From Candidatus Hadarchaeales archaeon (GTDB taxonomy: Archaea > Hadarchaeota > Hadarchaeia > Hadarchaeales > WYZ-LMO6): a stretch of 64,000 bases of DNA. The notes under the pieces were generated by a model, which made no database searches, was not told the DNA's origin, and saw only the letters and a list, made by a program, of their open reading frames with translations. Both the position numbers and the translations under genes were made by a program. Position 1 is the first letter of the stretch. Each line of letters starts with the position of its first letter. The DNA lies in assembly GCA_038736355.1 (NCBI GenBank), contig JAVYML010000001.1, positions 306,908 to 370,907 of the forward strand, written 5' to 3'. Positions 1 to 64,000 of this stretch are shown piece by piece.

Positions 1-38
1 AAACTAGAATAAACTTCTGTCTCCAAGTGGTTGTGAGG

Positions 39-1085
39 ATGAAAAGCGATTTGAAAGTATTCATTTGGCAGGGGGGATGGCTGGGAGGAGCGGAAAGAGT
101 GATGCTTGGACTTGCGGAGACATTTAAGAGTCATGCCCGAATAGAGCCTGTTTTAGGGGTTTTTGAAAAAAACGAAAACATCGATTTTAAACAGGTTTGC
201 GTGAACAGAATTTTTCCGGAAAAGGCGGTTGGATATAACACGATTTGGGCCTCGTTTTATCTGAATAGAAAAGGTATTCTTGATGATTTTGATATCGTTA
301 TAGCCCATGGGGGCGGAATGTGGAAAACTAGGAAAAACTTCTACGTTTGTCATGAAGCAGGGGATCTAGATGCTTTAGCAAAAAACCTGCCCCTATTCTC
401 CAAGCTCACATTTTTTCCTCTGAAAGAGCTTTACATTTGTTTTATCAAAAAATCTGATCTAATCATATCAGCCACAAGAGAATGTGACAGATTTTTAGAA
501 AGGCATGGTGTGAGGGATTACGTAAAGGGGCGCAATTTTGTGGATACCAAATTTTTCAGACCAAATGGAAAAAAACCAGGCGGAGCTTTTAAGATTCTTT
601 TCGTCGGAAGGAATGAACCTAGAAAAAACCTTGGGGCTCTGAAAGAAGTCTGCAGAAAACTTCGTGGAGTTGAGCTCAACATAATCGGAGCGGTAGGAGA
701 AAATGAGGGGGATGTTAGATATCTAGGTTATGTGAGTGATGAGGAGCTCGCTGAATGGTACAGAAGATCTCATCTTTTTGTTCTGCCATCTTTCTGGGAG
801 GGCTTTTCTGTTTCAATTCTCGAGGCGATGGCGAGCGGGACCCCTGTCCTAGCTAGCGTATATGCCATTCCGGAAGAATTGAAGAAATTTGCTATTACTT
901 TTGATCCATACTCAAAAAACGAGCTTTCCAAAAAGATTCAATGGATAATGGAGAACTATAAAGATGTGACAAGGATTGCCAAGAAAGCGAGAAATTTCGT
1001 CGTCAAAAACTATGAGAAAGAGATGGTTTTGAGATGGGAGGTAGAAACGATTCTCGAAAGATTCAGAAGGAGGAAAAGAAGATGA
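39..1085 (+). CDS. Glycosyltransferase family 4 (GT-B)
   Basis: A retaining GT-B glycosyltransferase expected to add a sugar from a nucleotide donor to a growing surface glycan at the cytoplasmic membrane face. The N-terminal domain opens with a glycine-rich loop (GGWLGGAERV, about residues 11-20), as in GT4 enzymes. The C-terminal domain has ILFVGRNEPRKNL and the donor-site motif PSFWEGFSVSILEAMASGTPV, with the usual E-x7-E glutamates. About 348 residues, a normal length. I place the start at the ATG at 39; a GTG at 27 is in frame. Its stop overlaps the next start (ATGA), so the two are translationally coupled. AT-rich like the rest of the locus. Acceptor and donor cannot be named. Confidence 0.85.
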   Translation: MKSDLKVFIWQGGWLGGAERVMLGLAETFKSHARIEPVLGVFEKNENIDFKQVCVNRIFPEKAVGYNTIWASFYLNRKGILDDFDIVIAHGGGMWKTRKNFYVCHEAGDLDALAKNLPLFSKLTFFPLKELYICFIKKSDLIISATRECDRFLERHGVRDYVKGRNFVDTKFFRPNGKKPGGAFKILFVGRNEPRKNLGALKEVCRKLRGVELNIIGAVGENEGDVRYLGYVSDEELAEWYRRSHLFVLPSFWEGFSVSILEAMASGTPVLASVYAIPEELKKFAITFDPYSKNELSKKIQWIMENYKDVTRIAKKARNFVVKNYEKEMVLRWEVETILERFRRRKRR

Positions 1086-2302
1086 ACTACAAAGTTCTCT
1101 TCATTCCTGGAAATGTCTACCACGTTAGAATGTTTTCCAAAGTTGCGAAGAAGCTGAAAGGAGATGTACTTGCGATAAGTTTGGAAGGATACGGCGAAAA
1201 GGGTAGAGCTGGGATAGAGCGAGCACTTCAAGAAAACGGAATTCGATTTAAACGGGTTCAAGATTATCGAAAGAAGGATCCGGAGTTTATCCTACGAGAG
1301 GAGAAACCCGACGTTGTGGTTGTTTTAAACGATATCGACCCAGGTTGTCTCTATTTCGTCAGAGGAGCTAACAGACTGGGAATACCAACGCTTCTCATAG
1401 CTGAAGGGATAGTTGTGGACACTCCGCATAGAAGCTTAGGACCAAGTTATTTCATAAATATCATCAAAAATGTTTTGTTCTCTGGAAATATTGCTCATTC
1501 CATAAAACTTCTCGTTAGAAGAACTTCCAGCATATTGTCCGGAAATCCTGAACCAGGATATGATAGGTATGGTGCTGAGTGTATGAAAATTGCTGTCTGG
1601 GGCGAATATTCAAAGAAATTTTTTGAAAGTAGAGGCATACCGTCGGAAAAGATTGTAATCACGGGAAATCCACTGATGGACGATATTTTTAGATTAAAAC
1701 CGAAGGCCGATAAAATAAAAAAGCAATTGGGTTTACCAGCTGGGGCTAAACTCATTGTGTACGCTTCTTGTAATCCTATTGATATTCAGTATTGGACGGA
1801 AGAGGAGACAGCTCATCTAGTGAGACTTTTAAACAAGATAGTGCTAAACATGAAGAACTGCTTTTTGCTTATCAGACCTCATCCAACTGAACCGAACGAA
1901 AGATATCTGCGCTTTTTACAAGGAGAGGATACAAGCAAAACATTCGTGAGCAAAAAGGAGAATCTTTACGATTTGTTGGCTTCTTGTGATCTCTTGATAA
2001 CTGAGGGCTCAGTAGTGGGGAGCGAGGCCGCTGCAATGGGAAAACCCGTAATAATCGTCAATTTAACCGGTAAACCCTACCTAAACAGATATTACCCCAA
2101 ATTGTTAGCTGACGAGGGAGTAGCCATTGAGGTTCTAAAAGAATATGAACTCGACAACTTAATCAAGCGGCTTCTGAAAAGCAAAGACCTTGCGAAAAAT
2201 CGCTGGAAATTTATAAGAAAGTATTTCTATAAGTTGGATGAGATGTCTTCTCAGCGGGTGGCTAGTTTAATAGAAAAACTTGCCAGAGGGCGGGGCGGAT
2301 AG
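1082..2302 (+). CDS. GT-B glycosyltransferase, CDP-glycerol/epimerase-like
   Basis: Likely a glycosyl- or glycerophosphotransferase with the fold of UDP-GlcNAc 2-epimerases and CDP-glycerol transferases. Seen in the sequence: a hinge segment ITGNPLMDDIF, then LLIRPHPTEP, and the late motif TEGSVVGSEAAAMGKPVI that binds the nucleotide in this superfamily. The ATG at 1082 overlaps the stop of the upstream GT4 gene; an in-frame upstream ATG at 1034 lies inside that gene and is less likely. About 406 residues. Residues near 215 are encoded by DNA that recurs almost exactly at 3485-3514. The substrate is unknown. Confidence 0.75.
   Translation: MNYKVLFIPGNVYHVRMFSKVAKKLKGDVLAISLEGYGEKGRAGIERALQENGIRFKRVQDYRKKDPEFILREEKPDVVVVLNDIDPGCLYFVRGANRLGIPTLLIAEGIVVDTPHRSLGPSYFINIIKNVLFSGNIAHSIKLLVRRTSSILSGNPEPGYDRYGAECMKIAVWGEYSKKFFESRGIPSEKIVITGNPLMDDIFRLKPKADKIKKQLGLPAGAKLIVYASCNPIDIQYWTEEETAHLVRLLNKIVLNMKNCFLLIRPHPTEPNERYLRFLQGEDTSKTFVSKKENLYDLLASCDLLITEGSVVGSEAAAMGKPVIIVNLTGKPYLNRYYPKLLADEGVAIEVLKEYELDNLIKRLLKSKDLAKNRWKFIRKYFYKLDEMSSQRVASLIEKLARGRGG
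1701..1729 (+). repeat. Copy A of a 29/30-bp direct repeat
   Basis: The stretch beginning CGAAGGCCGATAAAATA and ending GCAATTG recurs at 3485-3514 with a single extra A in its A-run. Copy A is coding, inside the GT-B gene at 1082-2302; copy B lies in a non-coding remnant. A 29-base match with one indel is not expected by chance in this window and points to recombination or partial duplication inside the glycan locus. Confidence 0.8.
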
Positions 2303-2305
2303 CTT

Positions 2306-3467
2306 ATGAGATTTTTATTCCTAAATCCTGATTTTCCTTATAAGCAAAACGACCAAATAATAATCACGGGCGGATTACAAGCACACGGTTTTTTTATAGC
2401 GAGAGAACTCGTCAAAAGAGGACACGAGGTAACTGCTATAGCTTTTTTACCACAAGGCAGAACGGAGGTAATTGATGGAATTAGGGTTTGTAGAGTTGGG
2501 AACTGGACTACCGAACACAGTGTGTTTAAGAAGACATTTAATTTTGGAAAAAACTTGATGGAGCTTTTAAGAGCTGGAATGTTTATAGCCGAGGAATATA
2601 AACCAGACTTCATCTACAGTTGGTCAAGTGAAGGCTTTATTATTTCTCCCGTGATAAGTAAACTGTATAAAATCCCGTTTATTGCAAGCATCCATGGTAT
2701 CGGCGGGTTGAATGTGTTGTTTTACGGTTTCTTTTTGAACAAGGGAGCATATGCCTGCCCCACGTCTCTAGGGGAGCTAGTGCTCGCGACACTTGGTACA
2801 CTTGGTAGTAGGATGGCAGATCTGGTTGAAACGATCTCTACAGAAAGTAAAAAACTTATCATAGATTTCGTCGGAATTGATGCCAGAAAGATCTTTGTGA
2901 CTGGCAATGGTGTGAATATTGAAGATTACGAATATTCTGAAGACAAGGAAAACCTAATCGTTGTTCTGGGCAGACTTACTCGCGTTAAACGAGTTGACAG
3001 GGCAATAGAGATCTTTAGAAGGGTAAAAGAGAAAGTGAAGGATGCGAAACTGTGCATTATAGGTGATGGTCCGGAAAAGGAACTACTGATGCGTATGACA
3101 AAAAACGAATCTGATATTATTTTTACCGGCATAATACCAGAGAAAGAAAAAATTTCTCTTCTGAAGAGAGCAAAAATCTATCTTTCGTCCTCTTCTCATG
3201 AAAGTTTGAACATTCCACTTTTAGAAGCTTGGGCATGCGGAGCTTATCCAGTAGTTCCCCACATCCCTGCTTTTGTGAATATTGTTGGTCCTTATGGATT
3301 CGTTTACAAAGAAGAAAGTTAGAGCAATTACGCATATGCTAATTCAAGAAAATGAGAGAAAAAAATGTACATACGCCGCAAGGAAGTTTGTAGAAGAAAA
3401 CTATGATTTTGAAAAAATAGCAGATAAATTTATCTCAGCAGTTGCTAGTCGGGATAGTAAAAGATAG
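2306..3467 (+). pseudogene. Glycosyltransferase family 4, frameshifted
   Basis: A GT4 glycosyltransferase whose reading frame breaks near 3310-3325. The first frame (2306-3322) gives the N-terminal domain (GGLQAHGFFIARELVKRGHEV) and most of the C-terminal one (VVLGRLTRVKRVDRAIEIF, then SSSSHESLNIPLLEAWACG), and stops after VYKEES. The expected C-terminal tail continues in another frame from about 3320 to 3467 as AITHMLIQENERKKC and FVEENYDFEKIADKF, the usual final helix of GT4 enzymes. About ten residues before the tail also seem missing. Either a true pseudogene or an assembly indel. Starts four bases after the previous gene. Confidence 0.75.
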
Positions 3468-3479
3468 AGAATTTTAACT

Positions 3480-3556
3480 TTTAGCGAAGGCCGATAAAAT
3501 AAAAAAAGCAATTGCATATGTTTATTCAAAAAATAGAGAAAAAGCATAAATCGGTG
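3480..3556 (+). pseudogene. Glycosyltransferase tail remnant with repeat copy B
   Basis: Between the broken GT4 gene and the cytidylyltransferase gene, one frame reads LLAKADKIKKAIAYVYSKNREKA and stops. It resembles the C-terminal tail of a GT4 enzyme and is similar at DNA level to 3328-3375. It contains repeat copy B (3485-3514), nearly identical to 1701-1729. No start codon or ribosome-binding site goes with it, so I read it as a leftover of a duplicated or deleted glycosyltransferase gene. Confidence 0.45.
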
Positions 3557-3573
3557 CAAGTGTAATTTGAACG

Positions 3574-4338
3574 ATGAAAACTGCGGTGTTGATTCCGGTA
3601 AGAATAAAATCGACTAGGTTGCCCAGAAAACCCTTAAAAATTATAAAAGGAAAAAGAGCGATTGAACACCTTATCGAACGGGTAAAAACAGCCAAGCTTC
3701 CAGATCTAATAATTCTCTGCACCACAATTCGTTCGGAGGACTTGATTTTGGAAAAAATAGCCAAAACTTATAAAATAGAATGTTTCAGAGGAAGCGAAAA
3801 AGACATTATAAACCGGCTCTTTCATGCAGCTCTAAAATATAACGTGGACTTCATAGTTAACGTGGATGGAGACGACATTTTGTGTGATCCAGAACTTGTC
3901 GATCAAACAATACGGGTCTTCAGAAGGAGTAAGGCTGATGTTATCAGATGGGAGAACCTTCCTTTGGGGGCAGCTCCCTTTGGAATCAAAACAGAGGCGA
4001 TAAAAAAAGTTTTATCAATTAAAGCTACAAATAACACAGAAACTGGATGGGTGAGATATTTCACTGATACAGGATTGTTTAAAGTGAAGAAAATGACCCC
4101 AAGTGATGAGAGACTCAAGAGGCCGGACATAAGAATTACTCTTGATTACCCAGAAGATCTTAAATTTTTCAGAAAGATCTTTGAAAAACTCTATAAACCT
4201 GGAAAGATAATTTCTTTGAAGGATGTAATTCAACTTTTAGAAAAAGAACCACAGCTCTTGGAGATAAATAAAAATGTCAGAGAAATTTATTGGAAAAGAT
4301 ATATTCGTAATTCAAAAATAAAAATAAAAATAGAATAG
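3574..4338 (+). CDS. CMP-nonulosonate (acylneuraminate) cytidylyltransferase
   Basis: Activates a nonulosonic acid (sialic, legionaminic or similar) with CTP to give the CMP-sugar, the last soluble step before transfer. The start (MKTAVLIPVRIKSTRLPRKPL) is the nucleotide-binding motif of the NeuA/KdsB/SpsF family. An acidic metal-site motif NVDGDDILCDPELV follows at about residue 92, and ITLDYPEDL near 190 is typical of SpsF-like members. 254 residues. The NeuB and NeuC homologues downstream support a LegF/NeuA role. The exact sugar is inferred from neighbours, not from this protein. Confidence 0.82.
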   Translation: MKTAVLIPVRIKSTRLPRKPLKIIKGKRAIEHLIERVKTAKLPDLIILCTTIRSEDLILEKIAKTYKIECFRGSEKDIINRLFHAALKYNVDFIVNVDGDDILCDPELVDQTIRVFRRSKADVIRWENLPLGAAPFGIKTEAIKKVLSIKATNNTETGWVRYFTDTGLFKVKKMTPSDERLKRPDIRITLDYPEDLKFFRKIFEKLYKPGKIISLKDVIQLLEKEPQLLEINKNVREIYWKRYIRNSKIKIKIE

Positions 4339-4345
4339 AGATACC

Positions 4346-5350
4346 ATGAAATTCCTAATAGTTGGTCTGGGTTCAATGGGCAAACGGAGGATTCGTAATT
4401 TGATGCGTTTGGAAGCAGGCGAGATAATTGGTTTTGATGTTTTAGAAGATAGGCGAAAAGAAGCTAATGGAAAATATGGGATAAAAAGCTTTAGCGAGTT
4501 CGAGGAGGCAATGAGGGAAAATCCTGATGTACTTATCATCTCTACTCCTCCCGATTTACACATGAAATATGCAATAATGGCCGCTCAGGAGAATAAACAC
4601 TTCTTCACCGAGGCTAGCGTGGTAGACGACGGCATGGAGAAGCTCATTCACCTGTTGAAAGACAAAAAGATAGTTGCAGCACCATCTTGCACTATGAGGT
4701 TTCACCCTGCAGTCAGAAAAATAAAGGAACTGGTGGATCGGGGAGCTGTTGGAAAACCTCTTTCGTTTACATATCATTCCGGTCAGTATCTTCCCGACTG
4801 GCACCCATGGGAAGATTACAGGAAGTTTTACGTTGCGAGGAGGGAAACCGGAGCAGCGAGAGAGATAGTTTCGTTTGAGCTGGTCTGGCTCGTTTGGGTT
4901 TTTGGAGATGTAAGAGCAATATCGTGTTTCAAGGGAAAGATCTCGAGACTGGATGTTGATATAGATGACGTTTATCAGCTTCTGCTCAAATTCAAGAGTG
5001 GTCTTCTTGGACACTTACTCGTGGATGTCGTGGCCAGGTACCCAACTCGTTACTTTAGACTAGTTGGAGAAGAAGGAACGATCGAGTGGAGCAGAGATAC
5101 TGGTATAGTGAGGCTGTATAGGGCTGATGAAAAGCGCTGGGAGAATTTTTTGGCTGGAGAAGGAATCCCAGAGAAGGGCTATATCACTGGGGAGGATATG
5201 TACGTAGAAGAGATGAAGGCCTTCATAAGAGCAATAAAGGGAGAAGCAGCGTATCCATACACCTTCGAGGAGGATTGGAAGATACTAAAGCTGTTGTACG
5301 CAGCTGAGAGGAGCTCAGATGAAGGAGTTCATGTGGAGGTGAGTCCATAA
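4346..5350 (+). CDS. Gfo/Idh/MocA-family oxidoreductase
   Basis: NAD(P)-dependent sugar oxidoreductase. The Rossmann motif is near-perfect (LIVGLGSMGKRRIRNL, residues 3-18), and the segment ISTPPDLHMKYAIMAAQENKH holds the family's cofactor and substrate contacts. The usual EKP motif reads EASV here, so the lysine often found at that place is absent, and the catalytic assignment is open. The start lies 8 bases after the cytidylyltransferase, and its TAA overlaps the next ATG. This gene type often sits with NeuB and SpsF genes, suggesting it modifies a nonulosonate or its precursor; the substrate is unknown. Confidence 0.8.
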   Translation: MKFLIVGLGSMGKRRIRNLMRLEAGEIIGFDVLEDRRKEANGKYGIKSFSEFEEAMRENPDVLIISTPPDLHMKYAIMAAQENKHFFTEASVVDDGMEKLIHLLKDKKIVAAPSCTMRFHPAVRKIKELVDRGAVGKPLSFTYHSGQYLPDWHPWEDYRKFYVARRETGAAREIVSFELVWLVWVFGDVRAISCFKGKISRLDVDIDDVYQLLLKFKSGLLGHLLVDVVARYPTRYFRLVGEEGTIEWSRDTGIVRLYRADEKRWENFLAGEGIPEKGYITGEDMYVEEMKAFIRAIKGEAAYPYTFEEDWKILKLLYAAERSSDEGVHVEVSP

Positions 5351-6663
5351 TGAAGATCAGGAGAGGCCCTCGACTCTGGGAGAAAGCGAAGACCCTCATA
5401 CCGGGAGGTTCTCAGCTTTTTTCCAAGCGTGCAGAGCTTTTTTTGCCGTCTTTGTGGCCTGCATACTACAAAAAGGCTAAGGGAGATATGATATGGGACT
5501 TGGACGGTAACAAATTCATCGACATGTCTTACATGGGGGTCGGTACTTGTGTTCTGGGATATGCTGATCCCGACGTGAATAGGTCCGTGGTTCGAGCAAT
5601 ATCGTTGGGCTCTATGTCCACGCTGAATTGTTTCGAGGAATTGGAGTTAGCCGAACTCCTTTTGAAACTCAACCCATGGGCAGGGATGGTCAGATACGCT
5701 AGAACCGGCGGTGAGGCCATGGCGATTGCCGTGAGGATCGCGCGTGCCTTTACCGGAAAAGACAGAGTGGCCTTTTGCGGCTATCACGGATGGTCGGATT
5801 GGTATCTCTCCGCGAACCTTGCAAAGGACACCAACCTTGATGGTCACCTTCTTCCTGGATTGCAACCCAAGGGGGTTCCAAGGGCTCTGATGGAAACTGC
5901 CCTTCCTTTTAACTATAATAGGATAGAGGAGCTTGAGGGCATCGTTTCGAAGTACAATGACATCGGCACAATAGTCATGGAGCCCGCCAGACATCAGGAG
6001 CCCAAGGATGACTTCCTAAAAAGGGTTCGAAAGATTGCAGATGAAATCGGCGCTGTGCTCATTTTCGATGAGATAACTTCAGGCTGGAGGATGAACGTTG
6101 GTGGGATTCATCGGCTCTACGGGATTGATCCGGATATAGCCGTTTATGGGAAGGCCATGAGCAACGGCTTTCCGATGGCAGCCGTTGTTGGAAAAAAGGA
6201 GGTGATGGATGCCGCCCAAGATAGTTTCATAAGCAGCACATACTGGAGTGAAAGGATCGGTCCTGTAGCAGCTTTAGCAACAATAGAGAAGATGAAGAGG
6301 AGAAACGTTCCCCGTCATCTGTGTAAGATAGGGAACTCGGTGAAAAAAGGTTGGAAAAAGATGGCTAGCGAGCACGGGCTTGAGATAAAGATCGTTGGGC
6401 TTCCACCTCTGGCCACTTTCTCCTTTGAAGGTGAGGACCCTCAGGCAATGCACACACTCTTCACACAGGAGATGCTGGAGAGGGGATTTTTAGCTTCAAA
6501 GAGCCTTTATGCTTCCTACGCCCACACCGAAGAACACGTATCCAAGTATTTGGAATGCGTTGATGAGGTCTTTGGGCTGATAAGAAGGGCAGTAGATAGA
6601 GGGGAACTGCGAAAAATGTTGAAGGGTCCGGTAGCCCAGACAGGCTTCAGGCGTCTAGCCTAG
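5350..6663 (+). CDS. Class-III PLP aminotransferase (HemL-like)
   Basis: A fold-type I, class-III aminotransferase related to glutamate-1-semialdehyde aminomutase. Visible motifs: GGSQLFSKR near the start, ARTGGEAMAIAVRIARAFTG (phosphate-binding region), the YHGW motif, FDEITSGWR with the Asp that contacts the PLP ring, and YGKAMSNGFPMAAV with the Schiff-base lysine. 437 residues, normal length. Genome position inside a nonulosonate cluster argues for a sugar-modifying role rather than heme synthesis. It is coupled by a TAATG overlap to the oxidoreductase, and the two may act together on one sugar. Confidence 0.83.
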   Translation: MKIRRGPRLWEKAKTLIPGGSQLFSKRAELFLPSLWPAYYKKAKGDMIWDLDGNKFIDMSYMGVGTCVLGYADPDVNRSVVRAISLGSMSTLNCFEELELAELLLKLNPWAGMVRYARTGGEAMAIAVRIARAFTGKDRVAFCGYHGWSDWYLSANLAKDTNLDGHLLPGLQPKGVPRALMETALPFNYNRIEELEGIVSKYNDIGTIVMEPARHQEPKDDFLKRVRKIADEIGAVLIFDEITSGWRMNVGGIHRLYGIDPDIAVYGKAMSNGFPMAAVVGKKEVMDAAQDSFISSTYWSERIGPVAALATIEKMKRRNVPRHLCKIGNSVKKGWKKMASEHGLEIKIVGLPPLATFSFEGEDPQAMHTLFTQEMLERGFLASKSLYASYAHTEEHVSKYLECVDEVFGLIRRAVDRGELRKMLKGPVAQTGFRRLA

Positions 6664-6672
6664 GAGGAGATC

Positions 6673-7722
6673 ATGAGGTGCATTAGAATCGGAGAGAGAA
6701 TGGTGGGAGAAGGGAAGCCGTGTTTTATAATAGCAGAGGCCGGAGTCAATCACAACGGGAAGCTCGGACTGGCAAAGAAGCTCATAGACGCAGCCAAAAA
6801 AGCAGGGGCGGATGCGGTGAAGTTTCAAGTCTTTTCGGCAGAGGATTTGGTCACAACAAGGGCCCCTAAGGCGATGTATCAAAAAAGAGCAACTGGGAAA
6901 GGCACTCAATACGAGATGCTTAAAGAACTTGAGTTGTCTGAAAGCGAGTTTGAAACTCTGGCAAAATATGCAAAAAAAAAGAGAATAGTCTTCTTGGCTT
7001 CAGCCTTCAACGAAGAGAACGTGGATCTCGTCGAGCGTTTGGGCGTCCCCGCATTTAAGGTCCCTTCCGGGGAAATCACAAATTTTCCGCTTTTGAGGCA
7101 CATAGCGAGGAAGGGCAAACCAATTATCTTGTCTACAGGCATGTCTACGCTGGAGGAGGTGCAGGAGGCCTTGGAGGTGATGAAGAAAGAGGGAGCAGGG
7201 GATATAGTCCTGCTCCATTGCGTGAGCAACTATCCCGCAAAAATCGAGGAGGTAAACCTGAGAGCGATAAAGACGTTGAGGTCGGCGTTTGGGGTACCCG
7301 TGGGGCTCTCGGACCATACGGTTGGCATAACTATCCCTATAGCTGCCGTAGCGATTGGGGCATCAATTGTAGAAAAGCATTTAACTTTGAGCAAAAAACT
7401 CCCAGGACCAGATCACAAGGCCTCTTTGGAGCCGGATGAGTTCAAGAGAATGGTGGTTGGGATAAGAGAGGTTGAAAGGGCGCTTGGGGATGGAGTGAAA
7501 AGGCCGACCAAAAGCGAGGAAATAATGAAGAAAATGGTGCGGAAAAGCATAGTTGCCAAAACATCCATCCCAAAAGGTACTATAATCTCACAAGGAATGC
7601 TGGAAATAAAAAGACCTGGCACAGGTTTAGAGCCGAAATATATAGATAAGATTGTTGGAAAGAAAGCACGGAAAGACATAGAAGCAGATGAAATTATCAC
7701 ATCAGAAAAAATTGTGTGGTAG
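6673..7722 (+). CDS. neuB: N-acetylneuraminate/legionaminate synthase (NeuB/LegI)
   Basis: Condenses phosphoenolpyruvate with a 2-acetamido or 2,4-diacetamido hexose to form a nine-carbon nonulosonic acid. The TIM barrel begins IIAEAGVNHNGKLGLAKKLI (NeuB signature), with AGADAVKFQ and SDHTVGI further on. The C-terminal SAF (antifreeze-like) domain occupies about residues 285-349 (KGTIISQGMLEIKRPGTG). 349 residues, full length. A clear AGGAGG precedes the ATG by 6 bases. Followed directly by a NeuC-like gene that would make its sugar substrate. Confidence 0.93.
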   Translation: MRCIRIGERMVGEGKPCFIIAEAGVNHNGKLGLAKKLIDAAKKAGADAVKFQVFSAEDLVTTRAPKAMYQKRATGKGTQYEMLKELELSESEFETLAKYAKKKRIVFLASAFNEENVDLVERLGVPAFKVPSGEITNFPLLRHIARKGKPIILSTGMSTLEEVQEALEVMKKEGAGDIVLLHCVSNYPAKIEEVNLRAIKTLRSAFGVPVGLSDHTVGITIPIAAVAIGASIVEKHLTLSKKLPGPDHKASLEPDEFKRMVVGIREVERALGDGVKRPTKSEEIMKKMVRKSIVAKTSIPKGTIISQGMLEIKRPGTGLEPKYIDKIVGKKARKDIEADEIITSEKIVW

Positions 7723-7723
7723 C

Positions 7724-8881
7724 ATGAGAAAGATAGCGGTCCTGACCGGTACGCGGGCTGAGTACGGAATTCTCAGACCCCTTCTCCGAGCGATAGAGAA
7801 TCATCCAAATCTTGACCTTGCGCTTATCGTGACTGGAATGCACCTCTCAGAAGAATTTGGCTATACGATTAAAGAAATAGAAAAGGACGGATTCAAGATT
7901 GACGCTAAGATAAAGATTTTACACAAAGAAGATACTGGATCAGCAATGGCAAAATCAATCGGTGAATGTATAAAAAAAATCACTGAGGTCTTGGACCGGA
8001 TAAAACCTGATTTTTTAGTACTCTTAGGCGATAGAGCCGAAATGCTAGCTGGAGCGGTAGCAGCTTCTTACGCGGGGATTCCAATAGCACATTTACACGG
8101 AGGGGAGGTTTCCGGAAGTATAGATGATTCAGTTAGACATGCGATTACCAAATTGGCACACCTTCATTTTCCAGCTACTCGAAAGAGTGCAAAAAGAATA
8201 ATAAAGATGGGTGAAGAGCCATCCAGAGTTTTTGTGGTGGGAGCCCTAGCTCTTGACACAATATTAAATGAAAAATTGCCAAGTGGAGCTGAGCTTTCTA
8301 AAAAATATGGCCTTGATTTGTCAAAACCTATTTTGTTGGTTGTGCAGCATCCCGTAGTTACGGAAGCCGATGAAGCAGCATATCAAATAAAAGAAACGCT
8401 CGATGCACTAGTTGAACTAAATCGTCAAACTAATAATCAAACAATTTTAATTTATCCCAACGCGGACGCGGGCGGGCGAAGAATGATTAAGATGATAGAA
8501 AAATACAGAAAATATCCCTTTCTAAAGTGCTTCAAGAGCATTCCATTCAATGATTATTTGGGTCTAATGAGCATAGCAAGTGTGATGGTTGGAAACTCGA
8601 GCAGTGGCATAATTGAAGCGCCTTCTTTTCATTTACCAGTAGTGAATATTGGAACAAGGCAGGCAGGACGGGAACGATCGGTGAACGTAATAGATGTCAG
8701 ATACAACAAAAAGGAGATCCTCAGGGCCATAAAAAAAGCTCTATACGATAAAAAGTTCCTAACGAAAGTAAAAAAATGTAAAAATCCATATGGAGACGGA
8801 AAAGCAGCTCAGAGAATCGTAAAAGTTCTTGCGAAGATTAAAATCACACCATCTTTATTACAGAAGAGAATCGTTTACTGA
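7724..8881 (+). CDS. neuC: UDP-sugar 2-epimerase (hydrolysing), NeuC/LegG
   Basis: Hydrolyses and epimerises a UDP-N-acetylhexosamine derivative to release the free sugar used by NeuB. The N-terminus reads KIAVLTGTRAEYGILRPLL, the hallmark of NeuC. Further motifs are LLGDRAEMLAGAVAA, AHLHGGEVSGSIDDSVRHA and the C-terminal VGNSSSGIIEAPSF. An in-frame upstream start would run into neuB; the ATG at 7724, just after the neuB stop, is preferred (385 residues). With a 4,6-dehydratase and a DegT aminotransferase in the same locus, LegG activity on UDP-2,4-diacetamido-trideoxyhexose is the best guess. Confidence 0.9.
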   Translation: MRKIAVLTGTRAEYGILRPLLRAIENHPNLDLALIVTGMHLSEEFGYTIKEIEKDGFKIDAKIKILHKEDTGSAMAKSIGECIKKITEVLDRIKPDFLVLLGDRAEMLAGAVAASYAGIPIAHLHGGEVSGSIDDSVRHAITKLAHLHFPATRKSAKRIIKMGEEPSRVFVVGALALDTILNEKLPSGAELSKKYGLDLSKPILLVVQHPVVTEADEAAYQIKETLDALVELNRQTNNQTILIYPNADAGGRRMIKMIEKYRKYPFLKCFKSIPFNDYLGLMSIASVMVGNSSSGIIEAPSFHLPVVNIGTRQAGRERSVNVIDVRYNKKEILRAIKKALYDKKFLTKVKKCKNPYGDGKAAQRIVKVLAKIKITPSLLQKRIVY

Positions 8882-8889
8882 GGGTAAAT

Positions 8890-9288
8890 ATGGCGAAAAG
8901 ATTCAAAAACTGGAAACCTCCTGAGTTCGACGAGCGCGGCCTAACAAAATGGAACTGGATGTGTCAGTATCACGAAAATCTGAAGCTCGGAAAGAATACC
9001 GACATAGGTGCCTTCACATACATCAACGCAAAGTATGGGGTTGAAATACAGGAAAACGTCCAAATAGGATCCCATTGCTCCATTTATTCCGAATCTACGA
9101 TCGATAGAAAGAAAGGCAAGGTAACGATAAAGAAGAACGCTAAGATAGGATCCCATACCGTGATCATGCCCGGTGTAACCATAGGCGAAAATGCGATTGT
9201 TGCGGCGTGTTCTTTTGTGAACAGGGATATCCCAGACGGCGCTGTGGTGGGAGGAATACCCGCAAAGCCGATAAAAAGATCTTCATGA
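8890..9288 (+). CDS. Hexapeptide-repeat acetyltransferase (LegH-like)
   Basis: A left-handed beta-helix acyltransferase of 132 residues. Hexapeptide repeats run from about residue 34 (LGKNTDIGAFTYIN) to 125, and the end IPDGAVVGGIPAKPIK is typical of sugar O- or N-acetyltransferases. A histidine in KIGSHTVIMPGVTIG is the likely catalytic base. The start is 9 bases after neuC. In a legionaminate pathway an enzyme of this class adds the 4-N-acetyl group, so LegH is the most economical reading; O-acetylation of a finished glycan is an alternative. Confidence 0.78.
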   Translation: MAKRFKNWKPPEFDERGLTKWNWMCQYHENLKLGKNTDIGAFTYINAKYGVEIQENVQIGSHCSIYSESTIDRKKGKVTIKKNAKIGSHTVIMPGVTIGENAIVAACSFVNRDIPDGAVVGGIPAKPIKRSS

Positions 9289-9433
9289 CGAATTTTATCT
9301 AGCAAGTCATCCAGTCTCTTAGTCATCAAGTAGAAAAGAATTCTCACCGTTAGAGTTTACATTCTTGAAAGGAAAAAACCTCTTTTATCTCATGCAAAGC
9401 TTCAGATTATAAGTGGGCGAGATATTATATAAT

Positions 9434-10582
9434 ATGATTACAATGTCTCACAATTGGAAAATTCCGCTGTTCAGGATATACTGGGACGAGGACGACATTC
9501 AGACAGTAAACGGTGTTATAAGAAGGGGCATGTACTGGGCGGCCGGGCCGGAGATAGAGAATTTTGAAAATGAGATTTCGAAATACATCGGCACAAGGTA
9601 CTGCGTGGCTTTTAATTCAGGCACATCGGCGTTGCATGCCGCCCTGTTGGCGCATGGTGTGGGAAAGGGAGATGAGGTGATAGTCCCGTCGTTCACCTTC
9701 ATAGCGACGGCTAATGCTCCCCTTTTTGTCGGTGCAAAGCCAGTTTTCGCCGATATCGATGAGAAAACCCTCGGGCTTGACCCAGCCGATGTGGAAAGAA
9801 AAATCACAAGAAAAACTAGGGCAATCATTCCGATCCACTACGGCGGATGTCCATGCCGGATTAAGGAGCTGAGGGAGATAGCCGATGATCACGGCCTCAT
9901 CTTGATAGAGGACGCGGCCGAGGCATTCGGCGCTAGGGTGAACAAACAGAAGGTCGGAACCTTCGGTGATTCCGCCTTTTTCAGCTTCTGCCAGAATAAG
10001 GTGATAAGCACGGGTGAGGGCGGAGCCGTGGTGACCGACTCAAAAAAAGTATACGAGAGGCTGAAACTCGTGAGATCACACGGCAGGCTTGAGCGCGAGG
10101 ATTACTTTTCCACACCAGAATCCCCCGAGTACGTGAACCTCGGGTACAACTTCAGGATGTCAAGCATCACCGCTGCGCTCGGCATCTCCCAGCTCCGAAA
10201 GGTCGAGAGGTTAATTGATATGAGGAGGAGAGCCGCAAACGCATACGACAGACATCTATCGAGGATAAAGGAGGTGATTTTACCCACCCCTCCCAGCGGA
10301 TTCTACCATGTGTACCAGCTGTACACGATCAGGGTGAGGGGAGGGAGAAATCTCAGAGATGGTTTAATCGAACACTTGAGCCGAAAGGGCATAATGAGCA
10401 AGGTCTTCTTTTACCCCGTCCACTTCACAAAATTTTACAAGCAGAAATTCGCCGTAAGGCTTCCTGTGACGGAGAGTATTTCCAAAGAGGTTCTCTCACT
10501 TCCGATGTACCCGGGTATGACCAACGAGGAGATAAGCTATATAGCCGGCGAGTGTCAAGCCTTTTTCAAGGAATCAACATGA
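9434..10582 (+). CDS. DegT/DnrJ/EryC1 sugar aminotransferase (LegC-like)
   Basis: PLP-dependent transaminase that aminates a 4-keto nucleotide sugar. Conserved parts: FNSGTSALHAALLAHGVG, VIVPSFTFIATANAPLFVGA, IIPIHYGGCPC, LIEDAAEAFGA and SFCQNKVISTGEGGAVVTD with the PLP lysine. About 382 residues, full length. The start is uncertain: ATG at 9434, ATG at 9443 and GTG at 9413 are in frame and none has a good ribosome-binding site. A gap of about 145 bp precedes it, so it may have its own promoter. Its stop overlaps the dehydratase start (ATGA), the pairing expected for 4-keto sugar formation and amination. Confidence 0.88.
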   Translation: MITMSHNWKIPLFRIYWDEDDIQTVNGVIRRGMYWAAGPEIENFENEISKYIGTRYCVAFNSGTSALHAALLAHGVGKGDEVIVPSFTFIATANAPLFVGAKPVFADIDEKTLGLDPADVERKITRKTRAIIPIHYGGCPCRIKELREIADDHGLILIEDAAEAFGARVNKQKVGTFGDSAFFSFCQNKVISTGEGGAVVTDSKKVYERLKLVRSHGRLEREDYFSTPESPEYVNLGYNFRMSSITAALGISQLRKVERLIDMRRRAANAYDRHLSRIKEVILPTPPSGFYHVYQLYTIRVRGGRNLRDGLIEHLSRKGIMSKVFFYPVHFTKFYKQKFAVRLPVTESISKEVLSLPMYPGMTNEEISYIAGECQAFFKEST

Positions 10583-11613
10583 GCGACGATTACTTCGAGG
10601 GCAAGAGGGTGCTCATAACTGGGGGGGCTGGATCGATAGGGTCCGAAATCGCGAAGGCCCTTCTGAAGAAGAAGGCAAAAGTGGTCCGGATACTTGACAT
10701 AGATGAGGAAGGCCTGTTTAAATTGTCGCACGAGCTTTTACCCGATGAGAGAGTTAGGTTTCTAGTCGGAGATGTTAGGGAAAAGGAGAGGGTAAAGCGC
10801 GCGATGGAGGACATTGATATAGTTTTCCACGCTGCAGCTCTAAAGCATGTTCCCTCATGCGAGTACAACCCCTTTGAGGCAGTGAAGACGAATGTTTTTG
10901 GAACCCAAAATGCCTTGGAGGCGGCCATAGATGAGGAAGTTGAGAAGTTCATCACCATCAGCACCGATAAGGCCGTTAACCCGATAAACGTGATGGGGGC
11001 AACCAAACTTCTGGCGGAGAGACTAACGATTTCAGCAAATTACTATAAGGGTCCTAGAAAAACGAAATTTTCCTGCGTAAGGTTCGGAAATGTCTTAGGC
11101 TCCAGTGGATCAGTAATAGAGGTCTTCATCGAGCAGCTAAAGAAAGGAAAACCTCTCACGATCACTGATCCAAGGATGACTAGATTCGTTATGACAATGC
11201 GCCACGCTGTGGAATGTATCTTAAAGGCGACACAAATGGCACAGGGGGGAGAAATTTTCATTTTTAAAATGCCAACTGTAGAGCTAGGAGAACTGGCGGC
11301 TGTGATCGCAGAGGAATTATCTCAAAAGCTGGGACTGGAAAAAATAGAAATGAAAATAATCGGAATAAGACCTGGAGAAAAGTTTCATGAGGAACTTATG
11401 ACTGAAGAAGAATCAGTATGGGCCGAGGAAACTCCTGAAATGTTCATTATAAAACCACTCGTGGAACTTTCTGATGGTATCGTAAGAGAATACAGTTTCT
11501 TGAACGAAGAGTATTTTTCCTCGAGAAAAAGACGTCTTGTTTCAAAAGATGCTACTCCACGTCTGACAAAAGAGGAAATAAAGAAACTTCTCCGTGAGTG
11601 TATAATTTTGTAA
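10579..11613 (+). CDS. UDP-GlcNAc 4,6-dehydratase (LegB/CapD-like)
   Basis: SDR-family enzyme making the UDP-4-keto-6-deoxy sugar that feeds the aminotransferase. The NAD motif is ITGGAGSIGSEIA (residues 12-24). The active-site region reads ISTDKAVNPINVMGATKLLAE: a methionine stands where inverting PseB enzymes have tyrosine, as in the retaining PglF type. About 344 residues: soluble, lacking the membrane domain of PglF. The ATG at 10579 overlaps the aminotransferase stop. Last intact gene of the AT-rich locus. Retention of stereochemistry is inferred from the motif and points to a D-series (legionaminic) product. Confidence 0.85.
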   Translation: MSDDYFEGKRVLITGGAGSIGSEIAKALLKKKAKVVRILDIDEEGLFKLSHELLPDERVRFLVGDVREKERVKRAMEDIDIVFHAAALKHVPSCEYNPFEAVKTNVFGTQNALEAAIDEEVEKFITISTDKAVNPINVMGATKLLAERLTISANYYKGPRKTKFSCVRFGNVLGSSGSVIEVFIEQLKKGKPLTITDPRMTRFVMTMRHAVECILKATQMAQGGEIFIFKMPTVELGELAAVIAEELSQKLGLEKIEMKIIGIRPGEKFHEELMTEEESVWAEETPEMFIIKPLVELSDGIVREYSFLNEEYFSSRKRRLVSKDATPRLTKEEIKKLLRECIIL

Positions 11614-11663
11614 TTGGTTTGTATCTTCTAATAACCATTCCTCGCTCCCAAGAGAACTTTTCC

Positions 11664-12205
11664 TCATACCACTGACGGTATCAATCTCCTCATGTCATTT
11701 AGACCAAAACTGACAAAAATTTTTCCATCTTCGGATTTACAACTTTTTCTTCAACCTCCCAGAAAGCCCTTCTGAGCGGTGCGAACTTTGAACCCAGTAG
11801 ATATCGAACACCCCTCCTTTTCGGATATCTCAGCTTCTCAGCGTAGATGCTCCCATTCAAAACGATGCTTCTTGGTGGATAGTCCAATCTTCTGAAATCG
11901 TCAACAAATAGACACTTTTTTAACTCACTTGCCCACCGATAATGGTTTAGCGACGCCAAGTATGAGTCTATCACAACGAGATCGGCGGAAGAAAGAAAGC
12001 TTTTGAACGTCTCAAAATCATCGATCCAATTTTCCAAAACTACGTCTCTATTTAGAAACTTGACGATTTTTTCATCGCCTTTTACAACGAAGGTGGTCTC
12101 CTCACCAACCTCCTCAAAAGCATCGGAAAGAGCCCTGCATCTGGTTATGTGACCAAAACCTGCACTTTCTCCACCTTCTGTGAAAAACACTATATTGGAT
12201 GACAT
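11664..12205 (-). pseudogene. SpsG/PseG-like UDP-sugar hydrolase, broken
   Basis: N-terminal half of a PseG/SpsG-type nucleotide-sugar hydrolase: VFFTEGGESAGFGHITRCRALSDA (residues 5-28, here shown in two parts of the GGxxxGxGHxxR motif), LVVIDSYLA and LLGSKFAPLRRAFWE. The frame hits a stop at 11699, but one base over it continues as KIFVSFGLND, matching the start of the family's second domain (usual form LVSFGGSD), and stops again at 11664. So there is a frameshift inside an A/T run and the C-terminal half is gone. It faces the nonulosonate genes. Confidence 0.75.
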
Positions 12206-12265
12206 TCCTATCCACTCGTCTTTAGGAATTTCAAAACAGCCTTGATTCTCTCTCCACATTTCCCA

Positions 12266-12600
12266 TCAATCGGCCTCGCTTTCCTCGATAATCTTCCTTC
12301 TTCCTTTCCTGTTTAGCTCTGGATTCTCCAGATGCACATTTATGAACTCGACAAGCTCTCGGATTCTTCGCGATTTTAACACCACCAGAGTTCGCAACTA
12401 CTTTGTAGTACGTGGTATAGAAGTATCCCCTCGTTGACTCTATGAACGGCCTTTCCCCATATCCTTCAAAGGCTATATTGAATGTTGGCTTGTTCAATAT
12501 AACAGAATCCAGGGACACGGACGAAGCAATATTGACGGCGACGTCGCACAAATAGAGAAGTTCGGCATAATGAATCATATCTCCTTCATCAGGTACCCAG
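12266..12600 (-). pseudogene. Glycosyltransferase C-terminal remnant
   Basis: AT-rich remnant coding for the nucleotide-binding end of a GT-B transferase: LCDVAVNIASSVSLDSVILNKPTFNIAF resembles the family's conserved stretch (aspartate, two serines and a later proline). After VKIAKNP the frame is lost near 12365; in the adjacent frame the expected tail LVEFINVHLENPELNRKG follows and ends at a TGA at 12266-12268. Upstream it is fused in frame to an unrelated FkbM-type segment, so its own N-terminal domain has been deleted. (Longest quoted runs are split by my numbering; key residues are D, SS, S and P.). Confidence 0.6.
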
Positions 12601-12920
12601 CAGTACCCTTCCCCCTTGCTCAAATGCTCGCCCCTTCCCGTGATCAGCGAATGCTGTAGGCTGCTGGGGCCCAAAAAGAGCCTCATCCTTCTTTCCCTCT
12701 TCCCAAGGGCCTCCTCCACCATTCTCACGTTCCTCAGTTTTGAAACTTTACATTTCAGGAAAAACAAATCGGTGGGAGGGGATTCCACGACGACCACCTT
12801 CCATCCCTCTCCTACTTTCAGAGCCACCGGGACGGTGAATCTCTTCACCCAAGCCCCCACATCGAGAACCAACTCTTCCCTTCCTACGTCCAAATCCCTA
12901 TCGCAGTACTCTGAGTACAT
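12600..12920 (-). pseudogene. FkbM-type methyltransferase N-terminal remnant
   Basis: GC-rich segment encoding the SAM-binding half of an FkbM methyltransferase: LVLDVGAWVKRFTVPVAL (motif I), VVVVESPP (motif II, with the acidic residue), then NVRMVEEALGKRE and SSLQHSL. The usual G in motif I's G-x-G is degraded. It runs in frame into the AT-rich glycosyltransferase tail near 12600. The 225 bp upstream (12921-13145) contain no supportable gene; they may hold the decayed 5' part in other frames. Confidence 0.55.
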
Positions 12921-13145
12921 TTCGTTGAGGTACCTAGACTCACCCCCTTTTCCAAGAGAACCAGTCCCTGAAAATCCTTCCTCTGAAAAAAAAGCAACGG
13001 GAGAAGATATGGGAAAAGTAAAGAAACCTTGTCTGCGGGGAGATAGCCAAGAGTAGAGCGGAGATCAGGCGGAAAGGCCAAGGAGGGAGTTCGGTCTCCA
13101 CTCTCTCCTTCATCCTGCCCCACCAGCTCTTGCCCGGAAGACCTT

Positions 13146-14660
13146 TCAACCTCTTTCACCACTGAAAAACAGCAGGCGGAACAATATCTTCTTTTCTCCC
13201 TCGGTGAAGACTCCCGCTCCGAGGAGCCAGAAGAGGTAGAGGGAGAGGAGGGGGGGAAAAATCACCATAGCTTCAAGCCAAGGGGAGAGAGAGAGGAGTG
13301 ACTTGAAGAGGGAGATGAGAAGAAAAACCAGGCTTCCTCCCGCCGCCACCTTTAAGAGGGGAGGGAGAGTAGCCCTCCCCACCTCCTTCCAGGCGTACCT
13401 GCGGAGGAGGAGGATCCCCAGGAAGGAGGAAAGAAGGGTGGTCAGGGCAGCCCCAGAGGCCCCCAAGGGAGGGATGAGGAGGAGATTCCCCAAGAAGTTG
13501 AGGACCGCCATCCAAGCCACGGTCTTGGTGATGAGAAGGGGCTTCCCTACCCCAGCCACCACCGTTCCCACCACCGAGAAAAGAGCCCCAAGCACCGTGT
13601 GAAAGGAAAGGATCCTGAGGGCCGTACAGCTTCCCAAGTACTCTCCTCCGAACACCAGCCTCAACGCTACCTCAGGGAAGGAGAGGAAGAGAAGGGAGAA
13701 GGGAAGGATTACCGCTAGAGAGGACTTGAACAGGAAACCCGTGACTTCCCTCACCAGCTTCCTCTCCCCCTTCGCCCACATCTCCGAAACCAGGGGAAAG
13801 AGGGCTGCGGTGAGGGCTTCCACGAAGTACCCCAGCAGCCTCGCCAGGGGCTGGGCGGCCTGGTAAAGACCCACCTCCCCTGTCCCTCGGAAGAAGGTGA
13901 GCATGAGGGTGTCGGTGTAGGCCAGCACGAGGGATCCCAGACCACCCACGAAAAAGGGGAGAGCGAAGGAGAGGAGCTTTGCGAGGGTCCCTTCCTTCCT
14001 CTCCAAGGGACCCGCCACCTCTCCGTACTTCCTTCCCAAGTACCACGCCCCTCCCACCGTCAAGAGACCCGCGGAGAGGAGGTAGGAGAAGGCCACTCCG
14101 CTGACCCCCCGGGAGGGGACCAAGCACAAGGACCCCACCAAGATGACGAGGATCCAGAAGAGGTCCAGCAGGGAGTAAGCCAGCATGTCCTGTAGACCTT
14201 GGAAAGTGGAACGAAGGAGCTGATAGAAGGTGGAGGCCAGGAACCAGAAAAGGAGCAGCCTGAGGGGTAAGAGGGCCTCGGAAGTTCTGAAGAAGGAAGA
14301 AGAAAGCCAGCCGGAGAGGAGGAAGAGGGGAATAAAGAGGAAGAGGGATGAAAGGCTCTGAAGCAGAAACACCACAAAGAGGGAGGACCTCAGGGAGGAG
14401 AGGTCTCCCTTCACCCTGAACTCTGGAATGAACTTCACCAGAGCCGAGTTGAGCCCCAGATCCCGGAAGAGGAGGAAAAAGGAAACGAAGAAGAAAACGG
14501 AATAGAAGAGGCCGTAGCCTTCCACCCCTAGGCTCCTGGCTAGAAACATGCGAAGGAGGAAGGCCACGAAGGTGGAGGCCACCATGCAGAGGAAGACCAA
14601 GGTACTTCCCCTGAGCAGCCTCTTGGCATAATCCTCGAGCTTTCCCTCCTCGGAGGACAT
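13146..14660 (-). CDS. Wzx-type polysaccharide flippase (MVF/MATE fold)
   Basis: Integral membrane protein of 504 residues with about 14 hydrophobic helices, of the polysaccharide biosynthesis/O-antigen flippase family. It would flip lipid-linked oligosaccharide across the membrane. The N-terminus (AKRLLRGSTLVFLCMVASTF) followed by SLGVEGYGLFYSVFFFVSFF is the family's typical first helix pair, and LGLNSALVKFIPEF fits the next loop. GC-rich native composition, unlike the adjacent glycan genes. Transcribed divergently from the GalE-like gene. Likely partner of AglB for N-glycan export, though that is inference. Confidence 0.88.
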   Translation of the reverse strand: MSSEEGKLEDYAKRLLRGSTLVFLCMVASTFVAFLLRMFLARSLGVEGYGLFYSVFFFVSFFLLFRDLGLNSALVKFIPEFRVKGDLSSLRSSLFVVFLLQSLSSLFLFIPLFLLSGWLSSSFFRTSEALLPLRLLLFWFLASTFYQLLRSTFQGLQDMLAYSLLDLFWILVILVGSLCLVPSRGVSGVAFSYLLSAGLLTVGGAWYLGRKYGEVAGPLERKEGTLAKLLSFALPFFVGGLGSLVLAYTDTLMLTFFRGTGEVGLYQAAQPLARLLGYFVEALTAALFPLVSEMWAKGERKLVREVTGFLFKSSLAVILPFSLLFLSFPEVALRLVFGGEYLGSCTALRILSFHTVLGALFSVVGTVVAGVGKPLLITKTVAWMAVLNFLGNLLLIPPLGASGAALTTLLSSFLGILLLRRYAWKEVGRATLPPLLKVAAGGSLVFLLISLFKSLLSLSPWLEAMVIFPPLLSLYLFWLLGAGVFTEGEKKILFRLLFFSGERG

Positions 14661-14738
14661 GCCCCTCGAACCCCAAGGAAACCCGTTTTAATAAAGAAAA
14701 AGGGTCTGGTTAAAAGGCGGGAGGGAAAAGGGAAGGGG

Positions 14739-15674
14739 ATGAAGGTCCTGGTGACGGGAGGGGCGGGTTTCATAGGCTCCCACTTGGTGGACAAGCTGCT
14801 GAAAGAGGGACATGAAGTAACGGTCTACGACAACCTTTCCTGGGGAAAGGAGGAGTTCCTGAAGGAACATTACGGGGAGAAGAACTTCAGGTTCCTCAAA
14901 GGTGACCTGCTCGATTCCTCCTCCCTCAGGAAAGCCGTGAAGGGACAGGAGTTCATTCACCACCTAGCCGCCAACCCCGACATAAGAAAGGGGGCCGAAG
15001 AAACGGAGCTGGACCTCAAACAGAACGTACTGACCACCTTCAACCTTCTCGAAGCCATGAGGGCCTGCGGGGTCAAGCAGATAGCCTTTTCCTCTTCCTC
15101 CACCGTCTATGGGGAGGCGAGGACCCTTCCCACCCCCGAGGACTACGGCCCCCTGCTTCCCATCTCCCTCTACGGGGCGAGCAAGCTGGCGGCCGAAGGG
15201 CTCATCTCCGCCTACTGCCACACCTTTGGCTTCAGGGCCTGGATCTTCAGGTTCGCCAACATCGTGGGACCCAGGCAGACCCACGGGGTGATCGTGGACT
15301 TCATCGAGAAGCTCAGGAAGAACCCCGAGGAGCTGGAAATCCTCGGGGACGGAAACCAGAACAAGTCCTATCTCTGGGTGGAGGACTGTGTGGAGGCCAT
15401 GCTCCTGGCCGTGGAGCGCTCGACAGAAAATCCGGCCATCTTCAACCTGGGAAACACCGACAGAACCACCGTGAGAAGGGTGGCGGAAATCGTTTGTGAG
15501 GAAATGGGCCTTCAGCCCAGGTTCAGGTTCACGGGAGGGAGAAGGGGATGGGTGGGAGACGTGCCGGAAATGCTCCTGGACATCACCAAAATATGCTCCC
15601 TGGGGTGGAGGCCGAGGTACTCCTCGGAGGAGGCCGTGAAAAGGACGGTCAGGGTCCTCCTCGGAAGGTCCTAG
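14739..15674 (+). CDS. NAD-dependent nucleotide-sugar epimerase (GalE-like)
   Basis: Extended short-chain dehydrogenase acting on a UDP-sugar, probably a UDP-glucose/UDP-GlcNAc 4-epimerase or a relative. Seen: MKVLVTGGAGFIGSHLVDKL (GxxGxxG, residues 7-13), D31 of the adenosine-ribose site, HLAANPDI, SSSSTVYGEA (catalytic serine) and YGASK (catalytic Tyr and Lys), then RFANIVGPRQTHGVI. 311 residues, the usual length for archaeal GalE-like proteins. ATG with GGAAGGGG just before. Supplies precursors for the glycan genes nearby; the substrate cannot be fixed. Confidence 0.88.
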   Translation: MKVLVTGGAGFIGSHLVDKLLKEGHEVTVYDNLSWGKEEFLKEHYGEKNFRFLKGDLLDSSSLRKAVKGQEFIHHLAANPDIRKGAEETELDLKQNVLTTFNLLEAMRACGVKQIAFSSSSTVYGEARTLPTPEDYGPLLPISLYGASKLAAEGLISAYCHTFGFRAWIFRFANIVGPRQTHGVIVDFIEKLRKNPEELEILGDGNQNKSYLWVEDCVEAMLLAVERSTENPAIFNLGNTDRTTVRRVAEIVCEEMGLQPRFRFTGGRRGWVGDVPEMLLDITKICSLGWRPRYSSEEAVKRTVRVLLGRS

Positions 15675-15731
15675 GCGGTCTTCTGAACCCATAACGAGGA
15701 AAGGCTTTTTCTTCCGTTAGGAAGGTCTTGG

Positions 15732-17045
15732 CTATCTTTCCAGCAGCCACCTCCAGAGGGGGACGAACCTCACCCTCTTCCCATCGACTTCCTCCTCCCC
15801 ACCGTAATCCTCGGTCAGGACCAGACCCTCCTTCAGCCCGAACTCCTCCATGGCCTTCACCAGCCCCTTCACCTCCCTCCTCTTCGTCTCCTCTTCCGTC
15901 GGGTCCCAGCAAACCTGGATCAGCTGCTCCACCTTCAACCCTTTCCTTATGACGAAATCGACCTCTCCCCGTTCACGGTTCCTCCAGCAGAAGATTTCGT
16001 GGACGGGGGGTTCAAACCTCCGCCTCAGCTCCACGTACACCATGTTCTCGGCCAATCTACCCCAGTTTTCACCAGTCCTAGCGAAGCAGTTGACGATCCC
16101 CGTGTCCACGCAGTAAATTTTTCTGGGGTATTGCATCCTGTCCTTAATTCTATAGGAAAAAATCTCCACGGGGAAAAGGAGGAAGACGGACTCAGCGTAC
16201 CTCAAGAAATTCGCCAGGGTTTTTTTGCTACACCTGATACCCGTGCTTTTGAAGTATCCCTCTACCTTGCTCAGACTGAGGTAGGAGGAGAAGTTGTTTA
16301 TGGCATAACGCAGGAAGTCGTTGAGCAAGGACAAGTTCTTGACCCCATATCGCTCCACGATGTCCTTGTAGAAGATGGTTTCGAAGTAGGAGGAAAGCAG
16401 TCTGCGCTTGGTCTCTTCATCCCGCTCGAGAACGACTTCAGGAAACCCGCCGAATTCCAAGTATTCCCTCTGGAGCCTCAGCATCTCCCCCCTTTCCTCG
16501 CTGTACTGAATCTCCTTCAGGCTTTGGGGGAAACGCCCCTTCGCTCTCAGGAACTCGGCGAAGGAGAAGGGGTAGAGGATGAAACTCAGGCATCTTCCCC
16601 TCAAGGAAGTCGCGATTTCCCTCCCCAGCAGTTTTGAGGAAGAGCCCGTTATGAAAATCCTGAACCTCCGCTCGTCATGGACCCTCCTGACCCATTTATC
16701 CCAATCCCTGACGTTCTGGATTTCGTCCAGAAGCAGGAAAAGGGGTTTCTCATCGGGTTCAAAAATTTCCCTATGGGCCACCAAAAGCTCCTCCATCTGA
16801 CCGGCATCCAGATTCCTCAGCCTTTCGTGCTCGAAGTTCAAGTAAACGACGTTCCCCCTTTTCAACCCTTTCAGCAACTGTTTTGCTTTGCTGAGGAGCA
16901 AGTAAGTCTTCCCGCACCTCCTAACCCCCACGACGGAGATGATTTGGTTCGAAGAAAGGGGCAGGTCAAGCTCTCGCTCAACTGCATCCGGGAGCTCGAG
17001 ACGCTTCCACCAAACCAACGCGGCCTTGAAATCCTCCCTTCGCAT
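15732..17045 (-). CDS. AAA ATPase with DUF4143
   Basis: Archaeal P-loop ATPase of the AAA_14/DUF4143 type. Walker A is VVGVRRCGKTYLL (near residue 45); Walker B is LFLLLDEIQN; a sensor-like ITGSSSKLLG and the R-finger-like SLRGRCLSFILYPFSFAEF follow. The C-terminal DUF4143 part contains a restriction-nuclease-like ENMVYVELRRR and a later CWRNRERGEVDFVI (E-x-D-x-V). I start at the ATG at 17045, preceded by AGGAGAAAG; a TTG at 17063 is possible. 437 residues. Function is unknown for the family; such genes occur in many copies in archaeal genomes and behave like mobile accessory genes. Its promoter has a strong inverted repeat. Confidence 0.85.
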   Translation of the reverse strand: MRREDFKAALVWWKRLELPDAVERELDLPLSSNQIISVVGVRRCGKTYLLLSKAKQLLKGLKRGNVVYLNFEHERLRNLDAGQMEELLVAHREIFEPDEKPLFLLLDEIQNVRDWDKWVRRVHDERRFRIFITGSSSKLLGREIATSLRGRCLSFILYPFSFAEFLRAKGRFPQSLKEIQYSEERGEMLRLQREYLEFGGFPEVVLERDEETKRRLLSSYFETIFYKDIVERYGVKNLSLLNDFLRYAINNFSSYLSLSKVEGYFKSTGIRCSKKTLANFLRYAESVFLLFPVEIFSYRIKDRMQYPRKIYCVDTGIVNCFARTGENWGRLAENMVYVELRRRFEPPVHEIFCWRNRERGEVDFVIRKGLKVEQLIQVCWDPTEEETKRREVKGLVKAMEEFGLKEGLVLTEDYGGEEEVDGKRVRFVPLWRWLLER

Positions 17046-17055
17046 CTTTCTCCTA

Positions 17056-17094
17056 GGAAACAATTATTTATAAAAATTGTTTCCTTAAGGAAAC
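17056..17094 (-). promoter_or_regulatory. Inverted repeats around the ATPase TATA box
   Basis: GGAAACAATT (17056-17065) and its exact complement AATTGTTTCC (17075-17084) flank the TATA-like TTTATAAA (17067-17074). A second palindrome, GTTTCCTTAAGGAAAC (17079-17094), shares an arm, giving three GGAAAC half-sites. The TATA centre lies about 25 bp before the ATG at 17045, as expected for a near-leaderless archaeal transcript. The layout is that of an operator blocking TBP. Confidence 0.6.
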
Positions 17095-17165
17095 AAGAAA
17101 CGATTGAGGATTTGCCCCGGCTTCCCGATCCGATAAGTTCCAAGAAAGCTAGAATCGGAGCAACT

Positions 17166-17552
17166 TTAATCCCCCAGCAGCACGGCGTTCACCACGCCAT
17201 CCTGCCCCGGCCTGCTCGTTACCCTGGCCCTCCCCAGCTCCGTCCTGATCACCGCTCCCTTCGTCACGATGTTCCTTCTGACGTAGTGGGGATTGGAAGG
17301 ATTCTCCACTACCCCCAAAATTTTAACTACCGTGTGCCTTCCCGTCCGCGGATCGAAAACGTTGGCCTTCTCCGCCACCCTCAACCTGATCTTCCTTCCC
17401 CCGCCCATGGTCCTCACCACCACCTTCTCCTCACCTTCCCCCACCACCACGGGGACATACTCCTCTCCCAGCTCCCTCTTCCTCTTTTCCCTCCTCCTCC
17501 AGATGCGTCCGCCACTCGGCTTTTTCAGCGACCTACCCTGCCACCTGCCCAT
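17166..17552 (-). CDS. rps8e: 30S ribosomal protein S8e
   Basis: Archaeal/eukaryotic small-subunit protein. The start [19 protein letters not shown] is the S8e signature, followed by basic residues, and the C-terminal half holds [19 protein letters not shown] and [20 protein letters not shown], both highly conserved. 128 residues, normal for archaea, where S8e lacks the eukaryotic insertion. Lies 35 bp downstream of scpB on the same strand and may be co-transcribed with the smc operon. Confidence 0.97.
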
Positions 17553-17587
17553 CCTGCTTCCCTCTTCCCTTCCACCTTAAAAAGCTC

Positions 17588-18112
17588 TCATCCCCTCATC
17601 TTCCTCTCCAGACCTTCCTGAAGCTTCCTGTGGATGAGTTCCTCGTCATCCTCTAGCCCGAAATAGCTGGCGAACTTCTTGGAGGTTTTCAGGACCTTCG
17701 TCCTCCCCACCCTCCTAGCCTCCACGAATCCCAGGGAAACCAGCTGCCTCACATGCTCGTACACGTGTCCCCCCCTCAACCTCGCCAGCCTCGAGAGATG
17801 GATGGGCTGCTCGTAGGCTATGACGGCGAGGGTTTTCAGCATGCCCCTGGAGGGCCTGACCTTCCTCACCAAACCCTTCAACTTGGGCAGGTATTCCTCC
17901 CTCAACCTGAGCATCACCGCATCCCTCGCCGTGTTCACCAGCTCGAAGGGGGAGCGCTCGAGTTCCTTCCTGAGCTCCTCCACCACCTTTCCCACGTAGG
18001 TTTCCGAGGAGGTCCCCAGCACCTCCTTCAGTTCCCCCAGCGTGAGGGGACGATCACTCGCGTACAGGGCAGCGTAAACCAGTGCCTTGTCCCTCTCCAG
18101 CCCCATCCCCAT
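17588..18112 (-). CDS. scpB: Segregation and condensation protein B
   Basis: Kite subunit of the SMC-ScpAB condensin complex. Two winged-helix domains: the first has ALYASDRPLTLGELKEVLG (residues 13-31), the second LKTLAVIAYEQPIHLSRLARLRG, the most conserved ScpB stretch. 174 residues. The start is an ATG at 18112 (another ATG two codons on) lying inside the end of scpA, a 59-bp overlap. The context smc-scpA-scpB makes the call firm. Confidence 0.93.
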   Translation of the reverse strand: MGMGLERDKALVYAALYASDRPLTLGELKEVLGTSSETYVGKVVEELRKELERSPFELVNTARDAVMLRLREEYLPKLKGLVRKVRPSRGMLKTLAVIAYEQPIHLSRLARLRGGHVYEHVRQLVSLGFVEARRVGRTKVLKTSKKFASYFGLEDDEELIHRKLQEGLERKMRG

Positions 18113-18749
18113 CCCTCATCGGCCTCACGTAAATCTCCCCGAAGGGTTCCTCTTGCCTCAGCCCAATCCTTCCCCTGTTGAAGAGGAAGAGGAGGAGGAG
18201 AAGGGTCCTCACGGCGCACTTCCTGGTCCTCTCCTCCAACAGCTTGGAAAACTCCACCTCCCCTCCCCCGGAGAGGGAAAGGATCTTGGAGTAAAGGGCT
18301 TCCATGAGCTCCTCTATCTTGAGTCTGAACTCGTTGATCCTCTTCACCAACTTTTTCACGAGCTCCCTTTCCTCCCTCCTCTCCGGAGGGACTTCCCTCA
18401 GGGCTTCCCTCAGGGCGGAGAGGAGCTCCTCCAGCGTCACCTTCTTTCCCTCGTGCTGGATCAGGACGATGGGGCCCAGTTCGGGAAGTTCCAGTTCCGG
18501 CAGTTCCAGGATTTCCTCCCCATTTCCCTCCTTCCCGTTTCCCATTCCCTCCGCCTTCATCCTCAGCAGGGTGGAGGCCGAGAGCATGGCCCTTCCGGAA
18601 AGCCTTAGATCCGGACCGTTTCCAAGGATCTTCCTGGAAAGAACCTCCATCACCACCTCTATGTCCACCTCCCAAGGATCCAGTTTCTTCTCCTGAACCA
18701 GGTGGAGGAGGATCTCGAAGGGTTCGTCCACTACCACTTCCATCTTCAT
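18054..18749 (-). CDS. scpA: Segregation and condensation protein A (kleisin)
   Basis: Kleisin that bridges the SMC head domains. The N-terminal helical part has FEILLHLVQEKKLDPWEVDI (near residues 11-30), typical of ScpA, which binds the SMC neck. The C-terminal winged helix is around 175-225 (VEFSKLLEERTRKCAVRTLL) and binds the other head. 231 residues, normal for archaea. Its ATG overlaps the smc stop (ATGA) and its end overlaps scpB. The acidic middle (NGEEILELPELELPELG) is probably a flexible linker binding ScpB. Confidence 0.9.
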   Translation of the reverse strand: MKMEVVVDEPFEILLHLVQEKKLDPWEVDIEVVMEVLSRKILGNGPDLRLSGRAMLSASTLLRMKAEGMGNGKEGNGEEILELPELELPELGPIVLIQHEGKKVTLEELLSALREALREVPPERREERELVKKLVKRINEFRLKIEELMEALYSKILSLSGGGEVEFSKLLEERTRKCAVRTLLLLLFLFNRGRIGLRQEEPFGEIYVRPMRDGDGAGEGQGTGLRCPVRE

Positions 18750-20929
18750 CCCCCGTATTTGGAGAGGTCGAGGGAGACGATCCTGGAGACCCCTCCCTCC
18801 ATGACCACCCCGAAGAGCCTATCCGCCACGCTCATGATGGGGTCCTTGAGGGTAACCACGATCACCTGGGAGTTTTCCGCATACTTCTTGAGAAGCCTTG
18901 CCACCCTCGGCACCTTCTCGTCGTCCAGATGGGCATCTATCTCGTCGAAAACGTAAAAGGAAGCGGGCCTGAGCCTCTGTACTGCCAGGATGAAGGCGAG
19001 GGCCGTGAGGGATTTCTCCCCTCCCGACATGGCTTCAGCCCTGAGCACTTCCTTACCCGCAGGTCTGGCCACGATCTCCACCCCTCCCCTGAAGGGATCC
19101 TCCTCGCACTCCAGCACGAGCCTCGCTTCCCCCCCTGGGGAGAGCTCCGAAAAGATCTTCCCGAAGTTCTCCGAAAGCTCGTTGAAAACGGAGAGGAAGG
19201 CCTCCCTCTTCCTCCTCTCTATTTCCTCCATGAAACTCAGGATCACCTGTTTCTCCCTCTCGAGCTTCTCATGGGTTTCCCTAAGGGAAAGGTACTTCCT
19301 CTCCTCCTCCTCGAACTGTTCCACCGCCTTCATGTTCACGGGCTCCAGTTCCCTCATCTTGGCCTCCAGCTCCCTGGCTTCCCTTTCCAGTTCCCTTTCC
19401 CCCTCCTCAGCCCTCCTCAGCCTCATCCCTTGGGCCTCGTTTTCCAGTTCCTCCAGCCTGAGGGAAAGGGAGCGCTCCTCCGCTTCCAGTGCTCCCTTCT
19501 GCTGCTCCACTTCCCTGAGCTTGGCCTCCAAGGAGCGCCCCTCCTCCTCCAGCCTGTCCAGCCTCCTCCTCAGTTCCTCCCTCCTCTTCCTCCTCCTCTC
19601 CACTTCCTCCCCCGCCTTCCTCTCCAGGGAGGAAAGCCTCTCCAGCTCCTTCTGGGCCCTCAAAAGCTTCTCCCCCACCTCCTTCCTTCCCTTCTCTATC
19701 TGGACCAACCTGGCCCTCAAGTAGAGGAGCCTTTCCCTCGCATCGGAAGGTTCTTTCCCCTCCATGCCCTCCTCCACCTCCTCGAGCAACCCCTTCAGCT
19801 CCTCCACCGCCTTCCTCAGCATCTTCAATCCTTCCAGCAACTCCTCCGGCGATCCATGCCTCTTCCTCAGGAAGGAGGAACTGAGTTCCAAGAACCTCTG
19901 ACACCCCTCCTTGAGCCTCTGGAGTCTCTCCTTCAGGGGGGGTCCAGCCCTCTTCACCTCTTCTTCCAATCCTTCCATTTCCCTCCTCACCTCCTCCCCA
20001 TCCCTTTCAAGGGCTTCCAGTTGTTCCCTCAAGTCCTCCACCCTCTGTCTGGCCTTTTCCGCTTCCAGGGTGGGCATCGCCCCCTCTATTTCCTCCCCAA
20101 GCCTCCTTTCCTCCTCCTTCAGGGAGGAGATTTCCTCCACCAGCTCGCTATATTTTTCTCCCAGCTCCTTCGCCCTCCTCTCGAGCTCCCCCCTCCTCTC
20201 CCTTACTCCAGCAAGCTCTTTCCTGCACTTCTCCCTCCTCAGCCAGAGGAGTTTTCCCCTCACCTCCTCCAGTTTCTCCTTCAGCTCCCTGTACCTCAGG
20301 GCATTCTCCCTCTCCGTCCTGAGCCTCTCCACGTTCTTGGAGACCTCCTCCAAGAGGGTGCGAAGGGAAGAGAGCTTACCCTCCACCCTGTTCAGCTCCC
20401 CCAGCGATTTCTCCTTCTTGGCCTCGTACTCCGCTATTCCCGCCAGCTCCTCCACGATTCCCCTCCTCTCCAGGGGAGTCATGTTCACGAAGCGATCCAC
20501 ATCCCCCTGCAGGATGAAGTTGTACTCTCCCATCCCCAGGTCCTTTCCCAGGAGGTCCACCACCTCCTGCCTGCTCAGGCGCTTCTTGTTGAGCATGTAA
20601 GTCGATCTCCCTTCCCTGTCCACGATCCTCGTAATCACCACCGTCTTGGAATCGACTTTCAGCCCCCCATCCTCGTTGTTGAAGTGGAGGGAGACCTCGG
20701 CATAGGGAACCGATTTGCCCTTCCCCCTGAAGAGGAAATCGGAAAACCTCTCCGCACGCATGGTCTTGGCGCTCATCCATCCCAACACGAAGCAAAGGGC
20801 ATCCACGATGTTGCTCTTTCCCGAACCGTTGGGTCCCCCTATGACCGTCAGACCCTTCGAAAGGGGTAGCTCCACCCTGTCCCTAAAGGATTTGAAACCC
20901 TTCAGCTCAAGCTTGCTGGCGTACGGCAA
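18746..20929 (-). CDS. smc: SMC ATPase, short form without a visible hinge
   Basis: Chromosome-condensing ATPase. N-terminal head: Walker A GPNGSGKSN (33-41), Q-loop ILQGDVDRFVNMTPLERR (139-156). C-terminal head: signature AMSGGEKSLTALAF (633-646), Walker B YVFDEIDAHLD (659-669), D-loop. Between them (about 165-575) is Glu/Arg/Lys-rich coiled coil, broken only around 329-400 (prolines 330, 331, 361, 394). Archaeal SMC proteins are normally near 1,150-1,200 residues with a 150-200 residue glycine-containing hinge; here the total is 727 and no hinge is seen. Nor is there a Rad50-like CxxC hook (one lone Cys, 343). The reading frame is uninterrupted. Start is TTG at 20929 with GGTGAGG before it. 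Heads the smc-scpA-scpB operon. Confidence 0.92.
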   Translation of the reverse strand: MPYASKLELKGFKSFRDRVELPLSKGLTVIGGPNGSGKSNIVDALCFVLGWMSAKTMRAERFSDFLFRGKGKSVPYAEVSLHFNNEDGGLKVDSKTVVITRIVDREGRSTYMLNKKRLSRQEVVDLLGKDLGMGEYNFILQGDVDRFVNMTPLERRGIVEELAGIAEYEAKKEKSLGELNRVEGKLSSLRTLLEEVSKNVERLRTERENALRYRELKEKLEEVRGKLLWLRREKCRKELAGVRERRGELERRAKELGEKYSELVEEISSLKEEERRLGEEIEGAMPTLEAEKARQRVEDLREQLEALERDGEEVRREMEGLEEEVKRAGPPLKERLQRLKEGCQRFLELSSSFLRKRHGSPEELLEGLKMLRKAVEELKGLLEEVEEGMEGKEPSDARERLLYLRARLVQIEKGRKEVGEKLLRAQKELERLSSLERKAGEEVERRRKRREELRRRLDRLEEEGRSLEAKLREVEQQKGALEAEERSLSLRLEELENEAQGMRLRRAEEGERELEREARELEAKMRELEPVNMKAVEQFEEEERKYLSLRETHEKLEREKQVILSFMEEIERRKREAFLSVFNELSENFGKIFSELSPGGEARLVLECEEDPFRGGVEIVARPAGKEVLRAEAMSGGEKSLTALAFILAVQRLRPASFYVFDEIDAHLDDEKVPRVARLLKKYAENSQVIVVTLKDPIMSVADRLFGVVMEGGVSRIVSLDLSKYGG

Positions 20930-21041
20930 CCCTCACCCTCCCACCCCCCTTCCCTCCGCCAGCCAATTTTCTCTTTTCTTCCCTCCACTAAAAGCTTTTT
21001 GTGGAGGAAAAAGCATTAAGCCAGAACAACCAGGTGAGAAT

Positions 21042-21404
21042 ATGCGTCCCACCGGTCCCACCAATCCCGTGCTGAAGGCCCTCATAAGGAGGCTCAGGGA
21101 AGAGGGGAGAAGGAGGAAGGTGAGGGTCTGGCTGGACTTGGCGGAAAGGCTTTCCAGACCCAGGAGGAACAGGGCGGAGATCAACCTGAGCCAGCTGGAC
21201 AGGTATGCGGAAGAGGGGGAGACGGTGGTGGTGCCGGGGAAAGTTCTGGCTGCGGGAAAGCTCACGAAGCCCCTGCGGGTGGCGGCTTTCAAGTTTTCCC
21301 TCTCGGCGAAAAGGAAGATCGTGAGCGCGGGAGGGGAGGCCCTGAGTTTGACCCAGCTCCTGGAACAAAACCCTGAGGGAAAGGGTCTGAGGATCATGGA
21401 GTGA
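21042..21404 (+). CDS. rpl18e: 50S ribosomal protein L18e
   Basis: Archaeal/eukaryotic large-subunit protein of the L15-like fold. Conserved stretches: GPTNPVLKALIRRLRE at the N-terminus, RPRRNRAEINLSQLDRYA, and VVVPGKVLAAGKL. The ATG at 21042 (120 residues) is chosen over upstream in-frame codons because it matches the family's start; GGTGAG precedes it. First gene of the conserved order L18e-L13-S9-RpoN, divergent from smc. Confidence 0.95.
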   Translation: MRPTGPTNPVLKALIRRLREEGRRRKVRVWLDLAERLSRPRRNRAEINLSQLDRYAEEGETVVVPGKVLAAGKLTKPLRVAAFKFSLSAKRKIVSAGGEALSLTQLLEQNPEGKGLRIME

Positions 21405-21408
21405 GAAG

Positions 21409-21837
21409 ATGCTGGTGGTGGATGGAAAGGGTCATGTGCTGGGGAGGCTCGCGAGTCTGGTGGCCAAGCGTCTCCTCCAAGGGGAGAGGATCACCATCGT
21501 GAACGCGGAGGAGGTCCTGATCACGGGGAAGAAGCCCACCATCCTGGCCACCTACCAAGCATGGTTCAGGACGAGGAACCTGGCCAATCCCAGGAAGGGT
21601 CCCTTCCATTACAGGAGACCCGACGATCTCGTGAGGCTCACCGTGAGGGGGATGTTGCCCTATCACCAAGAGAAGGGGAGGAAGGCCTACAAGAGGCTGA
21701 GGGTACACGTGGGGATTCCGCCGGAACTCAGGGGAAGGGAACTGACGAGGTTTCCGGAGGCGGAGGCGGAGAAGCTGGGGAGAACACGCTTTATTAAGGT
21801 GGGAGAACTCAGTAAGCTGCTGGGGGCGAAGTTTTGA
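21409..21837 (+). CDS. rpl13: 50S ribosomal protein L13
   Basis: Universal large-subunit protein in its archaeal form. MLVVDGKGHVLGRLASLVAK is the usual start, followed by VNAEEVLITGKK, GPFHYRRPDDL and VRGMLPYHQEKGRKAYKRL. 142 residues. Starts 4 bases after L18e; its TGA overlaps the S9 start. Confidence 0.97.
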   Translation: MLVVDGKGHVLGRLASLVAKRLLQGERITIVNAEEVLITGKKPTILATYQAWFRTRNLANPRKGPFHYRRPDDLVRLTVRGMLPYHQEKGRKAYKRLRVHVGIPPELRGRELTRFPEAEAEKLGRTRFIKVGELSKLLGAKF

Positions 21838-22238
21838 AAACGGTGATCGCGACGGGAAGGAGGAAGGCTGCCGTGGCCAGGGCGATCCTGACTGAAGGAA
21901 GCGGGAAGGTTTATCTCAACGGAACCCCTCTGGAAGTCTACGGTCCTGAGCTCGCCAAGCTAAAGATCATGGAGCCCCTCCTTCTGGCCGGGGAGGTGGC
22001 GAAAAAGGTGGACATAAGGGTGAACGTGAGGGGGGGAGGAGTGATGGGCCAGGCGGATGCCGCCAGAACGGCCATAGCGAGGGGATTAATAGAATGGGCG
22101 AAGGAAGAAAATCCCCAGCTCAGGGAGGTCTTCAGGCAGTACGATTGGACCCTGATCAAGAGCGATACCCGCTTCAAGCTGCCCAAGAAACCGGAAGGAT
22201 ATGGGGCCAGGGCGAAGTATCAAAAGAGCTACAGGTGA
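21834..22238 (+). CDS. rps9: 30S ribosomal protein S9
   Basis: Universal small-subunit protein. Begins [20 protein letters not shown], has [19 protein letters not shown] and ends with the basic tail [13 protein letters not shown] whose final arginine reaches the P-site tRNA in all ribosomes. Start is TTG at 21834 in a TTGA overlap with L13. 134 residues. Confidence 0.97.
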
Positions 22239-22242
22239 GGGA

Positions 22243-22437
22243 ATGAGACCCATCAGGTGCATCACTTGCGGCAAGCTCCTAGGTGATAAGTACGAGGAGT
22301 TCGATAGGAGGGTCAGGGCTGGAGAGGATCCCAAGACCGTGCTGGACGAGCTGGGGCTGAAGAGGTACTGCTGCAGAACGGTGATGCTCACGAGCGTCGA
22401 TTTAACCGATGAACTCCAGAAATACAAAAAGTGGTAA
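22243..22437 (+). CDS. rpoN: RNA polymerase subunit N (Rpb10)
   Basis: Small zinc-binding subunit of archaeal RNA polymerase. [17 protein letters not shown] holds the first CxxC pair and [16 protein letters not shown] the adjacent CC pair that completes the zinc site. 64 residues. Starts 4 bases after S9. A T-run (22450-22455) lies just past the stop and may end the operon. Confidence 0.97.
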
Positions 22438-22478
22438 GACTGCGCAAGTTTTTTATCTGTGCCCGCTGAGGAAAACTC

Positions 22479-23273
22479 GTGGTGCTCAAGGGAGGGAAGG
22501 AAGGTTATTCCATTCCCTTCGACTCCCCCCTCTATGGGGCGGGCCTTTCCCCAGGAACTCCTGCCGAGAGACTGAAAATTGAGTACAGGAATTGCGACTG
22601 TCTCGTGGCCATGGTGGAGACGGACAAAAGTGTGGAGGCCCTCCTCCCGGAGGGACTAGAACTCTTCTCCGATCCCCCCTATGCCGGTCTCTGGATCTCC
22701 CGCTATTCCTTCTCCACCCTGGGAGAATACAATGAGTTCCTGGCCGTGATCCAGGTGAAGGACGTAAAGGGGGAAATGGGTTACTACATCCCCTACATCT
22801 ATGTTACCAACGATGCTGCGATGGCAGCTGGAAGGGAACTCGCGGGGGCACCCAAGAAGCTTGCCCACATCGAGTTCCTCCAAGAGTACGATGTAATCCA
22901 GGCCACCATGGAAAGGCCCAGGGGAAAGAGGCTTCTCACCTTCACCTTCAAACCGGACGAGAGGGTCACTCCCGACCTCGTGAGTTCCATCCTCCCCCGT
23001 CCCACCCCCCTCCTTTCCGTAAGGCACCTTCCACCGATCAAGGGAGGGGATGGTCTAACCCAACTGGTGAAGTGGTATTCCCTGATAGACTTCCACAGGG
23101 ATCCACAGGGGAGGGAGACCATCTGGACGGGGCCCGCTTCGGTCACCTATGACTCCCCCTCCGCGATAGACCCCATCCACCGCATCCCCATCAGGGAATT
23201 GGTGGCGGCCATCTACTTCCAGTTCGACATGACGCTAGGCATCATAGAGGTACAGAAGGAATACAGGGTGTAG
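22479..23273 (+). CDS. Acetoacetate decarboxylase-family protein
   Basis: Member of the ADC family, whose type enzyme decarboxylates acetoacetate to acetone through a Schiff-base lysine. The active-site motif is present: ELAGAPKKLAHIEF, with K126 and K127 matching the catalytic lysine pair of clostridial ADC. 264 residues, in the family range. GTG start at 22479, preceded by GAGG. Only 3 bases separate it from the acyl-CoA dehydrogenase gene, so they form one unit. Many family members are not true decarboxylases and act as aldolase- or dehydratase-like enzymes, so the reaction is uncertain; the pairing suggests a CoA-thioester or beta-keto acid pathway. Confidence 0.8.
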   Translation: MVLKGGKEGYSIPFDSPLYGAGLSPGTPAERLKIEYRNCDCLVAMVETDKSVEALLPEGLELFSDPPYAGLWISRYSFSTLGEYNEFLAVIQVKDVKGEMGYYIPYIYVTNDAAMAAGRELAGAPKKLAHIEFLQEYDVIQATMERPRGKRLLTFTFKPDERVTPDLVSSILPRPTPLLSVRHLPPIKGGDGLTQLVKWYSLIDFHRDPQGRETIWTGPASVTYDSPSAIDPIHRIPIRELVAAIYFQFDMTLGIIEVQKEYRV

Positions 23274-23276
23274 AAG

Positions 23277-24560
23277 GTGGGATACGCGGAGATAGAGGAG
23301 ATTTCCGAGGATGAGAGGCTTCTCAAAGAAGAACTCCACCGTTTCGCCGAGGAGGTGGTGAGACCGGCATCCATTGAGATAGACAGGATGCCCTCCGACG
23401 AGTATCCCGAAAGGGTGGTGAAGAGGGACTCGCCCTACTGGAGGGTTCTGAAGGCCTGGAAAAGGCTGGGATATCACAGGGGACCCGTCCCAAAACTCTT
23501 CGGAGGGGAAGGTCTGCCGGGAAGGATGGTACACATGATGGTGGAGGAAGTGGCATGGGGAAGCTCCGGTTTCTCCATAGCCTTTGGGGTGGATCTCTTC
23601 CCCATCCTCTTCGCCGCCTCGGGCTTCGACGAGGAACTCAACCAAAATTTCGTCCGTCCCTGGCTCGAGGACGATCAGGCCAAGTACCATGGATGCTGGG
23701 GGGTAACGGAGCCGGAGCACGGCTCCGATTGGTTGCTGGCCTGTGATTTCGTCCTCGAGGGGGAGGAACTGAACCGCTTCACACCGGGACAGGTAAGGGC
23801 GGTGAAGGAGGGGAAGGAGTGGGTGATCTCCGGGTCCAAGTCTTCCTGGATTTCCTCCGGACCCGTGGCCACCCACGTCGCCCTCCACGTGAACCTCGAC
23901 TTAGCGAAGGGAAGCGTGGGGGCGGGATGTGTGGTTCCCCTCGACCTCCCCGGGGTGAGGAAGGGACCGCCCATCCTGAAGCTCGGTCAGAGGGATTGTC
24001 CCCAGGGGGAACTGGTGTTCGAAAACGTGAGGATACCCGAGGGTTACATGACCCTTCCAGAGGGTGCCCTCCATCCCTCCACGGGACTCATGACCCTCCC
24101 CCAGATCCTCTGCATCACCAGCTCTTGGATGGCAGCCTCCTCCGTGGGGCTGGCAAGGGCTGCCTTCGAGGAAGCCCTGAGGTACTGCAAGGAAAGGGTA
24201 CAGGGGGGAAAACCCCTCGTGAAACACCAGCTGGTGAGGAAAAAACTCTTCGAGCTCTTCACGAAGGTGGAGACGGCCAGGGCCTATTCCAGGAGGGTCA
24301 TGGAGCACGTTTGGAGGGAAAACTTCGAGCGCTTCACCTTCAAAGCTTCCTACAGGCACGCTTTGGCGGCCCAGGTTTACTGCAAGAGGATAGCCTACGA
24401 GGTGGCGGATGAGGCCCTCCAGCTCTTCGGGGCCTACGGGACCACGGACGAGTTCCTGATCCAGAAGCTCTACAGGGATGCCAGGGTGAAGTTGATAGAG
24501 GACGGGACCACGGAGGTCCTGAGCCTGGAGGGTGCGGGGGATCTCATCAGGAACTACTGA
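23277..24560 (+). CDS. Acyl-CoA dehydrogenase family flavoprotein
   Basis: FAD enzyme expected to introduce the alpha-beta double bond in an acyl-CoA. Domains: N-terminal helices, the FAD/substrate motif GCWGVTEPEHGSDW (near 137-150), SGSKSSWISSGPVATHV, then the C-terminal four-helix domain with YGTTDEFLIQKLYRDARV and LIEDGTTEVLSLEGAGDLIRNY split around the catalytic loop. In medium-chain enzymes this loop reads YEGT with the catalytic Glu; here it is EDGT, so Asp stands at that place with Glu one earlier. 427 residues. GTG start. No partner electron-transfer flavoprotein is in the window. Confidence 0.85.
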   Translation: MGYAEIEEISEDERLLKEELHRFAEEVVRPASIEIDRMPSDEYPERVVKRDSPYWRVLKAWKRLGYHRGPVPKLFGGEGLPGRMVHMMVEEVAWGSSGFSIAFGVDLFPILFAASGFDEELNQNFVRPWLEDDQAKYHGCWGVTEPEHGSDWLLACDFVLEGEELNRFTPGQVRAVKEGKEWVISGSKSSWISSGPVATHVALHVNLDLAKGSVGAGCVVPLDLPGVRKGPPILKLGQRDCPQGELVFENVRIPEGYMTLPEGALHPSTGLMTLPQILCITSSWMAASSVGLARAAFEEALRYCKERVQGGKPLVKHQLVRKKLFELFTKVETARAYSRRVMEHVWRENFERFTFKASYRHALAAQVYCKRIAYEVADEALQLFGAYGTTDEFLIQKLYRDARVKLIEDGTTEVLSLEGAGDLIRNY

Positions 24561-24794
24561 TCCACAAATGATGCCTGCACTCTTTCCAAGAAAAACTCAA
24601 GTTCTCCACTGATGGGATCTTCGCATGGTCCTTCTCCCACTCAACACTCATGGTACCCTTTCCTTCGAAAACCTGAGAGACTCCAAAACAAATCGAGATT
24701 CGAAAAGATCCGATAAATCATGCGAGGAAGGCTGGGAAGGTTTTCATCCCAAACCGAATCCAGTTGAAACTGGCCCCGCTCGGGAGGAAGATCG

Positions 24795-25364
24795 ATGAAG
24801 GGAAGGGAAGCGAGGGACCTCACGCTCTCCGCCTTCGTCTTGGCCCTGGCCTTCTCCACGGTTTTCGCCGGGGGACCGGGGAAAGCCACGAACTACCTCC
24901 CCCTCTCCCTCCTCGCGGTCTCGGTGGGTTTTGTAGCCCACGAGCTCTCCCACAGGTACCTCGCCAGAAGGTTCGGATGTTATGCCGAGTATCGGGCTTG
25001 GCCCATGGGTCTGCTCTTGGCCCTCCTCCTCTCCCTAGTGGGCTTCGTTTTCGCCGCTCCGGGTGCAGTGGTCATCCAGCCGAGGCTGGGTCCCTGGGGA
25101 ACGATCCTTGGACCGGGGAAAAGGGAATATGGAAAGATTTCCCTAGCAGGTCCCCTCTCCAACCTCTTCCTGGCCTCCCTCTTCCTCTCCCTCCACCTCC
25201 TCCATCCCTGGTTCGGTTTTTACTTGGCGGCCAGCGTCAACGGCTGGCTGGCCCTCTTCAACCTCCTCCCCCTTCCACCCCTCGACGGAAGCAAGGTCTT
25301 TCGCTGGGATAAGAGGGTGTGGGCGGGTGCCTTCCTAATCTCCCTCTTCTTCCTTTTCGCGTAG
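24795..25364 (+). CDS. Site-2 protease-like M50 metallopeptidase
   Basis: Intramembrane zinc protease. HELSHR (near residue 49) is a HExxH zinc motif in a membrane helix, and LLPLPPLDGSKVF near 158-170 carries the third zinc ligand (Asp) in the family's NxxPxxPLDG form. Five or six hydrophobic segments; 189 residues, a minimal core without PDZ or CBS domains. Preceded by 234 bp with no gene that I can find. Substrates unknown. Convergent with the acyl-CoA synthetase gene, overlapping by 30 bp. Confidence 0.88.
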   Translation: MKGREARDLTLSAFVLALAFSTVFAGGPGKATNYLPLSLLAVSVGFVAHELSHRYLARRFGCYAEYRAWPMGLLLALLLSLVGFVFAAPGAVVIQPRLGPWGTILGPGKREYGKISLAGPLSNLFLASLFLSLHLLHPWFGFYLAASVNGWLALFNLLPLPPLDGSKVFRWDKRVWAGAFLISLFFLFA

Positions 25365-26765
25365 GACCCCCTTTCTCTCCAAGTATTTCCTGTACCCGTA
25401 CATCTTGGACAGGATCCTACCCGCCTCCCTCACCGAACCACAAACCGCCAATCCCCCCTCCTGGAACCATTTCCTCATGGCTTCCTCCGTATCGTGGAAG
25501 AAGGAAGGTGGAACGGCCACCAGCACGGGTTTTCCCCTCTCCTCCTGGATCCTCCTCCCCATCCGCGCGAGCTTGCTCACGAAATCCTTCAACCATTCGG
25601 GAGGGGTTTCCCTGTAGGCCCTGAACTCCTCGGCTTGCATCTCCACCACGATCGAGTGGATGACCCCTTGGGAGGCCAGGACCTCGAGCACCTCATCCAA
25701 GTATCCCCTCGCGTACGCCGGCCAGATGTCGAGGGGATTGCTCAAACTGGTTCCCGCCCTCCTGAGCCTCTCCTCCAGCGCACCCCATCCCCCCTCCAGC
25801 CTGGGCACGCTCAGGCCTTCTTCCACCAGTCCGTCCGTCTCCACCACGCTCGTCCCTCCCGAGACCGTGGTCACCGCCACTCCCCTCCCCCTGGGAAGGG
25901 GTGAGCGGAGGAGGGCCGCCAAAAGGTCCGCCATCTCCGCGAAGCTCCCCACCTCCATTGCACCCACCTGCTCCAGAAAACCCTCCCAGACCCTTCCCGA
26001 ACCCGCCAGCGAACCCGTGTGGGAGGAGACCGCCCTTCTCCCTTCCTCCGTTCTTCCCCCCTTCAGCACCACCACGGGTTTCCTCAAACAGACCTCCTCC
26101 ATCACCTCCCTCAGCTCCCTACCCCTGCCCGGTCTCAGTCCCTCGAGGTACATTCCTATCACCCTCGTCTTGGGATCTTCCCCCAAGTAACGGAGGAAGT
26201 CCACGGCATCCAAGTCCACCCCGTTCCCATAGCTCACCACCTTGCTGAACCTGAAACCCCTCACCACGCCTGCATAGACGAAGTTCACTGCCTGCCCCCC
26301 GCTCTGGGAGATGAAGCCCACCTCTCCGGCCTCGGAGGGCTGGTGATAGGCGAAACGCAGGAAGGATTCTGGACAGTAAAGGCCCATGCAGTTGGGTCCT
26401 ATGATCCTTACCTTACCCCCCGCAGCCCTGAGCACCTCCTCCTCCAGATCCCTCCTCCCCACCTCCCCAAAACCGGAACTGAAGATGTGCACCACCTTCA
26501 CCCCCTTCTCCACACATTCCCGGATGACCCCAGGCACCAGCTGGGCGGGAACGGCCACCAGGGCGTAGTCCACCGGTTCTTCCACCTCGGCTAGGGAGGA
26601 ATAGCATTTCTGCCCGAAGAGCTCCTTCCTGTTGGGATTCACCAAATAAACCTTCCCTCCCGCCTCCAGCATGGGGAGGACGAAGTGGTCTAAACCCGTA
26701 GAGGCACCGATCACGGCCACGGCCTTGGGATGGAAAAAGGCGTCCAGCTCCTGGAAGGACACCAT
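25335..26765 (-). CDS. Acyl-CoA synthetase (ADP-forming), alpha-type subunit
   Basis: CoA-binding and ligase part of an NDP-forming acyl-CoA synthetase, which makes ATP from an acyl-CoA, ADP and phosphate. Order: CoA-binding Rossmann domain (KAVAVIGAST, VYLVNPNRKELFG), succinyl-CoA-ligase-like domains with GPNCMGLYCPE and VGFISQSGGQAVNF, and VSSHTGSLAGSG containing the phosphorylated histidine. 476 residues, alpha subunit only; no beta/ATP-grasp subunit is in the window. Last gene of a minus-strand run behind the glycerol-phosphate genes. The acyl substrate is unknown. Confidence 0.87.
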   Translation of the reverse strand: MVSFQELDAFFHPKAVAVIGASTGLDHFVLPMLEAGGKVYLVNPNRKELFGQKCYSSLAEVEEPVDYALVAVPAQLVPGVIRECVEKGVKVVHIFSSGFGEVGRRDLEEEVLRAAGGKVRIIGPNCMGLYCPESFLRFAYHQPSEAGEVGFISQSGGQAVNFVYAGVVRGFRFSKVVSYGNGVDLDAVDFLRYLGEDPKTRVIGMYLEGLRPGRGRELREVMEEVCLRKPVVVLKGGRTEEGRRAVSSHTGSLAGSGRVWEGFLEQVGAMEVGSFAEMADLLAALLRSPLPRGRGVAVTTVSGGTSVVETDGLVEEGLSVPRLEGGWGALEERLRRAGTSLSNPLDIWPAYARGYLDEVLEVLASQGVIHSIVVEMQAEEFRAYRETPPEWLKDFVSKLARMGRRIQEERGKPVLVAVPPSFFHDTEEAMRKWFQEGGLAVCGSVREAGRILSKMYGYRKYLERKGVLREKEEEGD

Positions 26766-26783
26766 CCAAAGAAAAGGGAAGAA

Positions 26784-26900
26784 CTACTTATAACGCTCTT
26801 CCTCCACCTTCTTGACCTTCTTTTCCTTCATCTCCTTGTATTCCTTCCATCCCTCGAGGTTCTTCATCTCCAGGTACCTCTTCAGCATCCCCGCCGCCAT
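26784..26900 (-). CDS. Possible 38-residue Lys/Glu-rich protein
   Basis: A short ATG frame (MAAGMLKRYLEMKNLEG at its start, then a Lys/Glu-rich helix ending EEERYK) fits between the DUF1667 gene and the acyl-CoA synthetase gene, on the same strand. It is strongly helical and charged, with the third-base G/C preference of its neighbours. No family is recognised and the ribosome-binding site (AAAAAAG) is poor. It could be spacer DNA with chance coding. Confidence 0.35.
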   Translation of the reverse strand: MAAGMLKRYLEMKNLEGWKEYKEMKEKKVKKVEEERYK

Positions 26901-26929
26901 CTTTTTTCTTTTCGGTTGTGAGCATAAAA

Positions 26930-27283
26930 CTATTCCAGCTCCCAAGTGGCCACCACATCCACTCCCAGTCCCAGTAGGTTCTTCACGACCACCTCACCCA
27001 TCCTCACCGGACCCTCCACCTCCACCGCCGCCAGTTCCTTGACGGCCTCCTTCAGCCTCTCCTTGGGAATGGGTCCCGTACTCCTCACGGGAAGGACCCC
27101 TCCCCCCTTCACCCTCACCACCGTGAAGAAGTCCCGGAGGGGACGTTCCACTTCCCTCTTCACATATTCTTCCCCGGCCTTGCACTCGAGATGCTCCCAT
27201 CCCACCGCCCTCCCCCCCTCCACATAGACCTTGGCCCTGCATCCCAAGGGACAGATCACACAGGTGAGTTCCTTCACTTCCAT
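26930..27283 (-). CDS. DUF1667 CxxC protein (GlpB-associated)
   Basis: Small protein of the DUF1667 family. The N-terminal motif CVICPLGCRAKV (residues 8-19) plus C33 (LECKAGEEY) supplies four cysteines, likely for a metal or Fe-S centre. The C-terminus has the family's PVRSTGPIPKERLKEAVKEL. 117 residues. Lies directly after the GlpB-like flavoprotein, as in anaerobic glycerol-3-phosphate dehydrogenase operons; an accessory electron-transfer or maturation role is inferred. Confidence 0.85.
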   Translation of the reverse strand: MEVKELTCVICPLGCRAKVYVEGGRAVGWEHLECKAGEEYVKREVERPLRDFFTVVRVKGGGVLPVRSTGPIPKERLKEAVKELAAVEVEGPVRMGEVVVKNLLGLGVDVVATWELE

Positions 27284-27285
27284 GT

Positions 27286-28536
27286 CTATCCCAGAGGCTT
27301 ACCCAAAACCCTCACGGGAATTTCCCCACCCAGCCCCCCCACTTCTTCCTTCCCCAGCTCCACCGTCAGCATCTCCGGTGGTCTCACGGCCTTTCTGAAG
27401 AAGCTCTTTCCCCCCACCTCCACCCTCGCTTCCCTCAGGGGTCTCGAAACCCTCAAGTAGAAGGTGACGGGACCCTCCCCGCTCACCCTCTGGGGCACCA
27501 CCAGCCTCACGTTCTCGCCCGGTCTCACTTCCCTGACCCTCCGGGGTGGTGGAAGCTCACCCTTGAGGTACTGGGAGGCACTCTTTCCCGCCCTCTCCCC
27601 CGTGAGGGTCACATGGTCCACCAGATCGAAGACCGTCACCACGTTCCCGCAGGCGAAGAAACCTTCCAGGGAGGTGCGCATGAATTCGTCCACGAAGGGT
27701 CCCCCCGTCCTCTCATCCAGCTCTATTCCCGCCCCCTCCGAGAGCTCGTTCTCCGGTATGAGGCCCACCGAGAGGACGAGGGTATCGCAGGGGATCTTCC
27801 TTTCGGTTCCAGGAATGGGATTTCCTTCCCCATCCACTTCCGCCACCGTTACGGCCTCCACCCTCTCCCTCCCATGGATGTGGGTGACCGTCCTCCTGAG
27901 GAGGAGGGGAATGCCGAAATCCTCCAAGCACTGCACCACGTTCCTCCCCAACCCACCCGGATAGGGCATGAGTTCTACCACCGCCTTCACCTCCACCCCT
28001 TCCATGGCAAACCTCCTGGCCATGATGAGTCCCACGTCCCCCGAGCCCAAGATCACCACTTCCCTCCCCGGAAGGTAACCCTCGAGATCGAGGAGCCTCT
28101 GAGCCGTTCCGGCCGTGAAGATTCCAGCCGGTCTCCCTCCCGGAATGAGGAGGGAACCCCTCGGCCTCTCCCTGCAACCCATCGCTAGGATCACCGCTCC
28201 GGCCTTCAGCTTCAGGAGGCCCTCCGAAGGATTGACCGCCACCACCTCCCTTTCCTTGGTGAGCCTGAGGACCATCGTCTCCAGCTTGATCGTTATTCCC
28301 TCCTCCCTCGCCCTCCTGATGAAGCGGTGGATGTACTCCGGTCCCGTCAAGTTTTCCCCGAAGTAGTGGAGCCCGAAACCCGTGTGGATGCATTGGGGGA
28401 GGATACCCCCCGGTCTCTCGTTCCTGTCCAAAACCCAGATCTCCTCGATCCCTTCCTCCCTCGCCTTCAGGGCCGCCGCCAGGCCCGCCGCTCCCCCTCC
28501 CACCACCACCAGCTCCACTTCCCCCTCCACCCTCAC
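27286..28536 (-). CDS. FAD-dependent NAD(P)-type oxidoreductase (GlpB-like)
   Basis: Flavoprotein with two Rossmann motifs: FAD site LVVVGGGAAGLAAALKAREEG near the N-terminus and an NAD-type site VVILGSGDVGLIMARRFAME in the middle, plus GGILPQCIHTGFG with a cysteine between them. It belongs with the sarcosine-oxidase-alpha/GlpB-like group that partners GlpA. I start at the GTG at 28536, which overlaps the glpA-like stop (GTGA); a longer in-frame version would overlap glpA by 140 bp with low-quality sequence. About 416 residues. Confidence 0.83.
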   Translation of the reverse strand: MRVEGEVELVVVGGGAAGLAAALKAREEGIEEIWVLDRNERPGGILPQCIHTGFGLHYFGENLTGPEYIHRFIRRAREEGITIKLETMVLRLTKEREVVAVNPSEGLLKLKAGAVILAMGCRERPRGSLLIPGGRPAGIFTAGTAQRLLDLEGYLPGREVVILGSGDVGLIMARRFAMEGVEVKAVVELMPYPGGLGRNVVQCLEDFGIPLLLRRTVTHIHGRERVEAVTVAEVDGEGNPIPGTERKIPCDTLVLSVGLIPENELSEGAGIELDERTGGPFVDEFMRTSLEGFFACGNVVTVFDLVDHVTLTGERAGKSASQYLKGELPPPRRVREVRPGENVRLVVPQRVSGEGPVTFYLRVSRPLREARVEVGGKSFFRKAVRPPEMLTVELGKEEVGGLGGEIPVRVLGKPLG

Positions 28537-30245
28537 CCCCCCAGAAAGGGTTCCTTGATCCTGCCCATCACCACCCTGCTCTTCCCTCCCTTCTTCGTGA
28601 GTTCCTCCACGGGCCTTCCCAGCTCCCTCGAAAGGATCCTCAGGAGGTGTGGGGTACAGAAACCTCCCTGACACCTTCCCATCCCCGCCCTCGTCCTGAA
28701 CTTTATCCCATCGAGGGTGGTGGCCCCCCTCCTTATCGCTTCCACCACTTCACCCTCGGTGACGTGTTCACACCTGCACACCACCCTTCCGTACCTCCTG
28801 TCCAAGGAAATCAGTTGTTCCCTTTCCCTGTCCCCCAACTCCCTGAAACGCGGGGCGGCCCTCCTCCTGGGATTGAAGGAGACCTTTTCCCTCAGCTCCA
28901 GACCCTCCTTCCTCAGGATGTCCACCACCATCCTCGCTATGGCGGGGGCCGCCGTGATACCCGGGGACTGGATCCCCCCCACGTTCACCAGCCCCTTGAC
29001 CTTCCTCGAGGGGGCTATGTGGAAGTCTTCGGTGTAGGTGGCCGCCCTCACTCCCGCGAAGGCCGTGATCACATCCGTCCTCTTGATCGAAGGGAGGTAC
29101 TTGCTGAACTTCCTCCACACCCTCTCCATTCCCTCCTTCGTGGTCTCCGTATCCTCCTTGTAGGGAACTTCCTGGGCGGTGGGACCCCAAAGCATGTTCC
29201 CATCCACGGTGAGGGAGATCCCCCCACCCTTCGTGTAGGGATCCTCCTTCAGCTCCCCGGGGGCAAGGTTGTGAAGGCATGCCCCTGCCCTCTTCCAGTC
29301 TATGAGGAGCATTTCCCCCTTTCTGGGATGGATGGTGAACTCCGGGGCCCCGGCCAGCTCCGCCACCTCGTCGGAATAAAGGCCCGCCGCATTCACGAGG
29401 AAGGAAGTGAAGATTTCCCCCCTGTCGGTGATCACCCCTTTCACCCTTCCTTCCTCCACCCTCACCCCTATGACCTCCGTTCCCAGGAGGAGCTTCACCC
29501 CGTTCGCCACGGCATTCTCCACCAGTGCTATCGTTACCTCATAGGGCGCCACCACACCATACGTGGGGAAGAAGAGGGCTCCCGCCGCCTCTGGGGGAAG
29601 ACCCGGTTCCATCCTGTGGAGCTCCTCCCTTCCTATCACCCTTACGGGACAGCCATGCTCCCTCACCCTTTCGGCAGCCACCTCCAGCAGGGGAACGAGT
29701 TCCTCCTCCATCACCACGGCCAACAGGCCAGGCCTCTTGAAGGAAAAGTCCAATTCTTCCGCCCACTCGTCGTAGAGCGCGTTGCCCTCCACACAGAGCT
29801 TGGCCTTCAGGGAAGTGGGATCCACATCCAGACCGGCAAAACCGTGGATCCAGGAGGCCCCCCCTTTGCTCTGCCCCCAAGCCACATCCTCCTCCTTTTC
29901 CACCAGCACCACCTCCAGCTCGTACCTGGAGAGCTCCCTCGCTATTCCCGCTCCCACGATACCCGCTCCCACCACCACCACATCCGCCCTCATCCCGTCC
30001 CAGGCCGCCTTCCCCTTTCCCTCCCTTTTCCTCTCGGGTTTGGGCAATCCCCTCGGCCAGAGCCTGTTCACGATCCCCCTCACCCCCTCGACTCCCGCCG
30101 CCAAGTGTCCCAGCTCCACCACCTGCTCCCAGCTCTCCGTTTCCCCTTCCAAGAACAGGATCTCTCCTTCCAGGCTTATCCTGAGGGAAACTCGGGAGAA
30201 GGAGGGATCCCCCTTCACCCTCTCCTCGAATTCCTCCACCTTCAT
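28533..30245 (-). CDS. Glycerol-3-phosphate dehydrogenase GlpA-like, BON and BFD domains
   Basis: Flavoprotein oxidising glycerol-3-phosphate or a similar 2-hydroxy acid/phosphate. Order: residues 1-66 resemble a BON domain (LFLEGETESWEQVVELGH and GVRGIVNRLWP); then the DAO-type FAD domain (VVVVGAGIVGAGIARELSRY, GWGQSKG-like AWGQSKGGASWIHGF, GALFFPTYGVVAPYEV); then a C-terminal BFD [2Fe-2S] domain with CRCEH and GRCQGGFC as cysteine ligands. About 570 residues. The ATG at 30245 overlaps the glpC-like stop (ATGA). A BON-like head on GlpA is uncommon. Confidence 0.87.
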   Translation of the reverse strand: MKVEEFEERVKGDPSFSRVSLRISLEGEILFLEGETESWEQVVELGHLAAGVEGVRGIVNRLWPRGLPKPERKREGKGKAAWDGMRADVVVVGAGIVGAGIARELSRYELEVVLVEKEEDVAWGQSKGGASWIHGFAGLDVDPTSLKAKLCVEGNALYDEWAEELDFSFKRPGLLAVVMEEELVPLLEVAAERVREHGCPVRVIGREELHRMEPGLPPEAAGALFFPTYGVVAPYEVTIALVENAVANGVKLLLGTEVIGVRVEEGRVKGVITDRGEIFTSFLVNAAGLYSDEVAELAGAPEFTIHPRKGEMLLIDWKRAGACLHNLAPGELKEDPYTKGGGISLTVDGNMLWGPTAQEVPYKEDTETTKEGMERVWRKFSKYLPSIKRTDVITAFAGVRAATYTEDFHIAPSRKVKGLVNVGGIQSPGITAAPAIARMVVDILRKEGLELREKVSFNPRRRAAPRFRELGDREREQLISLDRRYGRVVCRCEHVTEGEVVEAIRRGATTLDGIKFRTRAGMGRCQGGFCTPHLLRILSRELGRPVEELTKKGGKSRVVMGRIKEPFLGG

Positions 30246-31264
30246 CCCAATCTCCCCTCCAGCACCTGTGAAAGGTCCAAAACCCTCAGTCCCTCCCTTC
30301 CGAGGGCCCACTTACAGGTGGGGCAGGTGGTAACCGTGAGCTCCGCCGTTTCCGCGAGTTCCTTCGCCCTCTTCCTCGAAACCCCCCTGGCTTCCTCCAG
30401 CGGGTTCCCCCCTCCGCAACAGACCGCCCTTTCCCTCGTTTTGAGGGGTTCCACCACCTCCAGGCCCAACTCCTTCAACAACTTGCGCGGGGGATCGAAG
30501 ATCCCCCTCTTCCTCCCCAGGGAACAGGGATCGTGATAGGTAACCCTTCCGGAAAGGCGCGGCAAACCCATCTTCCCCTCCTCGACCAATTTCAAGAAGA
30601 AGGTGGAGGTGTGGAACACCTCTATCCCCTCCAGTCCCGAGAGGAACTCGAGGCAACCCGGACAGCTCAGGAGGAGGATGCCCACCCCCAAAGAACGCAG
30701 GACCCCCTCCACCTCCCCCCTGAGTTCCTCCGCCCTCTTCTCGTCTCCCGCCCTAAAGGAGGGAAGACCGCAGCAGTAACCCTCCAGCAGGACCGCCCCC
30801 ACCCCTGCCCCTTCCAACAGGCGAAGGGTGGAGAGAAGGACCTCCCTTTCCTTCATCTCCGCCGTACATCCTGGGAGGTAGGCCACCTCCCCCTTACCCA
30901 CCACCCTTTTCTCCCTCGGCTCACCGAAGGGGTTGCCCTTTTCCCTCATGCGGAGGAGACGGGAGTGGACCTCGGGTGGGTGGATCTTGCTCGCCGCCTT
31001 CACGCGAACGGGATGAAAAAGGGAGGGAAGATCGAAATCGAAGGGACAGAAAAGCTTACAGGCCTGACAGTCCAAACAGAGGTAAGGGGGCCTGGCGTTT
31101 TCCTCCGTCCAAGGGAGTTCTCCGCGGAGAAGGAGGAGGGAAGTAAGGGCCTTCCCCTGGGGGGAAGAGGTTTCCGTTCCCGCAACTTCCTCCACGGGGC
31201 AGGAAAAACGGCACATGTTGGGACAGAGGGCACAGAGGAAGAGCTTATCTTCCACCCCTTCCAT
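30242..31264 (-). CDS. GlpC/HdrD-like Fe-S protein (CCG domains)
   Basis: Membrane-associated electron-transfer subunit. Two 4Fe-4S sites at the N-terminus (CALCPNMCRFSCP, residues 11-23; CLDCQACKLFCP, near 63-74) and two CCG domains (YLPGCTAEM...GYCCGLPSF and YHDPCSLGRKRG...VCCGGGNP), as in GlpC, GlcF and HdrD. 340 residues. It would pass electrons from the GlpA-like flavoprotein to the quinone or thiol pool. Overlaps both neighbours in the operon. Confidence 0.88.
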   Translation of the reverse strand: MEGVEDKLFLCALCPNMCRFSCPVEEVAGTETSSPQGKALTSLLLLRGELPWTEENARPPYLCLDCQACKLFCPFDFDLPSLFHPVRVKAASKIHPPEVHSRLLRMREKGNPFGEPREKRVVGKGEVAYLPGCTAEMKEREVLLSTLRLLEGAGVGAVLLEGYCCGLPSFRAGDEKRAEELRGEVEGVLRSLGVGILLLSCPGCLEFLSGLEGIEVFHTSTFFLKLVEEGKMGLPRLSGRVTYHDPCSLGRKRGIFDPPRKLLKELGLEVVEPLKTRERAVCCGGGNPLEEARGVSRKRAKELAETAELTVTTCPTCKWALGREGLRVLDLSQVLEGRLG

Positions 31265-32675
31265 CTCCCCACCCGGCCTTACCTGGGTTCATCAGGTTCT
31301 GGGGATCCAAAGCTCCCTTGATCTTCCTGAGCACGGAGAGGAACCCTCCCAGTTCCTCCTCCATCCACCTGGCCCTCACTAGTCCCACCCCATGATGGTG
31401 GCTGATCGTCCCTCCCAGCTCGAGCGTGGCCTTCATGACCTTTTCCCAGGCCCCCCAGTAGAAGGCCTCTGGATCCGAAGGGAAGCCCGCGAAGGTGAGA
31501 TAAAGGCAAACCCCTTCGGGATAGAAGTGGCTGAAGTGTCCGGAGACGTGGACCATACCCTCCAGCCCCTCCAGCTCTCCCCTCACCTTCCGATAGAGTT
31601 CTGCCGCCCTGCTCCAGAGGATGGCCACCTCCACCGTATCCACCACCCCTCCTCCCCTGATCACCTCTTGGGCGAGGTGGACATCGAAACGAGTCCTGAG
31701 CCAGTGTTCAACGGGCTTTTCCCCCGAGGGACTTCCACCGGCCGACCGGCATTCCCCTTCCACCACTTCCCCCTCCACCTCCACCTGTTTCCCATCACCC
31801 TCCAGCAGGAAGAGGGAGAGGACCCTCCCCTCCTCGACCACCCCCCTGAAGTGCAGCCCCACCTCCTCCCCATCGTAAATCCTCAGCACGGCCGGCCTGA
31901 AACCCCTCCTCAGAATCCTGCGGGCCGCTTCCAGGGCTCCCTCCAGGGAAGGGAAGGTGAAAGAGAGGGGGAGACGCCTCTCGGGGAAGGGAAAGATCCT
32001 GAGGGTGGCCTCGGTGATGATACCCAGCATGCCTTCGCTCCCCAGGAGGAGTTGCTCTAATCTGGGACCCGTGGCGGAGCGCGGAACGGCCCTCGAGCGT
32101 ACTACCGTGCCGTCGGGCATCACCGCTTCCAGCCCCGCCACCAAATCCTCTATCTTCCCATATTTGGTGGAGAACTGACCCGCAGCCCTGTGGGCTATCC
32201 ATCCCCCAACGGTGGAGGAGGGAAGGGACTGGGGTATGTGACCTCCGGTGTATCCCCTGCGGTTCAGCTCTTCCTCGTACCTCCACCCGTTCATTCCCGC
32301 TTGGACCCTCGCCAGCAGGTTTTCTCCATCCACCTCCAGGAGTCTGTTCATCTTCTTCAGATCCACCACGAGGGCCCCGGCTGGGGGGAGGGCTCCCCCC
32401 ACCACCCCCGTTCCTCCCCCGTACGGCACGAGGGGAATTTTATATCGGCAACAGAGACGCACGAGTCCCGAGACCTCTTCCGTGCTCTCCGGATAGGCCA
32501 CCGCCCCAGGAAGGATGGGTTCCTTCCCCCTAGAGAACCAAACCCCTCCCAGCAGCCAAGCATCCTTGGCATGGGAAAAAAGCTCGGCCTCTTCCGTTCT
32601 CAAATCCCTTTCTCCCACCAAGTCCCGCGCCTCCCGCAAGAAAGCCTCCGGCAGCGCGGGACGGAGTCTCCCCAT
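31245..32675 (-). CDS. VAO-type FAD oxidase, alkyl-DHAP synthase-like
   Basis: FAD-binding enzyme of the GlcD/alkyldihydroxyacetonephosphate synthase (ADPS) superfamily. FAD site: PYGGGTGVVGGALP; the stretch GGHIPQSLPSSTVGGWIA and KYGKIEDLVAGLEAVMPDG resembles ADPS closely; the C-terminus has HHHGVG and IKGALDPQNLMNPGK, also ADPS-like. About 476 residues from the ATG at 32675, which has GAGGAAGGGG ahead of it; an ATG at 32726 is less likely. First gene of the operon. Because archaea make ether lipids by another route, an oxidase for glycerol-derived or 2-hydroxy acids is at least as likely as true ADPS. Confidence 0.82.
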   Translation of the reverse strand: MGRLRPALPEAFLREARDLVGERDLRTEEAELFSHAKDAWLLGGVWFSRGKEPILPGAVAYPESTEEVSGLVRLCCRYKIPLVPYGGGTGVVGGALPPAGALVVDLKKMNRLLEVDGENLLARVQAGMNGWRYEEELNRRGYTGGHIPQSLPSSTVGGWIAHRAAGQFSTKYGKIEDLVAGLEAVMPDGTVVRSRAVPRSATGPRLEQLLLGSEGMLGIITEATLRIFPFPERRLPLSFTFPSLEGALEAARRILRRGFRPAVLRIYDGEEVGLHFRGVVEEGRVLSLFLLEGDGKQVEVEGEVVEGECRSAGGSPSGEKPVEHWLRTRFDVHLAQEVIRGGGVVDTVEVAILWSRAAELYRKVRGELEGLEGMVHVSGHFSHFYPEGVCLYLTFAGFPSDPEAFYWGAWEKVMKATLELGGTISHHHGVGLVRARWMEEELGGFLSVLRKIKGALDPQNLMNPGKAGWGDGRGGR

Positions 32676-32734
32676 CCTTCCCCTTCCTCCCTCCTCCCAC
32701 AAAAACCTAATACCCCTCCTTCCCATCCTTCGCG

Positions 32735-34168
32735 GTGGGAGAGCAGCTCCTCGTCTTCGATCTGGGTACCACCGCTGCCAAAACCGTCCTCTTCGATGGA
32801 GAAGGAAGGGTGGTACGGAAGGGTTATTGCGAGTACCCCACCCATTCTCCCTCTCCCGGTCTGAGCGAGCAGGACCCCGCCGACTGGTGGAGGGCGCTGA
32901 CGAGCTCCTGTAGGGGAACGGTGGGGGAAGGCGAGAGGATAGAGGCCATCGGTTTGACCACCCAAAGGGCTACGGTAGTTCCCGTGGACGAAGGGGGGAA
33001 TCCCCTCCATCCGGCCATCACTTGGATGGACACAAGGACCTCCCCTCCCGCCGACCTTTTCCCCATGCGGGTGGTGGCCCATCACTTGGCCTGGTTCAGA
33101 ACCAACCTCCCAAAGCTTTTCGAAAAAACCCGTTTCTTCCTCACAGCTGAAGCCTATCTGCTCCACCGGCTCACGGGAAACTTCGTGAGTGATCCCATCA
33201 ACTCCTCTTACGGCTTCTTGGATATCAGGAGGCTGGAATGGTCGGAGGAACTCTCCAGGGCCTTTGGGATCCCCCTCGAGAAACTCCCCCCCGTGAGGCC
33301 TCCCGGAACCGTGGCTGGGGAACTCCTCCCCAAGGCGGCGGAAGAGCTGGGTCTCCCTCCCGGTCTGCCGGTGGTGGTGGGGGGAGGGGACCAACAATGT
33401 TCGGCGCTGGGATTGGGGGTGGTGGAGCCGGGAAAGGTGAAGGCCACCACGGGAACGGGGACCTTCGTGGATGCGGTGGTCGAAGAGCCCCTGTTGGACT
33501 TCTACGAACCCTCCTGTAGGATGTTCTGTCTCCCGCACGTGGTGAGGGGGAAGTGGTGCCTGGAGGCCGTAATGCCAGGAACGGGATTGATCTACAGGTG
33601 GTTCAGGGATGAACTCTCGGCGAAGGAGAGGGAGGAAGGAAAAAAGTTGGGCATGGATCCGTACGAACTCCTGAACCGACAGGCGGAGGAAGCCGAGCCA
33701 GGATCCAAGGGGCTTTTGGTGATTCCCCTCTTCTCCTACTCCAAAGGGCTTTTCCTCAACCTCTCCTTCAGCCATAGGAGGGCGCACCTCATCAGGGCCA
33801 TCCTGGAAAGCAATGGCTTCACCATCAGGCTTTTTCTGGACCTCATGGAGTCCCTGGGCGTTCCCGTTTCGGAGGTAAGGGTAGATGGGGGAGGGGCTAG
33901 GTCTTCCCTCTGGAGACAAATACAGGCCGACATCACGGGCAAACCCATCATCCTTACCGAAACGGTAGAGGATGCCTCCTCCTTGGGTGCGGCCCTCCTC
34001 GCCGGAGTGAGCGTGGGGATTTACAAAAACCTGGAAGAGGCCCTGGCCCGGGCGGTAAGGGTGAAGGAAAAGAGGGAACCCGACGAAGGAAACCGGAGGG
34101 TGTACGAAAACCTTTATTCAAAATATCAGGAAACCCTCCTCAAGGTAGTCTCGGAACTCGGGATCTAA
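32735..34168 (+). CDS. FGGY-family carbohydrate kinase
   Basis: Sugar/polyol kinase of the actin-like ATPase fold. Phosphate motif VFDLGTTAAKTVLFD (residues 7-21), TTQRATVVPVDEGGNPL, the adenosine site VVGGGDQQCSALGLG, and ATTGTGTFVDAV. 477 residues, full length. GTG start at 32735. Divergent from the ADPS-like gene with only about 60 bp between starts, so they probably share a control region; glycerol, glyceraldehyde-type or pentulose substrates are possible. It could also supply the LsrF-like aldolase 2 kb downstream. Confidence 0.85.
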   Translation: MGEQLLVFDLGTTAAKTVLFDGEGRVVRKGYCEYPTHSPSPGLSEQDPADWWRALTSSCRGTVGEGERIEAIGLTTQRATVVPVDEGGNPLHPAITWMDTRTSPPADLFPMRVVAHHLAWFRTNLPKLFEKTRFFLTAEAYLLHRLTGNFVSDPINSSYGFLDIRRLEWSEELSRAFGIPLEKLPPVRPPGTVAGELLPKAAEELGLPPGLPVVVGGGDQQCSALGLGVVEPGKVKATTGTGTFVDAVVEEPLLDFYEPSCRMFCLPHVVRGKWCLEAVMPGTGLIYRWFRDELSAKEREEGKKLGMDPYELLNRQAEEAEPGSKGLLVIPLFSYSKGLFLNLSFSHRRAHLIRAILESNGFTIRLFLDLMESLGVPVSEVRVDGGGARSSLWRQIQADITGKPIILTETVEDASSLGAALLAGVSVGIYKNLEEALARAVRVKEKREPDEGNRRVYENLYSKYQETLLKVVSELGI

Positions 34169-36012
34169 AAACCAAACCAAGTCCTCACGTCTATTCCTAG
34201 GATGCCCAACAACTCCTGCAGATAGTCTGCCAGGTTTTCCCACGGGAAGTCCCTCAACAGGTCTTTAAGGGCCTTGAGTCCCTCCACGGTAGCGAAGGAG
34301 CACTCCATCCTCACCTCCAAGTTCTCTTCGTTGGCATCCAGTACCATACGGTTGGGACATTTGGGCTTGATGGTCCAAGGAGTCCATTTGGGTAAGCCCT
34401 GCGCCTCCGGTACTCCCTTCCTCATGAAACCCGACCAGTAGGCTATCATGGCATCGGAAAGCTTCATCCTTCCCTTTTCGTTCTGGGGACTGTAGGCGAA
34501 ATAGGGGGAAGAATAGGGTGGGCAATAATCCCCCGGACCCACGTTTCCGAAGATGAAGGGAATTTCGGAGGAATGACAGGCCCCGACGATGAAGTCGAAA
34601 GGCTTAGGTTCTTCGTTCCAAGAAAACTTGAAGACATACACTTCCTTCTGATGCAGGCGCATTAAGCTGGCAGGTATTTCCACTCCCACCAATTGCCAGA
34701 GGGAGGTGAGGAGATCGGAAACGGGCTGATAGATGGGGTGCCAGAGGGGATCCATATAGTCTTCCAAGTTGTCGGAGAGGGGATAGCCTAGGATGGCATT
34801 CTCCATGGTTTCCATGGCCTTCTCGGGCTCGACCATGAAGGGCAACATGAACTTGACCTCTTCCGAGGTGTTCCCGATGATCACGGGGACCTTGATGTAC
34901 TTACCCACCATCAACCTCCAGTAGGGTTTCCAGATGGGGGAAGCAATAACGTACCCATCCGCCAGACAGCCAGAAAGACCCAAGAGGCTTAGGAAGGGAA
35001 TCCCCCCACTACTGAAGGACCCCATGTAATCCGGAACGAAGCATCTGTAGAGGTTCTCCATGGGCATGGAGAGGAGAAGATTTGCTATCCCCTCCGCACC
35101 CATCTCGGCAATCATCCTCTCCGCCTCCTCCTCGTTTTCCGCCCACCCTTCCCTCACCAAGAGACGAACCAACATTCCATGGGCCTCCCTTTCGGCTAGT
35201 TCTGGAGGAACGGGAAGGAGTGCCCCACTCTCCAAAACCGCCCTGTGGAAGAGTTTTATTCCCTTATCGAAGTATTCCTGTTTCACATAGGGTGAAACCA
35301 AGAGGTGGTAGATGTTCATGGCCCCAGCCGATTCTCCCGCTACCGTCACGTTGTTGGGATCCCCTCCAAAGTTTTCGATGTTGTAGTGTACCCATTCCAA
35401 CGCCTTGACGATGTCCAAGAGTCCGTAGTTGCCCGAATCGTCTAGGGGATTGCCCGTCCTCAAGGCGGGATGGCGGAACCAACCCGCTATCCCCACCCTG
35501 TAGTTAAGGGTTACCACCACCACGTTGGCCTTGCGGGCCAAGTTCGCTCCGTGATAGAGGGGGAGAGCGCTCTGACCGGCCTGGTTGGCCCCTCCGTAAA
35601 TCCAGACGTAAACGGGGAGCCTTTCCCCACTCTTCGGTCTCCAAATGTTCAGATAGAGGCAATTCTCGCTTCCTATGACTTCATGGTTCCTAATCTTTTC
35701 AACCTCTATACTCCCCATGATACCCGCGAACTGAACCGGTGGGGGTGGAAACGCGGTGGCCTTCAGCACTCCCTCCCATGCCTCAGGATCCCTCGGGGCT
35801 TTCCATCTCAACTCGCCCAGGGGTGGTTTGGCGTAAGGGATGCCCAGCCAAACATAAACTCCATCTTTTTCAAAACCCTCCACCAGACCATAACGGGTAG
35901 AAACCAGAAGACTGGGAGTCCATCCGTTGGATCTTGGGGCTCCCGCCAAGGGCTGAAGGGAGGATAGGAGGAAGAAAACCGCTGTTGCACACACCAAAAT
36001 TTCTTTTTTCAC
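34165..36012 (-). CDS. Secreted type-B carboxylesterase
   Basis: Serine esterase of the cholinesterase/p-nitrobenzyl esterase family. An N-terminal signal peptide is seen (MKKEILVCATAVFFLLSSL, cleaved near LAGAP). The family signature follows: LNYRVGIAGWF, FGGDPNNVTVAGESAGAMN (nucleophile Ser in GESAG), and the catalytic His region GACHSSEIPFIFGN. 615 residues. Hallmark oxyanion segment WIYGGANQAG is a variant of the usual HGGG. Rare in archaea, which suggests transfer. Stop codons of this gene and the FGGY kinase overlap convergently. Upstream (36076-36112) GTAACA and TGTTAC form a loose inverted repeat. Likely releases acyl groups from extracellular esters. Confidence 0.87.
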   Translation of the reverse strand: MKKEILVCATAVFFLLSSLQPLAGAPRSNGWTPSLLVSTRYGLVEGFEKDGVYVWLGIPYAKPPLGELRWKAPRDPEAWEGVLKATAFPPPPVQFAGIMGSIEVEKIRNHEVIGSENCLYLNIWRPKSGERLPVYVWIYGGANQAGQSALPLYHGANLARKANVVVVTLNYRVGIAGWFRHPALRTGNPLDDSGNYGLLDIVKALEWVHYNIENFGGDPNNVTVAGESAGAMNIYHLLVSPYVKQEYFDKGIKLFHRAVLESGALLPVPPELAEREAHGMLVRLLVREGWAENEEEAERMIAEMGAEGIANLLLSMPMENLYRCFVPDYMGSFSSGGIPFLSLLGLSGCLADGYVIASPIWKPYWRLMVGKYIKVPVIIGNTSEEVKFMLPFMVEPEKAMETMENAILGYPLSDNLEDYMDPLWHPIYQPVSDLLTSLWQLVGVEIPASLMRLHQKEVYVFKFSWNEEPKPFDFIVGACHSSEIPFIFGNVGPGDYCPPYSSPYFAYSPQNEKGRMKLSDAMIAYWSGFMRKGVPEAQGLPKWTPWTIKPKCPNRMVLDANEENLEVRMECSFATVEGLKALKDLLRDFPWENLADYLQELLGILGIDVRTWFGF

Positions 36013-36198
36013 CGTCCTGCTTCCTCCCTTTCTCCTTTTTAAACTCCTCCCTCAAGTGGAACGAAAAAGAAACGTATGTAACAAAAATTCTTTACTTTTT
36101 TCTTTTATGTTACTCCATTTCGAATTTTTGACTTCCCGATTTCGAAAAATACAAACCGCTGAACCTTTCAGGGAAGGGAAAGAGGTTGTCAAGAAAGG

Positions 36199-36276
36199 TG
36201 GTGCGGCCGGCGGGATTTGAACCCGCGTCGCAGGCTTGGAGGGCCTGAGTCCTAGACCAGGCTAGACCACGGCCGC
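36199..36276 (-). tRNA. tRNA-Gly (anticodon UCC), C at position 33
   Basis: Complete cloverleaf on the minus strand: acceptor GCGGCCG/CGGCCGC, D-stem GTCT/GGAC with GG in the loop, anticodon stem CAGGC/GCCTG, T-stem GCGGG/CCCGC with TTCAAAT loop, discriminator A and encoded CCA (36199-36201). G1-C72, C2-G71 and A73 fit archaeal tRNA-Gly. The anticodon loop is CCTCCAA, so the anticodon is UCC (36238-36240), but position 33 is C instead of the near-universal U. No intron. Confidence 0.93.
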
Positions 36277-36330
36277 CCCATTCTACGGAGGGGAAAGTCA
36301 GATTAATTTGTTTGGGTGAAAGGCTGAAAG

Positions 36331-36338
36331 GATATAAA
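36331..36338 (+). promoter_or_regulatory. TATA box of the aldolase operon
   Basis: GATATAAA lies about 27 bp before the ATG at 36361, the usual archaeal TATA spacing, so transcription should begin at or just before the start codon. Confidence 0.5.
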
Positions 36339-36360
36339 GCCAAACCGGGAAGGAATTCCG

Positions 36361-37161
36361 ATGGACTGGGGAATGAAAAACAGGCTGGCCCAACTCATCC
36401 AAAGGGATGGGAGGGCCCTCTTCCTACCCATCGACCATGGTTATTTCCAGGGCCCCACCCACAGGCTGGAGAAACCCGGTGAAACCATTGCCCCCCTCCT
36501 CCCCTACGCCGACGCCATCATGCTCACGAGGGGAATCCTGCGCTCCTGTGTAGACCCCACCAACACCAAGCCCATCATCCTGAGGGTCTCTGGGGGGACG
36601 AGCATCGTGGGGGAAGATCTTTCCCACGAGGGTATCATCACCTCCGTGAAGGAAGCGATAAGGTTGAACGCCAGTGCCGTTTCCGTTTCCATCTTCGTGG
36701 GGAGCAGGTACGAGCATCAGACGCTGATGAACCTGGCCAGGCTGGTGGACGAGTGCGAGGAATATGGGATACCCGTGATGGCGGTGACGGCGGTGGGCAG
36801 GGAACTGGAGAAAAGGGAAGCCAGGTATCTCGCCCTCTGTTGCAGGATCGCTGCGGAGCTGGGGGCAAGGATCGTGAAGACCTATTACTGCAAGGAGGGT
36901 TTCGAGAAGGTGGTGGAGGGATGTCCCGTTCCCGTGGTGATAGCGGGGGGACCGAAGGTGGATTCGGAAAGGGAAGTCTTTGAGTTCGTCTACGACGGCA
37001 TCCAGAAGGGTGCCATAGGGGTTAACCTCGGAAGGAACATCTGGCAGCACGATTATCCCGTCGCCATGATCAGGGCGCTGAGGGCCATCATCCACGAGAA
37101 CGCGACGCCCAGGGAGGCCCAGGAAGTCTTCGAGAGCGTAAAGGTGGGTGCCAAACCCTGA
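36361..37161 (+). CDS. DhnA/LsrF-type class I aldolase
   Basis: TIM-barrel aldolase or thiolase of the archaeal class I FBP aldolase/LsrF group. ALFLPIDHGYFQGP marks the first strand, and ARIVKTYYCKEGFEKVV contains the Schiff-base lysine K173. GCPVPVVIAGGPKVDSE binds the phosphate. The detail (YYC, GCPVPVVIAGGPK) is closest to LsrF, which cleaves phosphorylated autoinducer-2 products, but FBP aldolase or 2-amino-3,7-dideoxyheptulosonate synthase-like activity is possible. 266 residues. First gene of a plus-strand operon with alcohol dehydrogenases. Confidence 0.83.
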   Translation: MDWGMKNRLAQLIQRDGRALFLPIDHGYFQGPTHRLEKPGETIAPLLPYADAIMLTRGILRSCVDPTNTKPIILRVSGGTSIVGEDLSHEGIITSVKEAIRLNASAVSVSIFVGSRYEHQTLMNLARLVDECEEYGIPVMAVTAVGRELEKREARYLALCCRIAAELGARIVKTYYCKEGFEKVVEGCPVPVVIAGGPKVDSEREVFEFVYDGIQKGAIGVNLGRNIWQHDYPVAMIRALRAIIHENATPREAQEVFESVKVGAKP

Positions 37162-37182
37162 AGCTTTTTTAGGGGGGAGGGA

Positions 37183-38205
37183 ATGCGCGTAGCCGTTTAC
37201 TACAGGGGTGGAGAGATAAGGGTAGAAGAGAGACCCAAGCCCGAAATCGGTCCCGGCGAGTTCCTCATGAAGGTGATGGCCTGCGGAATCTGCGGGACGG
37301 ATGTTCTCCAGTGGTACCGCGACCCGCAGGCACCGAGGGTGCTGGGACATGAAGCGGTGGGTGTGGTGGAGGAAGTGGGGGAGGGAGTGGGAGTGGTGAA
37401 GGTGGGGGACAGGGTTTTCGTTTCCCACCATGTGCCCTGTGGGCAATGCCGTTACTGTATCAAGGGACATGAGACGGCCTGCGAGACCCTCCACACCTCC
37501 AATTACGATCCCGGTGGTTTCTCCGAGTACGTGAGGGTGCCGAAAATCAACGTGGAAAAGGGAACCTACCTCCTTCCCCCCCAGCTCTCCTTCGAGGAAG
37601 CCACCTTCATCGAACCCTTGGGGTGTACCGTGAGGGCACAGAGACTGGCGGGTGTGGGGGAGGAGGATACCGTACTCATCATAGGAGGAGGGGTCTCCGG
37701 TCTCCTCCACCTCCAGCTTTCCAAGCTCAGGGGTGCGACAACGGTCATGGTCGCAGACCTCCGGGATTACAGGCTGGAAGCTGCCAAACGCTTTGGGGCG
37801 GATTTTGCCCTCCGCGGAGGGGAGGGCCTCCCCGAAAGGGTGAGGGAGATCCTCGGAAGGGGGGCCGATCACGTCATCCTCTGCGCGGGTTCGAGGCAGG
37901 CAGCGGAGCAAGCTTTCAAATGCGTGGACAGGGGAGGAACCATCCTCTTCTTCGCCGTTCCTCCTCCCGACTCCTCCCTTTCTTTCGTGCCCGCGGAGAG
38001 GTGGAGGGAAGAGGTGAAGCTGATGACCTCTTACGGAGCAGCCCCTAGGGATCTGGAGGAAGCCCTGGATCTCCTCAGGAGGGGAAGGATAAGGGTTAAG
38101 GAGATGATCACCCACAGGGTGGGGCTGGGGGAAATAGCCCTAGGTTTCAAGCTGGTGGCCGAAGCCGGGGAATCCCTCAAGGTGGTGGTGGAGCCGCAGA
38201 GGTAG
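37183..38205 (+). CDS. Zinc-dependent alcohol/polyol dehydrogenase
   Basis: Medium-chain dehydrogenase. The catalytic zinc site is ACGICGTD (C37) and GHEAVG (H56, E57); the structural zinc site is CGQCRYCIKGHETAC. The Rossmann motif VLIIGGGVSGLLHLQL follows near residue 163. 340 residues, sorbitol/threonine dehydrogenase size. Starts 21 bp after the aldolase gene. Likely oxidises a sugar alcohol or reduces an aldehyde made by the aldolase. Confidence 0.88.
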   Translation: MRVAVYYRGGEIRVEERPKPEIGPGEFLMKVMACGICGTDVLQWYRDPQAPRVLGHEAVGVVEEVGEGVGVVKVGDRVFVSHHVPCGQCRYCIKGHETACETLHTSNYDPGGFSEYVRVPKINVEKGTYLLPPQLSFEEATFIEPLGCTVRAQRLAGVGEEDTVLIIGGGVSGLLHLQLSKLRGATTVMVADLRDYRLEAAKRFGADFALRGGEGLPERVREILGRGADHVILCAGSRQAAEQAFKCVDRGGTILFFAVPPPDSSLSFVPAERWREEVKLMTSYGAAPRDLEEALDLLRRGRIRVKEMITHRVGLGEIALGFKLVAEAGESLKVVVEPQR

Positions 38206-38210
38206 ATGGG

Positions 38211-38864
38211 ATGTTCCTGAAGGTGGACAGAAGGGTGGAGGATAGGTTTCCCGGAATAAGGGCAATGGAGGTGAGGGTGGAAGGGGTGAGGGTGGAGAAA
38301 AGACATCCAGAGGTGGAGAGGCTCAAGGAGGAAACGGTTAGGAAGGTCAAGGGGAAATATGACCTCCATTCCCTCAAGGAGGTGAAGGCGGTGAGGGCCT
38401 ACCGGGACTTCATGTGGAGGCTGGGTATAGATCCCACGAAGATTCGTCCCTCGGCGGAGGCCCTCGTGAGGAGGATCTTACTGGGAAAACCCTTCCCCAC
38501 GATCAACACCCTCGTGGATCTCTACAACGTGGTCTCCGTCCAGTTCCTGATCTCCATAGGAGCCTTCGACCTGGACAGGCTGGAGGGGGAACTCCTCCTG
38601 AGGTTCGCGGAAGATGGGGAGGAGTTCTTGGGAATAGGGATGGAGGAACCCATGAAGCTGGGAGGGGAAGTGGTGGTTTCGGATGGGAAGAAGGTGGTGG
38701 CCATCTATCCCTACAGGGATTCGGAGCTCACCAAGGTGACGGAAGAGACCAAGAGGGTGCTCTTCCTCCTGTGTGGGGTTCCGGGCATAGAGGTGGAGAC
38801 CCTCAAGGAGGCTGGTGCGAAGCTCCGGGAATATGTGGAGAACCTGTGTGGGGGAAGGGCATGA
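38211..38864 (+). CDS. B3/B4 domain protein (PheRS-beta-like editing fold)
   Basis: Stand-alone B3/B4 domain of the type found in phenylalanyl-tRNA synthetase beta, where it edits mischarged tRNA. Typical parts: YRDFMWRLGIDPTKIRPSAEAL (near 63-84, split) and NTLVDLYNVVSVQFLISIGAFD. 217 residues. Five bases after the alcohol dehydrogenase. Its role outside synthetases is not established; a tRNA-editing or small-molecule-binding function is possible. Confidence 0.82.
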   Translation: MFLKVDRRVEDRFPGIRAMEVRVEGVRVEKRHPEVERLKEETVRKVKGKYDLHSLKEVKAVRAYRDFMWRLGIDPTKIRPSAEALVRRILLGKPFPTINTLVDLYNVVSVQFLISIGAFDLDRLEGELLLRFAEDGEEFLGIGMEEPMKLGGEVVVSDGKKVVAIYPYRDSELTKVTEETKRVLFLLCGVPGIEVETLKEAGAKLREYVENLCGGRA

Positions 38865-39931
38865 AGATCGCCGTTTTCTTCCACATGCCTGGCATCTTCG
38901 ACAGCGGATGGGCTCGGAAGATTCTGGATCTGCTCGAGAGCGAACACGAGGTGAGGGCTTTCACCTACGGCACGATGGGGAGGACCGCCCTCCTCGACAG
39001 CGGGATGGAGGGGGAAGTGGAGTTCGTTCCGGGAGAACCCAGCGAGGTCTTGGCCAAGACCTCCGAGGAGGTGGATGCCCTCGTCCTCCCCATGTATGCT
39101 TCTTCTCCCCTGAAGAGTCATGCCCACTGCTGGCACCTCGTTAGGGCTTCGAGGGTGAAAAAGCCCGTGGTGGAGGTGGAGGCGAGGGGTGGATGGGTAA
39201 TACCCTGGACGGAGGGGGCGGAGGGACTGGCGCGCTGGATGGCGACGAACCTGGGAATGAAGCTCAAGGAGCCACCCTCCTTCGGTGAGGCCTTCTGGAG
39301 CTTAGGGGGGAGGAACTACCGCAGGTTGTTGGGGGTGGAGGTGGGAGACCACGTATTGGTGAACAGGATGGTGGTGGGAAGGGCGGTTTCGGAGGAAGTG
39401 ATCCTCGTGGAGGAGGGGGGAAAGCTGTTGGAAATTCGGGGGGTGGAACTGAAGCCAAACATCTGGAAGAAACTGGAAGGTATGGGGAGGATCGAACTGA
39501 AGAAGATCAGGCTGGAGTCCACCCCCTCCCTCCGTCCCTTCCCTCCCGAACCCAAGGTGAGGGAGGGACCGAGGGGAAAGGGAGTGGTCCTCATCGACCA
39601 TGCTGGCTACCACGTTTACGAGCTGGCGAGGGAGGCGGAAGGGGCGGTGGTGGTAGGGGACGATACTTCCTACGTGGTGGGGGACATCCTCTTCAGGCTG
39701 GGGAAACCCGTCGTGGGGATAGTGGATGGGGATAGGGATGGGTTGCTCGCGAAAACCCACTTCGCCAGGGGTTCCCTCCTCCTGACGGTGGAAGAGGACG
39801 ACCTGACGGGAAGGGAGATCAGGGAAAAGGTCTTCGGGGGAAGATGGAAGACGGAAAGGGGTTTTTCCGAAGTGAAGGAGGAAATCCTCTCCCTCCTGAG
39901 TAAAAGGATTCTTCGGCTGGTGGAGGTATAA
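38861..39931 (+). CDS. DUF2117 family protein
   Basis: Archaeal protein of unknown function; the start MKIAVFFHMPGIFDSGWARK is typical of DUF2117, known mostly from methanogens and relatives. Visible elements: two alternating alpha/beta parts and a C-terminal region VVLIDHAGYHVYELAREAEG with VVVGDDTSYVVGDILFRLG. 356 residues from the ATG at 38861, which overlaps the previous stop (ATGA). No catalytic motif recognised. Confidence 0.75.
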   Translation: MKIAVFFHMPGIFDSGWARKILDLLESEHEVRAFTYGTMGRTALLDSGMEGEVEFVPGEPSEVLAKTSEEVDALVLPMYASSPLKSHAHCWHLVRASRVKKPVVEVEARGGWVIPWTEGAEGLARWMATNLGMKLKEPPSFGEAFWSLGGRNYRRLLGVEVGDHVLVNRMVVGRAVSEEVILVEEGGKLLEIRGVELKPNIWKKLEGMGRIELKKIRLESTPSLRPFPPEPKVREGPRGKGVVLIDHAGYHVYELAREAEGAVVVGDDTSYVVGDILFRLGKPVVGIVDGDRDGLLAKTHFARGSLLLTVEEDDLTGREIREKVFGGRWKTERGFSEVKEEILSLLSKRILRLVEV

Positions 39932-39963
39932 TCCTTTATTCCCAGTGTTGGAGCGGATAAGAC

Positions 39964-40992
39964 ATGATTCTCAGGACGGACATAAGGTTTGGAAGGATGG
40001 AGGAAGTCCTATCCTCCCTCCGGCTGGAAGGGAGGGGACTCCTCTGTTGCAGGAGGGGGTTCGAGGGAAGGGTGGAGGGAAACCTCACCACCTTGAGGAT
40101 CTCCCCCGAACCCTCCCTCGAAGAAGTGGAGGGGTATTGGGAGAAGATCGAGGATGAGGATTTCCAGTACGTGCTGGCCGTGGGGGGAGGAAGCGTCCTG
40201 GATGTGGCGAAGGTGCTGGCGGCCCTCATGGAGAACCCCGGAAGGATAAGGGACTTCTTCGGAGTGGAAAAGATACCCAACAGGATGAGAAAACTCATCG
40301 CCATTCCCACGACCCATGGAACGGGAAGCGAGGTGACCAAGTATTCGGTCATAAGGGTGGGGGAAGAAAAGTGGTCCATCGTTTCCGAAAACATCTGTCC
40401 GCACTTCGCCGTTCTGGACGAGAACCTCATGCTGGGTCTGCCCAAGGACCTAACCCTTTCCAGCTCCATGGATGCCCTCTGCCATCTCGTGGAAGCCTAT
40501 CTAACCCGCTTCTGCGATCCCTTCGTGGATCTCCTCTGCGAACAGGGGGTGAGGTTGTTCTTGGAGGGGCTGGAGGAGGCGGTGGAAGACAAACGGGAGG
40601 GGAGGAGGAAGATGATGCTCTGCTCCCTGCTGGGTGGAATGGCCATCACCAATGCCCAGGCCTCCCTCGTCCACGCCCTCAGCCACGTGCTGGGGGGAAA
40701 GTACGGGATTCCCCACGGGGAGGCCAACTCCCTCTTCCTCACCGCCTTTCTGAGATTTTACGAGGGTGAGAAAAAATTGGAGGAATTGGAACGCAGGCTT
40801 GGGATAAAGCTGGCGGAAGAAGTGGAGAGGATCAGGGAGAAGTATGGGATGAGGAGGCTTTCCGACTTCGTGGGGGAGAGGGAGGCGGTGGAGGTGGCGG
40901 AGAGGGCCTATCGCAACAGGAGACTGGTGGAGGGAAACCTGAAGAAGGTGGAGCTGGAGGACCTGAAGGGTATAGCCCTCCGCTCCCTCTGA
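39964..40992 (+). CDS. Iron-containing alcohol dehydrogenase
   Basis: Group III (Fe-dependent) dehydrogenase. VLAVGGGSVLDVAKVLAAL binds NAD; IPTTHGTGSEVTKYSV and DENLMLGLPKDLTLSSSMDALCHLVEAY carry metal ligands (Asp and His); HALSHVLGGKYGIPHGEAN holds the last two histidines (quoted in pieces). 342 residues, slightly short at the N-terminus. Candidates are alcohol, 1,3-propanediol or phosphono-aldehyde substrates. Its last 160 bp overlap an antisense methyltransferase tail. Confidence 0.87.
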   Translation: MILRTDIRFGRMEEVLSSLRLEGRGLLCCRRGFEGRVEGNLTTLRISPEPSLEEVEGYWEKIEDEDFQYVLAVGGGSVLDVAKVLAALMENPGRIRDFFGVEKIPNRMRKLIAIPTTHGTGSEVTKYSVIRVGEEKWSIVSENICPHFAVLDENLMLGLPKDLTLSSSMDALCHLVEAYLTRFCDPFVDLLCEQGVRLFLEGLEEAVEDKREGRRKMMLCSLLGGMAITNAQASLVHALSHVLGGKYGIPHGEANSLFLTAFLRFYEGEKKLEELERRLGIKLAEEVERIREKYGMRRLSDFVGEREAVEVAERAYRNRRLVEGNLKKVELEDLKGIALRSL

Positions 40993-41506
40993 CCTTCACC
41001 CCCACGAAATAGAGATCTTCCCCCTCTTCTCCCTCCTCCACCACCTCGAAGCCCGCATCTTCCATCCATTCCCTCACTTCCCTTCCATACTTGTACCTCA
41101 GGGTGCTCACCACCACCTTTCCCCCCTTCCTCAGAACCCTTGCCATCTCCCTGAGGGCCAGGGCGGGATGGGGAAGGTTTTGGAGCACGGTGATCGAGAG
41201 GACCATCCTGAAAGCTCCCCCTTTGAAGGGGAGGTGCTCCGCATCCGCCAGGATCAAGGGAACTCCCGGATTCCTCCTCCTCGCCCTCTTGAGCATGCCC
41301 AAGGAGAGATCCAGCCCCACCACCTCGAAACCCTTCAACTTTCCCAAGAGGAGACCCGTGCCGCAACCCACATCGAGTATCCTACCTCTCCTTGGGAGAT
41401 GGGAGAAGATCCTCCGATATTTCCTCTCCTGAAGAAGGGAATACCTCCTATCGTAGAGGGAAGAGGTCCGGTCGTAGAGGAGGGAGAGTTCCCTCTTCCT
41501 CTCCAT
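40832..41506 (-). CDS. SAM-dependent class I methyltransferase
   Basis: UbiE/Methyltransf_11-type enzyme. Motif I is ILDVGCGTGLLLGKL (near residue 43), the acidic motif II VVGLDLS, motif IV FRMVLSITVLQNL and the loop REMARVLRKGGKVVVSTL. The folded domain ends naturally at about residue 160 (EDLYFVGVKVRG). The following 65 residues are Pro/Ser-rich and exist only antisense to the iron dehydrogenase gene; a one-base shift in the G-run at about 41000 would give a TGA at once. So the true end may be near 41000. Substrate unknown. Confidence 0.82.
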   Translation of the reverse strand: MERKRELSLLYDRTSSLYDRRYSLLQERKYRRIFSHLPRRGRILDVGCGTGLLLGKLKGFEVVGLDLSLGMLKRARRRNPGVPLILADAEHLPFKGGAFRMVLSITVLQNLPHPALALREMARVLRKGGKVVVSTLRYKYGREVREWMEDAGFEVVEEGEEGEDLYFVGVKVRGSGGLYPSGPPAPPSSGFPPPVSCCDRPSPPPPPPPSPPRSRKASSSHTSP

Positions 41507-41543
41507 CCAAGGTTTTTAGTCGTGTCCCCTAAAACGGGTAGCG

Positions 41544-42593
41544 ATGGAGAGGATCGGATGGCTGGAGAGGGAGTTGGAGGAGAGGGGATGGGCTTCCTGT
41601 TTGGTCCTCAAACATCAGCGTTATTTTTCAGGTACTTCCGCCGGGACGGCCTTCCTCCTGAAGGAAGGGGATCCCCTCCTCTTCTGCTCCGAGATGGAGG
41701 CGGAAAGGGCGAGGAGGGAGACCCGCCTGCCCGTCCTCCCGTACGGTTCCGAACCCTCGGAGGAACTCTCGAAGGTGGTGGGAAAAGTCTTGAGGGAAGG
41801 AAGGATCAGGGAAGTGGCATACGATGAAGCCTCCCCCTCCTTCCTCTACAAGCTGAAGAAGGAAGCGGGAGGGATCAGGCTCCAGAAGTTCAGGAACTTT
41901 TTCGAGAAGTTCTGCGAGAGGAAGACCAAGAGGGAGATAGAATGGATGAAGAAGGCCGCGAACATAGCCCTGAAGGGCTTGCGTTGCGCCTCCGAGTTGG
42001 TGGAGGAGGGAAGGAGTGAGAGGGAAATAGCCGCGGAGGTGGAGTACGAGATGAGGAAGGCGGGATCGGAGGGAACACCCTTCCCCACGATAGTGGCTTC
42101 CGGAAGGAACTCCCTCCTGCCCCACGCCACCTCCACCTCGAAGAAACTCAGGAGGGGGGAACTGGTGGTAGTGGATCTGGGTGCTTCCTACAGGGGATAC
42201 TCCTCCGACCTCACCAGAACCTTCGCCCTCTCCCCCTCAAAAAAACAGGAAAGACTCCTGGAGGCGGTGAGGGAGGCCCAACTCCTCGCCCTCGAGGAAG
42301 TGGGGGCTGGAAGGGGGGCGGGGGAAGTGGAAAGGACTGCCAGAAAGGTTCTGGAGGAGAGGGGTTATGGAAGGTATCTCCTACATGGGGTGGGACATGG
42401 AATAGGCTTGGAAGTCCACGAGCCCCCCAGTCTCAGGAAGGGATCGAAGGAAGTGCTGAAGGAAAACTCCGTGATCACGGTGGAGCCTGGAGCCTACGTT
42501 CCTAGGGTGGGGGGGGCGAGATGGGAGGACATGGTAGTGGTGAAGGAGGGAGGTGCCCTCCCCCTCTCGGGAAATATAAATGGGGGAAGGTGA
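41544..42593 (+). CDS. M24 metallopeptidase (Xaa-Pro aminopeptidase)
   Basis: Creatinase/prolidase-type peptidase removing an N-terminal residue before proline. N-terminal creatinase-like domain up to about 125; catalytic pita-bread domain after it with metal ligands in [20 protein letters not shown] (two Asp), [15 protein letters not shown] (His), [10 protein letters not shown] (Glu) and RWEDMVVV (Glu). 349 residues, normal. ATG at 41544. Confidence 0.9.
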
Positions 42594-42615
42594 AGAAACT
42601 CGGTCCAGTGGGAAC

Positions 42616-44016
42616 ATGGGAGAGGAAGACACCTTCGGGGAATGGTTCAACAAACTGATCCTGGAAGCCGAGATCATGGACCCCCGTTATCCCGTGAAGG
42701 GGCTCTGCGTCTGGCTTCCCTATGGAATGGAACTCAGGAACAGGATCCTCTCCGTGATCCGCGGGCTCCTGCTGGAGACGGGACACAAGGAAGTCCTCTT
42801 CCCCCTCCTCATCCCCGAAGATCTCTTCAGGAAAGAAGAAGAGCACATCAGAGGTTTTGGAAACCAGGTTTACTGGGTCACGAAGGGAGGGGAGGAGGAA
42901 CTGGGTGTGAAGCTGGTCCTCCGTCCCACGAGCGAGACCGCCATGTATCCCATGTTCTCCCTCTGGATCCGCTCCCACACCGATCTGCCCCTCAAGGTCT
43001 TCCAGATAGTGAGTGTCTTCAGATACGAAACCAAGATGACGAAACCCATGATAAGGATGAGGGAGGTCACCACCTTCAAGGAGGCCCACACCGTCCATTC
43101 CAGCAGGGAGGAAGCCGAGGAGCAGGTGAGGGAGGCCGTCTCCCTCTATTCCCGTTTCTTCGAAAGGCTCTGCATTCCCTACGTGATCACCAAAAGACCC
43201 AAGTGGGACACCTTCGCGGGGGCGGATTATTCCCTAGCCTTCGATACCCTCCTCCCGGATGGAAGGGTCCTGCAGATAGGAACGGTCCACTTCCTCGGTC
43301 AGAACTTTTCCAGGGTCTTCGAGATAAAGTTCCTGAAACCCAATGGGGAGCACGAATACGCCTATCAGACCTGCTACGGCATCTCCGAGAGGGTGGTGGC
43401 CGCCACCCTGGTACTCCACGCGGATGAGGTGGGTCCCTGCCTCCCACCAAGCTTAGCCCCCATCCAAGCGGTCATCGTCCCCATTCCCTTCAAGGAGGAA
43501 AAGGAACCGGAAGCCTTCGCCGAGGAGGTGAGGGGAGAACTGGAAAGGAGGGGCTTCAGGGTGGTGCTGGACAAAAGGGACCTGAGGCCGGGAAACAAGT
43601 TCTACTATTGGGAGAGAAGGGGCGTCCCCCTGAGGCTGGAGGTGGGACCCAGGGAAAGTTCCTCCCGCACGGTGACGGTCGTGAGGAGGGACGGGAGGGA
43701 GAGGAAGGAGGTTCGCCTGGAGGAGCTCCCCTCCTTCCTCTCTGAGGAAATGGGAAGGATGGAGGAAGAGATGAGGAAGAGGGCCTGGAAGAGGATGGAG
43801 GAAAGGATAGGGAAGGCTTCGAGGCTGGAGGAAGCGGTGGAGGCGGTGAGGAAGGGAGGAATCGCGAGGATCCCCTTCTGCGGGGAGGAATGTGCCGGGA
43901 GGGCGGAGGAGGAAACGGGAATACAGGTACTGGGGGAGGAAGTGGGGGGAGGGGAGGGGAGCTGTGCCCTGTGCGGGAAACCGGGAAAAACCTTCCTGAT
44001 GGGGAAGAGCTACTGA
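42616..44016 (+). CDS. proS: Prolyl-tRNA synthetase (archaeal/eukaryotic type)
   Basis: Class II synthetase charging tRNA-Pro. Motif 1 region: [19 protein letters not shown]; motif 2: [16 protein letters not shown] and [18 protein letters not shown]; the anticodon-binding domain follows ([16 protein letters not shown]), then the zinc-binding C-terminal domain with CGEECAGR and CALCGK cysteines, ending in the conserved Tyr. About 466 residues. ATG at 42616 fits the family start ([12 protein letters not shown]); an ATG at 42580 would overlap the peptidase gene. Confidence 0.95.
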
Positions 44017-44904
44017 TCACTTCAAGAACTTCTTGATTTCGGCCTCGGAAGGGAAGCCCACGGCCCCCTTGTACCTCACCTTGAGACCAGCAGCCGCGTT
44101 GGCGAACTTCAGCGAACGCTCCACGTCCCTCGTTTCCAGGTACTTGGCTAGGAAGACCGCCCCGAACACGTCGCCTGCCCCCGTGGGATCCTGAACCTGC
44201 ACCTTCAGCCCTTCCGCGCTCAAGAACTTCCCATCGCAATAGGCCATACATCCCTTCTCCCCCAAGGTAACGATACCCAGCTTGACCCCCATCTTCTTCA
44301 GGAGCTCCAGCATCTCCTTGGGTTTCTTCCCTATTCCCTCCATCTCTTCCCTTCCCACCTTCACCACGTCGGCGTACTTCACCAGTTCCTGGAAATTCTC
44401 CGGCATCCTTATCCTCACCCTCCCCTCCCTTCCCACTTCCCTAAAGGCTCCTTGAGGATCCAGCACCACCAAACCGTCCGAACGCTTCAGTTCCTTGAGG
44501 AGCTCCGGCCCCACCTCGTTCACCACGGGAGAAACGTAGAAGCCCTTGGCCTCCCTATAGCTTTCAGGCAGGTCCCCGGGGGAAAGGGGAGGAGCCCTGT
44601 ACTTGCACCTCTGCACCCTCCTCCCCCTTTCGTCGTAGGTGTTTTCGAAGAGGGTGGTATGCTCCCCCACCACCATTATTCCTTCCGTGTCTATTCCGAA
44701 GGCCCTGTACAGGGGAGGGAACTTCTCGGGCAAATCCCTTCCCACCTTGGAGAGGACCCCCACTTCCTTTCCCAAAGCCCTGAGGGCAAGGCCCCCGTAG
44801 GTCGGGGCCCCTCCCAAAACATTTTCGATAATCCCCCAGGGGAAAACGTTCACATCTATGGCTATATGGCCCACCACCACTATTTCCGGTTCCGGACCCA
44901 TCAC
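44017..44904 (-). CDS. PfkB-family sugar kinase (possible myo-inositol kinase)
   Basis: Ribokinase-fold kinase. Sugar site [15 protein letters not shown] (near 31-45); ATP/catalytic motif [13 protein letters not shown] with the catalytic Asp. 295 residues. It is coupled to the inositol-1-phosphate synthase gene (ATG overlapping its stop), and PfkB kinases that phosphorylate myo-inositol at O-3 are known in Thermococcus, so inositol kinase is a reasonable guess; adenosine or ribose kinase is not excluded. Confidence 0.83.
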
Positions 44905-45968
44905 ACCTTCCCCTTTATGAAGTCTTCCACGGCCTTCCTCGCCACTTCATCCGGCATTTGTACAGGCGGATGCTTGAAGAAATATGCCGAAACCCCCAAA
45001 AGCGGTCCCGCGATCTTCCTATCCATCGCTATCTTCACCGCCCTTATGGCATCTATCACCACACCCGCACTGTTGGGTGAATCCTCCACCGAGAGCTTCA
45101 CATCTATCGTGAGGGGAACATCCCCGAACTTCCTCCCCTTGATGAAGATGTAGCATATCTTCCTGTCCTTGAGGAAGGGCACATAATCGCTTGGTCCTAT
45201 TCTGAGGGGAACCTCATAGGGGACTTGACTGGAAACGGCTTCCGTCTTGCTTATCCTCTTGGAACTCAGGCGCTCTTCCTCCAGCATGTTGAGGAAATCC
45301 GTGTTCCCTCCTATGTTGAGCTGATAGCTCTCCTCCACCTTCACTCCCCGGTCCACCAGCAGCTTCACCAGCGTCCGATGTAGAATGGTGGCACCCACCT
45401 GCGACTTGACATCGTCGCCGGCACAGGGAAGGCCGGCTTCCTGAAAGCGCCTACCCCATTCCTTGTCCGAAACGATGAACTCCGGAATGCAGTTCACGAA
45501 ACCGCATCCAGCCTTGAGAGCGGCTTCGGCATAGAACCTCGAGGCCTCATAGCTACCCACGGGAAGATAGTTTACCAAAATATCGGCGTTTGAATCCTCC
45601 AACACCCTCACCACGTCCACGGGCTTGGGTTTGGAACGGTGGGGTATCACGGGAGTGAGGTATTTACCCAATCCGTCGAGAAGCGGACCCTCCATCACCT
45701 CCACTCCAAGCTTGGGCACGTCGCAGAACTTGACGGTACAGTTGGGAGGGGTGAAGATGGCCTCGGAAAGATCCTTCCCTATCTTGTTCAGGTCCACGTC
45801 GAAGGCCGCCACGAACTTTATGTCCCTGACGTGGTAATCGCCGAACTTCACATGCATCAAACCTGGAACCGACTCTCCCTCCTTGGCATTCTTGTAGTAT
45901 TCCACTCCCTGCACCAAGGAGGAAGCACAGTTCCCCACACCGGCTATGGCGACCCGTATGGTTCCCAT
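44901..45968 (-). CDS. ino1: myo-Inositol-1-phosphate synthase
   Basis: Converts glucose-6-phosphate to L-myo-inositol-1-phosphate, the precursor of archaetidylinositol and of the osmolyte di-myo-inositol phosphate. NAD motif [18 protein letters not shown] (near residue 7), then [30 protein letters not shown], and [15 protein letters not shown] with active-site lysine. The ATG at 45968 is chosen because the conserved sequence begins there (355 residues). Divergent from the PadR gene across a symmetric promoter; the PfkB kinase gene follows. Confidence 0.94.
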
Positions 45969-45992
45969 TTTATCTCGTCTTATCCTCCTTTC

Positions 45993-46020
45993 CTTAAAAA
46001 TGTGCTTCACTTTTTTTAAG
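45993..46020. promoter_or_regulatory. Symmetric bidirectional promoter/operator, ino1-padR
   Basis: CTTAAAAA (45993-46000) and its complement TTTTTAAG (46013-46020) face each other across 12 bp. Each arm resembles a TATA box for one of the divergent genes: ino1 starting at 45968 and the PadR-type gene at 46069. A dimeric regulator bound here would control both directions, and the adjacent PadR protein is the obvious candidate. Confidence 0.5.
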
Positions 46021-46068
46021 CTCGGAAAGCCTTTATTACCATACCCTTGAATGGAAAGGGGGGGACTT

Positions 46069-46380
46069 ATGAAGAGATTGAAACGCAAGACCACCGTGGA
46101 AATGCTCTGGCCCTATGTGCTCAACTTGTTGCGGGAGAGGCCCATGTATGCTTATGAACTCAGGAACGCCATCTATCAGAAGTTCGGTTTCAAACCTCCC
46201 ATGGTTTCTTGCTATCTCGTCTTGAACAAGCTCGAAAAACAGGGATATACCTCCTCGGAATGGAAGGACCAGAGGGGGAGACCGGCGAGGAAATACTACA
46301 AGATCACTCCCAAGGGTATTGAGCTCTTCAAGCAGGTGGGAGATTACTTCAGAGAATTGGCGGATAAACTATCCGCTTAG
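46069..46380 (+). CDS. PadR-family transcriptional regulator
   Basis: Winged-helix regulator of about 103 residues. [20 protein letters not shown] and [30 protein letters not shown] (in two parts) are the PadR HTH and wing. I choose the ATG at 46069, which has AAAGGGGGG seven bases before it; an ATG at 46051 is also possible. Compact, without the long C-terminal dimerisation domain of some PadR proteins. Divergent from ino1, so control of inositol-lipid synthesis is likely but unproven. Confidence 0.87.
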
Positions 46381-46421
46381 TCGAGAAAAAGCTCGGTTTT
46401 GGTATGCGCGGATGTTGAAGC

Positions 46422-47003
46422 CTAATCCCCCAATCTCCTTTTGGCCACCACCATCCTTTGGACCACTGTGAAATGGGAGAGGACCGCCACTAGAACCACC
46501 GCGTAGTTCGTAAAGCCCAAGATCGAACCCAAGCCCAAGAGGAGGATACGCTCTCCCCTTTCCGCCAAGCCCACCTCCATCTTCCCCGTCCCCGCCGCCT
46601 CCCCCCTCGCCCTCACATAGCTTACCATGAAACTCCCCAAGATGGCTGCCCCTCCCCAAACCAAACCGGAAATCCCGAAGGCCTCCGCCAATCCTCCCCA
46701 GATGATGGCCAAAAGGATGAGGAAGTCCACGTATCTATCCACGACGGAATCCAAAACCCCCCCGAACTTCGTTTCCTTTCCCCCGCTCCTCGCCACGGCA
46801 CCATCCAAGAGATCGAAGAACCCGCAGAGGAGGAGGAGCAGGCCCCCCTCCAGCGGTTTTCCCAAGGCAAAGAAGAGAGCCGAAACCAAACCCATGCCCA
46901 AACCCAGCAGGGTGAGGAGATTGGGGGTAATCCCCCCCCTCGCGAGGGAGGAGGCGAGGGGCTCCACCCACCTCCCCACTTCTTTCTTAATTCTGCTCAA
47001 CAT
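46422..47003 (-). CDS. CDP-alcohol phosphotransferase (archaetidylinositol-phosphate synthase)
   Basis: Integral membrane enzyme joining a CDP-activated lipid to an alcohol phosphate. The family motif is intact: D64, D67, G68, A71, R72, G82, D85 and D89. Five or six hydrophobic helices; 193 residues. With ino1 450 bp away, the best reading is archaetidylinositol-phosphate synthase, using CDP-archaeol and inositol-1-phosphate; archaetidylglycerol synthesis cannot be excluded. Confidence 0.87.
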   Translation of the reverse strand: MLSRIKKEVGRWVEPLASSLARGGITPNLLTLLGLGMGLVSALFFALGKPLEGGLLLLLCGFFDLLDGAVARSGGKETKFGGVLDSVVDRYVDFLILLAIIWGGLAEAFGISGLVWGGAAILGSFMVSYVRARGEAAGTGKMEVGLAERGERILLLGLGSILGFTNYAVVLVAVLSHFTVVQRMVVAKRRLGD

Positions 47004-47051
47004 CCTCCTCTTTGGAAGGGGGAGAAAAAAAGGGAAAAGGGTAGGGAGGAC

Positions 47052-47123
47052 TCAGCGGCAGCAACCAGAAGTAGTGGTTTTTTCCTCAGCCTTCTTCTTT
47101 TTGGCAGCCTTCTTCTTCGCCAT
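47052..47123 (-). CDS. 23-residue Lys/Cys-rich microprotein
   Basis: An ATG frame beginning MAKKKAAKKKKAEE and ending SGCCR, with a strong GGAGGG 6-7 bases ahead of the start. It lies between the phosphotransferase gene and the endonuclease gene, about 50 bp upstream of the former on the same strand. Too short for standard gene finding. The ribosome-binding site, the highly biased lysine run and the terminal CC pair suggest a real peptide, perhaps nucleic-acid- or metal-binding. No family recognised. Confidence 0.5.
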   Translation of the reverse strand: MAKKKAAKKKKAEEKTTTSGCCR

Positions 47124-47215
47124 GGAATCCCTCCACCATTTGAAGTTGAAATGGTTCACAATTTAGGTTTTTCCTTCGGAGAAAGGGCTAAATCCCTCCC
47201 TTCAGGTCTTTGAGG

Positions 47216-48049
47216 ATGATCTTCCTGGGACCGGCGGGAGTGCCGCTGGGGAGCCCAGAAAAGAGCACACTGGGCGGCCTCCGGTACCTGGCGAAAATAG
47301 GTTTGAACGCCATGGAAATCCAGTTCGTGAGGGGGGTGGCCATGAGCAGGGAGATGGCCGAAGAAGTGGGGAAGGAAGCGAGGAGGTTGGGGATAAAACT
47401 CTCCGTTCACTGTCCCTACTTCGTGAACCTCTGTTCCCCAGAGAGGGGAAAGGTGGAGGCTTCCAAGCGAAGGATTCTGGAAGCGGTGGAGAGGGCCCAC
47501 AGGATGGGGGCGGGAATAGCCACCTTCCATCCCGGTTTCTACGGGAAGCTGAAGCCAGAGGAAGCACTGGAGAAGGTGAAGGAGGGATGCTTGGCCCTCA
47601 GGGAAGAAATGGAGGGGAAGGGATGGGGGGAGGTAAAGCTGGGGCTTGAAACGATGGGAAAACAGTCCACCTTCGGGACCCTGGAGGAAGTAATAGGGGT
47701 CTGCAAGGAAGTGAAGGGATGCGTTCCCGTGGTCGACTGGGCCCACCTCTACGCCAGGAGAGCGGGGGAGGTGGATTATCCCAAAGTTTTCGAAACCCTC
47801 AGGACCCTCAAGTTGGAAGAACTCCATACCCACTTCACGGGAGTGGAGTTCAACAGGGTGGGGGAAGGGAGGGGGAACGAGAGGTATCACCTCGAACTCT
47901 CCTCGGGCAAACCACCCTTCGAGCCCCTCGCCAGGGAAATCCTGAAGAGGAAGGTGGAGATCACCCTCATAAGTGAAAGTCCTGTGCTCGAAAGGGATGC
48001 CCTCGTGATGAAGGAAATCTTCAGCCGTCTCGGTTACAAGTTTTCCTGA
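47216..48049 (+). CDS. nfo: Endonuclease IV-family AP endonuclease
   Basis: Xylose-isomerase-like TIM barrel that cuts DNA at abasic sites. Metal ligands visible: VHCPYFVNLCSPE (His), FHPGFYG (His), LGLETMGKQSTFG (Glu), VDWAHLYAR (Asp, His), LHTHFTGVEF (His) and ISESPVLERDAL (Glu). About 277 residues; ATG at 47216, with a TTG at 47210 as alternative. Convergent with hisS, overlapping by 29 bp. Confidence 0.88.
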   Translation: MIFLGPAGVPLGSPEKSTLGGLRYLAKIGLNAMEIQFVRGVAMSREMAEEVGKEARRLGIKLSVHCPYFVNLCSPERGKVEASKRRILEAVERAHRMGAGIATFHPGFYGKLKPEEALEKVKEGCLALREEMEGKGWGEVKLGLETMGKQSTFGTLEEVIGVCKEVKGCVPVVDWAHLYARRAGEVDYPKVFETLRTLKLEELHTHFTGVEFNRVGEGRGNERYHLELSSGKPPFEPLAREILKRKVEITLISESPVLERDALVMKEIFSRLGYKFS

Positions 48050-49286
48050 GCCTTTGGATCAGTTCTTCCCTCCTCACCTCCTGTTGCTCCCCCGTCCGCA
48101 TGTCCCTGAGCATCACCGATCCCCTCTCCCATTCCCTGGGCCCCACGATGACCGCATACTTAGCCCCCCTAGCGTTGGCATGGGCAAGGGCCTTGCTGAG
48201 GTTCCTTCCCATCAGATCCACCTCCGTGCTTATTCCCTCCCTCCTCAATTCCGTCGTCACCTCCAAGGCCTTTTCCAGCATTTCCTGGGAAGCTGGAAGG
48301 ACGGCACAGCACAGCTTCTCTTCCTCTATTTCTTCCCTCTCGAGCAGGAATTGGGCAATCCTGTCCACCCCAAAACCCACCCCCACCGCCTGACATGGTT
48401 CCCCTCCCAGGGCCTCCGCCAACCCATCATACCTTCCACCGCCCGCCACCTGCACTCCTTCCACATATACCTCGAACACGCAATCCGTGTAGTACTCGAG
48501 TCCCCTGGCTATGCTCAGATCCACGGAAAGTCCCCTTGCCCCCATTCTTTCCGCTAGCCTCAGGATCCTCCTCATCCCCTCCAGGATCTCCCTCTCCTCC
48601 TCCCCCACCTTCGCCCTGTCCAGTACTTCTTCCCCTCCCCTCAGCCCCACCAACTCCTCGAACTCCTCCCTTCCCTTCCTCCCCGCCAGCTCCCTTTCCA
48701 ACCTTTCGGGATCCCTGGAGTCCACCGCCCTCAGGATCCTCTCCGCCTCTTCCCCCCTCACTCCCATCTTTTCCAAGACCAGGCGGAGCAGGCGGACGTT
48801 GCCTACCCTGAACTCCCCCCTCAAGCCCAGCTCCCTGAAGACCTCATGGGTGAGGGCGAGGACCTCCGCATCGGCCTCCGGCCTGGGACTTCCCAGGATT
48901 TCCACTCCCGCCTGCCTGAACTGCCTCCACCGATGGGCCTGGGGCTCCTCGTACCTGAAGCATGGACCGAAGTAAAAGAGTTTAACGGGCTTGCTCTCCG
49001 ATCTGAACTTCTCCAGGTAGAGCCTCACGACGGGGGCCGTCAGCTCGGGACGCAAAGCCAGCTCCTTTCCCGATTTGTCCCTAAAGACATAGAGTTGTCT
49101 CACCACTTCCTCCCCGCTCTTCCTGGTGAAAAGCTCCAGACTCTCGAAGATGGGGGTCTCCACTTCCCTGTAACCCCACCTCACGAAAATCCTCCTCATC
49201 ACCTCCTCCACCCTTCTTATGCATGCCAGTTCCCTTCCGAAGAGGTCCCTCGTCCCCTTGGGCCTCAAGTTACCATCCTCTCCCAA
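48021..49286 (-). CDS. hisS: Histidyl-tRNA synthetase
   Basis: Class II synthetase charging tRNA-His. N-terminus RPKGTRDLFGRELA; motif 1 WGYREVETPIFE; motif 2 CFRYEEPQAHRWRQFRQAG; the HisA signature ARGLEYYTDCVFEVY; motif 3 VGVGFGVDRIAQFL; and the anticodon-binding domain from about 325. 421 residues, normal. The start overlaps the end of aglB by 22 bp on the same strand, so they are probably one transcription unit. Confidence 0.95.
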   Translation of the reverse strand: MGEDGNLRPKGTRDLFGRELACIRRVEEVMRRIFVRWGYREVETPIFESLELFTRKSGEEVVRQLYVFRDKSGKELALRPELTAPVVRLYLEKFRSESKPVKLFYFGPCFRYEEPQAHRWRQFRQAGVEILGSPRPEADAEVLALTHEVFRELGLRGEFRVGNVRLLRLVLEKMGVRGEEAERILRAVDSRDPERLERELAGRKGREEFEELVGLRGGEEVLDRAKVGEEEREILEGMRRILRLAERMGARGLSVDLSIARGLEYYTDCVFEVYVEGVQVAGGGRYDGLAEALGGEPCQAVGVGFGVDRIAQFLLEREEIEEEKLCCAVLPASQEMLEKALEVTTELRREGISTEVDLMGRNLSKALAHANARGAKYAVIVGPREWERGSVMLRDMRTGEQQEVRREELIQRLRKTCNRDG

Positions 49287-51619
49287 TCAACCCTAAAGAG
49301 GAGGACGATGCCGTTGGAGCTCTGGTGGACTCGCTCCAGATAGGGGAGGGAAGTTGGATTGGTAAAGACCAATAACCCCACGGGGTCGGGTATGCTCCTG
49401 ATGGCCTCAGAGACTCCCTCCACCAGCCATGCACCCACCATGTTTTCCCCTTGTATGAAGACCACCAGCGTCTCCTTCACATCCACCGTACTGGAAGGTA
49501 TGAAGTTGATGCCCTGAGGTTTCCATTCCTCATCCAAGAAGATGTAAGCCACGCCGTCAAGGTAGAAGTTCCCACCCTCGGTCCTGAGGTAGACTTCACC
49601 GTTATCCCTAAGCACCACTGCCTTCCTGTTTTCGCTGAAATCGAAAACCCATTCCCCCTCCCCACGTGTGGGAGTGGTCCTGGGTCTGGTGAACAACCTC
49701 TTCGCCTCCCACACCTTGGAAAGGGGAGCATCACGATTTTTGTAGTAATAGGCTTCCCAATACTGTCCGACGTGAAAGACCAAGTAGTCTATCCTACACC
49801 CGTAGTTATCGTAAGCCTTAAGATACCATTTCAATTCCTCCACCCCCATTAACGGGAACCATTGCACATCCACCCTCCTCCCGTTCACCCTCCAGTTCTC
49901 CCTCCGAAGATTCATGCCACGCAGCAAGGCATGGTTACCCTGCACCACATAAATGTAATCCGGAGGACGGACGGGATAGCGCAAGGGATCGTTCTCCCAT
50001 TCCCCTTCCGGAGCCATAGCTTCCACCCCATCGCAAACCGATCTCCTCTCCGAGACACCCGTGAGGAGATGGCCATAGGACCATTCGACCGCCACCACGG
50101 AATTTTCAGGAGAGTTTTCCTTCAACCAGAGGAAGGTCTCCAGCAGACCGCTATCGAGACCCCTCACATTCCACTCCGTGGGTGGGTTGGTCCTCTCGGC
50201 ATGCCCGTAAGCATTGGAAATTAGGGGAGAAAGGACAACTGCCCCACATATGGCTAGGAGGAGGGTGTTTTTGGTCCAGTCAAAGCTCGGTATCCAAGTT
50301 TCAACGGAAATCCTCTTGAGCAAGGAGAACAATACTCCCACACCCACGCCAACCATCACGGCCACGAAGGGCCACCACTGCCTTATGAAGCGTGCCTGTC
50401 CCACCCCGGGCCATACCAAACCAGCGAGTACGAACAGCCACAGGAAGGGGAGGAAATCGGTGGTTCTCCTCCTCCAGAGGAGGGCGAGGAGACCCAATAC
50501 CATGAGGAGGAAAACCAGATCTCCAGATCTCTCGATTCCATAGTAGAACTGGGGGAAGATTTCCCTCCAGGAATTGAAAGGCTGCATTTCGCTGGCATAC
50601 CTTGGGAAAACCAATCCTTCCACCCTTGAACTCCATGCCCAAACCACCAGTGCCCCCACCGCTAAGGAGAAGAGGAGCCAGCCCAGCCCGATCCTGCTCT
50701 TCAATTTGCTCGTCTCCCACCAGAAGTAAAGACCCACCATCACCATGCCCGTACCCGCCGCCAGGGAAAGGGAGGGAGGGAGATAGCCCCAAACGCCCAG
50801 GATTATTCCTTTCCAGTAGTCCAGCCTCCCTTCTCCGCTGAAATACAGAAAAGCCTCTAGGAGGACCAGGGAAAGGAGGAGTCCGAGAAACTGGGGGAGA
50901 TGTTCCTTGGTGGAGGAGAGGATGGCCTCCCCCGGTCTCCGTTCCTTCCAAAGACGCTCCAAGAACCTCACCCCTACCCCCAACAGGGGTACGAAAAAAA
51001 TCACGGGTAGGAGGTACCACCACCCCGACCAAGAAAGGGCGAAGAGTCCGAGGGTGGCCGCCATCAACCCTCCCCACCAACACGCGGAGGGGAGGGACCT
51101 AGACTTGAAAATCTTCAGGGAGAAAAAGATGGTCCAGAGGGTGAGGAGGGTCTGTAGGGCTTCCCTGTCGAAGGCCCCCACCTTACACCAGTAGATGAGG
51201 TTGGTTATGAGGGCCAAGGAAAGGGCTGCCACCGCACCCGCCACCTCCCCCCAAAGCTCCCTACCCACCAAAAAGGCGGGAAGGAGGGAAAGGGCTAGGA
51301 GAAGGGGAGACCAAAGCCTACAGACATCCATGAGATCCAGGTCTTGGTCGAGGGAGTGAAGGGCCCTGTAAAGCATGACCAACATCAGAGGTTGTCCCTG
51401 GTCTGCCGGACCTATCGTCCATCCAGAGGGGGCATGGGAGAGGGAATACCTTTCCACGAAGCCGTTCTGCCGATCGATTTCCCTGGCTATACCGAAGAAG
51501 AAACCGCTGTCGGAGGTGTTGAGGGTGTCCCCGTTCTTCCCCGGTACTAGGAGAATGGAGAAGCTCAGCACCATGAGGGAGAGCAAGTAAAGGGCTATCG
51601 CCAGTTTATGGACGCTCAA
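49265..51619 (-). CDS. aglB: AglB/STT3-like oligosaccharyltransferase, divergent
   Basis: Membrane enzyme that transfers a lipid-linked glycan to Asn in N-x-S/T sequons of secreted proteins. About 12-13 hydrophobic helices fill residues 1-465, followed by a soluble domain. Likely metal/catalytic residues: D37 (TSDSGF), D151 and E153 (AFDREA), E344 (ASEMQP). The universally conserved WWDYG motif appears as EWSYG (512-516), so two of its residues differ. 784 residues. It could use the glycan made by the 1-15 kb locus. Co-directional with hisS. Confidence 0.87.
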   Translation of the reverse strand: MSVHKLAIALYLLSLMVLSFSILLVPGKNGDTLNTSDSGFFFGIAREIDRQNGFVERYSLSHAPSGWTIGPADQGQPLMLVMLYRALHSLDQDLDLMDVCRLWSPLLLALSLLPAFLVGRELWGEVAGAVAALSLALITNLIYWCKVGAFDREALQTLLTLWTIFFSLKIFKSRSLPSACWWGGLMAATLGLFALSWSGWWYLLPVIFFVPLLGVGVRFLERLWKERRPGEAILSSTKEHLPQFLGLLLSLVLLEAFLYFSGEGRLDYWKGIILGVWGYLPPSLSLAAGTGMVMVGLYFWWETSKLKSRIGLGWLLFSLAVGALVVWAWSSRVEGLVFPRYASEMQPFNSWREIFPQFYYGIERSGDLVFLLMVLGLLALLWRRRTTDFLPFLWLFVLAGLVWPGVGQARFIRQWWPFVAVMVGVGVGVLFSLLKRISVETWIPSFDWTKNTLLLAICGAVVLSPLISNAYGHAERTNPPTEWNVRGLDSGLLETFLWLKENSPENSVVAVEWSYGHLLTGVSERRSVCDGVEAMAPEGEWENDPLRYPVRPPDYIYVVQGNHALLRGMNLRRENWRVNGRRVDVQWFPLMGVEELKWYLKAYDNYGCRIDYLVFHVGQYWEAYYYKNRDAPLSKVWEAKRLFTRPRTTPTRGEGEWVFDFSENRKAVVLRDNGEVYLRTEGGNFYLDGVAYIFLDEEWKPQGINFIPSSTVDVKETLVVFIQGENMVGAWLVEGVSEAIRSIPDPVGLLVFTNPTSLPYLERVHQSSNGIVLLFRVDWERMVT

Positions 51620-51672
51620 GTTCTCCCTGCTCTCTCAGAGGGCCCAAGATAAAAGCCGAACGTGGGAAAGAA

Positions 51673-51939
51673 TTACTTCTTTTTCTTCTTGGGTTTCTCC
51701 TCCACGCTGGGGGGCGAAACGTCCTTGGTGGTGGCCATGATCCATCCCAGCCAGAAACCCAGGGCGGCTAGGACAACCATCCCCCCTGCGACCGGCACCA
51801 CGACCCAAAGGGGGGCCGTATAATCTCCGAACTTCCAGATCTGCCACCACCTGCCCAGCGGGAAGAGGATATAAAGGGCCGCTATGATCACGCAGGCAAC
51901 ACAGAGCGCCGCACCCATAACCCTTGTTCCCGCTCCCAT
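51673..51939 (-). CDS. Small membrane protein, two helices, Lys tail
   Basis: Not recognised. 88 residues with two hydrophobic helices (about 8-27 and 45-68) separated by a short loop (GRWWQIWKFGDY), then a charged tail ending in a run of lysines. A TATA box (51968-51975) lies about 32 bp before the ATG at 51939. Between aglB and 3-hydroxyacyl-CoA dehydrogenase; a link to AglB is only positional. Confidence 0.65.
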   Translation of the reverse strand: MGAGTRVMGAALCVACVIIAALYILFPLGRWWQIWKFGDYTAPLWVVVPVAGGMVVLAALGFWLGWIMATTKDVSPPSVEEKPKKKKK

Positions 51940-51967
51940 ATTGAACCTACGAAGTTAGGAATCCTCC

Positions 51968-51975
51968 TTTAAATA
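51968..51975 (-). promoter_or_regulatory. TATA box of the small membrane protein gene
   Basis: TATTTAAA on the minus strand, centred about 32 bp before the ATG at 51939, with purine-rich sequence just upstream as in an archaeal BRE. Confidence 0.45.
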
Positions 51976-52002
51976 GTTTCCCGGAAGATGCGGAAGTTTG
52001 AA

Positions 52003-52020
52003 AACGAAAGAAAAAAAATT
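52003..52020 (-). terminator. T-rich terminator after the dehydrogenase gene
   Basis: Read on the minus strand, a run of eight T within AATTTTTTTTCTTTCG begins 8 bases after the stop codon at 52028. Archaeal RNA polymerase stops at such T tracts without a hairpin. Confidence 0.5.
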
Positions 52021-52027
52021 AGGGCCC

Positions 52028-53215
52028 CTACTCGTAGGTGTAGAAGCCCTTCTTAGTTTTCTGACCCAACTCTCCCCTCTTCACCATCTCCTCGAGCAGC
52101 GGGCTGGGCTTGTAGAAGGGTCCATACTTGGCTGAAATCTCCTTGAGCTTCTGGACCACCACATCTATTCCTATGGAGTCCGCCAGTTCCAAAAAGCCCA
52201 TCGGCAAGTTGAAACCCAGCTTGAGGGCCTTATCGATATCATCCCTCGTGGCCACCCCGTTCCTAAGGAGCTCGGCCGCCACGTTGATGCCCACGTAGGT
52301 GGGAATGAAGGGATCGAACTTCTCCGCCTTCTCGAAGGGAAGATCGAGGGGCACCCACTTCTTCTCCGGGTACTCATAGAAACCCTTCCCCGTCTTAACT
52401 CCCAGTTCTCCTTTCTTCACCTTCTCCTCCAGTAAGGGACTGACCTTGAACCCTGGTTCCCTTTCCTCCATGAACTTGGCAACGCTGTAGGCTATGTCTA
52501 TTCCGGTGTAATCGAGCAACCCGAACATGCCCATGGGCATTCCCGCCTTGTGGATGGCCGCCGCATCCACCTCTTCGATCGTGTACTCCCCGTTGTACAC
52601 CATCCAGTGGACCAAGTTGGAACCTATGATCGTGCACCGGTTAGCGATGAAACCTGGAACATCCTTGTTCACTATCACGGGTTCCTTCCCAAACTTCTTG
52701 GCCAGTTCCACCGTTATCCTCACGGTTTCATCGCTCGTCTTCTCTCCCCTCACCACCTCCACCAGCCTCATGAGTTGCGGGGGATTGAAGAAGTGCATCC
52801 CCACCACCTTCTCCGGTCTGGTGGTGGCGGAAGCTATTTCGGAGATGGGGAGAGCGCTGGTGTTACTTGCCAGGATGGCGTGTTTGGGAGCATTCTTGTC
52901 CGCCTCCGCAAAGGCTTGTTTCTTGAGATCCAGTTTCTCCGGAATGGCCTCTATCATGAAATCCACATCCTTCACGGCGTCTCCCACCGACAGGAATTTC
53001 TTTATCCTCTTCAGAGCATTGTCTGCATCTTCCTGGCTGATCCTTCCCTTCTGCACCAATTTGTCCAAGCTCCACTTTATCTTCTCTATTCCTGCTTCCA
53101 CGAACTCATCCTTGATGTCCATCAAATTGACTTCGAATCCGCTCATCGCCGCCACTTGAGCTATTCCGTGACCCATGGCCCCTGCTCCGAGGACTGCTAT
53201 TTTCTTTATTTCCAT
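52028..53215 (-). CDS. 3-Hydroxyacyl-CoA dehydrogenase
   Basis: Oxidises L-3-hydroxyacyl-CoA to 3-ketoacyl-CoA with NAD, in beta-oxidation or a short-chain CoA pathway. NAD domain: IAVLGAGAMGHGIAQVAAMSG (GxGxMG, in two parts), then NTSALPISEIA (Ser), GMHFFNPPQLMRLVEVV (catalytic His) and NKDVPGFIANR. Two C-terminal helical domains follow, each ending in a KTGKGFYEYPE- or KTKKGFYTYE-type motif. 395 residues, the longer two-domain form common in archaea; the hydratase half found in fused archaeal versions is absent. A T-rich terminator follows. Confidence 0.93.
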   Translation of the reverse strand: MEIKKIAVLGAGAMGHGIAQVAAMSGFEVNLMDIKDEFVEAGIEKIKWSLDKLVQKGRISQEDADNALKRIKKFLSVGDAVKDVDFMIEAIPEKLDLKKQAFAEADKNAPKHAILASNTSALPISEIASATTRPEKVVGMHFFNPPQLMRLVEVVRGEKTSDETVRITVELAKKFGKEPVIVNKDVPGFIANRCTIIGSNLVHWMVYNGEYTIEEVDAAAIHKAGMPMGMFGLLDYTGIDIAYSVAKFMEEREPGFKVSPLLEEKVKKGELGVKTGKGFYEYPEKKWVPLDLPFEKAEKFDPFIPTYVGINVAAELLRNGVATRDDIDKALKLGFNLPMGFLELADSIGIDVVVQKLKEISAKYGPFYKPSPLLEEMVKRGELGQKTKKGFYTYE

Positions 53216-53289
53216 TTCCTCACCTCTCCTTTTTTGAAGTGATTCTTCATTGCTTCCATATATTTTTTGTGGAAAGCGGAAGGGAAGGG

Positions 53290-53952
53290 ATGCAAGGAGA
53301 GGAAGTGGAAGTAGGAGGGTTGCAGGCCATCTTCTGCCCAGCGAAGTCTTCCCGTAAGGGATGTGTGATCATGTGCCATGGTCTCTTTGGAAGCATGCAC
53401 AGCCCCAAATACGTGGAGCTTGCCGAGGAACTTCAACGAAGGGGACTCTCCTCCCTCAGGTTCAACCAGAGAAGCGGAGAAAGGGGAAAGGAGGCCACGC
53501 TCACCCAAAGGATGGAAGATTTGGGAAGGGTGGTTGATTTCGCCCATTCACTTGGATACAAAAGAATAGGGCTCATGGGGAGCAGCCTGGGAGGATATAT
53601 GGTCCTGCTCCTTTCCTCCCTCTACCGGGACTTTCAAGCTTTGGCGGCATGGGCTACCCCATATAACTTGGGAGGACTTCAGGGTGAGGAATTGAAGGAA
53701 TTGATCGAGGATTCGAAGAAATATCCCTTAATCGAATATATACGTGGAGTAAAGGCACCCCTCCTCCTCCTGCACGGAACGGAAGATGAATTGGTTCCCC
53801 CCTACCATTCGCTCTTGCTCTTCGAGCGGGCCCCTCCTCCAAAGGTATTGGTCTGGGTGGAAGGCGCTGACCATAGGTTTACCCAACCCGAAAAGAGAAG
53901 GATTGCCGTGGAAGTAACGGCCGAATGGCTAGAAAGGAAGCTGGGCCCCTGA
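53290..53952 (+). CDS. Alpha/beta hydrolase
   Basis: Serine hydrolase of the BAAT/dienelactone-like group. Oxyanion strand VIMCHGLFGSMHSPKYV, nucleophile GSSLGGYM (Ser in GxSxGG), acid in LHGTEDELVP and histidine in EGADHRFTQPEKR complete the triad. About 220 residues from the ATG at 53290, which has GGAAGGGAAGGG before it; an upstream ATG at 53239 is weaker. Substrate unknown; the neighbour is a CoA-pathway gene. Confidence 0.87.
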   Translation: MQGEEVEVGGLQAIFCPAKSSRKGCVIMCHGLFGSMHSPKYVELAEELQRRGLSSLRFNQRSGERGKEATLTQRMEDLGRVVDFAHSLGYKRIGLMGSSLGGYMVLLLSSLYRDFQALAAWATPYNLGGLQGEELKELIEDSKKYPLIEYIRGVKAPLLLLHGTEDELVPPYHSLLLFERAPPPKVLVWVEGADHRFTQPEKRRIAVEVTAEWLERKLGP

Positions 53953-53972
53953 GCGAAGGGATGGAAGGGAAA

Positions 53973-54266
53973 CTACTGTTTCTTTATTTTCTCGATGAGT
54001 TTTTCCACGGGTATGGCCGGTAGACTCATCACCTTCAGGGTTCCCCTGGAACCAAGCTCGATGGAAATGCGGGTAACCGTTTCGTTATCCGGTGCCTCCA
54101 CCACGTTGACAAAGTCGTAGGGACCAAGCACGGCATATTGATGCAGCACTTTGGCTCCGAAGGCTTCGATTTCCTTGTTCACTTCAAAGATGCGATGGGG
54201 TCTTTCCTTGAGGGTTTTCCTCCCTTCCGCTGTCAGTATGGACAGCAGGATGTAGATGGGCATCAT
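53973..54266 (-). CDS. GYD domain protein
   Basis: 97-residue ferredoxin-fold (dimeric alpha-beta barrel) protein. The GYD motif is here LGPYDFVNVVEAPD, within HQYAVLGPYDF, and IELGSRGTLKVMSLPAIPV matches the family's C-terminal strand. Function of the family is not established. Next to a HAD phosphatase gene on the same strand (19 bp gap). Confidence 0.8.
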   Translation of the reverse strand: MMPIYILLSILTAEGRKTLKERPHRIFEVNKEIEAFGAKVLHQYAVLGPYDFVNVVEAPDNETVTRISIELGSRGTLKVMSLPAIPVEKLIEKIKKQ

Positions 54267-54285
54267 TTCCTCTTCGATTCTCCCT

Positions 54286-54981
54286 TTAAAAAAGGTGATG
54301 GTCTAGAAGCCAGTGTAAGGCCTCCTTCAAATCCCTTACTTCACAGTCCCTCTTCCCTGAAAAAACTTCTCCCCTCCTGTTGACCCAAATCGTTTTCATC
54401 CCCACCTCACTCGCCGGTTGGATGTCATGGGTCGTGCTATCTCCCACCATCACACTCTCCTCAGCCCTAGCTTCCGCGAGCTCCAGGGCCTTGAGGTAAT
54501 ACTCCTTTTCCGTTTTCCTTATCCCAATGTTGTGATCACCAAGCACGCAGGCGAAATATTTCCTTCCACCCATCCTTTCGAGGGAAGAGGCTTTCTGAAG
54601 GGCGTTCTCGGAGGTGGCAAGACAGACCCTATACCTTTTCGAAACCTCCTCCAAGAAAAGAAAGGTTTCTGGGAAGAAGGTGGGATTCCTCCAGCACTCC
54701 TCCATGGCCCTCTCGAAGGCGGAGATGAGCTGCAGGGCCAGCCCTTCGCTGTAGGGTTTTCCCAGCTTCTGGAAGATCAGACGGCAGTGGAATTCCCTAT
54801 CGTCGTGCTTTTCCGGATACCACCTGTGCACGATGTCCCTGTGTACCTCGAAGAGATAGAGCTTCCAGAGCTCCCTACCCGTCAATCCCAGTTTGGAGGC
54901 GGGGGCCTCGAACTGGGCTATGAACTTGGAATCGGAATCGTGCAGGGTGTTGTCGTAATCCACGAAGACGTTTCTTATCAC
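54286..54981 (-). CDS. HAD-superfamily hydrolase
   Basis: Phosphatase-type HAD enzyme. Motif I VFVDYDNTLHD (D8 and D10 region, DxDNT), motif II CLATSENAL (the Ser/Thr), motif III lysine in IGIRKTEKEYY and motif IV VMVGDSTTHDIQPASEVG. 231 residues with a helical cap between motifs I and II. Substrate unknown; candidates are phosphoglycolate or nucleotides. Confidence 0.87.
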   Translation of the reverse strand: MIRNVFVDYDNTLHDSDSKFIAQFEAPASKLGLTGRELWKLYLFEVHRDIVHRWYPEKHDDREFHCRLIFQKLGKPYSEGLALQLISAFERAMEECWRNPTFFPETFLFLEEVSKRYRVCLATSENALQKASSLERMGGRKYFACVLGDHNIGIRKTEKEYYLKALELAEARAEESVMVGDSTTHDIQPASEVGMKTIWVNRRGEVFSGKRDCEVRDLKEALHWLLDHHLF

Positions 54982-55031
54982 AACGGAAAATGGAAAGGGG
55001 GGCTTAAGCCTTATCCCTCAGAAAGGAAAAG

Positions 55032-55457
55032 ATGGCCGGAGGTACCTACGTTCTCATCCTCCACGTACCCTTCGACCTGCAACTGAAGGTGGGGGAACTG
55101 GGGGTAAGGGATTTCAAGGAAGGATATTATGCCTACGTGGGCTCGGCCCTCTCCGGCATGGAGAAGAGGGTACAGCGCCATCTGAAGAAGGAAAAACCTT
55201 CTCACTGGCACATAGACTACCTGAGGATGAGGGCTAGGGTAGTGGATTTGGTGAGGGCAAGGAGCAGGACCAGAAAGGAATGCGAAGTGGCCAGGGAACT
55301 GGTCGATCTCCCCTCCGTTTCTGGCTTCGGTTCCAGCGACTGTCGCTGTCCCAGTCACCTCTTCTACCACCCCGACAGACATGTCCTCACGGAAAGGGTC
55401 ATACGTGCCTTCAAAAAAGTTGGACTGAAGCCTGAGAGCGGGTTCGAGGGGGTGTGA
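55032..55457 (+). CDS. DUF123 GIY-YIG nuclease-like protein
   Basis: Archaeal DUF123 protein, a circular variant of the GIY-YIG fold. GTYVLILHVP and GYYAYVGSALSGMEKRVQRH (in place of GIY and YIG) hold the core; KKEKPSHWHIDYLR is diagnostic, and GFGSSDCRCPSHLFY closes the domain with cysteines. 141 residues. The in vivo role is unknown. Immediately upstream of the rRNA methyltransferase. Confidence 0.87.
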   Translation: MAGGTYVLILHVPFDLQLKVGELGVRDFKEGYYAYVGSALSGMEKRVQRHLKKEKPSHWHIDYLRMRARVVDLVRARSRTRKECEVARELVDLPSVSGFGSSDCRCPSHLFYHPDRHVLTERVIRAFKKVGLKPESGFEGV

Positions 55458-55458
55458 C

Positions 55459-56103
55459 TTGCCCTTCAGGGGAAAGGAGGAACCCTACCGCAGGTTGGCC
55501 AGGAAGATGGGGTATAGGGCTAGGTCCGCCTTCAAGCTCAAGCAGCTGAACTCCCGCTATTCCCTTCTCAGGAAGGGAGAAGTGGTGGTGGACCTGGGAG
55601 CGGCTCCGGGCGGATGGATGCAGGTGGCTAGGGAGGAGGTGGGGGAGGAGGGCTTCGTGCTGGGAATAGACCTGCAGCCCATCAGCCCCTTTCGAGAAAA
55701 CAACGTGCGTTCCCTGGTGGGCGATCTCCTGGATCCCTCCACGCCCGAACTCATCCTCTCCCATCTGCCTAGGAAGGCGGATGTACTTCTCTCGGATGCC
55801 TCACCACACATCTCGGGGGTGTGGGAGGTGGATCACGCCAAATCGCTGGAACTGGCGGAGGCGGCCCTCCGCATAGCCGAAGTGGTGCTGAGGGAAGGGG
55901 GAAAGGCCTTGATAAAGGTTTTCCAGGGAAGTGGATTGGAAGGATTCTTGAGGGAGTTCAGGAAGAGGTTCGAGTTCACCAAGGTTTCAAAGCCTCCAGC
56001 CTCCAGGAAGGGAAGTGCGGAGGTTTACCTCATAGGGAAGGGCTACAGGGGGGCTACGACGAAAAGAGCTTCTCGATCTCCTCAAAGGGAGCATCCGTCC
56101 TAA
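55459..56103 (+). CDS. rlmE: FtsJ/RlmE-type rRNA 2'-O-methyltransferase
   Basis: Methylates the 2'-OH of an rRNA (23S) or tRNA nucleotide. The K-D-K-E tetrad lies in SAFKLKQLN (K), VLLSDASPHISG (D), KALIKVFQG (K) and SAEVYLI (E); the SAM motif is VVVDLGAAPGGWMQVA. About 214 residues. TTG start at 55459, one base after the DUF123 stop. The C-terminal end overlaps the Trm1 gene convergently by 50 bp. Confidence 0.92.
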   Translation: MPFRGKEEPYRRLARKMGYRARSAFKLKQLNSRYSLLRKGEVVVDLGAAPGGWMQVAREEVGEEGFVLGIDLQPISPFRENNVRSLVGDLLDPSTPELILSHLPRKADVLLSDASPHISGVWEVDHAKSLELAEAALRIAEVVLREGGKALIKVFQGSGLEGFLREFRKRFEFTKVSKPPASRKGSAEVYLIGKGYRGATTKRASRSPQREHPS

Positions 56104-57199
56104 AGCCCGTGGGGGAGAAATGGGTGCGGAGGGCAAGATATCCCTTCCTCCTCAGCCCCTCCAAGATCCTTTCCAATTTGGGGGGAGAGAGGGACCTCCT
56201 GCGGGAAATCCCGTGGGAATCGTAGAAGAAGGGGGGACCCCCCGCCTCCTCGGCGCAAAGTCTCAACATCTTCACCTCCGGTGCTTTGAGCCTGAAGGAG
56301 GAAGCCTCCACCACCTTCAGCACCTCCTCCACGAACTCTTTTTCCCACAGGTTCCCCAACCACATCGGACCCGAGACTTCCCTCTTCCTTCCGCACTCAC
56401 AGGTACCACCTTCTGGCCTATGGGAGATCGTCCTCCTCCCACACCTACACGCCAAAAGGTATCCCTGGCCCTTGAGCATCCTGTTCACCCCTCCCCTGCG
56501 GAGGAGGAGGTAGACCCTGAAGTAATGGCGAGTGGAATGGGAAAGGAGGGGAAGGAGGGAGAGCCCGTGGACTCCCGCCACCCTCTGGCAATGACCTATC
56601 AGGATCCTCAGCCCAAGCTCGTGCGCGTATTCCGTTCTCAGGGGAAGGGCTCCGTATTTCCTGAAACAGGCCATGGGATAGGTGCCGGCCAAACAGGCAG
56701 TGTCGGTGGCGGTGAGGGCGAGCATTCCCGGATCGGAAAGGGAAACACAGGAGGCTTCGAGGAAAGGGGAGGGTGAACCGAAGGGGTCCAGATCCACCAC
56801 TTGGAAGCCCCTCCTGTTCTTCCAGAGGAGGAGGTGGGCCTCCTCCCTGCATGCCACCACGTTGGAAAGGGAGTTGAGGGAGATGTTCTTGCATAGAAAG
56901 CGGTAGGCCTCCTCGGAAACATCGTTCACTATCACCTCCCTTACCCCATCCACTTCCGCCGCGTACCTGATTCCCCTTACCCCGACTCCGGCCAGGGGAT
57001 CGCAAATCCTCAGCTCCCCCACCCTCTTGCCGAAAACGGAGACTGCCGCCACGCCTATGTCCCTTCCGAACTCCATGTGGGGGTTGTAGAAGACCTTGGT
57101 GAGGGAGGGCACGAAATCACCGGAAGGGGCCCTGAAGGTGGAGAGTTCTGGAACCTCCAGCACTACCTTCCCCTCCCTTACCCTTTCCGTCCCCATCAT
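56054..57199 (-). CDS. trm1: tRNA (guanine-26-N2)-dimethyltransferase
   Basis: Makes N2,N2-dimethylguanosine at position 26 of tRNA. SAM motif ICDPLAGVGVRGIRYAAE, motif II VIVNDVSEEAYRF, catalytic VVDLDPFGSPSPFLEA (DPFG), and a C-terminal domain with a zinc-type set CRCGR...CECGR. N-terminal FVPSLTKVFYNPHMEFGRDI is characteristic. 381 residues, full length. Confidence 0.95.
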   Translation of the reverse strand: MMGTERVREGKVVLEVPELSTFRAPSGDFVPSLTKVFYNPHMEFGRDIGVAAVSVFGKRVGELRICDPLAGVGVRGIRYAAEVDGVREVIVNDVSEEAYRFLCKNISLNSLSNVVACREEAHLLLWKNRRGFQVVDLDPFGSPSPFLEASCVSLSDPGMLALTATDTACLAGTYPMACFRKYGALPLRTEYAHELGLRILIGHCQRVAGVHGLSLLPLLSHSTRHYFRVYLLLRRGGVNRMLKGQGYLLACRCGRRTISHRPEGGTCECGRKREVSGPMWLGNLWEKEFVEEVLKVVEASSFRLKAPEVKMLRLCAEEAGGPPFFYDSHGISRRRSLSPPKLERILEGLRRKGYLALRTHFSPTGFRTDAPFEEIEKLFSS

Positions 57200-57267
57200 T
57201 CCGACTCCACCGTCCTTCCTAAAGCAACTTCCTTCAGGATTAAAGGGGGAAAGGAAAAGGTAGGGGG

Positions 57268-58041
57268 ATGGAGGAGGGGATGAAGAGGGCTGCGGAGCTC
57301 CTTCGCTCTTCTAGCTACGCCGTGGCCCTCACGGGAGCAGGGGTGAGTACGGAATCCGGCATACCGGACTTCCGTTCACCGGGTGGACTCTGGTCCAGAT
57401 ACGATCCCTCCGAGTTCGCCACCCTTTCCTCCTTCTTGGAAAATCCCTCCCGCTTCTACCAGGCGGCTTCGGAGTTCCTCTCCGTTTTCACCGCCGAACC
57501 CAACGAGGGACACAGAGCGCTGGCGGAACTGGAGGGGATGGGCATCCTGAAGGCGGTGATCACCCAGAACATCGACGGCCTCCATCAGGCGGCGGGATCC
57601 AGAAGGGTGGTGGAGCTGCACGGAAACCTCAGGGAGTGCAAGTGTCTTCGCTGTGAAAGGGTTTCACCCATCGAAGTGCTCGTGGAAAAGCTGGTGCAGA
57701 GGGGTGAGCTCCCTCCCCGCTGCGATTCCTGTGGGGGGTTGCTGAAACCCAACGTGATCTTTTTCGGAGAACAATTGCCCAGGCGGGCGCTGGAGGAAGC
57801 CTTCGAACATGCGAGGAGATGCGATCTCATGCTGGTGGCCGGGAGTTCTCTGGTGGTGAGTCCAGCCAACTTCCTACCACCCATGGCACTGGAAGCCGGG
57901 GCCGAACTCATCATCGTGAACGAAGAACCCACCCCCATGGATGCCTTTGCCTCCGTGGTAATCCGGGGAAAAACGGGAAAGGTCTTGCCTGAATTGTTGA
58001 GGCTGGTCAAGGAAGCATTGAAGAAAAAAAATATGGGTTGA
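57268..58041 (+). CDS. Sir2-family NAD-dependent protein deacylase
   Basis: Removes acetyl or longer acyl groups from lysine using NAD. VALTGAGVSTESGIPDFRSP holds the NAD site, TQNIDGLHQAAG the catalytic region, VVELHGNL the catalytic His, and CLRC/CDSC the zinc cysteines. AGSSLVVSPANFLP and VNEEPTPMD close the Rossmann fold. 257 residues. Archaeal targets include the chromatin protein Alba. Confidence 0.93.
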   Translation: MEEGMKRAAELLRSSSYAVALTGAGVSTESGIPDFRSPGGLWSRYDPSEFATLSSFLENPSRFYQAASEFLSVFTAEPNEGHRALAELEGMGILKAVITQNIDGLHQAAGSRRVVELHGNLRECKCLRCERVSPIEVLVEKLVQRGELPPRCDSCGGLLKPNVIFFGEQLPRRALEEAFEHARRCDLMLVAGSSLVVSPANFLPPMALEAGAELIIVNEEPTPMDAFASVVIRGKTGKVLPELLRLVKEALKKKNMG

Positions 58042-58061
58042 AGTCCCCCCGACTAAGGTCT

Positions 58062-58424
58062 TTATCCGAAGCTGGGAGCGCTCTTAGCCACTTCCTGCCC
58101 GATCTTGCCGAACTTCATGGCATCGGCGAGGGAACCCTGAATGCTGTACTTCTTCGCCATGAAGGCCCTGGTGGGGTCCTCTTCCCTCGTCAGGAGCTTC
58201 CACATGATGTCCTTGTTCCCTATCATGGTGAAAGCCGGACTCGGGTGCTTCCCCACATTGAAAGTTACCTGTCCGCCCTTGAACTCCAGATAGAACTCCT
58301 TGGGGTCCTCACCTTCCACCACGAACTGTACCACTTTGTCCCATCCCTGCATCAGTTTCTTGGCGGCTTCATTCTGGTTCGCTAGTTCCGCAAACATTCT
58401 CCAGCCTTCCACTACCTCTCCCAA
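58062..58424 (-). CDS. SCP2-like sterol/lipid-transfer domain protein, copy 1
   Basis: 120-residue SCP2-fold protein likely binding a hydrophobic ligand or acyl-CoA. Core FVVEGEDPKEFYLEFKGGQ, GKHPSPAFTMIGNKDIMWKLL and KYSIQGSLADAMKFGKI. The start is a TTG at 58424 preceded by GGTGA; the same start context and the same 120-residue length in copy 2 support it over a longer frame. Follows copy 2 in the same direction after 73 bp. Confidence 0.85.
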   Translation of the reverse strand: MGEVVEGWRMFAELANQNEAAKKLMQGWDKVVQFVVEGEDPKEFYLEFKGGQVTFNVGKHPSPAFTMIGNKDIMWKLLTREEDPTRAFMAKKYSIQGSLADAMKFGKIGQEVAKSAPSFG

Positions 58425-58497
58425 GTTTTCACCCTCCCCCTTTCTCCTTTCTCTATTTAACCTTTTCAGGGAAAAAGAAAAGGGCAAGGAACGTTGC

Positions 58498-58860
58498 CTA
58501 CACGAGGCTAACGTTCTTGCCCACTTCTTCCAAAATCTTTCTGAACTTTATGGACTCCGCCAGTGATCCCTGTACGGTGTATTTCTTCGCCATGAAAGCC
58601 TTCACGGCATCCTCTTCCCTCGTAAGGAGCTTCCACATGATATCGGCATTTCCCACCATGGTAAAGGCAGGACTTGGATGCCTTCCCACGTGGAAACTCA
58701 CCACTCCGTCCTTGGCCTCCAGATAAAACTCCTTGGGATCCTCCCCCTCCACCACGAACTGCACCGCCTTGTTACCCCAAGCCTTCAACGCCTGCTTGGC
58801 TGCTTCCATGGTATTGGCTATTTCGGCCGCTTTCTTCCATCCGTCCGCTACCTTTCCCAA
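58498..58860 (-). CDS. SCP2-like sterol/lipid-transfer domain protein, copy 2
   Basis: Paralogue of the adjacent gene, identical in length (120 residues) and sharing FVVEGEDPKEFYLE, HPSPAFTM, IMWKLLTREED, AFMAKKY and QGSLA; differences cluster in the N-terminal helix and C-terminus. TTG start at 58860 with GGTGA nearby. Hence a recent tandem duplication with both copies kept. Possible roles: lipid or acyl-CoA binding for the beta-oxidation genes of the region; not demonstrated. Confidence 0.85.
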   Translation of the reverse strand: MGKVADGWKKAAEIANTMEAAKQALKAWGNKAVQFVVEGEDPKEFYLEAKDGVVSFHVGRHPSPAFTMVGNADIMWKLLTREEDAVKAFMAKKYTVQGSLAESIKFRKILEEVGKNVSLV

Positions 58861-58910
58861 GTTTTCACCTTTTTCCTCCTTTTCCTTCCCTATTTAATCC
58901 TATCGAACCT

Positions 58911-61364
58911 TCAGCCCAGTTTCTCGCAGTTCAAACCCAGTTTCTCGCAGAGCTCCTTGTACCTGTTCCTCACCGTGACCTCAGTAACCCTCGCCACATC
59001 GGCCACTTCCCTCTGGGTCCTCCTCTCGCCCAGCATCTGGGCGGCGATGTAGATGGCTGCCGCCGTAACTCCCGTTGGTCCCCTACCGGAAGTCAGACCC
59101 TTCTCCATGGCCTCCTTGAGGATCTCTATGGCCTTGGACTGGACTTCCCCGCTCAATCCCAACTCGCTGGCGAACCTGGGCACGTAATCCGCCGGGGAAG
59201 TCGGGTGGAGGTGGATGAGGAGTTCCCTCGCTATGAACCTGTAGCTCCTGCTTATTTCCTTCTTGCTCACCCTCGAAACTTCCGCTATCTCGTCCAGCGT
59301 CCTGGGCACCTTACACTCCCTACAGGCGGCGTAAAGGGCTGCCCCCGCCACCCCCTCTATGGACCTCCCCCTTATCAGCTTCTCCTCCACCGCCCTCCTG
59401 TAGATCACGGCCGCGGTCTCGCGCACGTTCCTGGGAAGGCCCAGGTGGGAGGCCATCCTGTCTATCTCGGAAAGGGCGAAGGCCAGGTTCCTCTCTATCG
59501 CATCGGAAACCCTTATCCTGCGCTGCCATTTGCGCAACCTGTAGATCTGTGCCCTCCTCTTCGGTGTGAGATCCTTCCCATAGGAGTCCCTGTCCCTCCA
59601 ATCTATCATGGTGGAGAGGCCTTTGTCGTGGATGGTGTCACGGAGGCAAACGGCACCCCTCCCCCCCACGAAGTTCAGGTACCCAGGGACGGTCACATCA
59701 TAGGCGTAACCGTTGGTGGACCTCACCCTGGAGATGCGCCTCACCCTCAAAAATGCCAGCTGACCCCTGGCTAGTTTGGCCAGCTCTTGGTCCCCATACT
59801 TCTCCGCTATTCTGAGGGCGAGCTCCCTCCCTATTCTCAGCCTCCTCCTGGAGCCCCATTCCCTCCTGTACTTCAGGGGAGCGGGCAAAAGGTCCGTCAG
59901 CGTGCCCTTCCTCGCCCTGGGTCTGAATCCGTCCACGAACCCCAGCTGGTGAACCATGTCAGGATTGGTGACCCTCGTTCCGGTCAGCTTGCTCGCCGGG
60001 AGGACCTGCCCGGTGGAAAGCCTGTGCGATGGGACTTCCTCCTCCGTGTAGCTGGCAAAAATCCCTTCAAAGAGGTAAAGATAGAGAAGATCGTTGCTCA
60101 GCTCTCCATTGCATGAAACCGTGTAAAGGTGCACAAGCGGTCTCCAGTGGGGCTTCTCCTCTGGGTGGATATACACACATCCGTCACCCCTTACGTAGGA
60201 CCTGAGGAAAGCCCTCCTGGCTCGGGGGGAGGAGAAGATTACGGGCGGCACCCTCTTCCTTCTGGCCTCCCTGCCGGCACCCAAGATTTCGGACAGCAGC
60301 AGGGCGAGGGTCTTGCTATCGACGCTCACCACGAGGGAGGAAGGATAACGGTATAGGCTGGCCTCTAGCCCGAGAACCTCCCGTAAGTACCTGATGGTTT
60401 CCTCGGCATACTCCTCCTCTTCGGGTCCGAAGGTGAAGCTAACCCCGTGGGAGGTGACGCAACCCTCACTTACATAGTATCCCATCAGGGCACCCAGGCG
60501 CTCGTCGACCGGAATCCTGAGCGGCAGTCCCTTCCGACACCCATGTGCCCTTATCCTCACCCCATTCCCCACGAAACCCTTCAGCTCAAGGAAAACCTCC
60601 AGGGGGAGCTTCGATTCTTTACTCCAGGCCTTCACTTTCCTCTCATCGAACCTCCCCCTCAGCTCTTCGTACACTTCGGCGGGTATCCCGTCCACGAAGA
60701 ATTTGCCCTGCACCCTCGCGAACTCATGTGCCAGGTTCAGCTCCCGGGGAAAAGACCCAAGCTCGGGCAGGACCCTTGGCACGGCCACGAAATCCCCCTC
60801 CCGCAGCTTCTCCACCTCCACCGGAACCACCCTCCCCTCCCTCACCGTATAGAGACTGTGGGCTCCCGTTACCCTGACCTTCCTTCCCCCTTCCAACTCC
60901 ACCTCGTACAGGGGATCACTCACAGGATGTCTGGTGACGTGGCTTATCGGCGCCCACTTCATCTTGTAATCCTCATCGAAAACCACGGTCCTGTACCCCC
61001 GTACGGGCGCCATCTCCACTTCTCCCTCTCTTCTCACCTCCTCGCTCTCCTCGAGGACCGAATCCACCCACTCCCCTATGGGGAGGATCATCACCTTCCC
61101 CTCTTTTTCCAGGATGATGGGTTCCGAGTAATCCACGCTGAAGGTCATGGGTGCCCCTACCCTGCCCCTCTTGTCCCTCTGCTCCTGATCGAAGGCCCTC
61201 CATTCCGGACCCAAGTCCATGATCCTCTCGGCTATCACGTAGCCACAGCCCGCGCACACCAACTCGCCGTGCTCGTAATCCCTCACCAGCTTGACCGATC
61301 CGCAGTTGGGACAGGAGGTTTTCTTCTTGGGCTTCTCTTCCATTTCCTCCTGTTCCGCTGTCAT
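58911..61364 (-). CDS. tfb: Transcription initiation factor TFB with an intein
   Basis: Archaeal homologue of TFIIB, recruiting RNA polymerase to TBP-bound promoters. Zinc ribbon: CPNC (18-21) and CAGC (37-40). B-finger: [20 protein letters not shown] (56-75). The extein resumes at TIHDKGLST (577 on) and carries two cyclin folds ([68 protein letters not shown]). The 501-residue segment 76-576 is an intein inserted in the B-reader/linker, leaving a 316-residue mature TFB. The start overlaps the gar1 stop (ATGA). Confidence 0.95.
59637..61139 (-). mobile_element. Intein with LAGLIDADG homing endonuclease in TFB
   Basis: Residues 76-576 of the TFB precursor. Block A starts with a serine nucleophile ([16 protein letters not shown]). 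Block B is [12 protein letters not shown] (T-x-x-H). Two endonuclease motifs, [12 protein letters not shown] (290-301) and [10 protein letters not shown] (386-395), mark a DOD homing endonuclease. Block F/G is [16 protein letters not shown] then AVCLRD followed by Thr 577 of the extein. The usual penultimate His and final Asn are Arg and Asp here; Asp at the last place is known in some inteins but makes cyclisation slower or different. The joint PMTF-TIHD is a highly conserved TFB site. Confidence 0.88.
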
Positions 61365-61600
61365 TTCTTCACCTCCACATACAGTTCTTTGCCCAAAAGG
61401 GAGTCCAGCTCCTTCTCCTCCAATCCCCTTTTCGGACGGAGTAGGGCATAGGGACGGGAGACGGGACCGAAGAGATCGAAGATCCTACCCACCTCTCCCT
61501 TCCCCCTCACCATTACGGGCTCCCCCAGCTTCTGGGGACTCTCCAGCCTCGCCACGAGGCCCCGTGGGGTCCTGTACAGCAGCTTTCCCACCTTCTTCAT
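61361..61600 (-). CDS. gar1: H/ACA RNP subunit Gar1
   Basis: Small beta-barrel protein of the H/ACA RNA-guided pseudouridylation complex. 79 residues: [16 protein letters not shown], then [23 protein letters not shown] with the GKIxDxFGPV-type motif of Gar1/Naf1. Overlaps tfb by ATGA. A TATA box (CTTAAATAAG on its strand, 61633-61642) lies about 37 bp before its ATG. Association of gar1 with tfb is common in archaea. Confidence 0.9.
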
Positions 61601-61632
61601 CCTCCCACCCGGTTTCCTTCCTCCCTCGATCT

Positions 61633-61663
61633 CTTATTTAAGTTTTTCGAAATATTTAAATAT
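61633..61663. promoter_or_regulatory. Divergent promoters, gar1-tfb and GPN GTPase
   Basis: Two TATA elements: CTTATTTAAG (61633-61642) for gar1 on the minus strand and the 12-bp palindrome ATATTTAAATAT (61652-61663) for the GTPase on the plus strand. The latter is centred 30 bp before the ATG at 61688, so the GTPase mRNA is probably nearly leaderless. Confidence 0.55.
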
Positions 61664-61687
61664 ACCCTTTAAAAACTCGAAACCTTC

Positions 61688-62506
61688 ATGTCTGGCCGGG
61701 CGGAAGGAAGGAGGATGAGGAGGACGAAATTCGTCTACGTTCTGGGTCCGGCTGGGAGCGGAAAATCCACCCTCCTCTCCTCCCTGGTCGATCTGCTGGG
61801 TCAGCAACAAAAGGTCCTCGCCCTCAACCTCGATCCAGGAGCTGACTGGTTGCCCTACACACCCGAGGTGGACGTTAGGACCAAGATCACCTTGGCGGAC
61901 GTGATGGAGGAATACAGACTGGGACCCAACGGTGCCCTCCTGGCCTCGGTCAACCTCACCCTCAACTACCTACCGGAGTTCGAGGAGGTGATTTCGGCCT
62001 GGGGGGCCGATTATGTGCTGGTGGACACGCCCGGACAGCTGGAACTCTTTGCCTTCAGGGACACGGGGATGAGGGTGGTGAAGGCGCTGGGTGGAAGGTC
62101 GGCCATCCTCTTCCTCATAGATTCCTTCTTCGTCCGCAGCCCCACGGATTTCGTCTCCATGCTCATGCTCGCCACCTCCGTCCAAACCAGATTCGGATTG
62201 CCCCAACTCAACGTCCTTACCAAGATCGACCTGTTAAAGCCGGAGGAACTGGAAAAGGTGGAGAGATGGATGGAGGATCCGGATTACCTTTCCTCGGAGG
62301 TGGAGGCGGAGGCAAGGGGATTGAGGGGGGAAGTGGCCAAAAGCCTGCTCTCCGCCCTCTCCGCCGTGGGGATGCCCACCACCCTCCAGATGGTCTCCTC
62401 CCTCCAGAACGAGGGGATGATGGAACTCCAAGCTTCGATAGAAAGGCTCTTCGGTGCCGAAACCGAACTGGACCTCGGGGAGGAGGGATATCGGGGGCAG
62501 GAATGA
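61688..62506 (+). CDS. GPN-loop GTPase
   Basis: Dimeric GTPase related to eukaryotic GPN1-3, which help assemble RNA polymerase. P-loop LGPAGSGKSTLL, the defining GPN triad at GPNGALLASVNL, VDTPGQLELFAF (Walker B/switch II) and LTKIDLL (base specificity, TKxD). 272 residues from the ATG at 61688; an ATG at 61715 is in frame. The presence beside tfb and gar1 fits an information-processing role. Confidence 0.92.
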   Translation: MSGRAEGRRMRRTKFVYVLGPAGSGKSTLLSSLVDLLGQQQKVLALNLDPGADWLPYTPEVDVRTKITLADVMEEYRLGPNGALLASVNLTLNYLPEFEEVISAWGADYVLVDTPGQLELFAFRDTGMRVVKALGGRSAILFLIDSFFVRSPTDFVSMLMLATSVQTRFGLPQLNVLTKIDLLKPEELEKVERWMEDPDYLSSEVEAEARGLRGEVAKSLLSALSAVGMPTTLQMVSSLQNEGMMELQASIERLFGAETELDLGEEGYRGQE

Positions 62507-62508
62507 GT

Positions 62509-62907
62509 TCAGGGACCCAACCTCCTCCTCTCCACCATCAAACAGGCTCCGTGTACCACCTCTATTCCCTTCCCGAGGCAGAAGGCCAAAGCCCCCTTCG
62601 ACTCCGATCCAGGTTGCATCCAAATCTTTTTTATTCCCAGCTCCGCACATTCCCTCACCACCCTCTCCGTCACCTCGGGGGGAACCACCGTCACGACCAC
62701 ATCGGGCTTCCTGGGCAGTTCCCTGAGGGAGGAATAGCATCTCTCCCCAAAAAGTTCCTTCAACTTCGGGTTGACGGGATAAACTTGGAAACCTGCCTCC
62801 TTCAAATCCCGATACACACGATATCCGTACTTATCGGGATTCGCACTGGCGCCCACAACGGCGAAGAGGTTCCTTCGATCCAAGAAGGAAACGACCCCCA
62901 CCTTCAT
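62509..62907 (-). CDS. CoA-binding Rossmann domain protein
   Basis: Small protein of the CoA_binding_2 (YccU) family. NLFAVVGASANPDKYGYRVY (family signature, GASxxPxKYG), VYPVNPKLKELFGERCYSSL and VTVVPPEVTERVVRECAELG, then GACLMVERRRL near the end. 132 residues from the ATG at 62907. It resembles the first domain of the ADP-forming acyl-CoA synthetase at 25-26 kb. Ligand is probably CoA or a nucleotide; role unknown. Confidence 0.87.
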   Translation of the reverse strand: MKVGVVSFLDRRNLFAVVGASANPDKYGYRVYRDLKEAGFQVYPVNPKLKELFGERCYSSLRELPRKPDVVVTVVPPEVTERVVRECAELGIKKIWMQPGSESKGALAFCLGKGIEVVHGACLMVERRRLGP

Positions 62908-62953
62908 CCTCGTATTTTCCCCCTTAAAAAGGGGGATGGGCCAACCAGGTGGG

Positions 62954-63340
62954 ATGGAATCGAAGAACCTACCGGGATTCAAAGAGCTGATGGGAAGGGA
63001 GCTGGAGAGAAGCATCATGGACCCGACCCACGTGATGGCACTCGTGAGAGTGGAAGAACACGTCAGGGAAAAACTGGAAGGACTGGAGAAAATGGAAATA
63101 GATCTTTCCACCAAGAGTAGAACCATCACCGGCCTCACGGAACTAGCCACCCTCCTGAAGGTGAAGTACGGATACACCCTGGACGTGGAGCTCGTGAGCA
63201 GTTCCCTCTACCACCTGAGCAGGGGTCTCAACCTCTATCCCTGCGGAGCGGTGGCCCACTACTGGCCCGATGCCTCCCCCGTGGTCTTCCTCTTGGATTC
63301 GGAAATAGCCTTGGTGGTGGCCCCAAAGATAGAAGAATAA
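62954..63340 (+). CDS. Conserved-looking archaeal protein, unknown
   Basis: Not recognised. About 128 residues; an amphipathic helix near MGRELERSIMDPTHVMALVRV, a helical middle, then an alpha/beta part with YGYTLDVELVSSSLYHLSRG and VVFLLDSEIALVV. Coding bias matches neighbours. A TATA element (CTTAAAAAG, about 62923) lies 26 bp before the ATG at 62954, favouring this start over the ATG at 62936. A T-rich stretch follows the stop. Confidence 0.65.
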   Translation: MESKNLPGFKELMGRELERSIMDPTHVMALVRVEEHVREKLEGLEKMEIDLSTKSRTITGLTELATLLKVKYGYTLDVELVSSSLYHLSRGLNLYPCGAVAHYWPDASPVVFLLDSEIALVVAPKIEE

Positions 63341-63363
63341 TTTTTTTCTTTTCTTCTTCTTAT
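63341..63363 (+). terminator. T-rich terminator
   Basis: Directly after the stop codon the plus strand reads TTTTTTTCTTTTCTTCTTCTT, a typical archaeal intrinsic termination tract. Confidence 0.55.
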
Positions 63364-63659
63364 TGATCTGCTGTCGAGGTTTATCGAATTCAAGCTTGCC
63401 GGATTCCCTTTACTCCGCTGCTCAGCACTCCTCTCGCCCGGAAGTCGTAAGAATGAGGGGGAATTTGCCGGTGTGCACCACCTAGAGCTTGGTCGAAAGG
63501 AGCCTAGGTTATTGCAGATATCCTCCCGCCTCGGTATCTTCCCTCTCTGGCACCGGACCTCATCCCCGTAAAGGAGTGCTAGTTTTGCCGAGGTCATGCC
63601 CCTGATCTCATCACACTAGACCACCACCTTGCCATGCCAGGAGTTGAATTGAGCCTAAT
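63364..63659. ncRNA. Non-coding stretch, candidate structured RNA
   Basis: Nearly 300 bp with no supportable protein gene and mixed composition. Pairings that can be seen: AGCACTCCT (63424-63432) with AGGAGTGCT (63572-63580), 9 bp; CCGGTG (63468-63473) with CACCGG (63551-63556), enclosing a hairpin ACCTAG/CTAGGT with a GAAA loop (63478-63509) and a hairpin AGATA/TATCT (63516-63538); GACCTC with GAGGTC (63556-63595). The 9-bp helix is unlikely by chance; the 6-bp ones alone are not. RNase P, SRP and rRNA signatures were sought and not found. Identity and strand are unknown. Confidence 0.35.
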
Positions 63660-64000
63660 TCACTCCTTGTGGGGTGAAATCCAACACCAGCAAATCCTCT
63701 TGAGTTTGATTTCCTCCGCTGGTGGTAGGGTTTTACTTTCCTCCAAGAGAGGAGGTATCACTCTCTTTGCTTCCTCCAGTAGCCTTCCTTCCTTCATGGC
63801 CCGGTAAAGCTGGTTCACCAACGTTATCCTATCGCAAACTTCCCTAAAACCTGCGGCCAGTTTTTCCCCCTCATCGCCCAAGCGGCTGAGCTTTTCATAG
63901 ATTTCCCTAGTCTTCCGACCGCCTGGAGGACCCCGAGTCCGCTGACGAATTTTTCTTCTTTCCATTTCCTCGATGAGTTCCAGCTTAACCAGCCTTAAAC
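63660..64000 (-). CDS. Unknown helical protein, cut by the window edge
   Basis: The frame stays open to the right end of the window (LRLVKLELIEEMERRK), so the true start lies beyond 64000. The visible 113 residues are charged and helical (EIYEKLSRLGDEGEKLAAGF, ITLVNQLYRAMKEGRLLEEA) and end in KRICWCWISPHKE. No family is recognised. An internal ATG at 63965 is an alternative start. Less GC-rich in codon use than the genes to its left. Confidence 0.5.
   Translation of the reverse strand, partial: LRLVKLELIEEMERRKIRQRTRGPPGGRKTREIYEKLSRLGDEGEKLAAGFREVCDRITLVNQLYRAMKEGRLLEEAKRVIPPLLEESKTLPPAEEIKLKRICWCWISPHKE

Follow-up and report, generated by a model that had tools for sequence, protein, structure and literature searches.

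A chimeric open reading frame at the probable right-hand joint of an imported surface-glycan island in a Hadarchaeales archaeon

Background

Gene clusters for surface structures and glycosylation are described as being swapped at the same chromosomal position, forming replacement flexible genomic islands (PMC4033161; PMC4119200). In these descriptions the strains typically share more than 96% ANI, homologous recombination is invoked, and complete clusters are included (PMC4033161; PMC4119200). The account of Lopez-Perez et al. 2014 includes one archaeon, Haloquadratum walsbyi, with an S-layer island (PMC4033161). Nonulosonic-acid genes are reported as known in archaea, where they are uncommon (PMC6137143). 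Judging by titles and abstract openings, none of the papers found on archaeal glycan transfer and capsule-locus remnants describes the locus considered here.

The locus lies in a 64-kb stretch of contig C1 (below, the window) of a Candidatus Hadarchaeales genome, G000. This is a 1.27-Mb draft in four contigs, 96% complete and of archaeal origin according to its rRNA, and the joint analysed below is known from this assembly alone. Like the replacement flexible genomic islands, the G000 island carries surface-structure and glycosylation genes. Family models identify genes for exposed surface structures, namely neuB, neuC, pseB-like and pseC-like genes, glycosyltransferase (GT)-like genes and a flippase (Table 1).

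Table 1. Features of the island and its right flank (window positions; resident or imported origin is predicted by comparison with related genomes)
Feature	Position	Strand	Remarks
Left part of island, GT-like genes	1..3514	+	98.3% to G005; reaches G000:C1:303889 (window -3018)
Middle of island	3515..11667	+	Best donor match 69%
Genes of the middle: cytidylyltransferase, oxidoreductase-like ORF, class-III aminotransferase, neuB, neuC, acetyltransferase, pseC-like, pseB-like	3515..11667	+	
Second joint, end of pseG homology	11667..11668	.	Stop of the convergent pseB-like gene 54 bp away
Imported pseG 5' remnant (residues 1-181 of 330)	11668..12205	-	Frameshift near 11717, then cut off
Imported GT 3' remnant (residues 339-474)	12211..12599	-	Three reading frames, two frameshifts
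Chimeric open frame	12231..12920	-	229 aa (277 aa stop to stop); joint remnant, probably without gene function
Right joint of imported island	12595..12599	-	TGGGT on the minus strand; from DNA comparison with G001 FkbM and G005 GT
Resident fkbM methyltransferase 5' remnant	12595..13137	-	tblastn HSPs in two frames; frameshift near 13054-13076
Resident flippase (Polysacc_synt)	13146..14660	-	82% amino-acid identity to G001; intact
Resident sugar epimerase/dehydratase-like gene	14739..15674	+	Syntenic with G001 contig C13

Results

The chimeric open reading frame

The first-pass annotation had described an uninterrupted frame that begins as an FkbM methyltransferase and ends as a GT C-terminus. 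The frame is present at the position claimed, on the minus strand, and is 229 amino acids long. Its N-terminal part matches the NCBIfam family fkbM_fam (TIGR01444) with E 5.6e-5 and 23.6 bits, below the curated cut-off of 37.7 bits. The alignment pairs ORF residues 18-82 with profile positions 2-67 of 143, that is, the first half of the family, and the ORF contains no complete methyltransferase domain above the cut-off. An intact GT of G005, a genome from another family of the same order, shares 79% identity with residues 104-189. A Pfam profile search of 12234-12605 gave no match at E up to 1. The GT similarity is spread over three frames, and thus the last ~42 residues of the ORF (12357-12234) are out-of-frame read-through past a frameshift. 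The two-part description is therefore correct for the FkbM start and for the GT segment, both of which were matched, and not for this tail.

Of 1000 first-order Markov sequences modelled on this stretch, three contained an ORF of at least 229 amino acids, the real one being longer than those of the other 997. Given two real coding halves, a length unusual by chance is expected. Matches to any part of the ORF were found in 20 of 297 genomes searched, and in none of them besides G000 are the FkbM and GT halves combined in one match; such two-part homologues had been named beforehand as evidence against a joint. Among the matches listed (G000 aside), each is confined to the FkbM part (residues 1-112) or to residues 94 onward. 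The two halves have different relatives, as the proposed check anticipated.

Position of the joint

The switch between the halves had been placed near 12600. DNA comparison narrows it to the five positions given in Table 1. Agreement with FkbM extends through 12595. Agreement with the GT starts from 12595, or from 12599 with one mismatch at 12596, and the edge of the blastn match with G005 is at 12599. The minus strand of the window reads TGCTGGGTACCTGATGAA across the joint, two FkbM genes of the congener G001 have TGCTGGGTGGAA and GTGTGGGTGGAA at this position, and the GT of G005 has ATGTGGCTACCTGATGAA. TGG is common to both parents in the same codon phase, and thus the stumps are fused in frame. 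Since the resident fkbM is known only via its G001 proxies (45-53% protein identity), the joint is placed within a few bases.

The right joint gives no sign of homologous exchange in shared flanking sequence: the two genes are unrelated and share three to five bases. Chance alone can account for this number of common bases at a joint. No shared 11-base words, direct or inverted, were observed in the 400-bp stretches around the four joints (G000 position 303889 and window positions 3514, 11668 and 12594). No tRNA genes were found at the island edges.

A window-wide step in base composition had been claimed at the same place. A maximum-likelihood fit to the entire window places the GC change-point at 12595, where GC content rises from 43.3% to 57.4%. 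The gain in log-likelihood is ~402, whereas 1000 permutations of 1-kb blocks reached at most 155, which bears the claim out. The 10-log-unit interval of the change-point is wide, 12340-13371, and narrower windows place it at 13034 or 12589. The contrast at the joint itself is modest, 52.6% in 12600-13145 versus 42.9% in 11668-12599. In 20-kb stretches around the G005 locus the GC content is 44-48%, compared with 57.4% right of the joint; this favours a G005-like lineage as the donor.

The resident side

The right side of the joint is assigned to the resident chromosome by its similarity to G001. The region 13045-15672 of the window is 82% identical to contig C13 of that genome, where the flippase is directly followed by an intact 306-aa FkbM gene (PF05050, 5e-17) and then by a carbamoyltransferase. 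The proposed comparison with sister genomes thus provides an intact FkbM adjoining the flippase. In G000 the FkbM similarity reaches upstream of the ATG of the ORF, to 13137, and is interrupted by one TGA. The stretch DVGAWVG of a G001 FkbM corresponds to DVGAWVK in the remnant, a conserved glycine being replaced by lysine; presumably, this glycine is part of the cofactor-binding loop.

The left flank of G001, MetRS-PHP-ATPase, is on contig C20 and is 81% identical to that of G000, with heptose genes coming next instead of the island (MetRS and PHP are putative names, read from the ORFs). The flank pieces of G001 are on separate, unlinked contigs, and thus the full sister arrangement is putative. 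To the left of the window, a segment of ~305 bp (16054-16358 of locus L019) matches G001 at 91% and G002, another congener, at 84%, versus 81% in the neighbouring DNA. It has only sub-threshold Rfam matches and may be a small gene or RNA.

Contig C13 of G001 also contains an orphan FkbM 3' half behind unrelated DNA (positions 316-585, minus strand). Its similarity to FkbM starts at GTGGAA, at the codon adjoining the joint codon of G000. There are several similar FkbM 3'-half matches in G001, two of them at contig ends, as if this were a mobile or gene-converting cassette. The probability that two breakpoints fall within 5 bp is ~1% (assuming uniformity over ~900 bp), a post hoc figure for two cases. 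That the TGG-GTGGAA codons of fkbM are a recurrent break site for swapping the ends of glycan islands in these archaea is a long shot.

The imported side

An imported origin of the left side of the joint is firmly supported by comparison with G005. The fragment 11668-12599 is 90.8% identical to G005 DNA, in which an intact 474-aa GT is followed by an intact 330-aa PseG. The core DNA tells a different story: between S8e and SMC, G005 matches G000 in only two short pieces (72% and 66%), versus 77-84% for the congeners G001 and G002. The PF04464-like GT is incomplete in G000, residues 339-474 alone remaining. The PseG remnant scores 58.4 bits versus the curated cut-off of 153.55 and is not full-length. 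The frameshifts in GT and pseG are absent from G005, and the DNA alignment with G005 reveals small deletions in both remnants.

The dN/dS values versus G005 are 0.20 for the GT fragment (78 codons) and 0.18 for the PseG fragment (163 codons). Such low values indicate that most of the divergence arose in working genes, before decay, which is therefore recent compared with the split from G005. The ORF has no match in G010, a congener of G005, and thus G005 itself is possibly a recipient from a third lineage.

An FkbM query found in G000 this remnant alone. No matches were observed in G000 for the FkbM 3' half (matched in 5 of 61 genomes), GT residues 1-336 or PseG residues 182-330, and no GT or PseG relatives in G001, G002 or G003. 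The missing halves being located elsewhere in the genome was rejected by these searches within the 96%-complete assembly.

The rest of the island

The segment from -3018 to 3514 of the window (G000:C1:303889-310421) is 95.7% identical to the G005 locus, with orientation and order kept. The identity climbs from 80% to 95% in a ramp at the left edge of the island, reaches 100% at 1013-1512 and falls to 92% at 3504. This rise and fall may reflect recombination tracts that overlap, exchanged between genomes of different families. G005 contains the GT-like gene of window positions 1034-2302 once more, as a partial copy (G005:C1:189087-189416, pieces of 98% and 78% identity) adjoining the end of the shared segment. 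Comparison of a 104-kb stretch of G000 with an 80-kb stretch of G005 produced two short matches besides the island. One is over tRNA-Gly (82.5%, 80 bp). The other, 333 bp at window positions 63657-63986, has 85.3% identity, well above the core background.

The best DNA matches of the middle of the island over several hundred bases are 69% (G024 and G010) and 67% (G005), and no donor above 69% was found for it, short matches of less than 50 bases aside. The gene set of G005 is pseB-like, pseC, pseH, pseG and pseI. The two GT-like genes of the left end have dS values of 0.06 and 0.007 versus G005. For the GT and PseG fragments the values are much higher, 0.38 and 0.20, a difference that speaks for repeated exchange. 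Additional joints are located near 3514 and 11668, making the island a mosaic. We infer that one of the exchanges altered the type of pathway, leaving pseG and its GT as remnants.

Discussion

Most likely, the ORF represents the right-hand joint of an imported glycan-biosynthesis island, the donor being a lower-GC, G005-like archaeon of another family. Breakage or strand exchange would have occurred within the resident fkbM, which was joined at the shared TGG (Trp) codon to the interior of the donor GT gene. As a result, fkbM would have lost its 3' half and the GT gene its 5' two-thirds, and the shared codon would set both coding halves in one frame, creating an open frame across the joint. 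Afterwards, the stumps may have decayed via small deletions. The middle (3515-11667) may have been replaced separately, either afterwards or in the lineage of the donor. This would have cut pseG and placed neuB/neuC-type genes at the site of the pseudaminic-acid set of the donor relative. The first-pass annotation had proposed a recombination joint truncating one gene on each side. This interpretation is supported, with the amendment that the remnants are frameshifted and that the island is a mosaic of more than one exchange rather than one clean swap.

One alternative is that the import into or beside the locus came first, and that the joint arose later, when an internal deletion took away the 3' half of fkbM together with the 5' part of GT. 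A deletion between neighbouring genes yields the same fusion with few shared bases, and other small deletions are indeed present in the GT and pseG remnants. However, the undeleted arrangement was not found, as there is no relative of GT or PseG in G001, G002 or G003. We consider such an order of events less likely but quite possible; the joint would then be a scar of deletion at the island edge, not the import crossover itself. An error of assembly or binning, stitching a G005-like contig onto G000, is very improbable. The draft state of the genome would agree with it, as would the left segment, which in places matches G005 at 100% over 250 bp, but the joint fragment has 90.8%, not ~100%, identity and frameshifts missing in G005, and within a 460-kb contig the island is flanked by resident genes on either side (81% identity to G001 on the MetRS side, 82% on the flippase side).

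It is hardly credible that the chimeric frame works as a new gene, favoured by selection since the fusion, even if an open frame of 229-277 amino acids spans the joint and exceeds 997 of 1000 Markov sequences. It combines a partial FkbM domain, in which the conserved glycine is lost, with the last third of a GT, there is a frameshift upstream, the GT frame is abandoned at ~12357, and no fusion homologue was found in 297 genomes; a functional fusion gene was rejected on these grounds. Returning to the imported island, the ORF looks like a non-working gene, a scar that would join an imported archaeal block of surface-sugar genes to the resident chromosome. This impression comes from the frameshifts in both parts, the lost motif glycine, the shortened PseG and the fusion without homologues in the genomes searched.

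The open frame should not be annotated as a fused methyltransferase-glycosyltransferase. Its N-terminal part aligns with the first half of the FkbM family (PF05050, TIGR01444), whereas the second half is missing and the motif glycine has become lysine; the G001 homologues are intact. Compared with the G005 GT, whose best Pfam match is PF04464, the ORF lacks the first 336 residues, and the homologous DNA has two frameshifts.

The locus adds a case to the replacement glycan islands, one in which the donor belongs to another family and the joint truncates genes. The joint of a surface-glycan island shared by archaea of two families is placed here within a few bases, and the age of the stumps left at such joints can be bounded. 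Such islands can end spliced within unrelated genes, without extended shared flanks. In contrast to the replacement flexible genomic islands described previously, the relatives of the G000 island are in different families, the joint is inside two unrelated genes, and the stumps of these genes have been left behind.

Follow-up and report, generated by a model that had tools for sequence, protein, structure and literature searches.

We identified in a Candidatus Hadarchaeales archaeon an SMC protein with both ATPase heads, two coiled-coil arms and no hinge, whose gene stands first in an intact smc-scpA-scpB operon. Hinge loss in the Hadarchaeal order is ancestral and maintained, and no earlier archaeal example of an order-wide hinge-less SMC with a kleisin operon seems to be on record: the open-access literature (most subscription papers were outside the search) yielded no archaeal hinge-less SMC, nor any accompanied by a conserved scpA-scpB operon. 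Dimerisation of SMC proteins and DNA binding are functions ascribed to the hinge, which may also act as a gate, and models of loading and loop extrusion build on it. We propose, with about even confidence in the reading as a whole, that the protein is a natural condensin in which a hairpin on flexible linkers serves as dimeriser and arms of about half length are held constant, with one Hadarchaeal origin and parallels in unrelated bacteria of reduced genome.

The features of the locus, within the window analysed (the whole stretch of 64,000 nucleotides), are collected in Table 1. The Pfam SMC_N model covers residues 5–714 of the protein (E=1.8e-67), and the closest NCBIfam model is SMC_prok_A (TIGR02169; E 1.7e-180), whose score of 602 bits lies under the full-length cut-off of 729, which is what an SMC without its middle part should give. 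Walker A, Q-loop, signature and Walker B are all intact and invariant across 22 orthologues and, together with the archaeal position of the heads in the tree described below, they bear out an earlier note on this DNA, which had read both heads as complete and archaeal. The smc stop and the scpA ATG share four bases (ATGA), and the S8e-like gene probably belongs to the same transcription unit. The note's claim of an intact operon that keeps ScpA and ScpB also stands, given the Pfam matches and the conserved gene order in the genomes. In positions 1–12000 of the window the GC content is 0.39–0.47, against mostly 0.52–0.62 elsewhere in it, and this may be an acquired region.

Table 1. Features of the Hadarchaeal smc locus (positions in the window; residues of the SMC protein)
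Feature	Position	Strand	Remarks
smc	18746..20929	-	ORF; TTG start, 727 aa; archaeal SMC without hinge
ATPase head, N-terminal half, residues 1-164	20438..20929	-	colinear with 5xei; alpha/beta in model
Walker A GPNGSGKS	~20813-20836	-	column invariant in 22 orthologues
Q-loop Q141	in N-terminal head half, 20438..20929	-	invariant, 22 orthologues
N-terminal coiled-coil arm, residues 165-328	19946..20437	-	helix in AlphaFold models
Apical hairpin helix 1, residues 332-355	19865..19936	-	AlphaFold tip model and conservation
Apical hairpin helix 2, residues 361-390	19760..19849	-	AlphaFold tip model
C-terminal coiled-coil arm, residues 395-535	19325..19747	-	helices in AlphaFold models
C-terminal coil and ATPase head half, residues 536-727	18749..19324	-	invariant columns; SMC-head structures closest
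Signature SGGE	~19016-19027	-	invariant, 22 orthologues
Walker B YVFDEID	~18935-18955	-	invariant, 22 orthologues
scpA (kleisin), 231 aa	18054..18749	-	Pfam SMC_ScpA 2.4e-14, Rad21_Rec8 3.4e-8
scpB, 174 aa	17588..18112	-	Pfam SMC_ScpB 1.3e-30; overlaps scpA
Ribosomal protein S8e-like gene, 3' of scpB	17166..17552	-	ORF; putative identity, read from sequence

The hinge was searched for in several ways. SMC_hinge (PF06470) gave no match to the Hadarchaeal SMC even at E<=10, residues 300–420 included, the region that the earlier note had named for this check. A custom HMM built from 21 archaeal hinge domains and run as hmmsearch --max, with filters off, gave no match to the 727-aa protein and at most 2.7 bits for any orthologue, while it does detect canonical archaeal and most bacterial SMCs. 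Alignment of the hinge profile to the tip or to the whole protein by hhalign reached a probability of 0.2%. No CxxC motif occurs in any of the 22 orthologues, as the note had it for this protein, and a zinc hook at the Hadarchaeal apex is thereby ruled out. PF06470 and the custom HMM both miss full-length gammaproteobacterial SMCs, for example a 1154-aa one from Marinobacter, so a missing hinge match alone is weak evidence and a hinge diverged beyond recognition has to be considered. Nevertheless, the space between the arm ends is about 60 residues, half a hinge; the two AlphaFold models (full length and residues 284–432, both monomers) hold only helices between the heads; and the hinge of the sister genome G027, the single other member of the phylum compared, is detected at 1.4e-27. 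It is the profile negatives joined by the lack of room and the two all-helical models that carry the absence of the hinge, and a divergent one is very improbable, being ruled out by Pfam, custom HMM, hhalign and both models as far as sequence and models reach.

The short SMC is present in 27/27 genomes of the order, as 22 full-length genes (725–772 aa) and five split over contig ends. Its closest named relative, the SMC of Candidatus Hadarchaeum yellowstonense (L061), matches over the whole length with 42% identity. The whole-genome search found PF06470 above the cut-off in none of the 27 genomes, which rules out a split gene or a hinge encoded elsewhere; three of them hold weak matches, below the cut-off, in other frames of 728–747 aa on other contigs. 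The SMC of G027, in contrast, is canonical and has 1144 aa, and the same search gave a hinge match in 25 of 33 more distant archaea, several of those left without one having SMC matches that are themselves weak. In the order's genomes scpA adjoins smc on the same strand and scpB directly follows scpA (27/27); in G027, scpA and scpB lie on a different contig from smc. Since the assemblies are in many cases fragmentary, one might suspect an artefact of assembly or gene calling, or else degeneration of this gene in the presence of an intact, full-length one. One architecture in all full-length and split genes, the lack of inner stops, of a second copy and of a hinge elsewhere in the genomes make this explanation negligibly probable, and the orthologues rule out an assembly deletion at smc. 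A related genome with a full-length smc, sought within the order as a counter-example, was not found, the same short gene occurring throughout. The presence of the short SMC in every genome, with scpA and scpB kept and a hinge in the sister, thus points to an ancestral and maintained loss rather than an assembly error.

Measured between shared landmarks, the arms have 345 and 328 residues in G027 and about 165 and 137 in the Hadarchaeal SMC, so that they are 180–190 residues shorter, in agreement with the earlier suggestion of arms about half as long as usual. Their length is nearly constant, with 166 residues between anchors for the N-terminal arm and 142 for the C-terminal arm, each in 17/22 orthologues. 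According to Burmann et al. (2017, PMC5344682), the arms of prokaryotic SMCs fall into length classes, with modes at 238, 341 and 515 and perhaps lesser ones at 163 and 423, and SMC function depends periodically on arm length, one period being about 91 residues. It is suggestive that the Hadarchaeal arms lie near the 163 mode and that they have lost roughly two such periods, a figure which depends on how the head end is defined. Residues 1–253 align gap-free with Pyrococcus yayanosii Smc (5xei), and so do the last ~250 residues, bar a three-residue insertion; among solved structures, SMC heads (5xei, 5xns and 4i99) come closest, with 5xei (head, coil and joint) as the best fold match. This colinearity indicates that the deletion removed the distal arms and the hinge and spared the head, neck and proximal arm. 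Short-armed SMCs of 830–872 aa that retain the hinge occur in other archaea (L034, L038, L044, L046, L048, L053 and L054), and arm shortening and hinge loss are thus separable steps.

In place of the hinge, the full-length AlphaFold model, between the long N-terminal coil that leaves the SMC heads and the C-terminal coil, has a hairpin at about residues 333–388. The model of residues 284–432 alone (mean pLDDT 92.3) resolves helices at 285–328, 332–355, 361–390 and 395–431. The earlier note had described a helical, proline-broken centre at about 329–400; its helical character holds, and its extent is replaced by a defined hairpin, 332–390, bounded by breaks at residues ~329–331 and ~391–394. 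The models thus contain the small helical tip element that the note had anticipated, and its length is constant: across 22 species the hairpin helices have 27–28 and 28–29 residues, a variation of one residue, while the linkers that join them to the arms differ in length, one spanning 4–19 and the other 6–26 residues, and grow longer in step with each other. The tip can accordingly be described as a constant-length hairpin carried on constant-length arms via two variable linkers. Its sequence is poorly conserved, the mean column entropy being close to the value for the distal arms; what is kept is the length and the hydrophobic pattern. Helix 1 has conserved hydrophobic residues at 339, 346, 349 and 353, and in residues 368–385 eight of 18 columns are conserved hydrophobic, the single highest value of 391 windows between the heads. 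In helix 2 the conserved hydrophobics are doubled at 374/375 and 381/382, which exceeds the needs of a two-helix coil and suggests, from the sequence pattern, that helix 2 packs against further helices. A PDB fold search with the tip returned generic helical bundles only, none at E<=0.001.

From these features we lean, slightly, towards a putative condensin-type complex in which the hairpins take over dimerisation from the hinge and a smaller ring is closed by ScpA. The ancestor of the Hadarchaeal order lost its hinge together with the distal half of each arm, and the shortened arms would then have been connected by the short hairpin, flanked by its two flexible linkers. Two molecules may associate by packing of their apical hairpins, most simply as a four-helix bundle, with ScpA bridging both heads so that a smaller ring could still form and the linkers supplying the swivel normally given by the hinge. 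ATP-driven head engagement would load and move the complex on DNA as in other SMCs, without a DNA-binding hinge, and the protein, as the sole orthodox SMC of the cell, would act as a condensin-type Smc-ScpA(B). Substitution of the dimeriser has precedents: in Bacillus subtilis Smc a Rad50 zinc hook can stand in for the hinge, the nature of the dimeriser being 'surprisingly uncritical' (PMC5344682), and in yeast the Rad50 hook is replaceable by the MukB hinge (PMC6969161). The part of ScpB in the complex is uncertain, since archaeal ScpA is often found without ScpB binding (PMC7055376).

Alternatively, the tips may stay apart, the hairpin being a turn of the coil, and the protein may be a monomeric ATPase whose contacts with its partner are confined to the heads, by way of ATP-dependent engagement and the ScpA bridge. 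Some SMC-family ATPases do associate via their heads, the retained ScpA could hold two heads together, and the hairpin sequence is conserved no better than the distal arm. For a mere turn, however, neither a hairpin of fixed length between linkers of changing length nor the second row of conserved hydrophobic positions would be required, and we regard this arrangement as unlikely, though of appreciable weight.

The genome also encodes, beyond the window, another SMC-like ATPase of ~618 aa (G000:C1:58113-59970), in which neither a hinge match nor a CxxC was seen. Its gene is overlapped by one of 267 aa (the pair spans G000:C1:58113-60766; L152:4114-6766), and 8/8 sampled orthologues of the latter match Nse4_C, the C-terminus of the Smc5/6 kleisin, weakly (best E 0.001). 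This kleisin-like gene occurs in at least 21/27 genomes of the order and has a patchy distribution in three further archaeal families. By sequence, the two genes are a candidate second SMC-kleisin system. The hairpin of the short SMC might then bind this ATPase in a heteromeric complex, or another protein or DNA. That the order so widely has a second SMC-like gene without hinge match and with its own kleisin-like gene, the latter not found in the hinge-bearing sister G027, speaks for such a partner; against it, the kleisin-like gene was not found in six order genomes, which are mostly incomplete, G007 being 90% complete, and the two systems have no direct link. We consider this doubtful and give it little weight, and retain pairing of the hairpins with each other as the working model.

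A tree of 359 head columns, from which the marine Actinobacterial hinge-less SMCs were left out, places the SMCs of the order in one clade (99/96 support), that of Candidatus Hadarchaeum yellowstonense included, inside the archaeal SMCs (archaeal side, 100/100). The position of that named relative within the clade assigns the genome to Hadarchaeota. The hinge-less SMC has a single origin within the Hadarchaeal order, and horizontal transfer from the sampled hinge-less bacteria is ruled out by the same tree, in which bacterial hinge-less SMCs stand in at least three separate places (SAR11, SAR86 and a CPR-type group). The CPR and SAR11 proteins (L063, L064, L066, L067, L071–L073, L075, L093 and L108) have 712–812 aa with SMC_N over the whole length; no match to the hinge (PF06470) was found in their genomes, and scpA is present in most of them. 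Those placed in the tree sit on branches separate from the Hadarchaeal one, so that hinge loss in CPR and SAR11 is apparently independent of it. The SAR86 case is less certain, as the hinges of its gammaproteobacterial relatives are unseen by these profiles. A 962-aa Treponema SMC likewise has no hinge match, and the short or hinge-unmatched SMCs of SAR86, SAR11, CPR and Treponema also include L062, L080 and L124. The hinge has apparently been lost repeatedly in bacteria.

In a survey of 394 archaeal genomes for a one-piece short SMC, the sole one-piece case outside the order, among the matches listed, was G365 (772–773 aa; L149:5989-8307). In this protein the hinge is absent and a CPVC motif stands in mid-coil, with a weak ScpA match on another contig of the genome, and it seems to be a naturally occurring SMC that bears a zinc hook of Rad50 type. 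The CPVC and its branching with a different archaeon rule out a common origin with the Hadarchaeal SMC. A Diapherotrites archaeon (L096:3980-6928) has a 983-aa SMC_N protein, either SMC or Rad50, with a Rad50 zinc hook match of 7.3e-5, just under the cut-off.

If the proposed reading is true, the hinge is dispensable for SMC-kleisin function in nature. An order whose only orthodox SMC has no hinge shows which parts evolution treats as essential, namely heads, neck and an arm of set length, and the Hadarchaeal Smc-ScpA(B) would be a small natural complex for testing SMC models. Surveys based on the hinge are blind to such proteins, as is the case for the 2017 arm-length study, which gathered its SMCs by this domain (PMC5344682).

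The earlier note had spoken of a 'distinct condensin architecture', which goes too far in view of hinge-less SMCs in marine Actinobacteria (Sussfeld et al. 2025, PMC12153180), CPR and SAR11, and of the replacement of the B. subtilis hinge by an unrelated dimeriser (PMC5344682). The Hadarchaeal system has the SMC-type ABC head motifs of prokaryotic Smc-ScpAB, heads that branch with the orthodox SMC of related organisms, an antiparallel coil (about half the canonical length) and genes for ScpA and the kite protein ScpB; it does not have a PF06470 hinge between the arms. With P. yayanosii Smc-ScpA (5xei) it shares head, neck, proximal arm and an adjoining kleisin gene, and it differs in lacking the hinge and the distal half of the arms and in its helical hairpin tip. 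The Actinobacterial SMC likewise has SMC heads, an antiparallel coil and neither hinge nor CxxC, and it was not seen beside a regular SMC; it is bacterial, and ScpA is unmentioned in the paper (PMC12153180). The two are of the same kind by structure, which does not imply kinship of lineage, the Hadarchaeal SMC belonging to an archaeal clade far from the bacterial hinge-less ones in the tree (Actinobacterial sequences excluded). Rad50/SbcC has the same head-coil-tip layout without an SMC hinge, whereas the Hadarchaeal protein has no CxxC, lies in a kleisin operon and scores 95.7 bits against a Rad50 cut-off of 700. The ASRPs and coalescin (ClsN, Sph) are also archaeal, SMC-related, short and without hinge, but ASRPs mostly have a zinc hook (PMC9389158), and the Hadarchaeal SMC, with 107 bits against the NF045487 cut-off of 300, is without CxxC and lies in an smc-scpAB operon. 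A further close system is the B. subtilis Smc-zinc hook (PMC5344682), in which SMC heads and arms with a non-hinge dimeriser can support growth; that protein is engineered and carries a zinc hook, whereas the Hadarchaeal one is natural and carries a helical hairpin, with a putative role as dimeriser.
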